Shown: positions 1 to 36,329 of the stretch, one piece after another
How the letters are laid out: each line of letters opens with the position of its first letter
Position numbering within the stretch: position 1 is the stretch's first letter
Source of the DNA: a virus
IMG/VR virus record: IMGVR_UViG_3300034198_007460
Coordinates: 1-36,329 of that record
Length of the DNA stretch: 36,329 bases
Strand: one strand, 5' to 3'
Position numbers and translations under genes: made by a program
The notes under the pieces: model-generated
Database searches by the model: none
The model's input: the letters and a program-made list of their open reading frames with translations, nothing else
What the model was told of the DNA's origin: nothing

Positions 1-2
1 AA

Positions 3-365
3 TCGAAAGAATTTAATGATTGGAAGAATGCACAACCAAGTTTTCTGAAAGATGCGTATGAAACAGTTTTGGATAAAGGTTCAGCTGCTCAGGTGGTAGA
101 ACTTCTAGGATTGTATAAGTCGAATACCCAATCAGGTCAACAAGCTGCTCAACCTGCCAATGATGCAGTAAAGGCAGTAGCGCAAAAAGCTGTGAGTCAG
201 GCTCAAACACCACCACCGAACAGTCTGAGTGATTTGCCTGCTGGTAGTCCTGCTGGTGTTTCTCGTGATGAGCGTTTGGCAGCAATGTCGCCAGCGCAAC
301 TTGCAGAGGAAATGCAAGGATGGACACCCGACCAAGTGGAACAATTTCTCAATAGACGTGTTTAA
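3..365 (+). CDS. C-terminal end of a probable phage scaffolding protein (partial)
   Basis: The frame is open to the left edge of the window, so this is the 3' end of a longer gene; about 120 residues are seen and the stop is TAA. The visible part is Ala/Gln-rich and probably helical, has a proline-containing linker, and ends in a short charged helix finishing in NRRV. No catalytic motif is visible. The gene ends 26 bases before the major capsid gene, the place where tailed phages usually encode the scaffold. The function is inferred from that position and from the composition, not from a recognised domain. Confidence 0.5.
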   Translation, partial: SKEFNDWKNAQPSFLKDAYETVLDKGSAAQVVELLGLYKSNTQSGQQAAQPANDAVKAVAQKAVSQAQTPPPNSLSDLPAGSPAGVSRDERLAAMSPAQLAEEMQGWTPDQVEQFLNRRV

Positions 366-391
366 ACATACGTGATGAGAGTATTTGAAAC

Positions 392-1681
392 ATGACTACT
401 AAAACTAACGCAAGTTATGGCGATAAGACCAATTTAGTTACCCAAGCGGTAGGTCTGTTCGCTACACACATGAATCGTAACAGCACCTTGAACCTATTGG
501 CTGGGAAAATGCCTAAGGGCGAAGCAGGTGCGGAAGCGACTCTCCGTAAACAAACCACATCTCATATGCCTATTGTTCGTGTTCAGGACTTAGGAAAAGG
601 GCGTGGTGATGAAGTGACTTTCCACCTACTAAATCCAGTCGGTGCATATCCAATTATGGGTAGTGCGTATGCTGAAGGTCGTGGTGTGGGGATGTCTTTG
701 AATGAAGATCGCCTACGTGTGAACCAAGCTCGTTTCCCTGTTGATTTGGGTAACGTGATGTCACAGATTCGTAGCCCAGCTGATTTGCGCAAACTTGGTC
801 GTCCAGTCGCTCAGAATTTGATGGATCGCTATTGTGATCAGTCATTACTGGTGCATATGGCTGGTGCACGTGGTTCTCATAACAACATTGAATGGGTTAT
901 CCCTAAGGATAATCACAAAAACTTCAATGAAATCATGGTAAACCGTGTTAAAGCACCAACTAAAAACCGTCACTATGTTGTTGATGGTTCTGGTGTGCAG
1001 AGCGTTAAAAGCAATGCAGGTGAGTTTGATATTGCAACAACTGATCTATTTACAATGGATTCAGTTGATTCAATGAAAACTGTTCTGGATCAAATTGCTT
1101 TACCACCACCTATTTGTAAGTTTGAAGGTGATGTTGCTGCGGAAGATTCACCATTACGTGTATGGCTTGTATCGCCAGCACAGTACAACAAATTTGCTGC
1201 CCAACCAGGTTTCCGTTCTTTCCAATCATCTGCATTTGCGCGTGCAAGTCAGGCGAAACAACATCCGCTTTTCTTAGGTGATGTAGGTTTATGGAACGGA
1301 TTTATTATCCGAAAAATGCCACGTCCGATTCGTTTCTATGCAGGTGACACAATTAAATATTGTGCTTCGTATGACAGTGAAGCTGAATCAGATTTAATCG
1401 TACCATCAAGTTTTGGTAGCAATTTCGCTGTTGACCGTTCAATTATTTTGGGTGGACAAGCAATTGCGGAAGCAATGGCTGCAAGTGATAAGTCTGGTGT
1501 GCCTTTCTTCTGGTCTGAAAAAGACCTTGATCATGGTGATAAATGGGAATTATTGATCGGTGCCATTCGTGGTACATCAAAAATCCGTTTCGCTGTTGAT
1601 ACTGGTGAGCGTACAGAATTTACCGACTATGGTGTAACTGTTGTCGATACCGCTGTGCCAATCATTGGTGCTAATCAGTAA
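392..1681 (+). CDS. Major capsid protein, N4-gp56 family
   Basis: 429 residues, the usual length for this family. The protein should form the icosahedral shell with an HK97-like fold. I recognise the N4-gp56 type by its N-terminal third (Asn-rich start, then a stretch around residues 60-110 with GKGRGDEVTFHLLNP, and a conserved segment reading RLRVNQARFPVD) and by the DRYCDQSLLVHMAGARG helix near residue 150. The start ATG has a weak purine-rich sequence (GATGAGAG) about 14 bases upstream. It lies between a probable scaffold end and a small decoration-like gene, the normal order of a head module. The family call is firm; the host phage group is less so. Confidence 0.87.
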   Translation: MTTKTNASYGDKTNLVTQAVGLFATHMNRNSTLNLLAGKMPKGEAGAEATLRKQTTSHMPIVRVQDLGKGRGDEVTFHLLNPVGAYPIMGSAYAEGRGVGMSLNEDRLRVNQARFPVDLGNVMSQIRSPADLRKLGRPVAQNLMDRYCDQSLLVHMAGARGSHNNIEWVIPKDNHKNFNEIMVNRVKAPTKNRHYVVDGSGVQSVKSNAGEFDIATTDLFTMDSVDSMKTVLDQIALPPPICKFEGDVAAEDSPLRVWLVSPAQYNKFAAQPGFRSFQSSAFARASQAKQHPLFLGDVGLWNGFIIRKMPRPIRFYAGDTIKYCASYDSEAESDLIVPSSFGSNFAVDRSIILGGQAIAEAMAASDKSGVPFFWSEKDLDHGDKWELLIGAIRGTSKIRFAVDTGERTEFTDYGVTVVDTAVPIIGANQ

Positions 1682-1689
1682 TTGTTTTG

Positions 1690-1713
1690 GGTATGTCCAG
1701 TTATGGGCATACC
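1690..1713 (+). terminator. Imperfect hairpin between capsid and decoration genes
   Basis: GGTATG (1690-1695) pairs with CATACC (1708-1713), with two further GC pairs after a one-base bulge and a 7-base loop. Only a broken T-rich stretch follows. It could attenuate transcription or mark an RNA processing site below the highly expressed capsid gene; it is not a strong intrinsic terminator. Confidence 0.35.
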
Positions 1714-1745
1714 TCATCTTATTCTAATCCTTGGAGATTTTTAAA

Positions 1746-2219
1746 ATGGCGACAATTAAGAAGAAGCCTAGTGGTTATGGTCAGTTTGGTGGATTCTCAC
1801 CATATGGCAATGTTACAGCGTTAGCATTTTTTCTTGCCACGAATGCTTCAGGTGCTGTAATTGATTCAGATACAACTGCTGCAGTAGCAAGTGGTGATGT
1901 TATTGATTTAGGTGAACTACCAGAAGGTATGCGCCTTGATGATGCTCAAATCCTGATTAAAACAGGTATGACAGCCACCGTTACAGGTTCACTTGGCTTT
2001 AAATATGTTGATGGTGATAGTACAGAAGTACCACAAGATGCAGCATATTTTATCAATGCTGGTGATCTTGCAACGGCAGGTCGATTACGTGCTAATACAG
2101 GTAAATTGGTAACCTTGCCTAAGGCTGCACGATTGATTTTAACCACTGGTGGTGCAGCGAATGCCAAGGCAAGCGACATCAAGGTTATTGTCAGCGGTGA
2201 ATTGACAGGTCCTCGTTAA
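1746..2219 (+). CDS. Small virion protein, probable capsid decoration protein
   Basis: 157 residues from ATG 1746. This start is chosen over a TTG at 1731 because GGAG at 1733-1736 lies nine bases before it. The N-terminus is basic (MATIKKKPSGYGQ) and Gly-rich. The rest is a run of short alternating hydrophobic segments rich in Gly, Ala and Thr, as in a beta-sandwich. No cysteine and no catalytic motif are visible. The gene follows the capsid gene directly and is closed by a strong terminator, so it should be made in large amounts. Decoration or head-completion is inferred from position and composition only. Confidence 0.5.
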   Translation: MATIKKKPSGYGQFGGFSPYGNVTALAFFLATNASGAVIDSDTTAAVASGDVIDLGELPEGMRLDDAQILIKTGMTATVTGSLGFKYVDGDSTEVPQDAAYFINAGDLATAGRLRANTGKLVTLPKAARLILTTGGAANAKASDIKVIVSGELTGPR

Positions 2220-2226
2220 TGTTTTG

Positions 2227-2271
2227 ATGGTGTAGGTTTTAGACAGACCTACACCATTCTTTTTATTTTTT
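2227..2271 (+). terminator. Strong rho-independent terminator after the decoration gene
   Basis: A perfect 11-bp stem, ATGGTGTAGGT (2227-2237) with ACCTACACCAT (2247-2257), has a 9-base loop and is followed by a T-rich tract (2258-2271). It closes the capsid transcription unit eight bases after the stop codon. Confidence 0.88.
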
Positions 2272-2290
2272 AACTTATTACGGTGATAAG

Positions 2291-3184
2291 ATGAAAACGA
2301 TTGCAATAGCGATGATGTGTCATGCAATTAATGCTGCATATTGCCAATCAATGGGTGATGATAGTCAACCTACTTGGGATGACACACCAGAATCACATAA
2401 ACAAAGTTTGATTGCTGGCGTTGAAATGCATTTGGCAAATCCTGATGCCACACCTGAACAGTCTCACGAGTCTTGGTATAAGGTCAAAGAAGCTGAGGGC
2501 TGGAAGTATGGTGAAGTAAAAGATATGGAGAAAAAAGAACATCCATGTTTTTTACCTTATGAAGAATTACCAGATGAACAAAAGGCAAAGGATTATTTAT
2601 TCCGTACAACGGTGCATTTGGTTAAGCACTTGCCTGATCCTGAAGATTACTTGGCATTGAGTGCGGAAGTTGTGAATCTACGCCAAAAGGTTGAGCATCA
2701 AAAGAATGTCGCAATTAATACAGCGACAATCACCCCAACCAATGTTGTTCAAAAATCTGCTGGTGTATCAATTCAGTATATTGGAAATAAATCTCTATAT
2801 ACCGACCACTTATACGAATCAGCTTTAACCTTTGAACAAGGTCAAGTGCGATCAATTCCAAGTGATTTGGCAACCAAGTTTTTAAAACATCCTGAGTTTA
2901 CTCGTTATGAGGGTGAGCCTGAATCCATTTCTGGTGAATCTACTGAGCAAGGCTTAGATGATGATACGTCAAGTATTCTCAATCGCTCTAAAGAAAAACA
3001 GCAAGAAGAAATTGATAAAGAAAATAAAATTCTTGATGAAATTGAAACGATTGGAAAAATGACAAAGGCTGGCTTGGTTCAATATGCTTTAGAAAAGTAT
3101 GAGCAGAAACTTAGCCCACAAAAAAATCTTGATGAATTAAAAGAATCAGTTACTCAAATGATTCATCAATATGGGGTTGTGTAA
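2291..3184 (+). CDS. RyR-domain phage protein
   Basis: 297 residues. Residues about 5-115 match the RyR domain, named after ryanodine receptors but also common in phage proteins: the N-terminal CHAINAAYC and GDDSQPTWDD signatures, a helix, then WKYGEVKDMEKKEHPC, a PYEELPDEQKAKDY helix and a closing hydrophobic helix. A second small segment at about 155-210 (YIGNKS, LTFEQGQVRSIP, KFLKHPEF) looks like a separate beta-rich module seen in phage head-tail proteins, though I cannot name its family. The C-terminus is Glu/Lys-rich and coiled-coil-like. The gene overlaps the adaptor gene by one base (TAATG), so the two are probably translationally coupled. Its role in the virion is unknown. Confidence 0.72.
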   Translation: MKTIAIAMMCHAINAAYCQSMGDDSQPTWDDTPESHKQSLIAGVEMHLANPDATPEQSHESWYKVKEAEGWKYGEVKDMEKKEHPCFLPYEELPDEQKAKDYLFRTTVHLVKHLPDPEDYLALSAEVVNLRQKVEHQKNVAINTATITPTNVVQKSAGVSIQYIGNKSLYTDHLYESALTFEQGQVRSIPSDLATKFLKHPEFTRYEGEPESISGESTEQGLDDDTSSILNRSKEKQQEEIDKENKILDEIETIGKMTKAGLVQYALEKYEQKLSPQKNLDELKESVTQMIHQYGVV

Positions 3185-3858
3185 TGCAGTTAAATGACCT
3201 GATCAGCCGTTTTCGTACACTGGCCAACGATAAAGTAGAACCATATTTTATTGATGATGCCAGTGTCATTGATTGGCTTAATGATGCCGTAAGTGAAGCG
3301 TGTATCCGTGGTCGTTTATTGCATGAATCCCAAAACAATGATGTTTGTAAGATTAATATATTGATTGGTTCATCTCGTTATCAGTTACATGAATCGTTAT
3401 ACGAATTGACTCGAGTGTGGTTCCAGCCGAGTGATGGAACAAAAGGGCAATACTTGACTTTAATGTCAGCTGAATTACTCGATCATTATTATGATGGTGA
3501 GAATTGGCGAGTGAAACAGGGTAAACCTGAACACATTATTCAGGATGATACAGGTATTCGTCTTGTTCCAATTCCTGATGTAGGCGGTGAATTACAATTG
3601 GAAGGCTATCGTGTGCCATTGTCACCAATGGAAAGTGATACTGATATTCCAGAAATTAACCAAATTCACCATGTTCAATTGATTCAGTGGGTTCTACACC
3701 AAGCGTTTAAGGTACCAGATGCAGAATTCTTTGATCCAAATCGGTCAGCATTAGCAGAGCAGGAATTTACAGATTATTTCGGTATTCGTCCTGATAGTGA
3801 TTTGCGACGCATTACTCGTGAGGATATACCGCATAACGTTATTCCATTCATGCCATGA
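3184..3858 (+). CDS. Phage head-tail adaptor protein (SU10 adaptor-like)
   Basis: 224 residues, close to the length of SU10-type adaptors, which sit under the portal and connect the head to the tail. The N-terminus (MQLNDLISRFR, then DDASVIDWLNDAVSEAC) is the typical helical start; a beta-rich middle (SSRYQLHESLYELTRVW, LVPIPD, GELQLEGYRVP) and a C-terminal helix with HHVQLIQWVLHQAF follow. It starts on the last base of the RyR gene's stop codon. It ends with TGA, and a terminator follows within 20 bases. The family assignment rests on the whole pattern rather than on a catalytic motif. Confidence 0.75.
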   Translation: MQLNDLISRFRTLANDKVEPYFIDDASVIDWLNDAVSEACIRGRLLHESQNNDVCKINILIGSSRYQLHESLYELTRVWFQPSDGTKGQYLTLMSAELLDHYYDGENWRVKQGKPEHIIQDDTGIRLVPIPDVGGELQLEGYRVPLSPMESDTDIPEINQIHHVQLIQWVLHQAFKVPDAEFFDPNRSALAEQEFTDYFGIRPDSDLRRITREDIPHNVIPFMP

Positions 3859-3876
3859 CTTGCTTGTGACATAAGC

Positions 3877-3912
3877 ACCCCTGTAAGGCTAAAGCTTTTC
3901 AGGGGTTTTTTA
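3877..3912 (+). terminator. Rho-independent terminator after the adaptor gene
   Basis: CCCCTG (3878-3883) pairs with CAGGGG (3900-3905). An inner stem AAGGCT/AGCTTT (one G-T pair) makes a nearly continuous hairpin, and a run of T follows. It closes the head module. The left arm shares the 14 bases CCCTGTAAGGCTAA with a hairpin at 18536. Confidence 0.85.
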
Positions 3913-3951
3913 CATAATGATCTTACTTATTTTATTTAATCATGCACAAAG

Positions 3952-4149
3952 ATGGGCAAACGTACAATTGATTTAAAGACCGAAGATACGCTTTACATTG
4001 GCGGTGCCAAAGTTCAATTGATCAAAAAATCAGGACAATTGGCTCGAATTTGTGTTGAAGCAGATAATCACATTGAAATTAAACATGAGCGCATGAGTGC
4101 TTCCGATTCAGCTACGGAGACTCAAGCACATGGCAAACACACTATATGA
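3952..4149 (+). CDS. CsrA-like small protein
   Basis: 65 residues. Aligned by eye with CsrA/RsmA, the translational regulators that bind GGA motifs in mRNA, the segment DTLYIGGAKVQLI matches ETLMIGDEVTVTV, and ARICVEADNHIEI matches VRIGVNAPKEVSV, with one or two single-residue gaps; the length is also right. The conserved RNA-contacting arginine of CsrA (in HREEI) is a histidine here (KHERM), and the N-terminal LILTRR segment is replaced by KRTIDLK, so RNA binding may be altered or lost. No clear Shine-Dalgarno sequence precedes ATG 3952, and the gene overlaps the next by 20 bases. It could instead be an unrelated small beta-barrel. Confidence 0.55.
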   Translation: MGKRTIDLKTEDTLYIGGAKVQLIKKSGQLARICVEADNHIEIKHERMSASDSATETQAHGKHTI

Positions 4150-4537
4150 CTTTGCACGTCAGCGTTTTTTAGAAGCACAGATTAACTGGATGACGGACAC
4201 AATTAAAGTGATCCTGGTGGATAACGGTGCATACACACCGCAAACAAGTGTTCACCAATACTTATCGGATATTCCTACATCGGCACGTATTGCAGGACCG
4301 GTCACGCTCACATCTAAGGCGACTACAGGCGGTGCTGCAGACGCGGCAGATTGTACTTTTACATCGGTTACAGGGGCATCGATTGAATCAATCATCATTT
4401 ATGCGGATACAGGCGTGGAAGCGACAAGCCCGTTGATCGCCTATATTGATACAGCAACAGGTTTGCCGATTACGCCAAACGGTGGTGATATTATTGTCAC
4501 CTGGGATAACGGATCAAATAAGATATTCAAGGTGTGA
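4130..4537 (+). CDS. Conserved phage virion protein
   Basis: 135 residues from ATG 4130, chosen over a GTG at 4097 because GGAG at 4116-4119 is correctly spaced and the protein then begins MANTLYDFARQRFLEAQI. I recognise a type widespread in phages: an N-terminal amphipathic helix, TDTIKVILVDNGAYTP, then a Thr/Ala-rich beta region with VTLTSKATTGGAADAADCTF, IIIYADTG and a C-terminal PNGGDIIVTWDNGSNKIF. It is generally annotated as a structural or tail-associated protein without a proven role. It overlaps the CsrA-like gene by 20 bases. Confidence 0.7.
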   Translation: MANTLYDFARQRFLEAQINWMTDTIKVILVDNGAYTPQTSVHQYLSDIPTSARIAGPVTLTSKATTGGAADAADCTFTSVTGASIESIIIYADTGVEATSPLIAYIDTATGLPITPNGGDIIVTWDNGSNKIFKV

Positions 4538-4545
4538 ATCCATTA

Positions 4546-4584
4546 TCTCACATGATAAAATATGAGTATATTTATCTTGTGAGA
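4546..4584 (+). promoter_or_regulatory. Hairpin covering the ribosome-binding site of the HNH gene
   Basis: TCTCACATGATAAA (4546-4559) pairs with TTTATCTTGTGAGA (4571-4584), 13 of 14 positions, with an 11-base loop. The right arm runs into the purine-rich GAGAGAG before ATG 4593, so folding would hide the ribosome site. There is no T tract, so it is unlikely to be a terminator. Comparable hairpins delay translation of T4 homing endonucleases such as I-TevI. Confidence 0.55.
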
Positions 4585-4592
4585 GAGTCCAT

Positions 4593-5207
4593 ATGAAAAG
4601 ATGCACAAAATGCGATTTAGAGAAAGACATTTCTGCTTTTCCTAAGTCTGGTGGAAAAAGCGGGTTGTCTAATTGGTGTCGTGCTTGCCACCACGATAGA
4701 TACTTGGAAAACAAGAGGGCGTCAGAACAGGTTTCTTGCCCTTCAATTGATCCAATACAAGAATTGAGTGAAGCGAGAGCTCAGAAAAATGTGAGCTTAC
4801 GTGAAATATCAAGCCATCTTGGCGTTAATGAAATCACGGTAGGTAAGTGGTTTAACCGAAAAACCATGCCAAGGCAAAAGTATGTTAGGGCAATGTATGA
4901 GTTTTTTTGCTTAGATATACCTATGATTCTACAAGCTGGTGATGGTGGTCGTTTACCTTTAGCAGTTACTGAATGCAGTAATTGCAAAAAACAGTTTCCA
5001 GTTTACAAGGCTGGTGTGCGTTTTTGTTCAAGAGCATGTTCTGGTAAAGATTTATCGAGTAGGCAGCTTGGGTATAAAAACGCGATGTGGAAAGGTGGTG
5101 AAATAGTCACAGGCCATACAGGTGGTGGTTATATTAAAGAACTTGCACCTGAGCATCCAAATGCTGATGCGAGTGGTTATGTGTTGCAACATCGCCTTGT
5201 TATGTAG
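4593..5207 (+). CDS. HNH endonuclease, N-terminal part, cut short by an amber codon
   Basis: 204 residues up to TAG at 5205-5207. Residues C4, C7, C29 and C32 form a first Cys4 zinc site. Residues about 66-87 form a helix-turn-helix (SLREISSHLGVNEITVGKW). C128, C131, C145 and C149 form a second zinc ribbon. The final part (YVLQHRLVM) begins the HNH domain. The catalytic HH and N residues lie in frame after the stop (5208-5444), so the product should lack nuclease activity unless the stop is read through. It resembles free-standing homing endonucleases that sit between phage late genes. It lies between two unrelated small genes and has a ribosome-site hairpin. Confidence 0.75.
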   Translation: MKRCTKCDLEKDISAFPKSGGKSGLSNWCRACHHDRYLENKRASEQVSCPSIDPIQELSEARAQKNVSLREISSHLGVNEITVGKWFNRKTMPRQKYVRAMYEFFCLDIPMILQAGDGGRLPLAVTECSNCKKQFPVYKAGVRFCSRACSGKDLSSRQLGYKNAMWKGGEIVTGHTGGGYIKELAPEHPNADASGYVLQHRLVM

Positions 5208-5444
5208 CAGGTCATTGGTCGCCCACTTGAAAAGCATGAGCGTGTTCATCACAAGAATGGTGATCGTCAGGACAATCGACCTGAAAATCTTGAGTTATGG
5301 GTTGGTGCAAACAGAAGCAAAAAAGACCCACATGGAGTAAGGCTCGTAGATCAAGTGATAGATATGATTTCATCACTTAAATCTGATGAGTTACTACGCT
5401 TAAAGCAGGCTGTAGAGGATAAATTATATGAACAGTCAAGTTAA
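5208..5444 (+). pseudogene. Detached HNH catalytic half of the endonuclease
   Basis: The same reading frame continues 78 codons after the TAG to TAA at 5442-5444. It encodes QVIGRPLEKHERVHHKNGD and then DNRPENLELW, the complete HNH core (paired His at 5247-5252, Asn at 5256 and 5286). HNH proteins of this type usually read RLVMExxLGRPL across this junction, so the amber codon most likely replaces a glutamate codon through one G-to-T change. No good start codon with a ribosome site exists for this half. The end overlaps the next gene by 17 bases. Confidence 0.75.
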
Positions 5445-5727
5445 AAAACCACCGACTCAAGGCGTTGGCGTAACTGGTTTTGTTTCTGATGTATATGCTG
5501 CAGATGAGAAAAAAATCAATTGGCCACACTTAATGGCACAACCAAAGTTCCAAATGTACTGTGTTGAGCTTAGTCGTCGACCACACGGAGAAGTTGAGTT
5601 GTGGTTAGGAGGTTTTATTCAAGACCGATTAGCTGAAGGTGAAAAGGTTTTCTTCCAGTCATATTGCGATTGGCATGATAAAAAAGGCTATTGGAAGCAG
5701 GAAGATTACTACGGCAATTTATTGTAA
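5428..5727 (+). CDS. Small phage protein of unknown function
   Basis: 99 residues from ATG 5428, with AGAGG a suitable distance upstream. I do not recognise a named family. It is rich in aromatic residues (several Trp, Tyr and Phe), with HLMAQPKFQMYCVELSR and a C-terminal DWHDKKGYWKQEDYYG. It overlaps the 3' end of the broken HNH frame by 17 bases, so the intact HNH gene and this one would once have been coupled. The next gene follows after 9 bases. Location suggests a tail or tail-fibre accessory role, but that is weak. Confidence 0.6.
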   Translation: MNSQVKKPPTQGVGVTGFVSDVYAADEKKINWPHLMAQPKFQMYCVELSRRPHGEVELWLGGFIQDRLAEGEKVFFQSYCDWHDKKGYWKQEDYYGNLL

Positions 5728-5736
5728 GGGTGTGTT

Positions 5737-6627
5737 ATGGCAGGTATTAGGATTGAGTGGGGGCAGTTTGGGCATTTTGATTCATTCGATGTAATTCGCT
5801 CTTACACACCACTAGCGAATATTCCTGATGTAAATTTACCTCCACCCATCGCTACAAGTTTGAAAAGCATGTACTACGTTGATACAACAGTCGTTTTGGG
5901 TGAGGTTATTTATTATAAAATAAGAGCTTGGCAAGGGTCATCTTACATTGTAAGCGATGAAATCAAGTTAAAAGATATTTACTTTGATAAAGTTGAGTTA
6001 CTGTTGCTCGCAAACGCATCGAGTTATCCATCAACTAATATCACTGATAAGTCCTCTAGTGCTAGGGCGTTAACCATTAGTGGTGTCACAATTGTCAATA
6101 CCTTGCAAACTATAGATGGTGGGTCTTTTGATTTTAGCAATACTTCAGGGGTCAGATATATACAAGCGGCATCAATCTCACAGCTTAACTTAGATGATTT
6201 TTCAATTGAGTTTTTTTCAAAAATTAACTCGTATACAGACGTATATCATCGTGTATTGCTTTTCGATACGCAAGAAATTGTTAGTATTGGAGCATTCCAT
6301 TTGCAATTAGCAGACAACGGTACGTTCAGGTGGTATATAAACAATGGGTCAATTAAACAAGTAGGTATCAGTTCTTCTGCTGTCGGGACTGCTTTAAAAC
6401 ATCATTGCTTAATGCGAAAAAATGGTATTTTTTACTACTACATCGACGGTGTATTACAATCAACTTATAATCAATATTTAACATACTCTATAACTAAGAA
6501 TAATTTTAGACTTGGCGGTTATACTTCTAATCTAATCGGTTATATATCCTCTCTCAGAATTACACGTGCTGTGCGTTACAATATTGAAGGGTTCACACCA
6601 CCAAGCGAAATGTTCACAAATTACTGA
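5737..6627 (+). CDS. LamG / concanavalin A-like domain tail protein
   Basis: 296 residues, preceded by AAGGGTG. Residues 1-80 look like a small beta domain (fibronectin-like: YYVDTTVVLGEVIYYKIRAW). Residues about 85-296 match a LamG/ConA-like lectin fold: a start with VELLLLANASS, SFDFSNTSGVRYI, DDFSIEFFSKI, HHCLMRKNGIFYYYIDGVL, FRLGGYTS and a final YISSLRITRAVRYN. Such domains bind glycans, and in phages they are found in fibres and virion-surface proteins. It is followed after 10 bases by a giant repeat protein, so both probably belong to the host-contact part of the tail. The sequence is clearly more AT-rich than the genes from about 10300 on. Confidence 0.72.
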   Translation: MAGIRIEWGQFGHFDSFDVIRSYTPLANIPDVNLPPPIATSLKSMYYVDTTVVLGEVIYYKIRAWQGSSYIVSDEIKLKDIYFDKVELLLLANASSYPSTNITDKSSSARALTISGVTIVNTLQTIDGGSFDFSNTSGVRYIQAASISQLNLDDFSIEFFSKINSYTDVYHRVLLFDTQEIVSIGAFHLQLADNGTFRWYINNGSIKQVGISSSAVGTALKHHCLMRKNGIFYYYIDGVLQSTYNQYLTYSITKNNFRLGGYTSNLIGYISSLRITRAVRYNIEGFTPPSEMFTNY

Positions 6628-6637
6628 GTGATCGGGT

Positions 6638-9600
6638 ATGACTAACAGTTTCGAAAAACCATACGCGATAAAGTTTTCCGCAACAATTGAGCCGAGTGGA
6701 CTAACAAAGCCATACCCGATTCGTATCGTATATGACAAAGATGCAACTTGGAATACACTAAGTATTTCTGTAGTAGGGTTGGTCTCAACTACATTCGGCA
6801 ATGTATCCGCACAATACAATCAGGTTGTAAATCCTATAGGATTGGATGACTCTAATTTTGGCAAACCATTTACTGAAAATAAGCAAAAGTTTATTAAGGT
6901 AGGTGGGTCAAACCATAGTATTTTTGGTACAGGTAAGATACACAACTCAACTCAGATTTTTAGGTTACAAGGTTATGTAGCCTCATCTATGGGTAATTTG
7001 AGTATTTATAACTTTAATAAAGAAATTAAAGTTATGGGTTTTGTAAACTCTTATTACGGTAAGCCAACGACATATAACCTGCGCCAATATGTTCGTAACG
7101 TTGGTTATCACACAGCTGGTTTTGGCACCCCTTTTATGCAAGGCGGTGTTAAATATGTAAAGCCTATTGGAATTAATTCAAGTGTATTAACAAATCCAAA
7201 GGTAGTTAATACTAAAGCCAATCAATATATAGGGTTAAGCGGAATACCATCACTCGCTGTACCGAGTCCTAATGTTTCACCACGTATCATTTATCCTCGC
7301 GGTATTTTACCTGGTGGTTTTGGTACTGCATGGGTGCAACGAAATCCAAGTCCGAAAGGATTTGCAAACGACAGTTATGGTAATCCCTGGGTATCACATA
7401 GTCCTCGATATATTACACCGTTTAAAGTTGAATCGTTTTTATCTGGTTATGGCAAAGTCTTTGATCCAAAACAGCGCATCTACCATGAAGGCAGTCCACC
7501 GATCCCTGCAGGTGTTTTTGGTGATACGCTAATCAAAAATACACGTCGTATTATCAACGTGCCTGGTAACAATCAATCATTATATGGTGACTGGTCAGAA
7601 GTACGCTCAAATTTGATTACAATAGGTATTCAATCATTTGATGCCAATATCTTTGGAAAAACAGAAATATGGAATAAAACACCGTCCATTATTCCTAAAT
7701 CATGGAATAGTAATTTTTTTGGCAGTGCTTTTATCAGCTATAGAATACGTCGTATCAATGCACGTGGTATTGATTGGCCAGAATCTAAGCGTTTCGGTAA
7801 TCATGTCTTAACCAAGCCACCAGAAATTAAACCATACGGCTTTAATTCAATGTTGTTTGGTTATCCTTGGGTCAGTAACTTTAAGCGAGAACTTATACCA
7901 CCAGGGATGAATACATTACGCTTTAGTGATCCTATAGTGTGGTATCGCTATCGCTATGTATCTACGCCAGGAATTGGAATACCAGGGTCAGGACAGCCAA
8001 AAATAGAGCATGGTCTTAGAACTTTATTGGCCAGTGGCGATGCTCACATGCGTTTTGGTACGCCAGTAATCTGGTTTAAGGTGAGATCGCTTAAACCTTC
8101 AAGCATTTATCGTGAATTTGAAAGTAAACATCTAATCGGTGGAACTCAGCATATCCGGACTTCTGGTTTTATTGCTACCGAGTTTGGTCAGCGTATTGTT
8201 CCTGAAAACCGGAGTATCTATCCACTAGGATTTAATAACCAGGCATTCAGCGAAAAAAATAAGATTGAGCTGCATACTCGTTGGGTACGTGCTACAGGTT
8301 TCTTGAGCTTTGGTACACAAACATCAGATCGCTATGGAACCGCATCATTATGGAATAAACGCCAGTATATTCATCATAGCTATGATTCAGGTGACGGCCT
8401 TAATCCTGGTGAGTTTGGGCGGTGGACCAGTATTGCCAATCGTAACCGTATCATTTTGGTACAAGGATTCTCTGCTACACGCTATGGTTATAACAGTATT
8501 AAAAATAATGCACGATTATTGGAACCAGGATCAATACAAACAGTAGCATTTGGTAAATTGATGATTGCTGATCGTGTACGTCGGTTACGACCTGATAGTA
8601 TGGAATCTCCATATATACCAAGTTGGGTGCGTATTCATAACTCAGCATTTGTTATTGCACCTATATCTGGTAAACATGATCAATGGGGTCATCATTCTGT
8701 ATTAAATACACGTAGGGAATATCGATGGGTGGGAGCATTTGATTCTATGGTATTTGGTTTACCAATGATTGATTTTGCTATCCGAAAAATTTCAATGCAA
8801 AGCCGGTATAGTATTTATCAGCCTTCTATGCCATTACCTAGAGTAGATTTATATACGCGCTACATTGAGCAGCAAGGATCAGAACTTCAAGCATTTGGTG
8901 GACCTACACTAAATATCAAGTGGAATAAATTTACACCACGATGGACACATCGGGATTATTTTGGTGAGCCAGTCGTTCGCAACCGTACACCAGAGTTAAA
9001 ACAAAAGGGTAATGTTACCGAAGTATTTGGTCATCCTAGTCTACGAACACAATGGCGTTTCATGCCAGTAGAAGGTTTTGGTTCTGAGCTTTGGGGGCGA
9101 ACTGGTATTTCCTTCCGTGATCGTTCAATGAGCATCAGAGGAAATAATTATATGGCTATCGGGATGCATCGTGTGATTAAGACTGGTGCTCCACCGTATA
9201 GCCTACAATCGATTACTTTAGATTGGGGAGGTGAAGGTTCTCGTCCAGATGATTATGAAGGCTTAGGTATTCGTGTTCCAGAAAACCAGGTAACGCCACC
9301 ATCACTAAAAACAAATGTTATTTTTGCTCAAGGTTTTGTTGCAACAAAAATGGGTTCACACCATACCCAATCCAACGGAATTTTACTCGAAGCAGGTATT
9401 CAGGAGTTTACTATTGGGAATCATTTTATCGGATTAAAGAATCGAAAGATCAGTGTGCCGACATTGGGTGATCTGCTGCAGATGCGTGAAACTCGCCCCC
9501 GACTTTCACCGCATACCATTTATGCAGTCGTGGAATCACCTGGACAGGCCAGGAACAATCATCCATACCAGAATATTCACTATGTAAATAGTGATGTTGG

Positions 9601-10330
9601 TAGTCGTCAACCTGGGGAAGTGTTTGGCAATCTACGTGTAACCTTGCGTCACCGTAAAATTTACTTGGGTGGCTTCAACCAAAGCAGTATACCTCAACCG
9701 ACTGTGATGTTGAAAAGACGCTATATCCGGGTCACAGGCTTTAGCACTTTCCGTATGGGATGGCATTTCGCCTTAGATGGATCACCGCAAGACGTTGAGC
9801 AATACGAAAGCCGGAACATGCAAGCCTTTGGCCGTCCTTATCTAGTTTCGCCTTATTATGGTCCACAAACGATTCGTGTCGGTGGCATTAATGCAAGTAG
9901 CTTTGGCACATCACGTGTTGAGCATTTTCACCGGACGATTCGCACAAGCGGTTCATCAATGATGATCATGGGTGCCAGTCGTGGTGGAGATACAGCCTAT
10001 AAGCCGCAATCGCTTTGGGTAGGTCGTCCAATGCCAACCATCCCTGCAGGGTTTAATGCTGAAAAATTTGGAAATACCACTATCGGTTTACGTGTTCGTG
10101 ATGTGGGTGTGTTTGGCTTTGATGCTTTTAATGCTGAATCTGATATTAGTAATTTTAAAGGACGGCTAAAAGTGATCCAGGTGAAACAGCCGCAAGTAAT
10201 CGAACCGAAAGAAATTTATCCTCAATCGTTTGGCCACACTGCCTATGGTGTACCGGACATACGCTTAAAGGTCCATTACATCCGACCTGATGGCAACTCA
10301 AATCAATTCAGGAAAGGTGGTTCAATATGA
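6638..10330 (+). CDS. Giant tail protein built of about 22-residue repeats
   Basis: 1230 residues without a recognised enzymatic domain. Most of the protein is a degenerate repeat of about 22 residues: a basic residue, a beta strand, a small turn with G followed by F/I/Y, four or five variable residues, F/Y-G, then often P and another strand. Examples are IKVMGFVNSYYGKPTTYN and VRNVGYHTAGFGTP. Spacing is regular in the first 200 residues and then often stretches to 30-40 by insertions. A repetitive beta shaft or a set of beta-propeller blades would fit. The start has only weak ribosome-site character. Its stop overlaps the next start (ATGA). Composition becomes more GC-rich towards the 3' end. 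Confidence 0.65.
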   Translation: MTNSFEKPYAIKFSATIEPSGLTKPYPIRIVYDKDATWNTLSISVVGLVSTTFGNVSAQYNQVVNPIGLDDSNFGKPFTENKQKFIKVGGSNHSIFGTGKIHNSTQIFRLQGYVASSMGNLSIYNFNKEIKVMGFVNSYYGKPTTYNLRQYVRNVGYHTAGFGTPFMQGGVKYVKPIGINSSVLTNPKVVNTKANQYIGLSGIPSLAVPSPNVSPRIIYPRGILPGGFGTAWVQRNPSPKGFANDSYGNPWVSHSPRYITPFKVESFLSGYGKVFDPKQRIYHEGSPPIPAGVFGDTLIKNTRRIINVPGNNQSLYGDWSEVRSNLITIGIQSFDANIFGKTEIWNKTPSIIPKSWNSNFFGSAFISYRIRRINARGIDWPESKRFGNHVLTKPPEIKPYGFNSMLFGYPWVSNFKRELIPPGMNTLRFSDPIVWYRYRYVSTPGIGIPGSGQPKIEHGLRTLLASGDAHMRFGTPVIWFKVRSLKPSSIYREFESKHLIGGTQHIRTSGFIATEFGQRIVPENRSIYPLGFNNQAFSEKNKIELHTRWVRATGFLSFGTQTSDRYGTASLWNKRQYIHHSYDSGDGLNPGEFGRWTSIANRNRIILVQGFSATRYGYNSIKNNARLLEPGSIQTVAFGKLMIADRVRRLRPDSMESPYIPSWVRIHNSAFVIAPISGKHDQWGHHSVLNTRREYRWVGAFDSMVFGLPMIDFAIRKISMQSRYSIYQPSMPLPRVDLYTRYIEQQGSELQAFGGPTLNIKWNKFTPRWTHRDYFGEPVVRNRTPELKQKGNVTEVFGHPSLRTQWRFMPVEGFGSELWGRTGISFRDRSMSIRGNNYMAIGMHRVIKTGAPPYSLQSITLDWGGEGSRPDDYEGLGIRVPENQVTPPSLKTNVIFAQGFVATKMGSHHTQSNGILLEAGIQEFTIGNHFIGLKNRKISVPTLGDLLQMRETRPRLSPHTIYAVVESPGQARNNHPYQNIHYVNSDVGSRQPGEVFGNLRVTLRHRKIYLGGFNQSSIPQPTVMLKRRYIRVTGFSTFRMGWHFALDGSPQDVEQYESRNMQAFGRPYLVSPYYGPQTIRVGGINASSFGTSRVEHFHRTIRTSGSSMMIMGASRGGDTAYKPQSLWVGRPMPTIPAGFNAEKFGNTTIGLRVRDVGVFGFDAFNAESDISNFKGRLKVIQVKQPQVIEPKEIYPQSFGHTAYGVPDIRLKVHYIRPDGNSNQFRKGGSI

Positions 10331-11499
10331 AACGATTAAACCCTTTGCGCGGCATGGATAATGTATCGGATGATGATGCCATGTCGAGTTTTGGCAAGGT
10401 ACCATTCATCAAGCTACGTGATGCAGTCAACGTCAACATCAGTTCAACTGGTCGTGTGGAATTGCGCGGCAGCGGTGTGCCGGTGACTGAAACACCGTAT
10501 AAGAATTTATGGCAAAGCCCATTGCACCAGGACCTATTCGGCACCTTGCATGGCGAACTGGTCAAAATCAATCCGGCTGACTGGTCGCATGTTCAATTAA
10601 ATGTTCAATTGAAAGGCGATATAAATTACCTGGTGGTGAATAACTTCATTGTGATCTCAGATTCAAGTGACTTATACAAGTATGACGGTGCCCATGTAGT
10701 CAAGCTGACCATTGATACACCACCACCACCGATGGCTCATACTGCAGATGGATCCTTACTCGAAGGTAGTTATAATCTGGCGATTTCCTGGTCCAAAGAT
10801 GGCCGGGAATCTGGCCTATCCGATACGATCACAGTTGAATGCTTAGGCGGTATTGAACTGATCTTGCCGTACAACTACCAGGGTGATGCGGATCAGGCCA
10901 CGATTTACATGACGGAACGCAACGGATCGGAATTACTCAAGATCGCAACTGTGCCGGTGAATACGCCATCCTTCACCATTGGCCATGATAAAAACCTGAC
11001 ACGTGCAGCACAGTTTCAGCACCTTTCCCCGATGCGTACCGGTAAATTTTTAAAGTTATGTCGTGGTCGATTGCTGACTGCAGATAAAAACATGCTGTAC
11101 TTTTCCCAGGCGTTAAACTTCCATCTATGTGATGAGCGTTACGACTATATTGCTTTGCCGCAACGTGTGACCTTTGTGGAGCCGGTTGAATCCGGTATTT
11201 GGGTTGGTCAATCTAATAGTGTGGTTTTTTTAAGTGGTTCCGATGTTGGAGATTTGCGCCTGGTGCAGACTGGTGCAAAGGCTCCGGTTCCTGGTACGGC
11301 TTTACGTGTCAATAGTGATTTGCTTGGTGAAGCTGCTGCAGGTTTGGAAGCGGTGCTTTGGCTTGCCGAGAATGGCTACTGCATCGGCACTCCTTCGGGT
11401 AATTTGATTGAAGCCCATGCCAATACCTTAAAAGGCATCACGGCCAAAAGTGGACAGTCTGTAAGGTTTGATGATCGGATTGTCACTGTTCTACAGTAA
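10327..11499 (+). CDS. Virion protein, possible tail nozzle/hub propeller
   Basis: 390 residues, with its ATG overlapping the previous stop (ATGA), so translation is probably coupled. The N-terminus reads MKRLNPLRGMDNVSDDDAM, followed by a series of short beta repeats (LFGTLHGELVKI, INYLVVNNFIVISDSSDLYKYDG, LLTADKNMLYFSQ, IWVGQSNSVVFLSGSD). This pattern resembles beta-propeller proteins such as the nozzle (gp10-like) proteins of podoviruses, but no signature proves it. A proline run of four lies near residue 135. The gene is visibly more GC-rich than those at 5700-9000. Confidence 0.55.
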   Translation: MKRLNPLRGMDNVSDDDAMSSFGKVPFIKLRDAVNVNISSTGRVELRGSGVPVTETPYKNLWQSPLHQDLFGTLHGELVKINPADWSHVQLNVQLKGDINYLVVNNFIVISDSSDLYKYDGAHVVKLTIDTPPPPMAHTADGSLLEGSYNLAISWSKDGRESGLSDTITVECLGGIELILPYNYQGDADQATIYMTERNGSELLKIATVPVNTPSFTIGHDKNLTRAAQFQHLSPMRTGKFLKLCRGRLLTADKNMLYFSQALNFHLCDERYDYIALPQRVTFVEPVESGIWVGQSNSVVFLSGSDVGDLRLVQTGAKAPVPGTALRVNSDLLGEAAAGLEAVLWLAENGYCIGTPSGNLIEAHANTLKGITAKSGQSVRFDDRIVTVLQ

Positions 11500-11521
11500 A
11501 GACTGGTTTAACTATCCGGTC

Positions 11522-12112
11522 ATGACAATGGAAAATTTAAATAAAGACGCACTGTTAGGTGCATTAGCGCGTGGTGAATATAGCGAAGATGGCAATCAAA
11601 TCACCTTTAATAAGCTCGGTGGAATCAGTTTTAAGGGTGAATACTTTGATCGTATCAATGGCGGTGAATGGCAGCGCAACGAAAACCTAGTAGTCAATGA
11701 AGGGATTGCACATATCCTGAATGTGGCTTTAGGTGGCAAGGCGAAAGCCGCGAAATACTACCTGGCTTTATTCAGTGGCAGCACAGCACCGGCACCGACT
11801 TGGACAGCAGCAAATTTTGCAGCGGTGGCATCTGAGATCGTTAGCGGTACCGAAGGCTATACCAATGCCACACGTCCTGAATGGACACCGGTGGATACCA
11901 ACGGCAACTCGATTGATAACATGGCGGCAGCTGCTCAACTCACCATTGCAACATCGGGCACTTTAACGGTGACTGGTGCAGCACTGCTGACCAGCTCAAC
12001 GAAGGGCGGCACTACCGGTACGCTGATTTCTGCAAGTAAGTATGCGGTAGCGCGTACCTTCCAGAATGGTGATATTTACGAAATCGGCTATCGCCTAAGC
12101 GCAACGGTGTAA
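11522..12112 (+). CDS. Conserved phage structural protein
   Basis: 196 residues from ATG 11522 (MTMENLNKDALL). An in-frame ATG at 11468 would overlap the previous gene by 32 bases, and one at 11528 is also possible; none has a clear ribosome site. The protein has a charged N-terminus, a segment VVNEGIAHILNVALGG, a strand YYLALFSGS followed by Ala/Thr-rich sequence, and a C-terminus with NGDIYEIGYRLSA. It resembles small phage virion proteins of the type that includes the product at 4130-4537. Its role is unknown. Confidence 0.6.
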   Translation: MTMENLNKDALLGALARGEYSEDGNQITFNKLGGISFKGEYFDRINGGEWQRNENLVVNEGIAHILNVALGGKAKAAKYYLALFSGSTAPAPTWTAANFAAVASEIVSGTEGYTNATRPEWTPVDTNGNSIDNMAAAAQLTIATSGTLTVTGAALLTSSTKGGTTGTLISASKYAVARTFQNGDIYEIGYRLSATV

Positions 12113-12115
12113 CAC

Positions 12116-14692
12116 ATGACTGGCCCTATTCCTTATGGGCTGCATGTAATAAGCGGTGAACTCACTGAGCAAGATACCAACCGTATCGTTTCCGTGATTC
12201 ACCGCTTTCTTAGTTTTAAGGACGCAGCCCAACTTGAAAATTTAAAGCAGGTCCATGATTTACCCGATGGTGGATACTTCATTGTGCAGCACGTGGCCGG
12301 TATTTTCCGGGTGATTGCCGATAAGCAAGAACCGGAAAAATTCAAGTTCGCGCACGATGGCCTGGTTAAAGTTTTTATCCCGATGTTCTTTAGTGGCGTA
12401 GTGGAAAAGTCCACGGTACGTGATGGCGAGAAAGTCAGGATTAAAATTACCGAACAGTGCCGTCGTCGCCTGGGGCAGCAGCTTGAGCGCAACATTCCAA
12501 AGGATCTGGACCTGGAACGCTTCACCATTAAAATCAATAGTCGCTTTCCTGAGTTCGAACCGAAAACCGAAGGCTTAATCAAGCCCACCCAATACCAGGC
12601 ACATAACCCGGGTTGGTATAGCGGCAGCATGGCCAAGTTACATCAATTCATTGGTGGCTACGGTAGACAGGATTTTGAGCAGTTGCCGGACAATGATATT
12701 GAGCGCATACAGCTGCGTTTGCCTGAGCATCTTTACACATTATTCCAGGAGAAATACCAGGACGTGCGCCTTCCTGGATATCTCGGCTTGCCGGACAAAT
12801 CCGGTCAATTTCAGTATGACTACAAAGCATCCAAAACTCATGCCGTGGCGTTTGATAATGAGAACAAGCCCTGGCTGATTCAGGTCACAGATAAAGTCTA
12901 TGCCATGCCCTTGCCGGTCATTCCGGTGACAGCCGATCCCTTATTTCATCAGTATGTCAATGAGGAACTTGGCGATTCTGAGCTCATGGAGATTTTGGAA
13001 ACTTTTAAGGCATTCCCATCCGGTGAAGGCTTTCCCGAAGGTGAAGAATTTAGGCAATGGCTTCGTGCCGGTGTGATTGTTGAAATCTGTGATACTGCAG
13101 ACTTTAGTACACATCTGGCCATGTTCAATGCTTGCGGTTGGTCCTTCAATAATACTGGCCGGATTGGTTATAACACCGGCTTTAGATATAACGAAAAAGG
13201 CATCATTCAGTGCACCACGTTTAGAATGCAACTGGACCTGCAGGCCACCAATAAACACTACGGTACCGACAAGGTTGACGTGGGGAATAGTGATTTGACG
13301 GACGCGCAACGCTCGGACCTGGGCCGATACCTGGCTAATCTTATGGCTAGTCTACCTACAGAAAACAACCTATCCCGAGCTATACGCTACAAGATCCGGC
13401 ATATCCCTCAATCCGAAATCCTGGCACGTGCAGCAAATATCTCAAACGATATGAGTGCGGAAGTGAACTATTGGGATAACTATGTGTGTGAACCCATTGC
13501 CATGCACAATGGTAAGGTAATCAAGCTGTACACCGGTAAACTTTTCCATCATGCCAAGCCTAATCTGCAGCCACAAATTAAGTTTCCAGACATGATGATG
13601 GGCTTCTGCTATTCGTTTGACTTTAGCCCTCTGGATACCAATGTCGCGGCACCGGATTGTGACACCATTATGTACGCCTATTTCGATGACGATACGCTCA
13701 AGGTGGTGAAATACTTCTATACCGCCAGGGATTTTAGCAAGCAAGTCGATACGGATTATGAACAGTGTATGACGGTAGGATCCTGGTACCGCACCGAAAC
13801 CACGGGCAAGACCAAAATTTCAGGGCATTTTTATCTGACCGATATAGATGATCGGGATGAAATCTCACCAACGGTAACGCATACCACGGTTAAAGGGGTG
13901 GATAAAGGGTATGACACCCAACCGCATTTCGCCTTTACCCATTTCTATTCCATGCAAGGGGAGTTATGGCGAAACCGCTATTTCACCCATCTCACCAAAA
14001 CAGAAACGATCCGGGATAAAAATATAGAACTGGCTGTTCTGGTACCGATGTTTAACCGCAATTGCGTAGTTCATGCCAACCGTGTCACAGGTGGCAATAA
14101 AATCACTACCGAATCACTTGAACTTAAATACGTGCAGGATCCGTACACCTATAAATACTGGACCTATGATGCGGTATTTGCCTGGAACACACCGTTAAGC
14201 AAACAGACCGGAAAGCCCTATCCCAAAAATGGTAACCCGGTATGGGTGGAAATTCAGAACTACACACCATTAACCTGTTCTGATTTTGCGGATCAAGGTC
14301 CGTGGATTCCTACCATGCCTACAGACTATGGATGGCTGATTCATCCTAATAATAACGAGTGGCTGCATTCTGGTGGTGGTGGACCTCCAAAGGTTAGGGA
14401 ATATTCCAATACAGTGACGACACCTATTGAAACTACCGGGAATCTAAATTGGGTGGTCAATGATCTGATCATCACAATATTAACCAAGCCACCGCAAAAC
14501 CACTACTTTCTCCCTTCACCAGACCAGTACGGTTTAACCATGCAACGTGCAGGCAGTAAGGTTTTTCTTGGACAGGTGACTTATGCCAATATTAACGAAA
14601 CCAATGATGCCGGTGCCTGGAAATATACCGGGTATTCCAACCTGGCCAACCATAACCGGGTCAACCACTTTATCGGAGTGATCAATGAGTAA
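12116..14692 (+). CDS. Large tail/virion protein of unknown fold
   Basis: 858 residues, starting three bases after the previous stop. I do not recognise a family. The N-terminal 110 residues form an alpha/beta domain (ENLKQVHDLPDGGYFIVQHV, FRVIADKQ, DGLVKVFIPMFF). The remainder is rich in aromatic residues and looks beta-rich, with no nuclease, lysozyme or protease motif that I can see. Near the C-terminus there is a run of Gly (SGGGGPPKV). The position among overlapping tail genes makes a baseplate, tail-tip or receptor-binding role likely, though that is inference. The end overlaps the next gene by eight bases. Confidence 0.6.
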   Translation: MTGPIPYGLHVISGELTEQDTNRIVSVIHRFLSFKDAAQLENLKQVHDLPDGGYFIVQHVAGIFRVIADKQEPEKFKFAHDGLVKVFIPMFFSGVVEKSTVRDGEKVRIKITEQCRRRLGQQLERNIPKDLDLERFTIKINSRFPEFEPKTEGLIKPTQYQAHNPGWYSGSMAKLHQFIGGYGRQDFEQLPDNDIERIQLRLPEHLYTLFQEKYQDVRLPGYLGLPDKSGQFQYDYKASKTHAVAFDNENKPWLIQVTDKVYAMPLPVIPVTADPLFHQYVNEELGDSELMEILETFKAFPSGEGFPEGEEFRQWLRAGVIVEICDTADFSTHLAMFNACGWSFNNTGRIGYNTGFRYNEKGIIQCTTFRMQLDLQATNKHYGTDKVDVGNSDLTDAQRSDLGRYLANLMASLPTENNLSRAIRYKIRHIPQSEILARAANISNDMSAEVNYWDNYVCEPIAMHNGKVIKLYTGKLFHHAKPNLQPQIKFPDMMMGFCYSFDFSPLDTNVAAPDCDTIMYAYFDDDTLKVVKYFYTARDFSKQVDTDYEQCMTVGSWYRTETTGKTKISGHFYLTDIDDRDEISPTVTHTTVKGVDKGYDTQPHFAFTHFYSMQGELWRNRYFTHLTKTETIRDKNIELAVLVPMFNRNCVVHANRVTGGNKITTESLELKYVQDPYTYKYWTYDAVFAWNTPLSKQTGKPYPKNGNPVWVEIQNYTPLTCSDFADQGPWIPTMPTDYGWLIHPNNNEWLHSGGGGPPKVREYSNTVTTPIETTGNLNWVVNDLIITILTKPPQNHYFLPSPDQYGLTMQRAGSKVFLGQVTYANINETNDAGAWKYTGYSNLANHNRVNHFIGVINE

Positions 14693-16010
14693 CTATCGGG
14701 ATGATACTCAGGAAACGATTGTGCTTTCATCCGATGCTTTCGGAAAAGTTACATCAGGGGATGTAGAGAATTTTGGCTTTACCACCACGATCCTGAGCAA
14801 GATTCGCCACAATGTAGAAGAAATCATCCAGTTAGCCGATGCTGATTTGTCACGTCGTATCGGACGATTAGATACTGAACTCGGTTTTGCTGACCAGGTA
14901 TTGCACACGGTACGAAAATTTCAACTGATTGAAGAAACCTTTATCCTGGCCGATCATAGTTTTGTAAAACAATCTGAACTAATCACTGAGGATCTTGGCC
15001 TGGGCGAAGTGGAGCAGGTAAGTTATAAGACTGCACACATCGAGCCATTTAAAGTGGCCGATGCACATTTCACCTATAAAACTGCATTCCAAAGTATCAG
15101 TGATCGCCTGAAATTAAGCGATAGCCTACATGCCCTATCACGTTCTAGTGATCTGATTGAAGAAAGCCTGGTCATATCGGATACAACACGTGACAAATTA
15201 AAAACCCTAATTGTTGAAACTTTAGGACTTGGCCAAGAGCTTGAGCAATATAACCAGGTACTTAGTCAGGTATCAGAAAGTTTTAAACTGCATGATCGAG
15301 CTGTACGAATAGTCAGTGACACGATTGAAGATACGATCCAGTTTAGTGATGAGTTTAAAAAATTATCAGATACGGTTGAGCTGGTGGTTGAAAGCCTGGC
15401 GTTTGCCGAGCAGGTATCAGGGCAACGGATGGTACGAAGCCTGGCAGAATCCAGTTTAAGTTTTTCAGAATCCATTGACGGCATTAAACGTGCAACCTCA
15501 AGTGTGACCGAGTTGTTATTCCTGGATGATGAATACCACGACGGTAGAGAAATTATCGGAGCATGGACCACAACGGCCGATGGTTGGAACATGAGCCGCT
15601 ACTATGATTTCCCTTATGAAGAATTGATTGTGATTGATGGCCAGCTTTATGGCGTAACCGCTACCGGTATTGAAGAACTTAAACAAGGTTCCGGCGTAGT
15701 CGCTGCACAGATCAAGACAGCAAGATTAGATCTAGGAGATGGTGGCTTAGTCCATCCAGAAAGCATGATCCTGGAATATAGCCTGGAGGGTAATTTATCC
15801 GTTGATGTGGTTACCACACAAAGCGGATGCCTTCAGAAGTTTAATTATGTTCTACAAAAAGAGCCAAGCGAATATTTAACCAATGGCCGTGTGGTCTTTG
15901 GTCGCGGTTTACGTGGCAGACACTTTGAATTTGCAGTCAATATTGAGGGATCTACAGCCTACATTAACGACATGGTTGTGAACATCACTAAAACAAAACG
16001 GAGAATTTAA
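14685..16010 (+). CDS. Tail protein with 18-20-residue repeats and a C-terminal beta domain
   Basis: 441 residues. From about residue 46 to 283 there are about a dozen repeats of 18-20 residues, each with a hydrophobic x hydrophobic x D start and an E-S/T end (for example LKLSDSLHALSRSSDLIEES, FKLHDRAVRIVSDTIEDT). The remaining 150 residues lose this pattern and look beta-rich (WTTTADGWNMSRYYDFPYEE, VAAQIKTARLDLGDGG), possibly a head or cap domain. Such arrays suggest a stalk with a distal domain. The start overlaps the preceding gene by eight bases and the next gene starts two bases after the stop. Confidence 0.62.
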   Translation: MSNYRDDTQETIVLSSDAFGKVTSGDVENFGFTTTILSKIRHNVEEIIQLADADLSRRIGRLDTELGFADQVLHTVRKFQLIEETFILADHSFVKQSELITEDLGLGEVEQVSYKTAHIEPFKVADAHFTYKTAFQSISDRLKLSDSLHALSRSSDLIEESLVISDTTRDKLKTLIVETLGLGQELEQYNQVLSQVSESFKLHDRAVRIVSDTIEDTIQFSDEFKKLSDTVELVVESLAFAEQVSGQRMVRSLAESSLSFSESIDGIKRATSSVTELLFLDDEYHDGREIIGAWTTTADGWNMSRYYDFPYEELIVIDGQLYGVTATGIEELKQGSGVVAAQIKTARLDLGDGGLVHPESMILEYSLEGNLSVDVVTTQSGCLQKFNYVLQKEPSEYLTNGRVVFGRGLRGRHFEFAVNIEGSTAYINDMVVNITKTKRRI

Positions 16011-16012
16011 AC

Positions 16013-18535
16013 ATGATTATCCCTACACTCAATGTCGTTGATCAGGCGATTTCCGAAGTTCAGGACAAGATGAAATACTTTGAAGGGCGCAGCAATCAGT
16101 TGCTCGGTGAAATGAGCAATGCCATGACAACCCTATCTGGTGTTACGGTTGAACCGGTGGGTAATGCACCAGAATTGCCACGTCCTGAGAATGCGCAATT
16201 TCCAACGATAGATATGCCAGATACGCCTGAATTAAATGTGACTGTACCTACACCACATTTATTAGATTTGGATATTGAAAAGCCGGCTGCACTTACATCT
16301 CCTGAAATTCCTAGTCTTGAGATCAATTTGCCTGATGCACCGATCATGCAGAATGAGATTGAGATTCCATCAGAGCTTACCAATTTTGCTTTACCTGAAA
16401 TCGATACCAATATTGAAATCGGCACACTGCCACAACTCAGTTTAAGTGGGCTGGATATTGGTCGTAACGCAGTCAATATTGATGTTTCAGAGCTTTTAGG
16501 CGGCCTGGATTTATCTGATCTTAATTTACCTGAAGCACCTGAAAACCCAATCTTAAACTTTCCAACATTGCCAAGCCTGGGTAGTTTTGATTTGCCAGTG
16601 CGACCAGATATTGATATTGGCAGTGTAGAAATCCCTGACGCACCTGAAATTGTGTTGCCTGAAATTGGAGAGCTTCAAGCGATTACATTACCGGTATATG
16701 AGCCAGAATCCTTACCGGTATTCGATGAATTGCCACCTGAATTTAGTGTGGAGCTACCTAGCGATATTGATAGCATTATGCACCAGGCCCAGGCGATTGC
16801 CGCAACGGACTATCAAAGTTACAACAAGGACAGCGCAATTCAGCCTTTAGTCGCTGAAATTCGTGCCTGGATGAATGGCACTGCTACCGGTACCGGCTTA
16901 CCTGCAGAGATTGAAAATTCACTTTTCAATCGTGCACGTGAACGTAATAGTCGTGAAACCGAACGCGCAGTACAAGAGGTGATTGATCAGTGGGCCAGTC
17001 GCGGTTATAGCTTGCCGCAGGGGTCAACCCAAAAGCAGATCGATGCCATCCGGGATGATGCACGTTTAAAAGCTGCGGATCTGAACCGTGACATTATGAT
17101 CCAGTCTTTTGAAAAGCAGCTTGAGCATATCCGATTTTTGACAGAACAAGGCATTGCCCTGGAACGGCTAAAGCAAGATCTATGGCTTGCCTATGTTGGC
17201 AATGTGATGGATGCAGCCAAGTTCCAAGTCGAGAGTAAACTTAGTCTATTCAATGCACAAATCTCGATTTTTAATGCACGTACCGATGCGTTTAAATCCA
17301 TGATTGACGTATACAAAACCAAAATTGAAGGCACCATTGCCAAGATCACGGCATTTCGCTCCCAGGTGGATGCACAAGTGGTGATTGGCCAGATCAACCA
17401 ACAGACTGTCGATATTTTTAAAGCCAAGATTGATGCGGTAATGTCGAATGTGGATGTGTATAAAGCACTGATCCAAGGTGCAACTGCACGTGCTGACCTA
17501 GTGAAAAGTCACTTTGATGCCTATAAAACCGAAGTACAAGCATACAGTGAGCAGGTCGGTGCAGAACGGATCAAGGTTGAAATGTTTGATTCACAGATCA
17601 AGGCCGAAGGTACCAAGGTTCAAGCCTATGAATCAATGGCACGGACTTATGCCACCACCATTGAAGGTCTTTCATCTAAAGCCAATATCAAGATGAAAGA
17701 AGGTGATATGAAACTGGAGGCGGCACGTGTCAGGATTGCAGAGTTTCAGGCCAATACAGAATCGTATCGTGCATCAATGGATGCGCAGTCGAAGAAATTG
17801 CAGTTTGAAACAGAAGCATACACGGCTAATCTGGAAGCTATGAAGTCTCAGATTCAGCTTTCAATTGAAAAGATGAATACGCAAAGCAATATTGTGGAAT
17901 CTAATTCACGTACACGAATTGCCTTAGCTGATGCTTTATCTAAGTATGCTGAAATGGAAATCCGTGTCGGTATTGCTAATTCGGATACTTTGTCACGCTT
18001 TGCTGATATGCGCTCACGTACTGCAATCGCCGTATCAGAAGCACATTCGCGTTATGCAGACCTGGCGTTAAGGACAACGATTGCCAATAGTGATATTTAT
18101 AACCGCTATATCGAATCTCGTACACGTGTTGCCTTAGCTAATGCCGATACCCAGGCCAAATATGCTGACTTAAATTTGCGTACAAATCTGGCCTATGCAG
18201 ATACTCAATCTAAATTTGCTGATATGAAAATGCGTACAGGCATCGCCAATGCAGAAACACAGGCGCGTTATGCTGATATGAATATTCGGACTAACTTGGC
18301 ATATGCTGAAATGCAGATCAAAAAATATGAAGTTGATCTCAGCCATGCCATCAAGAAAGCCGAACTTGCAGCGGAAAGCATGAAAGGCATTGCACAGTTC
18401 AATACTCAGCTTGCCGCTGGTGCCATGTCAGCCATGCACGTGTCGGCAAGTATCAGCGGAAGCGGTTCAAGTTCATTGTCTTATAGCGCAAGTGAATCTG
18501 AATCCAAGAGTGAAAGCCACAACTATAGCTACTAA
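16013..18535 (+). CDS. Tail fibre-like protein: proline-rich stalk, helical rod, exact 18-residue repeats
   Basis: 840 residues. Residues about 45-245 are a Pro-rich array of short units such as PEIPSLEINLPDAP. Residues about 255-630 look like long helices or coiled coil, with recurring phrases like DVYKTKIEGTIAKI and KIDAVMSNVDVYKALI. Residues 635-778 are eight contiguous repeats of exactly 18 residues. The C-terminus is a Ser-rich tail (SGSGSSSLSYSASESES). There is no enzymatic motif. The pattern fits an elongated tail or internal-tube protein. The gene is the last of the overlapping tail cluster and is followed by a hairpin. Confidence 0.62.
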   Translation: MIIPTLNVVDQAISEVQDKMKYFEGRSNQLLGEMSNAMTTLSGVTVEPVGNAPELPRPENAQFPTIDMPDTPELNVTVPTPHLLDLDIEKPAALTSPEIPSLEINLPDAPIMQNEIEIPSELTNFALPEIDTNIEIGTLPQLSLSGLDIGRNAVNIDVSELLGGLDLSDLNLPEAPENPILNFPTLPSLGSFDLPVRPDIDIGSVEIPDAPEIVLPEIGELQAITLPVYEPESLPVFDELPPEFSVELPSDIDSIMHQAQAIAATDYQSYNKDSAIQPLVAEIRAWMNGTATGTGLPAEIENSLFNRARERNSRETERAVQEVIDQWASRGYSLPQGSTQKQIDAIRDDARLKAADLNRDIMIQSFEKQLEHIRFLTEQGIALERLKQDLWLAYVGNVMDAAKFQVESKLSLFNAQISIFNARTDAFKSMIDVYKTKIEGTIAKITAFRSQVDAQVVIGQINQQTVDIFKAKIDAVMSNVDVYKALIQGATARADLVKSHFDAYKTEVQAYSEQVGAERIKVEMFDSQIKAEGTKVQAYESMARTYATTIEGLSSKANIKMKEGDMKLEAARVRIAEFQANTESYRASMDAQSKKLQFETEAYTANLEAMKSQIQLSIEKMNTQSNIVESNSRTRIALADALSKYAEMEIRVGIANSDTLSRFADMRSRTAIAVSEAHSRYADLALRTTIANSDIYNRYIESRTRVALANADTQAKYADLNLRTNLAYADTQSKFADMKMRTGIANAETQARYADMNIRTNLAYAEMQIKKYEVDLSHAIKKAELAAESMKGIAQFNTQLAAGAMSAMHVSASISGSGSSSLSYSASESESKSESHNYSY
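17915..18346 (+). repeat. Eight 54-bp coding repeats (18 residues each)
   Basis: Residues 635-778 of the preceding protein split without gaps into eight units of exactly 18 residues, following the pattern xIAxxxxxxRYADxxxRT. Copies 5 to 7 (ALANADTQAKYADLNLRT, NLAYADTQSKFADMKMRT, GIANAETQARYADMNIRT) are the most alike, suggesting the latest duplications. Eighteen residues equal five helical turns, so the repeats would line up stripes on a long helix. Confidence 0.85.
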
Positions 18536-18560
18536 CCCTGTAAGGCTAACGCTTACAGCC
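18536..18560 (+). terminator. Hairpin after the tail fibre-like gene
   Basis: CTGTAAG (18538-18544) pairs with CTTACAG (18552-18558) around a 7-base loop, directly after the TAA stop. No T tract follows, so termination would be weak. Bases 18536-18549 repeat the left arm of the terminator at 3877. A sigma70-like pair, TTGATT (18565) and TATATT (18587), lies between this hairpin and the next gene but is not convincing. Confidence 0.4.
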
Positions 18561-18604
18561 TGTATTGATTAACCATACATGATATTTATATTGGAATAAG
18601 TGTC

Positions 18605-20539
18605 ATGTACGGCTTAAAAAAACGCCCAAAAGATGAAAGTGGACTGATTCAAGGTGCAGGTACTGGCACTTCTGATGATATTAAAAAAAATGTTCCAGCA
18701 GGTAGCTATATTATGCCTGCTGATTCTACTCAGCAGATTGGTACCAATAATTTAAAAAATATGGGGAGTCCCACGCCAGTTAATCTCAGTAACGGTGAGT
18801 TCCAACTCTCGCCTGACCAAGTTCATTCGGTTGGTGTGCAAACACTTGATGCCATGAAAAATCAAACACATGCACCTGTTGATCAACCTCAATTGGGTTT
18901 TAAGCCTGGTCAAAATAAACCTGAGTTATTTTTTGCAAATGGTGGACTGGTACCAAGTGCCTACCCAAGTGCAGATGATATTCGTCGTGCACAACAAAAT
19001 AGAGTTGGTGGGCCACAAATGCGTGATGTCACACCAATTAATCGTCAACTTCCAGCAACATCATCTACACCATCAACAACTAGCTCACCATCATCTAGTC
19101 CAGCGAATCCAGCGCCAACCCAAGGAGGTGGTTTTGGAGCAGGCGTAAGAAATTTCGTTAATAACAGTAAACTTGTAAAAGGCACTGGATATTTAGGAGC
19201 AGCATCGGCCTTATTTGCAAATGCTGCCACACCAAGTGAGGATTATCGGGAACGTTTTGGTTTTGGTGATCAGTCACCTGAAGATTTGGGTACTGTAAAA
19301 GGGTTTGCTAAAGACTTCGGTATCAGAGGATTAGGTTATGCATCAGATTTGGGTAATGCCTTAACTTTTGGACAAGCTGGTCGGTTTTATGCAGATAAAC
19401 AACGTATTGCAAGTGAAGCAAAAGCAGCTCAACCTGAATTTAATAATAAACAAAATAAGCCAAATACTGTTGTAAACAATCCATTTGGTAATAATAAAAC
19501 ACCACCTACTACACAAACACAGCCTGAAGCTCAGACTCCATCAAACTCTGTACAGAACTCTGATCCTTATGCTATTCAGCAAAAAGGAAACAGCTTTAGC
19601 TATGCTAATCCTAGTGCAGCAGCTCAAGCACGAGCAGATGGTATTAGAGAAGGCGAAGGACTAGGATTCAAAGTAAGACCAGTGAATGACCCTCGTGGGG
19701 TAGCAAATTTATTTGCCAATACTCAAGAAATGGGACCGACTGAACAACAGATTCAAAATGCAATCGCTCAACGTGAAATGAATTTAGGCTTGGGTATGCG
19801 AGGTTATGGTAATAATCCTGTACAAGCACCTCAACGTAATGAAGCACAGGAAGCAGAACGTCAAGCTGTAATTCGTGCAGCAAGCACACCGATTGCAGGG
19901 GCAAGAGGATTAACTGCGAATCAAGTCCGTACTTTGTCTGATTTACAGCAAGGTGAGGATAATCGTGCCAATCAACGTTATACCACCGATGCGAACAACG
20001 TTGCTGCTTTACAGCGTGAAGCCATGGGACAAGCTGGACAGAACTATCGTACGGAACTAGGTGAGCAAGGTACCAATAACCGCTTTAATGCAAATTTAGG
20101 TTTTGATGCACAAAAATTCCAAGCGACCAATGATTTAGCGAATCGAGAATTTAATCTTAATGCCACTGAAAAAGGTTTTGGTATTCGTAACTCGGCACGA
20201 TTAGAGAAATTGTACGAGCAATATGATAAGGCTGAAACAGATGAACAACGTCAGTCTATTCAGGAAAAGATTAGCCGATATACAGGTAAAGCTGAATCTG
20301 GTAAAGATCGCTATATGACTGTGGGTGGTGGTCAGGAATGGAATAATGAAGCTATGGCAATGGTGAATAGACCACAGCAGTTATTTGATACTCAGACTCA
20401 ACAGTTCGTTAATACGCCACAAGGCAGCACACAACAACCTTTACAAAATCATATTGATGCCTTGAAGAAAAATCCTGATCAAGCTGCTCAATTTGATGAG
20501 ATTTATGGTCAAGGTATGGCTGCAAGGTATTTAAAATAA
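18605..20539 (+). CDS. Probable internal (ejected) virion protein
   Basis: 644 residues, with GGAATAAG before the ATG. The N-terminal part has a motif seen in internal or ejection proteins of phages: GLIQGAGTGTSDDIKKNVPAG followed by YIMPAD, then a second version, PTPVNLSNGEFQLSPDQV. The middle (about 150-330) is low-complexity, rich in Pro, Ser, Thr, Asn and Gln, around a short Gly/Ala segment (GTGYLGAASALFANAA). The C-terminal third is a long helical, Asn/Gln/Glu/Arg-rich region (AQEAERQAVIRAA, LREAM-like helices). It sits immediately upstream of the giant polyvalent gene, whose N-terminus also looks like an ejection protein, so both may be packaged and injected. Confidence 0.6.
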   Translation: MYGLKKRPKDESGLIQGAGTGTSDDIKKNVPAGSYIMPADSTQQIGTNNLKNMGSPTPVNLSNGEFQLSPDQVHSVGVQTLDAMKNQTHAPVDQPQLGFKPGQNKPELFFANGGLVPSAYPSADDIRRAQQNRVGGPQMRDVTPINRQLPATSSTPSTTSSPSSSPANPAPTQGGGFGAGVRNFVNNSKLVKGTGYLGAASALFANAATPSEDYRERFGFGDQSPEDLGTVKGFAKDFGIRGLGYASDLGNALTFGQAGRFYADKQRIASEAKAAQPEFNNKQNKPNTVVNNPFGNNKTPPTTQTQPEAQTPSNSVQNSDPYAIQQKGNSFSYANPSAAAQARADGIREGEGLGFKVRPVNDPRGVANLFANTQEMGPTEQQIQNAIAQREMNLGLGMRGYGNNPVQAPQRNEAQEAERQAVIRAASTPIAGARGLTANQVRTLSDLQQGEDNRANQRYTTDANNVAALQREAMGQAGQNYRTELGEQGTNNRFNANLGFDAQKFQATNDLANREFNLNATEKGFGIRNSARLEKLYEQYDKAETDEQRQSIQEKISRYTGKAESGKDRYMTVGGGQEWNNEAMAMVNRPQQLFDTQTQQFVNTPQGSTQQPLQNHIDALKKNPDQAAQFDEIYGQGMAARYLK

Positions 20540-20547
20540 TTTTGGAA

Positions 20548-20573
20548 CAAGCTAATCAGCATTGATTAGCTTG
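20548..20573 (+). terminator. Perfect hairpin after the internal virion gene
   Basis: CAAGCTAATCA (20548-20558) pairs perfectly with TGATTAGCTTG (20563-20573) around a 4-base loop, eight bases after the stop. The T tract expected of a terminator is absent; the IS200/IS605 relic starts four bases later and may have replaced it. Confidence 0.6.
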
Positions 20574-20576
20574 CAA

Positions 20577-20650
20577 TTGACATCCCCACCCTCTAGGTCG
20601 GGGATTGCTACTGCTACAGGCATTCTCTTTCCCCCTCTAAGGTTAGACTA
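20577..20650 (-). mobile_element. Relic of an IS200/IS605-family right end with the TnpB C-terminal codons
   Basis: On the minus strand the frame reads SNLRGGKR then MPVAVAIPDLEGGDVN, which I recognise as the type of C-terminal peptide that ends TnpB (IS605 OrfB) proteins. The GGGGAT/ATCCCC hairpin (20582-20605) and the boundary GGGGATGTCAA are typical of the right end of these elements. A stop at 20648-20650 and the missing upstream gene show that only about 30 codons remain. In intact elements this region also forms the 3' part of the guide RNA used by TnpB. The peptide match is from memory and has not been searched. Confidence 0.5.
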
Positions 20651-20672
20651 AAAATTCTTTAAATTAGAACAT

Positions 20673-20707
20673 ACCTGACATGCTATTAGGAGTGTGTCAT
20701 GTCAGGT
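20673..20707 (+). promoter_or_regulatory. Inverted repeat enclosing the ribosome-binding site of the giant gene
   Basis: ACCTGACATG (20673-20682) pairs perfectly with CATGTCAGGT (20698-20707). The right arm contains the ATG at 20699 and the loop holds the AGGAG at 20688-20692. In RNA the start codon would be in the stem with the Shine-Dalgarno sequence in the loop. As DNA it could be an operator. A translational or transcriptional control site is inferred. Confidence 0.5.
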
Positions 20708-21688
20708 TCTCAAGATAAAAATCCATTCGCTGACCCAAACTACGGTAAAGATTTAAATTCTAATGGGAGTGGTAATCCTTTTTCTGATCCTGATTATGGA
20801 AAGGAAGAAGAAAAAGGTTTTCTTGGCCAAACAAAAGATCATGCAGTCTCCTTTCTTGGCAAGGGTGCGGTAGGTGTAGGTGAGGTAGCAGTCGGTTTAA
20901 GCGACATGATGTCCGATGGTGCTACAGGTAAAATACTTTCCGAAAAACTTGGGTATGATCCAAAAGCAGCCAAAAATGTAATGACAGGCTGGCAGTCTGA
21001 ACAATACCAACAACAATTAAAAGATTCTGCAAATATTGGCAATCGAAAAATTGAGGAAGGAGACGACTTCGCAACAAAGGTTGGTAAAAAATTCGACAAT
21101 GCGGTTGATATAACAAAAAATGCCATCAGCAACCCATCACTTATCACAAATACCGTTGCTGAATCTCTCCCTTCAATGTTTTTAGGTGGTGCATTAGGTC
21201 GTGCTTCTGGTATAGCCAAACCCGTTGTAGCTGGTGCAGTTGGTGAGGGTGCAGTTATGGCAGGTAGCCAAGCTGAACAAATTCGCCAAGAAACTGTAGA
21301 TGGACGCTTAACCGCAGATCAATCTTTAGCAAGTGTTGGTACGGGCGCATTGGGTGGCTTGTTTGGTTATGCTGGTGGTCGTCTTGCTCAGAAAATGGGC
21401 TTATCAGATGTTGATACAGCCATGCAAACAGGGCGCTTAACCACGCAACAAGTGGGTGAAGAAATTGCCAAGACACCGATGAGAGCAATTCCAACTGCTG
21501 TGATCAAAGGTGCTATTTCGGAAGGCTTTTTAGAAGAATTACCTCAATCCGTTTCAGAGCAAATTTTACAGAACTTGGCATTAGATAAGCCTTGGCATGA
21601 TGGTGTTGAAAATGCAGCAGTCATGGGTACTTTGGCTGGTATGGCAATGGGCGGTACAGTCAGTGGTGTGGGTAAAACTGGTGATTGG
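20699..21688 (+). other. Giant protein: ejection-like N-terminal region
   Basis: Residues 1-330. Two copies of NPFxDPxYGK stand at residues 8 and 26. From about 150 there are Gly/Ala-rich hydrophobic helices (SMFLGGALGRASG, VGTGALGGLFGYAGGRLA), and near 275-325 a segment with SEGFLEELPQSVSEQI and a final AAVMGTLAGMAMGG. This pattern recurs in large internal virion proteins of podoviruses that insert into or cross the host envelope. It suggests the whole chain is carried in the particle. Confidence 0.5.
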
Positions 21689-24600
21689 TGGAATAGTCGA
21701 TCTGACACAGGACCTCAAGATAACCAACAGCAATCAGGATCACCTAATCTACCATCAGCACCATCACAATTTGGCTCAAATCCAGATAGTGCTTTGACTG
21801 GCGAATATATTCCACGTGGAAATGCATCACAGGGCGACAATCAAGGTCGCACAGCTTTTGTTTATGATCAGCCATCAATGGATGCTGATAATTTACTAAA
21901 CAATAATGGCTTTGATTATGGCGGTGCAGCAAATGGTAATCCAACCAGTCCAGATACGCCACCAGCACCGAACGGCAACTATTTTGACGATGATTATGGC
22001 AGTGAAGCGGCCTTTGATGATTTATTGAATGCTGTACCACCAGCCAACCAAACACCTTCACAGCAAATGGGGATTAATCCCAATGATGGCCCTATATCAT
22101 CCGCAGCAGCTTTGGCAGTGGATAGTGGCGCATCTCCGATAGCTCAATTGGGGTACACACCAGAGCAACAGACGCAAGAGCAAAGTAATACACCAATCAG
22201 TGATGCTGTGCCGTCAAACTATCAATCATTATTAGGAAGTCAGAACGATGGGCAGCCTTTTAATGCAAACCTTGAAGATGCAACAGCACAGCAAGGGAAT
22301 ACACAAGCTGACATGGGTGGAGCAATTGAAACAGATACAGCGCAAACAACATCAGCGCAAACTGTTCAACCAATCTTAGGCCAAGATGGTAAAAACAAAT
22401 GGTTTGGCACACAGGAAAAAGCGCAAGCATTCATTGATAAGAAAGATTTAGGCAATGATTATCAGGTAGTTCAAGATGGTAAGCGTTTTGAGATTCAGCC
22501 TAAAGCCAAATCTCCAGTTCAAGATGACGCATATTTTCAAAGTCAATTAGATCAACTCAATAAACAACGCGCACAGTTTGAATCGTCTGGCGATTACGCA
22601 AATGCCGAAAAAGTTTACGCTGAAATGCAAACAGTGGCGCGTGAATGGCAAACCAATTCAAGCACAGATACGCCTACAGCCAAGCGAGCTGAACCATCTA
22701 AGGGTGCATCTGATAATGCTTGGGCGGATTTTTACAGAAAAAATCGCAACATGATAAGTGAAGAACTTTTCACGGGTGGTCATCAAGATCGTAATGCGCT
22801 TGAAGAAGCTACTCCTGAGATTCAATCACGTCATGCTCACGGCATGGCTAAGGCAACTCCTGCTGCTGCGGTTCGTGATCTGAAAGATATTTTAGAAAAT
22901 GGCATAGATCAGAATCGCGGACAAGGGCGTTTGTTCACAGCACCTCTAAGTCAGGGAAAATTGACAGCCGAACAGCGTAGCGCAATGTCAGCATCAGGCA
23001 CATCGTCAGGTAGTGCTTATAGTGATGGTGCTTTTACTTTGATCGCCAAAGAGGGTGTTGGGGATATTCGGTCTGTGTCTGAAATTGATGCAGTCATGGT
23101 AAACAGTGCAGTACCTCAAGAAGTTGTGAATGGTTTACGCCAAGACTTTCCAAACATGAAGTTTGGGTATGCAAAAGAATTGCCTAGCTTGTTATCAGGT
23201 GGTAAACAGTCAAACAATGCACAGGCTCAAGTTGCTGAACTTGAACAACAGCTTGCGAATGAAAAAAGTGTAGCGAAAAAGGCACAGATCCGTAAACAGA
23301 TTGCAGAGTTGCAAAACGGTTTGACAGAACAGGCGCAAAGCACTGTAAGTTTGAATCAACCACAAAACACTACTGTAGAAAACCTGAGTGGCGAATTTAA
23401 AAAAATAGAAGAATCTACTAACCCAATTAAGAAAATGGCTTTAAAAGGCATATCTTCTCAGGTTCTTAGTGGTAATCGCTCAGAAGTTGAGGATGTTATT
23501 AAATCGCTTGGAATTACAGAAGATGAGATTGCTTCAATTCAACCTGATCCGAAAGATAATTTCTTGGATACTGATTTTAAATACCTGCCAACAGCAGACA
23601 AGGTTGGAGTTGGTAGCGATAAAGAGCGTGCTATTTTCCTACCAAAAACAAAAGGTAAAAAAGGACAGTGGCAAAAAATTGAAGATGATTATGTCTTAGC
23701 TATGGATGGTGGTCGTTTTGTTGATCTTCCGAAAATGACCAGAGAGCAGGCAATCCAGTTGTCTAATCGTGATGGTGAAAACAAATACTATGATGTTGTG
23801 CCGCGTGCCTATGCTGATCATCTTGGATACAAAGCAGTGGCAGATAATAAAAATCTTACAACTGAATCTCAACCACAAAACACTGCGTCTGAGCATCCTG
23901 TAAATAAATGGCAAGCTGAAATGCAAGAAGCCTTATCCAAGGCTGATCCTGAGCATCCACTTTTTAAAAAACTACAAGCTAGTGCTAAGAACGGATTACG
24001 CTCTGTTTCAGATCGAGCGGTGGCATTACGTCAGGCACGTGAGATTGAGAAGAAAGCGGAAGCACAGGAACAAAAATATCTACCTGAAAAGCCAAAAGCA
24101 AAAGTCGAACCTTCTAAAAACACGTTAGTATCCGATGATCGTGCAGCGGAATTACGCGCTCGTCTAAAAGCCAAGCTATCACAACTGAATAGTGGTATTG
24201 ACCCTGAAATCATGGCTATTGGTGCGGAACTTGCGGTTTACCATATTGAACGTGGTGCACGTAAGTTTGCAGCATTAGCTAAAAATATTGCGAATGATCT
24301 TGATGTGAGTGTCGAAAAGATCCGTCCATACCTGCGTAGTTGGTATAACGGTGCACGTGACATGATGGAGGATATGGGTGCGGATATTCAGGGCATGGAT
24401 AGTGCAGAAACCGTTCGTGCAGAATTAGCAAAACTCGATAATCCACAACAACAGTCAAATACAGTACAGAGCAAAACAGAAACGGTTGTTACACCTGCAG
24501 GTCGTGAATTTGAGGTGCGCCACAAAGTCGTTGAAGCAAGCGACTTAATCACATCAAATCTGGACAGCGGTGCAATTAATGCAGAATACCCACAAGCCTT

Positions 24601-27600
24601 ACAACCACGTGACCGCACCACTTTAAAATCCGTTACTCAGATCAATGATATTGCCAACAAGCTTAACCCTAAATTATTGGGTGATAGTGCAAGCTCTACC
24701 AATGGTGCGCCTATCGTGTCGTCTGACAATGAAGTTGAAAGCGGTAATGGTCGTACACTGGCGATTCGCAAAGCCTACCAAACAGGCAAAGCAGACGCAT
24801 ACAAAGCATGGTTAGCTGAACAGGGCTATGATGTGGCCAACATGCAGCAACCGGTATTGGTCCGTGAACGTATCACGCCAATGAATATGGCCGAGCGTGT
24901 AGCCTACACAACAGAATCGAATGAGCGTGACACACTGGATATGAGTCCAAGTGAACAAGCTATGTCGGATGCGCCAAAGGTCATGGATATTTTGCACCTG
25001 GTACAAGGTGGCAGTTTTAACAACACGGCCAATCGTGATTTTGTGAATGCCTTTTTAACTGGTGTAGCATCTAAAAACGAGCGCGGTACCATGCTCGATA
25101 AAGATGGGGTATCACTCACTCAGGACGGATACCGCCGTATTGAATCAGCCTTGCTTGCAGCTGCTTTTAATGATGCTCAAATTATTAGTCAGGTGATTGA
25201 ATCTAAAGACAGCGATATTAAGGCGATTGGTAATGCCTTGATTGAAGCGGCACCACAATGGGCACAAGTCCGTAAAGGTGTGCAAGATGGCATTTTGGTT
25301 GAAGGCGTGAACGTCGAAGCCAATTTGGTTGAAGCGGTCCATCTGGTACGTAAGGCACGTCAGCAAAACTTATCTTTATCTGAAATGTTGAATCAGGACG
25401 ATATATTTGACGGCAGCATTGACCAGGTTACGAAAGACTTTATTAGTATTTTTTATAGTGGTGATAAACTCAACAAAGCACGAAGCAGCCAGAAAGTTGC
25501 AGACGCATTAAAGTCGTATGCGCAATTGGCTATGACTGCAAAAGCATCTCCAAATCTTTTCGGTGATGCGCCTTTAAGCAATGAACAAATTTTAGGACAA
25601 GTACATGAAAAACTCAGACAAAGTGAAGCCGAAAAGCAGCAAGACTTCTTCTCTAGCCAAGGAGCTAATGACACAAACCCTGGAAAATCTAGCCAAGTCG
25701 GACAAGGACCTGAAACTAGCAAGCCAGATGCAGCAGCGTCGCAATCCGCAACAGTAACACGTACACAGGTTGAGCGTCCGAAGAACGACACAACACTTGT
25801 TCAAGATTGGGGTGTTCAATATGTAGATGGTTGGGCAACCAATTCAGAACATGCAGGTAAAATTTATACTGATAATGGCTTAAAAGATGGCGTAAAAGCA
25901 GCATTCCTGAAAGATTCTAAAAAGTATCTTGAAGCAGTGCAAAAGAATCTGGAAAGCATTGGTTATGAACTTCACCTAGACAAGAAAGGCAAGCCGCAAA
26001 AAGTTAGCGTGAATGAATCAGGCGTAGCTGGTAGTGGTGAAGTATCGCTTTATATCCGTGAGCCGGTGACTGGTGTTAATGTTTGGATGAAAATTGGCGA
26101 TGGATTCCCAGGTTCTCATCCACAACGTATCGGCATTTTGTATCGTGCCACGATGAAGGAAAGCGATAAACAGGCCAGTGGTTTTGGTATTGAGAACTCA
26201 GGCAACCAGTATGCCGGTGCTCAGACTTCTGCCTTTGAACTGGCGCAAATGATTGATGATATGGTCACTGCGCTTGTGAAGCGTAACCAGAACAAGGAAA
26301 ACAGCAATGAACAATCTGCAAGCAGCCCACTTAATCCGCAAGGAACGTCAGATGTACGAGGAGGACGAGGACGTGCTCCACAATCGAATGATCCACAAGC
26401 GAATAATACAAATGTGGAAACAGGAGTATCCGCAGGAAGTGGCACGACTGGAACAACGCAATCTACTGGACGATCTAGCGTTCGTGGTGCAAGAGAGAAT
26501 GTGGCGAACGATGCAGGAGTATCAGGACGGGGGAATGAATCCAGCAGACGCGCGGGAGCAAGCGGAACTACAACATTATCAGTTGATCAGCCCACAAGAT
26601 TAGAGTCACCAGCAGCAGTAGCCAATACTGCGACTGATTTCTACATGGCTGACCCAGATATTATTTTCGGTGGTAGCCAGAAACAGCGTTTTGACAAGAA
26701 TAAAAGAGCACTCGAGCTATTAGAAGAACTCAACGCAGAAGGCCGTCAAGCAACAGCAGAAGAACAAGTGGTGTTAGCAAGTTACACTGGTTGGGGTTCG
26801 TTTGGCCAAGACCTATTCCAAGGTACATGGAACACGCCTGTTTTTAAAGATGGTTGGAAAGATGAAAACCTTTGGCTGCGTGAAAAATTAGGTAAAGAGT
26901 CTTGGGAATCAGCAAAGGATTCCGTTCTGAATGCTTTCTTCACTGATCCATACACCGTCCAAGCAATGTGGTCTATGGCTGAAAAGATGGGCTTTATTGG
27001 TGGGCGTGTTCTTGAACCGGCGGTAGGTACTGGTAACTTTATCAGTTTAATGCCGATGCACATTAAACAGCGTAGCCAGGTGACAGCGATTGATCTGGAC
27101 ATTACCACCGCTGCGATTGCAAAACAGTTATTCCCTGAAAGCAATGTGCAGAACATGCCATACCAGAAGTCTAAAACACCAGACAACTTTTATGACTTGG
27201 TGATTTCTAACGTGCCTTTCTCGAATGATGTGAAGATTGCAGACCGTCGTTATAACCAATTCAATCCAAACTTACACGATTACTACTTCCTAAAAATGCT
27301 GGACCAGGTGCGTCCTGGCGGTATCGTGATGGCGATTACTTCATCCGGTACGATGGACAAACAATCCGAAGTGATTCGTCGTGAGATGGCCAAGCAATCC
27401 GAACTGATTACATCGATCCGTTTACCTGCAGGTGCGTTTAAAGATTTTGCCGGCACTAATGTTGTAACCGATATTATTGTGCTGCGTAAACGTACTGAAC
27501 CTTTGACCATGACACCGGATGCAGATTGGATCGGATTATCCGAAGTTAAAACGTCAACTAAGCCAGTGAAGGTCAATAGCTTTTACGCCAATAACCTACG

Positions 27601-30600
27601 TAATGTTTTAGGGACCATTGATTATAAAGGCGGTGATCCACGTTTTGCTGGCATGACGGTACTTAGTAATGGTGAAGCCTGGCTGAAAAAGGAACTTAGC
27701 CAATTATCTGATCTGGTGAGTGAAAACACATTATTGCCACGTCATAACCATGATTACCTGACTTATTATGCAAACAAGGCTGGTGAGCGCACCAACACAT
27801 TAACCATGAGTAATGGTGAATTGATGTTTGTCTATGGCGACCAAATGGTTAAAGCTACTGATATTCATGAATACAAAATCAAGGATGCCAAGAAAACCGC
27901 ACAACGTCAGAAATCAATTGAAGACCTGGTAGCGATTCGTAAAGCCTACACAGATTTGACCGATGCAGAACGCATCGAACAGGACAATGTAGAGCAGCTG
28001 CGCAAGACCTTGAATAAACTTTACCAGGCATATACCAAAGAACATGGTCCATTGGCTGATTCATTTGGTTTGCAATACTTCAAGAAGATTGAAGATGCGT
28101 ATTACTACAGTCTTGCAGCACTTGAAAACAACGGTAAACCGGCTGAGATTTTAAAGCGAAGTGTTGTTCGTGGAGCCGCTGCTCTTGATAACCCAACAGT
28201 ATCGGATGCCTTTGTGGTGGAACGGAATAAATCCGCTGCGCCTAGTCTGGCCAACATTGCAAAAATGGCTCAGGTATCAGAGGATCAGGCACGTGCTGAA
28301 CTACTAGAAAAGGGTGCGGTATATGTATTGCCGAATGGCGATATTATGCCAAGCGATATGTACCTATCTGGAAATGTTCGCCAAAAATTAGAAGAAGCAC
28401 AAAACGCAGTTGCAGAAGGCAATACTGACCTGCAGCGTAACGTCGATGCACTCAAAGAGATCATTCCAGAGGACATTCCATACTTCAACATTGAAGCCAA
28501 AATGGGTGCAACCTGGGTGCCATTGTCGGATTATGAAAAATATATTTCACACATGCTCGGTATGACCGATAGCAACGGCATTACTGTGACATTCCCATCA
28601 GGTAAGTGGAAAGTCAAACTTGATCCTATTGCAGCACGTCGTACCGAAGCCACGACCAACTATGGCTCTAAATATAAGTCATTCCAAACGGTGGTATCTG
28701 CTGCACTGTCTAACCAGAACATTACTGTGAAGTATAAAAATTCTGATGGTTCTGAAAGTGTAGATGTGCAAGCAACGGAAGAAGTGAACGAAAAAATTTC
28801 CAAGATTAAGGAGGATTTTGCAACCTGGTTATGGTCCGATCCTGAACGCCGTGTGCAATTAGAGAAGGAATATAACCATGCATTCAATGCTTGGGCGACA
28901 CCTAAATATGATGGTTCGTTCATGTCGATGCAGGGTATGGCGTTAAGCCTGGGTAATGGTCCGTTTAACTTGCGTCAGCACCAACAGAATGCCATCTGGC
29001 GAGCGATTGTCAATCGTCGTTCCATTAATGCGCATGAAGTGGGTACCGGTAAAACCTTTACCATGGGTGGTATTGCACTTGAATCACGTCGCTATGGTAT
29101 TGCTAAAAAGCCATTGATCCTAGCCCACAATGCCAACAGCGCAGCCGTAGCCAAAGAAATTCAGATGATGTATCCATCGGCGCGTGTACTGTTTATCAGT
29201 GAATTAGGTAAAGCAGTCCGTCAGATCCGTATGCGTCAAATTGCTAATGATGATTGGGATGTAGTGGTGATGCCACACTCGATGATTGATAAGCTCACTT
29301 TGTCTGAAGAAACCTTGATGGCTATGGCTGCTGATGATATTGCAGCACTAGAAGCAGAGATTGAAGAAGCACTGGCCGAAGAAGGTGGCGCAACCCTGGA
29401 TGAAGTCCTGGCAATGAACAGCGACGACGTGAATAAAAAAATGGGCTTTAAAAACCCAACTGCCAAGCAGCTTGCTAAACAACGTCTGAAACTTTTAGAG
29501 GACATTCAAAAGCAAGCCATGGATTCAAGTAAAGCCGATGCGGTGAACTTTGAAGAACTTGGTGTAGATATGATCATGGTTGATGAAGTGCATGAGTTTA
29601 AAAAACCAAGCATTGCTACACGTATGAACATGAAGGGCTTAAACACCAGTAGCAATAAACGCTCGGTGAACTTACAGCTGCTCACACGTTATGTACGTCG
29701 CATGAACAATGGCGGCAATGTGCATACCTTTACCGGTACACCGATCACCAATACCTTGACTGAGATCTACCATCAAATGCGTTATGTGATGGAAGAAGAA
29801 ATGCAAAAACTCAATGTCGCGGCCTGGGATGGTTGGTTTGGTAGCTTTGCAACAGACATTACCGATATTGAACTTTCTGCTACTGGTGAATACCAATTGG
29901 TGACACGTTTAGCCGGATTCGTAAACGTGCCTGAACTGCGCAAAATGATCGGGCAGTTTATGGATATTGTTTTTGCCAACGACATGCCAGAAATGCAGCC
30001 ACGTCGAACAAATACCGGCAAAGTATTATCAGATGAAGGTTTAAGTGAAGCAGAAAAAGCCGAGTTGCTAAATGGCCGTACCGAAGGTGCCAAAGATCGT
30101 CCGTATAAAAAAGTGATTAACGTCACCACGGAAATGTCACCGAAACAAGAGAAAGCCCTAGAGCGTATTCAAGGACTAGCTAAGGAATGGGAACAAGCTA
30201 CCGGTAAACAAAAACGTGAATGGATGCGTGACGGTGATCCACGTGCACCGTTATCCATCAGTACCGCAGCCAAGAAAGCCAGTTATGACGCACGTATTGG
30301 TGATCCTGAATACATTGGCCAGGAAGGTAAGACCGAAGATTTTGAAATGTCTAAGGCTTCCCAGGTCGTGAAAAACGTCATGGAGGTGTACCACTCTCAT
30401 CCGTTGGCCAGTCAGGTGATTTTTGCTGATACCGGTTATAACACGACAACGGAACGCAGTACCGGCAAGAAAGACGCGAAAGGCAAGACCATTCGTGAAC
30501 GTGTCAAAGTCTTTTCACCGATCCGTGACATTGTAGAACGCCTGGTACAACAAGGCATTCCACGTGAACAGATTGCCATTGTCGATGGCTCTGTGAAAGC

Positions 30601-33600
30601 CGAAGCACGTAAGGCCATTGCCGATAAAGTCAATAGCGGTGAAATCAGGGTGGTGATTGGCCTGACACAAACGCTTGGTGTAGGTGTGAACATGCAGCGT
30701 AATTTACGTGCCATGCACCACCTGGACGCGCCATGGATGCCGGGTGAACTTGAACAGCGTAATGGTCGCGGTTTACGCCAGGGCAACCAATGGAACACGG
30801 TACTTGAGTATCGTTACATCACCGATAAGTTAGACGGTAAATCATGGCAAGTCTTGGCCATTAAGGACCGTTTTATCAATGCCTTTATGAAAGCCGATGG
30901 TAATGTTCGTTCGATTGAAGGTGATGCTGCTGCGGATAACGGTGAAGATAATGCAGGGGATATTATGTCCTCATTCTCAGAAGCTTCTGGCGACCCACGT
31001 GTATTGCAACGGATCAAGATGAAAGAAAAACTTGAGAAGCTGCAACGAAAAGAGCGTTTGCATACACAGGGTATAGCGGATATGAAGCGTACCATTGGCA
31101 ACACGCAACGTCGTATTGCTCGTTTTGATGAGCAAATTGCCGAGTATGAAAACAATGCTGTTTTGGATCGTATTCAAAAACTAATGCAGTCACAGTCTGA
31201 AAACTTCTCCGTAGAGGTGGACGGCAAGAAATACGACAAGCACAAGGAAGCATCGGACGCGATTCAACAATTCATTGCCGACCATGTGCGTACTGGCTCA
31301 TCACGAATCACATTAGGAAAGTATGGCAATGTCACTATGTCGGTTGAATGGGATAGCCTGCAACCACAAGCAACATTATCGATGAAGATTGGGCCGATTG
31401 AATTTAAGGGTAATACCTTACGTGGCATCGAGGGTAAGTTACGTGGTGTTAGCCAAGATATTCAAGCTATTGAAGATGCCAAAGCATCGGCGCAACAGAC
31501 CATTGATAGCCTGTCAAAATCAGTCGAGCAGCCGTTTGGACAATCTGATCAATTGGCACGTACTCAAAAGCAACTTGAAAATATTGAGCAAGACTTGGAA
31601 AGCAACCCGGTAGCACCGCCGATCTGGTTACGCCGTGGTACGCCAATTGATTCAGAAGTGTATTACAAAGGCAAACTGTTTATCGTGTCTGGGCACCGTT
31701 ATACCAATGACGGTTGGTTTGTATCAGCAGATGATGCAAAAGGGACCATTGAGATTCCGTACCTGGAAGCAACCGACAGTGTAGGTATGCCGATTTATGA
31801 GGAAAGAGAATTTGAAGCACCAAATATTAATGACAAAACAAAGGCAGACAATGATGTAAAAAATGAAATTAATGACTATAGCCGTGACAAATTAAAACCT
31901 GATAACGAGCGTAGAGGTACTTCACCGCTGGATACTACCTTTAATGCTTTATCAGTTGTCAGTGCTACTCGACGAGTCCTTTCTGTTCTTCAACATCTCA
32001 AACTGTCCGCTACACAAGATTCGTCGATTAGTGGTCGAATTACTGTTGGAAGTGCTGGAATTAAGGGGGGATTTGATGTTCAAGTTATTTCTAGCTTTGA
32101 TGGACTTCCTACGGAAATACAAAAAGATGCCACATACCAAGATGATAAAGGTAATACCCAAAACTATGATGTTAGTGCTGTTTGGCATAAGGGTACACTC
32201 TATGTAGTTGCTGATCAGGTATATGGAGATAATGAAAAACAGATTACTACATTTGATGCTTATGAGGAAATGTTAGCGCATGAAATCATTGGCCACTTTG
32301 GTGTACAACAGATATTTGGCCAAGAATATAAAACTAAGTTGCAACAACTCTATAATGCTTTAGGTGAGCTTGAAGGTATCCGCAAAATCGCCAGCAAAAA
32401 TGGTGTAAATATGGCACAGTTTGAAAGTGCATATATTGAGCCATATACCCAAGGTGCGAAAGAAGGAATTTATGCTGAATCAGATGTACAACAAGCCTTG
32501 GTTGGAGAATTATTTGCTTTTGTTGCACAAAATGCTAAGTCACGTCCTTTTGTACGTCAAAAGCTAAAAGAAGTTATTGGATATATTCGTCAGTGGTTCC
32601 GTGATCGTGGCTTTGATAAATTCCTTTCACGTTACAATGATGCCGATTTGATGATGTTTTTGTCAGAAGCTCGTAAGGCTGTAGTTGATCGAAGCTATTT
32701 TGGTAAATATAAAAATCAAGAATTTTCATCTAAGAACGATTCTGATACTCCACTTTATAGCCGTCGTACTAAGAGCAATTCAGGCTCTACAGTTCAGCAA
32801 GTAAGGGGTGTATTGATTGATCGCTTTGGTAAAGACACGATCAAGGAGTTAGAGCGTCAGGGTAAACTTGAGATTATTCAAGACTATTCTGTTGAGGGTG
32901 TGGAGGGCTTCTATTACAACGGTAAAGCGGTACTCGTTGCATCGAATCTGACTGCTGAAAGCACAGTGCCAACATTCTTACATGAGTTGGGTGGTCATGC
33001 AGGTTTTCAGAATATGATGACTCAAAAGCAATATAATGAATTGATGAATCAATTTAATAAATTGGTTGATCAGGGCAATCCTGTTGCTATGGCTGCAAAA
33101 TTACTTGCGGAACGTGAACAAGGTTCTGAGCGTCAACATCTAGAGTATTTGCCATATCTATTAACACTCTCATCAACTATGCAACAACGTAATGTAGTAC
33201 AGCGTAATGCACTACAAAAACTTATAAACAATTTAGTGACGTATGTTAAAGCAACGCTATTTGATAATTTTGGAATAAATCTCAACCTCAATCCAAATGA
33301 CATAGTTGCACTTGCTGAGCGAATGATTGAGAAATCCTCATATAATGCTGAAAATGCTACTTCACCTCTGTATAGTCGTCAGTTTTTTGATAATACAATC
33401 AATAACTTAAGTGAAAGTATTAAACATTTATCTGCAAAGTCTATCAAGGATAAAACAGGTTATAAATCTACTGATTGGTTGGGTATTGGCTTATCAGCCT
33501 TAGGTCGTCGACAACTTACTGAAATTTACAGCAAAATTTTACCGCAGTTAAACAAATATAATGAATTAGCTGCTCAAATGGATGCTGATAAGAACGACGC

Positions 33601-36082
33601 TGGTGCTGAAGCTGATAGTATCGTGCGTGAATGGGGAAATTTAAACGATGAAGAAGCTTTAGCAAATGTAATGCATGATTCGACTTTAGCAAAAATTGAC
33701 CCAACCAAACCCTATGTTAGTGGAGATAGTATTTCAAAATATAAGCAATTACGGGATGCCTATAATTCACTATCACCAGAAGCTCAGGCAATGTATTTAA
33801 AAGCGCGTGATGCTTATAAAAAGCACTATGCAGAAGTACATCAAGCAATTAAAGAGCGCATCTTACGTTCTGAATTATCCAATCAGAAAAAAGCGGATTT
33901 ACTTAAACAGATGGATGATAACTTCTTCGGATCTATCAAAGGGGTATATTTCCCATTGGCTCGTTTTGGTAAATATGTAGTGGTGATGCGTAACCAAAAT
34001 GGTGAAGTTGAAAGCGTTAGCCGTGCCGAAACCATGGGAGAAGCACAGGCATTACGTTCTGAACTTATACAGAAATTTCCACACTATAAAGTTAATAAAG
34101 TGAAATTAGATAAGGAATACAACAAATCCAGAGATGCTGTTGGTCGTGGGTTTATGACCAGTCTATTTGCAGAGGTAGATAATTTAGGCCTATCGACTGC
34201 GGAACGAACTGAATTTGAAGATACTCTAAGTCAGCTTTATTTATCTTCTATGCCTGATTTGAGTTGGGCAAAACATGGGATTCACCGTAAGGGTACAGCA
34301 GGGTTTAGCCAAGATGCACGTCGGGCATTTGCACAGAATATGTTTAGTGGTGCTAATTATCTTGCTAAGTTACGCTATGGTGATCAGTTAGCACAGCAGC
34401 TTGATGAGATGCAAAAGTATGCTGATGAACAGTTTGAAGTGGATGAGGATTACGATCAGCGATCTGCTCAAAGTGTCATCACTGAAATGAATAAACGTCA
34501 TGACAACTTAATGAACCCTAAAGGGCATCCTTTATCAAGTGCATTAACCAGCTTGGGCTTTATTTATTACCTGGGGCTATCACCAGCAGCAGCTATGGTC
34601 AACTTATCGCAGACAGCATTGGTGGCTTATCCATTGATGGGTGCTAAATGGGGCTTCGATAAAGCGGCAGATGAATTACTGAAAGCATCGAATGACTTTA
34701 GAAAGGGGGTAGAGTTTCACAAGGTGAAGTGGGAAGGATCAAAAACTGACCTTTACAAAACAATTAGCTCCGATATTTCTAAATTTCTAAATAAAGATGA
34801 AAAACAGGCTTATGAAGATGCTGTGGCGCGTGGCGTGATTGATGTCACTCAGGCACATGATTTAGCAGGAATTGCACAGGGTGAAGATAGTGGTGTGATG
34901 TGGAAGACACGCCCGATTATGCGTGCAGCGAGTGTCATGTTCCATAGTGCTGAAAGATTTAACCGTGAAGTTACTTTTATTGCAGCATATCGTCTAGCGC
35001 GTCAATCAGGTGAAAATCACGATTCAGCATTTGATCAAGCTGTAGATGCGACCTACAAAGGACACTTTGATTACAGTTCTGGCAACCGTCCACGTATCAT
35101 GCAAGGCAACGTTGCCAAGGTTCTTTTACTGTTTAAACAGTTTGGTCAAAACATGCTTTACACATTGGCTCGTCAGACCTATCAGTCCATTAAAGGTGAA
35201 ACGGAAGCTGAACGAAAAGAAGCTCGTAAATCACTTGGGGCTATTTTGGCAATGCACGCAACTTTTGCTGGTGCGCTTGGGTTGCCTATGGTTGGAATGT
35301 TGTTGTCGGTTGCATCTTGGATGGGCGGGGATGACGACGAACCTTGGGATGCGGAAGTGGCACTGCGTAACTATCTTGCTGAAGCATTCAGCCCGACCAT
35401 TTCAAATATACTGATGAAAGGTGCGCCACGCGGTATTGGTGTGGATATTTCTAGTCGTGTTGGTATTAATAATCTTTTATTACCAGACGTACAAGAAGGG
35501 TTAGAAGGTAAAAAATGGTGGGATTCAGCATCAGCAGCAGCTTTGGGGCCTATTGGCGGGATTGGGGCAAATATCGCAAAAGGTGCACAGGAAATTTCAG
35601 AAGGGCATAATCTACGTGGAGTGGAAAGTATGCTGCCAGTGTTTCTTAAAAACTTTGCTAAAACCTATCGCTATGCTGATGAGGGTGTCCAAGACAAAAC
35701 TGGTGTATCTATCATGGATGAAGTTAGTTCAATGGATTTACTTGTCCAAGGTATGGGGTTCTCACCATCTGATGTTCGTACAGCCAGTGAAGGCAAAACA
35801 GCAATTTATCAGCTTAACCGAAAGCTTAATGAGCGTCGTAGTCGTTTAATGGCTTTATGGTCACGAGCGAAAATGATGGATGACCAACAAGAGATGGATG
35901 AAATTTGGGAAGAAATTCAAGGTTTCAATGACAAAAATCCATCACGTCGTATAACTAGAATGAACCTTAATCAAAGTTATCGTAATCGCCAACGTCGTAT
36001 AGATCGTGCGGAAGATGGCATATATTTGTCACGGAATCGTCAAGATGCACGTGAAGCTGGTTACTTTGCTTTTGGTGAATAA
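20699..36082 (+). CDS. 5127-residue polyvalent phage protein (ejection, ParB-like, methyltransferase, helicase, two zincins)
   Basis: One open frame of 15.4 kb with a strong AGGAG site six bases before its ATG. Domains in order: an ejection-like N-terminus with two NPFxDPxYGK repeats and Gly/Ala-rich helices (1-330); Gln/Asn-rich linker; a small module near 568-602; an unnamed domain at about 670-836; a domain with AIGAELAVYHIERGARKFA (1165-1215) common in polyvalent proteins; DdrB-like ParB (1262-1634); an unnamed domain (1703-1860); low-complexity linker (1866-1970); methyltransferase (about 1980-2268); helicase (2753-3416); coiled coil (3440-3485); two zincins (HEIIGH 3861, HELGGH 4095); PLARFG (4419); hydrophobic C-terminus. 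Polyvalent proteins of this kind are packaged and injected with phage DNA to counter host defences (P1 Dar system). The fusion into one chain of about 560 kDa is unusual. Whether it is cleaved is unknown. Confidence 0.85.
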   Translation: MSGSQDKNPFADPNYGKDLNSNGSGNPFSDPDYGKEEEKGFLGQTKDHAVSFLGKGAVGVGEVAVGLSDMMSDGATGKILSEKLGYDPKAAKNVMTGWQSEQYQQQLKDSANIGNRKIEEGDDFATKVGKKFDNAVDITKNAISNPSLITNTVAESLPSMFLGGALGRASGIAKPVVAGAVGEGAVMAGSQAEQIRQETVDGRLTADQSLASVGTGALGGLFGYAGGRLAQKMGLSDVDTAMQTGRLTTQQVGEEIAKTPMRAIPTAVIKGAISEGFLEELPQSVSEQILQNLALDKPWHDGVENAAVMGTLAGMAMGGTVSGVGKTGDWWNSRSDTGPQDNQQQSGSPNLPSAPSQFGSNPDSALTGEYIPRGNASQGDNQGRTAFVYDQPSMDADNLLNNNGFDYGGAANGNPTSPDTPPAPNGNYFDDDYGSEAAFDDLLNAVPPANQTPSQQMGINPNDGPISSAAALAVDSGASPIAQLGYTPEQQTQEQSNTPISDAVPSNYQSLLGSQNDGQPFNANLEDATAQQGNTQADMGGAIETDTAQTTSAQTVQPILGQDGKNKWFGTQEKAQAFIDKKDLGNDYQVVQDGKRFEIQPKAKSPVQDDAYFQSQLDQLNKQRAQFESSGDYANAEKVYAEMQTVAREWQTNSSTDTPTAKRAEPSKGASDNAWADFYRKNRNMISEELFTGGHQDRNALEEATPEIQSRHAHGMAKATPAAAVRDLKDILENGIDQNRGQGRLFTAPLSQGKLTAEQRSAMSASGTSSGSAYSDGAFTLIAKEGVGDIRSVSEIDAVMVNSAVPQEVVNGLRQDFPNMKFGYAKELPSLLSGGKQSNNAQAQVAELEQQLANEKSVAKKAQIRKQIAELQNGLTEQAQSTVSLNQPQNTTVENLSGEFKKIEESTNPIKKMALKGISSQVLSGNRSEVEDVIKSLGITEDEIASIQPDPKDNFLDTDFKYLPTADKVGVGSDKERAIFLPKTKGKKGQWQKIEDDYVLAMDGGRFVDLPKMTREQAIQLSNRDGENKYYDVVPRAYADHLGYKAVADNKNLTTESQPQNTASEHPVNKWQAEMQEALSKADPEHPLFKKLQASAKNGLRSVSDRAVALRQAREIEKKAEAQEQKYLPEKPKAKVEPSKNTLVSDDRAAELRARLKAKLSQLNSGIDPEIMAIGAELAVYHIERGARKFAALAKNIANDLDVSVEKIRPYLRSWYNGARDMMEDMGADIQGMDSAETVRAELAKLDNPQQQSNTVQSKTETVVTPAGREFEVRHKVVEASDLITSNLDSGAINAEYPQALQPRDRTTLKSVTQINDIANKLNPKLLGDSASSTNGAPIVSSDNEVESGNGRTLAIRKAYQTGKADAYKAWLAEQGYDVANMQQPVLVRERITPMNMAERVAYTTESNERDTLDMSPSEQAMSDAPKVMDILHLVQGGSFNNTANRDFVNAFLTGVASKNERGTMLDKDGVSLTQDGYRRIESALLAAAFNDAQIISQVIESKDSDIKAIGNALIEAAPQWAQVRKGVQDGILVEGVNVEANLVEAVHLVRKARQQNLSLSEMLNQDDIFDGSIDQVTKDFISIFYSGDKLNKARSSQKVADALKSYAQLAMTAKASPNLFGDAPLSNEQILGQVHEKLRQSEAEKQQDFFSSQGANDTNPGKSSQVGQGPETSKPDAAASQSATVTRTQVERPKNDTTLVQDWGVQYVDGWATNSEHAGKIYTDNGLKDGVKAAFLKDSKKYLEAVQKNLESIGYELHLDKKGKPQKVSVNESGVAGSGEVSLYIREPVTGVNVWMKIGDGFPGSHPQRIGILYRATMKESDKQASGFGIENSGNQYAGAQTSAFELAQMIDDMVTALVKRNQNKENSNEQSASSPLNPQGTSDVRGGRGRAPQSNDPQANNTNVETGVSAGSGTTGTTQSTGRSSVRGARENVANDAGVSGRGNESSRRAGASGTTTLSVDQPTRLESPAAVANTATDFYMADPDIIFGGSQKQRFDKNKRALELLEELNAEGRQATAEEQVVLASYTGWGSFGQDLFQGTWNTPVFKDGWKDENLWLREKLGKESWESAKDSVLNAFFTDPYTVQAMWSMAEKMGFIGGRVLEPAVGTGNFISLMPMHIKQRSQVTAIDLDITTAAIAKQLFPESNVQNMPYQKSKTPDNFYDLVISNVPFSNDVKIADRRYNQFNPNLHDYYFLKMLDQVRPGGIVMAITSSGTMDKQSEVIRREMAKQSELITSIRLPAGAFKDFAGTNVVTDIIVLRKRTEPLTMTPDADWIGLSEVKTSTKPVKVNSFYANNLRNVLGTIDYKGGDPRFAGMTVLSNGEAWLKKELSQLSDLVSENTLLPRHNHDYLTYYANKAGERTNTLTMSNGELMFVYGDQMVKATDIHEYKIKDAKKTAQRQKSIEDLVAIRKAYTDLTDAERIEQDNVEQLRKTLNKLYQAYTKEHGPLADSFGLQYFKKIEDAYYYSLAALENNGKPAEILKRSVVRGAAALDNPTVSDAFVVERNKSAAPSLANIAKMAQVSEDQARAELLEKGAVYVLPNGDIMPSDMYLSGNVRQKLEEAQNAVAEGNTDLQRNVDALKEIIPEDIPYFNIEAKMGATWVPLSDYEKYISHMLGMTDSNGITVTFPSGKWKVKLDPIAARRTEATTNYGSKYKSFQTVVSAALSNQNITVKYKNSDGSESVDVQATEEVNEKISKIKEDFATWLWSDPERRVQLEKEYNHAFNAWATPKYDGSFMSMQGMALSLGNGPFNLRQHQQNAIWRAIVNRRSINAHEVGTGKTFTMGGIALESRRYGIAKKPLILAHNANSAAVAKEIQMMYPSARVLFISELGKAVRQIRMRQIANDDWDVVVMPHSMIDKLTLSEETLMAMAADDIAALEAEIEEALAEEGGATLDEVLAMNSDDVNKKMGFKNPTAKQLAKQRLKLLEDIQKQAMDSSKADAVNFEELGVDMIMVDEVHEFKKPSIATRMNMKGLNTSSNKRSVNLQLLTRYVRRMNNGGNVHTFTGTPITNTLTEIYHQMRYVMEEEMQKLNVAAWDGWFGSFATDITDIELSATGEYQLVTRLAGFVNVPELRKMIGQFMDIVFANDMPEMQPRRTNTGKVLSDEGLSEAEKAELLNGRTEGAKDRPYKKVINVTTEMSPKQEKALERIQGLAKEWEQATGKQKREWMRDGDPRAPLSISTAAKKASYDARIGDPEYIGQEGKTEDFEMSKASQVVKNVMEVYHSHPLASQVIFADTGYNTTTERSTGKKDAKGKTIRERVKVFSPIRDIVERLVQQGIPREQIAIVDGSVKAEARKAIADKVNSGEIRVVIGLTQTLGVGVNMQRNLRAMHHLDAPWMPGELEQRNGRGLRQGNQWNTVLEYRYITDKLDGKSWQVLAIKDRFINAFMKADGNVRSIEGDAAADNGEDNAGDIMSSFSEASGDPRVLQRIKMKEKLEKLQRKERLHTQGIADMKRTIGNTQRRIARFDEQIAEYENNAVLDRIQKLMQSQSENFSVEVDGKKYDKHKEASDAIQQFIADHVRTGSSRITLGKYGNVTMSVEWDSLQPQATLSMKIGPIEFKGNTLRGIEGKLRGVSQDIQAIEDAKASAQQTIDSLSKSVEQPFGQSDQLARTQKQLENIEQDLESNPVAPPIWLRRGTPIDSEVYYKGKLFIVSGHRYTNDGWFVSADDAKGTIEIPYLEATDSVGMPIYEEREFEAPNINDKTKADNDVKNEINDYSRDKLKPDNERRGTSPLDTTFNALSVVSATRRVLSVLQHLKLSATQDSSISGRITVGSAGIKGGFDVQVISSFDGLPTEIQKDATYQDDKGNTQNYDVSAVWHKGTLYVVADQVYGDNEKQITTFDAYEEMLAHEIIGHFGVQQIFGQEYKTKLQQLYNALGELEGIRKIASKNGVNMAQFESAYIEPYTQGAKEGIYAESDVQQALVGELFAFVAQNAKSRPFVRQKLKEVIGYIRQWFRDRGFDKFLSRYNDADLMMFLSEARKAVVDRSYFGKYKNQEFSSKNDSDTPLYSRRTKSNSGSTVQQVRGVLIDRFGKDTIKELERQGKLEIIQDYSVEGVEGFYYNGKAVLVASNLTAESTVPTFLHELGGHAGFQNMMTQKQYNELMNQFNKLVDQGNPVAMAAKLLAEREQGSERQHLEYLPYLLTLSSTMQQRNVVQRNALQKLINNLVTYVKATLFDNFGINLNLNPNDIVALAERMIEKSSYNAENATSPLYSRQFFDNTINNLSESIKHLSAKSIKDKTGYKSTDWLGIGLSALGRRQLTEIYSKILPQLNKYNELAAQMDADKNDAGAEADSIVREWGNLNDEEALANVMHDSTLAKIDPTKPYVSGDSISKYKQLRDAYNSLSPEAQAMYLKARDAYKKHYAEVHQAIKERILRSELSNQKKADLLKQMDDNFFGSIKGVYFPLARFGKYVVVMRNQNGEVESVSRAETMGEAQALRSELIQKFPHYKVNKVKLDKEYNKSRDAVGRGFMTSLFAEVDNLGLSTAERTEFEDTLSQLYLSSMPDLSWAKHGIHRKGTAGFSQDARRAFAQNMFSGANYLAKLRYGDQLAQQLDEMQKYADEQFEVDEDYDQRSAQSVITEMNKRHDNLMNPKGHPLSSALTSLGFIYYLGLSPAAAMVNLSQTALVAYPLMGAKWGFDKAADELLKASNDFRKGVEFHKVKWEGSKTDLYKTISSDISKFLNKDEKQAYEDAVARGVIDVTQAHDLAGIAQGEDSGVMWKTRPIMRAASVMFHSAERFNREVTFIAAYRLARQSGENHDSAFDQAVDATYKGHFDYSSGNRPRIMQGNVAKVLLLFKQFGQNMLYTLARQTYQSIKGETEAERKEARKSLGAILAMHATFAGALGLPMVGMLLSVASWMGGDDDEPWDAEVALRNYLAEAFSPTISNILMKGAPRGIGVDISSRVGINNLLLPDVQEGLEGKKWWDSASAAALGPIGGIGANIAKGAQEISEGHNLRGVESMLPVFLKNFAKTYRYADEGVQDKTGVSIMDEVSSMDLLVQGMGFSPSDVRTASEGKTAIYQLNRKLNERRSRLMALWSRAKMMDDQQEMDEIWEEIQGFNDKNPSRRITRMNLNQSYRNRQRRIDRAEDGIYLSRNRQDAREAGYFAFGE
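24482..25600 (+). other. Giant protein: DdrB-like ParB-superfamily domain
   Basis: Residues about 1262-1634. The signature is FEVRHKVVEASDLITSN, then YPQALQPRDRTTLKSV, LNPKLLGDS, and VESGNGRTLAIRKAY with the ParB-type GNGR at 1349-1352. The family includes the DdrB protein of phage P1's anti-restriction set, and ParB folds bind DNA and nucleotides. The helical part up to about 1634 (SEQAMSDAPKVMDILHL and following) is typical of the longer phage version. Confidence 0.8.
26307..26603 (+). CDS. Nested small gene in the +1 frame inside the giant gene
   Basis: 98 residues from ATG 26307 to TAG 26601-26603, with AAGGA at 26294-26298, eight bases before the ATG. The product looks like a real helical protein, rich in Glu, Arg and Gln with regular hydrophobic spacing: MNNLQAAHLIRKERQMYEED, IIQMWKQEYPQEVARLE, NLLDDLAFVVQERMWRTMQ, GMNPADAREQAELQHYQL. 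In the main frame the same bases encode a Ser/Gly/Asn/Thr-rich linker (residues 1870-1968), the composition expected if that frame is the passenger. The site lies between the DdrB-like and methyltransferase-helicase parts, which are usually separate genes in related elements. Function unknown; I infer it is a retained gene overprinted when its neighbours fused. Confidence 0.6.
   Translation: MNNLQAAHLIRKERQMYEEDEDVLHNRMIHKRIIQMWKQEYPQEVARLEQRNLLDDLAFVVQERMWRTMQEYQDGGMNPADAREQAELQHYQLISPQD
26639..27502 (+). other. Giant protein: DNA N6-adenine methyltransferase-like domain
   Basis: Residues about 1981-2268. Motif I, the SAM-binding loop, reads LEPAVGTGNF at 2105-2114. The catalytic motif reads SNVPF at 2170-2174 where active enzymes usually have NPPY/F. 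The prelude YTGWGSFGQDLF and the later HDYYFLKMLDQVRPGGIV are typical of DarB-type methylase-helicase proteins. SAM binding looks intact; the Pro-to-Val change may weaken or abolish catalysis, although NVPF occurs in this subfamily. Confidence 0.82.
28955..30946 (+). other. Giant protein: SF2/SNF2-type helicase domain (DarB-like)
   Basis: Residues about 2753-3416. Walker A HEVGTGKT is at 2779-2786, the DEVH box at 2962-2965, motif III TGTP at 3012-3015, a motif V-like IGLTQTLGVGVNMQ, and motif VI QRNGRGLRQG at 3353-3362 with both arginine fingers. All ATPase motifs are intact, so the domain is probably an active DNA translocase. A charged coiled coil follows at about 3440-3485. Combined with the upstream methyltransferase fold, this is the DarB layout, which protects incoming phage DNA from type I restriction. 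Confidence 0.88.
31886..32668 (+). other. Giant protein: first zincin metallopeptidase domain
   Basis: Residues about 3730-3990, with the zinc-binding HEIIGH at 3861-3866 in EEMLAHEIIGHFGVQQ. Upstream strands (VSAVWHKGTLYVVADQVYG) and the downstream ALVGELFAFVAQNA helix, whose Glu may be the third ligand, match the metallopeptidases found in polyvalent proteins. Substrates are unknown; candidates are host defence proteins or the giant chain itself. Confidence 0.75.
32765..33364 (+). other. Giant protein: second zincin-like domain, bounded by PLYSR motifs
   Basis: Residues 4023-4222, with HELGGH at 4095-4100 in FLHELGGHAGFQNM. VEGFYYNGKAVLVASNLTA precedes it in the same relative place as in the first zincin. 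A Glu-rich helix (AKLLAEREQGSERQHLEYLPYLLTL in three pieces) follows and could supply the third ligand. PLYSR stands just before (4018-4022) and just after (4223-4227) the module. Confidence 0.68.
33365..36082 (+). other. Giant protein: PLxRFG and hydrophobic C-terminal region
   Basis: Residues 4223-5127. The region is mostly helical. YFPLARFGKYVV (PLARFG at 4419-4424) is the motif that names PLxRFG phage proteins. Two hydrophobic stretches, at about 4612-4652 (LGFIYYLGLSPAAAMVNLSQ) and 4846-4872 (AILAMHATFAGALGLPMVG), could insert in membranes. This type of C-terminus is found in large polyvalent proteins of tailed phages and may act in packaging or envelope passage. Confidence 0.6.
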
Positions 36083-36094
36083 TTAGTGATAGAA

Positions 36095-36114
36095 AAGCCA
36101 CCTTATGGTGGCTT
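36095..36114. terminator. Terminator after the giant gene
   Basis: AAGCCACC (36095-36102) pairs perfectly with GGTGGCTT (36107-36114) around TTAT. CTTTAATCTT follows on the + strand, and A-rich sequence flanks the left side, so it may also serve the minus-strand gene that converges from the right. Confidence 0.75.
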
Positions 36115-36138
36115 CTTTAATCTTCTATGTTTTATAAC

Positions 36139-36285
36139 TTAGTTACACTGCATTTGCCCACCAACACCCTGACATATTCCACCAGTAGAAGGGAAATAAG
36201 TATCACCTGCACCACGATTATAGCGTGTGCCATCTGAACCCCAACTGATGTGTGCTGAGAAAACAGGAGGTTTTAACTTGGTAAA
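36139..36285 (-). pseudogene. C-terminal fragment of a minus-strand protein
   Basis: The minus strand is open for about 48 codons ending in TAA (36139-36141), coding for LKPPVFSAHISWGSDGTRYN, then RGAGDTYFPSTGGICQGVG and a final GGQMQCN. An in-frame stop lies upstream at 36286-36288 and there is no plausible start, so it seems to be the end of a gene cut off at about 36285, or one that is very short. The Gly-rich sequence with two cysteines is protein-like, but I do not recognise it. It converges on the giant gene across a shared terminator and may belong to the host or another module. Confidence 0.4.
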
Positions 36286-36312
36286 CTATAGACACTCATC
36301 AGGAGTTTACCA
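36279..36312 (+). promoter_or_regulatory. Inverted repeat over the ribosome site of the last gene
   Basis: TGGTAAACT (36279-36287) pairs perfectly with AGTTTACCA (36304-36312). The right arm ends at the A of the ATG at 36312 and overlaps AGGAG (36301-36305). It could be a translational control hairpin, or part of the end of an insertion sequence. Confidence 0.4.
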
Positions 36313-36329
36313 TGAGCAAGAAACAGAAG
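36312..36329 (+). CDS. Start of a gene running off the right edge
   Basis: ATG 36312 follows AGGAG by six bases and encodes MSKKQK before the window ends. Too little is seen to identify it. A basic start of this kind is common in IS3-type transposase OrfA proteins, and the adjacent minus-strand fragment would fit an insertion, but that is a guess. Confidence 0.4.

Follow-up and report, generated by a model that had tools for sequence, protein, structure and literature searches.

Polyvalent proteins of phages are single large chains, often of more than 2,000 aa, in which several biochemically unrelated domains are joined; they are packed into the particle and enter the cell together with the DNA. 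Those catalogued in 2017 reach 12,242 aa, and their parts include a methylase-SNF2 dyad, several metallopeptidases (MPTases) per chain and an HEXXXH variant of the MPTase motif (Iyer et al. 2017, PMC5512222). In phage P1, the methyltransferase-helicase (DarB, 2255 aa) and the ParB-type domain (DdrB) are carried on separate proteins. DarB is an anti-restriction factor that is packaged at about 40 copies, and its first 30 residues suffice for the entry of a reporter into the capsid (PMC9024508). Single-chain versions of 3,700-5,145 aa have been recorded in BcepIL02 (4667 aa), USP_18 (4947 aa), Parlo (3764 aa) and 8P (5145 aa). Several of these large proteins have been placed in the particle. For JC1 gp69 (4515 aa), 51 unique peptides were detected in particles purified on CsCl (PMC9144972, Table 6), H66 gp60 carries a GenBank note that it was verified in the virion by mass spectrometry, and the 8P counterpart is annotated as a 'structural protein'.

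Here, we describe a giant gene in a DNA stretch of 36,329 bases (the window), which is a whole virus record. Membership in the PLxRFG group is judged on a C-terminal domain of about 680 residues. NCBIfam model NF032893 (tail-700, PLxRFG domain-containing; curated cutoff 100 bits) matched residues 4415-5115 of the giant protein with an E-value of 5e-272. PHROG 10089 ('DarB-like antirestriction', E = 0) and phrog_30335 span most of the protein, and LPD39 and ddrB-ParB, two Pfam families of polyvalent proteins, were both matched. Proteins of the DarB type shield DNA against type I restriction. The giant protein has one mark of this type, a methyltransferase fused to an SNF2 helicase and homologous to DarB; the alignment with P1 DarB covers three stretches within residues 2077-3400, at 25-28% identity. 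Several biochemically unrelated domains thus lie in one large chain, and by these matches the 5127-aa protein is assigned to the phage polyvalent proteins, in the PLxRFG / DarB-like antirestriction group. The features of the window are collected in Table 1.

Table 1. Features of the window and the evidence for each (residues are those of the giant protein)
Feature	Coordinates	Strand	Residues	Basis
Upstream virion genes: major head protein, head proteins, head closure Hc3, tail-like proteins	392..20539	+		PHROG
Giant polyvalent protein gene	20699..36082	+		5127 aa, single open frame
Twin N-terminal peptide, NPFADPNY and NPFSDPDY	20720..20797	+	8-15 and 26-33	Shuffle test
Conserved N-module	20801..22138	+	35-480	Alignment; PHROG virion RNA polymerase N-region and phrog_30335
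Unnamed conserved domain	24083..24475	+	1129-1259	About 40% with BcepIL02 and USP_18; PHROG 938 match
ddrB-like ParB domain	24497..24871	+	1267-1391	PF18763, E 2.2e-36
DNA methyltransferase domain	26927..27493	+	~2077-2265	Pfam Methyltransf_11/Eco57I
SNF2-type SF2 helicase	28964..30784	+	2756-3362	PF04851 (ResIII) and PF00271 (Helicase_C)
Metallopeptidase-like domain 1, HEIIGH at 32279-32296	31868..32653	+	3861 (motif)	Motif, conservation
Metallopeptidase-like domain 2, HELGGH at 32981-32998	32726..33328	+	4095 (motif)	Motif, conservation
Joint	33329..33340	+	~4212	Insert of ~150 aa here in many relatives; window without it
Conserved C-module: LPD39 and PLxRFG 'tail-700'	33437..36043	+		PF18858, E 7e-45; NF032893, 904 bits

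The first-pass annotation had held the one-chain fusion to be remarkable beside the separate Dar parts of P1. This was wrong, as fusion is usual in the PLxRFG / DarB-like group. Its idea that delivery and anti-restriction are combined in one chain agrees with the published reading of the family but is not novel. The giant chain itself is what is expected for its family, real but ordinary. In length, it resembles the other PLxRFG / DarB-like proteins (3.8-5.1 thousand aa). Its ends have homologues in H66 and USP_18 and its core in BcepIL02 and USP_18, with about 25-57% identity in aligned blocks, whereas the cargo arrangement and the host differ. Like P1, the window has a methyltransferase-helicase and a ParB-type domain, but on one chain. 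Compared with the polyvalent proteins of PMC5512222, the combination of ParB, methyltransferase-SNF2 helicase, HEXXXH MPTase and LPD in one chain and the late virion context are alike. The Acinetobacter set adds fixed ends between which the cargo is exchanged, as well as a twin peptide at the N-terminus, of which no description was found in the portion of that paper covered here.

The gene was read as a single uninterrupted frame of 5127 codons, and this stands, since there are zero internal stops. The computed mass is about 566 kDa, close to the earlier figure of about 560 kDa. It is highly improbable that degradation or mis-assembly has run separate genes together here. Among the relatives, the nearest is a prophage in an Acinetobacter towneri assembly, whose 5145-aa frame is 94% alignable to the window protein. 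Codon comparison over this alignable part gave a dN of 0.092, a dS of 0.480 and a dN/dS of 0.19, with dN/dS below 0.6 in all 250-codon bins and only 0.006-0.05 in the helicase bins. Pseudomonas phage 8P (5145 aa, size from coordinates) and USP_18 (4947 aa) also have long single coding sequences. Because an intact frame under this constraint recurs in an independent assembly, and because of the 8P and USP_18 lengths, an assembly error joining separate genes is excluded for practical purposes. The gene is broken in two relatives, by an in-frame stop inside the ADP-ribosyltransferase (ART) domain in L074 and by a frameshift after the N-module in L075, and it is annotated as two genes in F116. We rejected the first two as natural gene splits, given the nature of the breaks, and the F116 form as well, in which a sequence error seems likely because H66, which is close to F116, carries one intact gene. 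In another relative, L073 (1058-19900), the open frame runs to about 6,400 aa and exceeds that of the window.

Most of the parts listed in the first-pass annotation were recovered, namely the N-module, ParB domain, methyltransferase and helicase. The N-module consists of Gly/Ala-rich helices followed by a low-complexity linker. Residues 97-335 match the N-region of the PHROG 'virion RNA polymerase' (E = 1.7e-15), and identity to the Pseudomonas phages H66, F116 and USP_18 is 48-49% (49% for H66 gp60). Its predicted structure was poor (pLDDT 44) and unusable. From its sequence, the N-module may be an entry or ejection-like module. The PHROG match and the character of a giant ejected virion protein are shared with the N4 virion RNA polymerase-like proteins, from which the window protein differs in that no RNA polymerase domain was matched beyond the N-region in Pfam, PHROG and NCBIfam scans. 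Further along, the ddrB-ParB domain has GNGR at residue 1349, and the helicase has Walker A at residue 2782 and DEVH at 2962. Active N6-adenine methyltransferases have NPPY/F as motif IV. Here, motif IV reads NVPF (residue 2171), as it does in P1 DarB (NVPFG), and methylation by this domain is therefore putative. A sequence search with the methyltransferase-helicase stretch for a solved homologue found none.

In the C-module, LPD39 lies at residues 4247-4419 (Pfam). The 'hydrophobic C-terminus' proposed earlier was weak: two marginal hydrophobic stretches were found (4616-4634 and 4854-4872), but the region is mostly helical in the AlphaFold model (mean pLDDT 57). This model resembles those predicted for large polyvalent proteins and for an 'Internal virion protein D'; a PDB fold search with it gave no match. 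The two putative metallopeptidases show up as strongly conserved HEXXXH motifs, and a Pfam scan of the giant protein gave no peptidase match at either of them. The motif of domain 1 is kept in 14 of the 15 relatives having the block (the second His is lost in L022), and HELGGH of domain 2 is intact in all 24 relatives aligned there. An MPTase with HEXXH or HEXXXH is a common, though not a required, trait of polyvalent proteins, and at the motif level the window protein has it. The two sites would fit the published hypothesis that polyvalent proteins process themselves. A repeated '[ILV][RY][FY]SR' was considered as a processing site and rejected, as no protein has more than one occurrence, which lies where the insert near ~4212 ends, and the window has none.

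The giant gene lies after head and tail genes, and the order is similar in USP_18 and H66, where holin and lysis genes follow it. JC1 gp69, BcepIL02 gp70, H66 gp60 and the USP_18 and 8P proteins are likewise encoded where the virion genes end, ahead of the lysis genes. The window is probably a fragment of a phage because most long related records are about 60 kb and its start lies inside the head genes. The genome is mosaic, with head genes 97-100% like those of L020 and L072 and tail genes 63-96% like those of L017, L021 and L029. Megablast of the first 25 kb against phages and of the start of the giant gene against plasmids returned nothing. Two other genes were noted in the upstream region. 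At 4593-5340 there is a gene that seems to encode an HNH-like endonuclease and contains an HTH-like segment (the HNH part was judged by eye; Pfam gave a weak HTH alone); its frame ends early at 5207, coding continues in another frame, and the gene looks frameshifted. At 6638-10330, a 1230-aa protein of PHROG 11272 (unknown function) reads as a series of numerous short, degenerate repeats containing 'FG' turns and has no Pfam match.

To see how the giant protein is built, it was set against about 30 relatives taken from IMG/VR and from bacterial genomes (L numbers), nearly all from Acinetobacter where the host is named. Almost all of them share the N-module, to about residue 480, and the C-terminal region, taken from 3724 or 4010 onwards. 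The middle is not shared in this way: by manual count of the 30 relatives with both ends available for judging, 7 have the methyltransferase-helicase core and 23 lack it. Nearly all of the scanned cargoes without it carry an inorganic pyrophosphatase (InPase), some adding ddrB-ParB, LPD1 or LPD5, and many having a different HEXXH motif. The nearest relative changes along the chain. The N-module of the window (residues 40-320) is 94% identical to L015 and 68% to L005, its C-module is 93% identical to L005 and 62% to L015, and its cargo is absent from both of these and 89% identical to L072, whose ends reach 62-66%. Across pairs of proteins, N-module identity is a weak guide to C-module identity (r = 0.26), and neighbouring blocks are more closely correlated (r = 0.67-0.70). 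Since the N-module, cargo and C-module differ in their nearest relative, these comparisons show that blocks are shuffled within one gene, whose protein is a chassis with exchangeable cargo. L008 10784-11260 is an example of the insert at the joint near residue 4212; the single insert scanned is an ADP-ribosyltransferase (ART-PolyVal).

The N-termini tested come from the window and from relatives within L004-L030, L063-L075, L085 and L088. In all 31 of them, that of the window included, an 8-residue peptide is doubled within the first ~36 residues. Against 300 shuffles per N-terminus, the copy pair had a P of 0.003, the floor of the test, in 30 N-termini and of 0.007 in one; as the phages share ancestry, these are not 31 independent cases. 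About eight mutually unrelated peptide types were seen: NPFxDPxY, KPFTGxLD, NQIDWxxG, FDPSTAK, NPFxQFV, KPWEQNW, KPWESF/KPWEEF and the L073 type. H66 gp60 has KPWEEF twice (read by eye), and the pair was not seen on inspection of the Shewanella Y11 and BcepIL02 N-termini, nor was an obvious twin tag at that of P1 DarB. The type switches on top of similar N-modules. Four types are divided among L005, L020, L024/L072 and L008, whose N-modules share 89-96% identity. The window and L015 also have unlike types, at 94% N-module identity, and a further type is found in A. towneri, whose N-module closely resembles that of the window. Summed within proteins, the two copies differ in codon at 66 of 172 shared residues. 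The copies therefore did not arise by recent duplication, and the peptide seems to have been retained.

Peptide type tracks with the adjoining N-module (P = 0.0065) and also shows associations with the 644-aa gene (P = 0.015) and with the 840-aa gene (P = 0.03), all nominal P values. No association was found with the MCP (n = 11), the tail genes or the C-module (the portal gene is outside the window). These associations fade with distance, so linkage explains them, and no partner gene for the peptide types was identified. By analogy with P1 DarB, the twin peptide suggests a candidate packaging, docking or capsid-targeting tag.

Taken as a whole, the giant protein is very probably a virion-packaged PLxRFG / DarB-like polyvalent protein from a temperate Acinetobacter phage. 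The phage of the window is known from its sequence, and packaging is carried over from the homologues. The giant protein would be made late, together with the head and tail genes, and its loading into the particle may be helped by the twin N-terminal peptide. It could then be ejected with the DNA through the N-module. The methyltransferase-helicase would track the incoming DNA and shield or mark it against restriction, like P1 DarB, while the ParB-like domain may work on the same DNA. The two putative HEXXXH peptidases near the C-terminus may part the chain before or after entry.

An unlikely alternative role for the protein is mainly structural, in which it serves DNA entry (ejection) and the methyltransferase-helicase is a translocation motor that pulls the genome in, not an anti-restriction device. 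The conserved parts of the giant protein are indeed its N- and C-modules, the former matches the PHROG of virion RNA polymerases, which are themselves ejected proteins, and the NVPF motif could be read in the same way. However, a motor should not be replaceable, yet the helicase is missing from 23 of 30 relatives, mostly with a pyrophosphatase cargo in its place. The homologue P1 DarB is, moreover, an anti-restriction factor (PMC9024508). We therefore prefer the packaged antirestriction protein over the entry motor.

What is new here is comparative evidence for exchangeable blocks behind a short doubled front-end peptide in Acinetobacter phages. We propose, tentatively and with some doubt, that the protein is an injection vehicle built from cassettes, in which the type-switching twin peptide would be the loading address, the N- and C-modules would load and enter, and the middle would be a traded payload. 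Polymorphic toxins trade their toxic ends. If the proposal is true, the payload would be traded by phage recombination in a somewhat similar way, and this branch of the family, the H66 virion protein included, would use the twin tag as a general packaging signal. If the fixed ends, exchangeable middle and twin tag hold, they would offer a simple route to the packaging signal of polyvalent proteins, and payloads could be read by comparing close relatives.

Follow-up and report, generated by a model that had tools for sequence, protein, structure and literature searches.

The window, by which we mean the whole stretch of viral DNA analysed here (36,329 nucleotides; IMG/VR record IMGVR_UViG_3300034198_007460, positions 1-36,329), carries a giant gene whose product combines a methyltransferase domain, an SF2/SNF2-type helicase, a large polyvalent protein associated (LPD) domain and a ddrB-ParB domain, and which by this combination belongs with the DarB-like polyvalent proteins (Table 1). 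Relatives retrieved by tblastn are annotated as DarB-like antirestriction. Lying entirely within its 5127-aa ORF, in the +1 frame relative to the main one, is a far shorter ORF. An earlier note on this DNA had described it as an ATG-started ORF of 98 codons with AAGGA eight bases upstream, and both were found at exactly the positions it gave; the same AAGGA letters precede the nested ATG in two homologous loci (L006 and L011). Over the nested ORF the main frame is indeed a linker rich in Ser, Gly, Asn and Thr, and in Arg as well. It is situated between the ddrB-ParB and the methyltransferase domains, and the domain matches agree with the placement of the overprint between a DdrB-like and a methyltransferase-helicase half.

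Table 1 Features of the nested ORF and its host gene in the window
Feature	Position	Strand	Remarks
Host gene, 5127-aa DarB-like polyvalent giant protein	20699..36082	+	
ddrB-ParB domain (PF18763) of the giant protein, 5' of the overprint	24497..24871	+	E 2.2e-38
Shine-Dalgarno-like AAGGA	26294..26298	+	ends 8 bases 5' of the ATG
Main-frame low-complexity linker, Ser/Gly/Asn/Thr/Arg-rich, over the nested gene	26306..26605	+	
Overprinted gene, 98-aa protein predicted to be helical	26307..26603	+	ATG start, TAG stop, +1 frame within the giant gene
Methyltransferase domain of the giant protein, directly 3' of the overprint	27008..27223	+	PF08241, 25.7 bits, cut-off 21.2
SF2/SNF2-type helicase region of the giant protein, ResIII to Helicase_C	28964..30784	+	
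LPD39 domain (PF18858, large polyvalent protein associated) of the giant protein	33437..33955	+	E 2.6e-45

For the small protein, AlphaFold predicts a confident fold of five helices (mean pLDDT 85.6), in keeping with the helical product that had been anticipated. The window protein has no significant match in Pfam, PHROGs, NCBIfam, PADLOC or PDB, and its predicted fold has no match in PDB. Among viral models the best fold match was Q8W6J4_2 (probability 1.00, 68 columns at 2.2 Å, with an E value of only 0.22), which, going by a protein length of 2185 aa, is probably the second half of orf33 of Sinorhizobium phage PBC5.

The giant gene holds other ORFs as well. At 25605-25757 on the plus strand, a 50-aa ORF in the same +1 frame may be a second overprint: its identity is 74-76% in L006 and in L011 and 55% in L012, where Met1 is kept, and between the window and L011 it too has the inverted codon-position pattern described below for the 98-codon ORF. 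At 35046-35414 (+), an ATG-started ORF of 122 codons lies within the 3' end of the giant gene.

Length in itself says little about such ORFs. When main-frame codons were resampled synonymously and the openness of the +1 frame was scored, that frame stayed open in 3.3% of resamplings for the window, and two other +1 open stretches of its giant gene are longer than the nested ORF, so that length is weak evidence; in G+C-rich relatives the corresponding probability reaches 0.95. We therefore rejected ORF length as proof of a gene, and take conservation among homologues as what shows the gene to be real.

Searched with tblastn, the small protein was found at 56% identity in Pseudomonas phages USP_25 and USP_18, in both cases unannotated and within a giant gene, and iterated searches added homologues in further viral contigs and in Acinetobacter and Sphingobium genomes. 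In each of these window-type homologues the ORF is nested, in +1, in a long main frame. The window-type profile led to a more distant type, with proteins beginning MNLNNW, at the identical place and in the identical frame; it occurs in Erwinia, Klebsiella, Agrobacterium, Ochrobactrum, Vibrio, Pseudomonas (Itty13) and Microcystis phages. One carrier of the nested gene, Agrobacterium phage Atu_ph08, forms a laboratory pair with C58. A search with this type gave 67 loci, with the ORF in +1 in nearly all; the two exceptions to +1 nesting are L067 (PBC5) and L097. The latter (5962-6327) is a degraded remnant, which keeps the small ORF together with a truncated methyltransferase but has lost the giant gene's upstream half. 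A homologous protein thus occupies the same place and frame in more than 100 loci, and it appears to be unannotated in nearly all of the records examined. The search with the product that had been proposed for this ORF found homologues in other phages at the same spot.

With the main-frame methyltransferase domain as the only query, built mostly from overprint-carrying loci, we kept the nearest 80 of 546 relatives, many of them contigs already in the small-gene set; 67 of these 80 matched the small-gene profile at E<0.01, all in +1; eight of the remaining 13 gave weaker matches, again all +1, and five gave none. These five comprise L157, where the sequence reaches only a short way upstream, L194 and L203, which hold a +1 ORF of other sequence at the same spot, and L191 and L193, which have neither the small gene nor a Ser/Gly/Arg-rich linker. 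In Burkholderia phages BcepIL02 and JC1 this spot also holds a +1 ORF, its ATG preceded by AAGGAGGT or AAGGAG. A +1 ORF of unrelated-looking sequence also lies 5' of the methyltransferase in the giant genes of a Dolichospermum phage (L213) and a Helicobacter prophage (L215).

An SD-like motif of at least four bases precedes 95 of 102 distinct homologous overprints (93%; the other seven starts have none); elsewhere in these giant genes, 1380 of 9042 +1-frame ATGs have one (15%). The choice of start was partly SD-guided for some window-type members and fixed by homology for most MNLNNW-type ones. The start codon is ATG in 96 of the 102 and GTG in six. Together with homologue conservation, the enrichment supports the claim that this is a separate gene with its own putative ribosome site.

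Across 23 homologue pairs, which are partly related by phylogeny and so not wholly independent, conservation is in every pair (23/23) higher for the small protein than for the main-frame residues that its bases also encode, and substitutions at main-frame positions 1, 2 and 3 number 786, 512 and 421 in the overlap as compared with 749, 499 and 2339 in the downstream flank. Main-frame position 1 is the third position of the small gene, from which it follows that the small frame dominates the constraint. The inverted codon-position pattern appears at the overprint in all four of the whole giant-gene pairs scanned. Conversely, when the small gene was resampled synonymously, the median share of trials in which the main frame stayed open was 1%, and for the window it was 0 of 400; since the main frame is usually closed in this way, both frames are maintained. 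To judge by these substitution patterns, the second frame is under purifying selection at the protein level, and its amino-acid sequence more strongly so than that of the main frame. The earlier note had named a lack of homologues in other phages, with conservation of synonymous sites in the main frame only, as the outcome that would speak against a gene; the frame-by-frame comparison came out decisively otherwise, with homologues in existence and constraint stronger in the small frame.

That the ORF has no product and is merely kept open by linker composition is therefore scarcely credible: long +1 open stretches are common in these giant genes, at the probabilities given above, but the conservation bias of the 23 pairs, the inverted codon-position pattern, the SD enrichment and the recurrence of a homologous protein in place and frame all stand against it. 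Our main reading, to which we give a probability of roughly 90%, is that 26307-26603 is a functional nested protein-coding gene of a conserved family, kept in both frames and translated from its SD-like start by internal initiation. On the sequence comparisons this is one stretch of DNA long obliged to encode two proteins.

Another way of making use of the small frame would be programmed frameshifting, in which ribosomes slip from the giant frame into the small one and the product of the DdrB half ends in the small domain as a C-terminal tail. In PBC5 (L044/L067) the upstream frame does continue into the small ORF: one base differs from relatives, and by this the small gene is fused in frame to the preceding half of the giant gene. 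The difference, however, concerns just one base of a single old sequence and could be an error. In many homologues (L042, L047, L048 and the window among them) a stop in the small frame lies just 2-12 codons 5' of the small-gene start, and the starts carry SD motifs of their own, so that we consider a frameshift tail very improbable. Under internal initiation, ribosomes would start within the giant-gene mRNA, and the small helical protein would be made alongside the giant injected protein.

Kinship of the family was traced through profiles. Window-type and MNLNNW-type profiles match with a probability of 95.5 (E 1.4e-8), and MNLNNW-type and TnpV-like profiles with a probability of 93.1 (E 3.1e-7), in an alignment that spans the core. 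Against Pfam TnpV (PF14198; curated cut-off 27 bits), the overprinted proteins of L189, L195 and L201 score 44.8, 31.5 and 27.4 bits and so lie above the cut-off, while the window protein gives no match. As window-type and TnpV profiles do not align directly (hhalign probability 0.7, E 0.075), we call the window protein TnpV-related by profile chaining only, and not itself a TnpV. The likeness is to a small helical protein of mobile elements; the difference is that TnpV is a free-standing gene in elements of Clostridia, whereas the window overprint is nested and lacks a direct match. A TnpV family search gave no match in any control genome and carries no information. DUF2924, IPPT and phrog_11806 were dropped as relatives, being sub-threshold and inconsistent, and P1 Ulx, a DarB localisation factor, was rejected as a homologue after showing no significant match to the family profiles. 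A strong match of MNLNNW-type members to phrog_938 ('endolysin') involves its last 102 columns, which are apparently the PBC5 fusion, and we do not infer a lysis function from it.

As to origin, the earlier note had proposed that the small gene is ancestral, sat between a DdrB-like and a methyltransferase-helicase gene, and was trapped when these fused. The trapping is not supported, because the overprint also occurs where the DdrB half is absent. On the Arthrobacter plasmid pA58H1 it lies +1 in the N-terminal region of a DarB-type gene without that half, as an annotated TnpV gene (L205, 4817-5570) inside the upstream stretch over which the helicase-methyltransferase frame is open, and it is present in L181, L197 and L201 with only 294-504 codons of open main frame ahead of the methyltransferase domain. 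The annotated start of the pA58H1 helicase-methyltransferase gene falls after the TnpV gene; the frame is open well upstream of that start, and the annotation is therefore probably too short. From its distribution, the small gene accompanies the methyltransferase-helicase (DarB) half and appears to predate the DdrB fusion.

The other part of the proposal, an ancestral small gene and a younger linker, fares better. If the order were reversed, the linker would be the older frame and the small protein would have been born inside it de novo. Consistent with such a birth, no free-standing window-type homologue was found in 658 sampled genomes, a thin sampling, or in the plasmid collection. Against it, the profile chain reaches TnpV, known as free-standing genes; the linker is the less conserved of the two frames; and the DarB genes of P1, L191 and L193, which have no small gene, have no Ser/Gly/Arg-rich linker either, P1 DarB starting almost at the methyltransferase domain. 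We regard de novo birth as unlikely. With the TnpV relatives and the linker-less DarBs both favouring this direction, we infer that the small gene is probably the older and the linker the younger frame. The N-terminal linker of the DarB gene would then have been extended over a pre-existing small gene, and its richness in Gly, Ser, Arg, Asp and Ala would follow largely from the codons of a helical protein read one base out of step.

What the small protein does can be approached through its company. P1 DarB, carried in the virion, protects incoming DNA (PMC5512222, PMC9024508), and the DarB-like gp69 of the relative JC1 has been detected in virions by mass spectrometry, with 51 unique peptides (PMC9144972). 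Nesting would fix the co-inheritance and co-expression of a small partner with such a protein, and the shared message and nearly constant association, that is nesting and co-occurrence, tentatively suggest, as the best guess and at slightly less than even odds, that the small protein is a partner of the DarB-like protein in its folding, its loading into the head or its action on DNA. The main rival holds that the small protein is independent, a recombination directionality factor, a host-takeover protein or an anti-defence protein that shares the transcript and has no partnership with DarB. For TnpV of Tn4451 a role in excision has been postulated from similarity to lambda Xis (PMC3158075), and on pA58H1 the TnpV gene sits after a recombinase gene; yet the overprint tracks the methyltransferase-helicase half at nearly every locus examined. 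Independence is a serious possibility, if one short of even odds. At its fullest, the partnership reading would have a TnpV-related gene locked in the DarB linker since before the DarB-type genes dispersed among phages and plasmids of Pseudomonadota, Actinomycetota and other hosts, as one of the most widespread nested genes known and with an obligate DarB partner as its product, the linker's sequence being mostly a by-product of what the nested gene encodes; this we offer as a conjecture with not quite an even chance of being right.

Nesting of this kind has precedents. The small lysis gene Rz1 lies wholly within its partner gene Rz, in the +1 frame, in many phages; its protein and function are unrelated to those of the overprint, for which it serves as a working model and not as kin. 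In the Dar system itself, P1 iddB ('internal to ddrB') is annotated as a small gene inside a larger one (PMC10695390), in that case within ddrB and not 5' of the DarB methyltransferase. The kind of arrangement is thus already known. The host gene belongs to the polyvalent proteins and the DarB methylase-helicase dyad of Iyer et al. (2017; PMC5512222), in the main text of which a keyword search found no overlapping gene, and a literature search mostly outside subscription journals found no description of the nested gene. The family, its location and its breadth appear to be new.

For gene annotation, the finding means that gene callers either overlook the nested gene or, as on pA58H1, call it and shorten the giant gene. 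The overprint also offers an unusually well sampled case in which to study the order of origin of two overlapping frames. Polyvalent giant proteins rank with the largest that phages make; they travel in the virion and protect incoming DNA, and the nested gene is a candidate for a missing component of DarB-type antirestriction.
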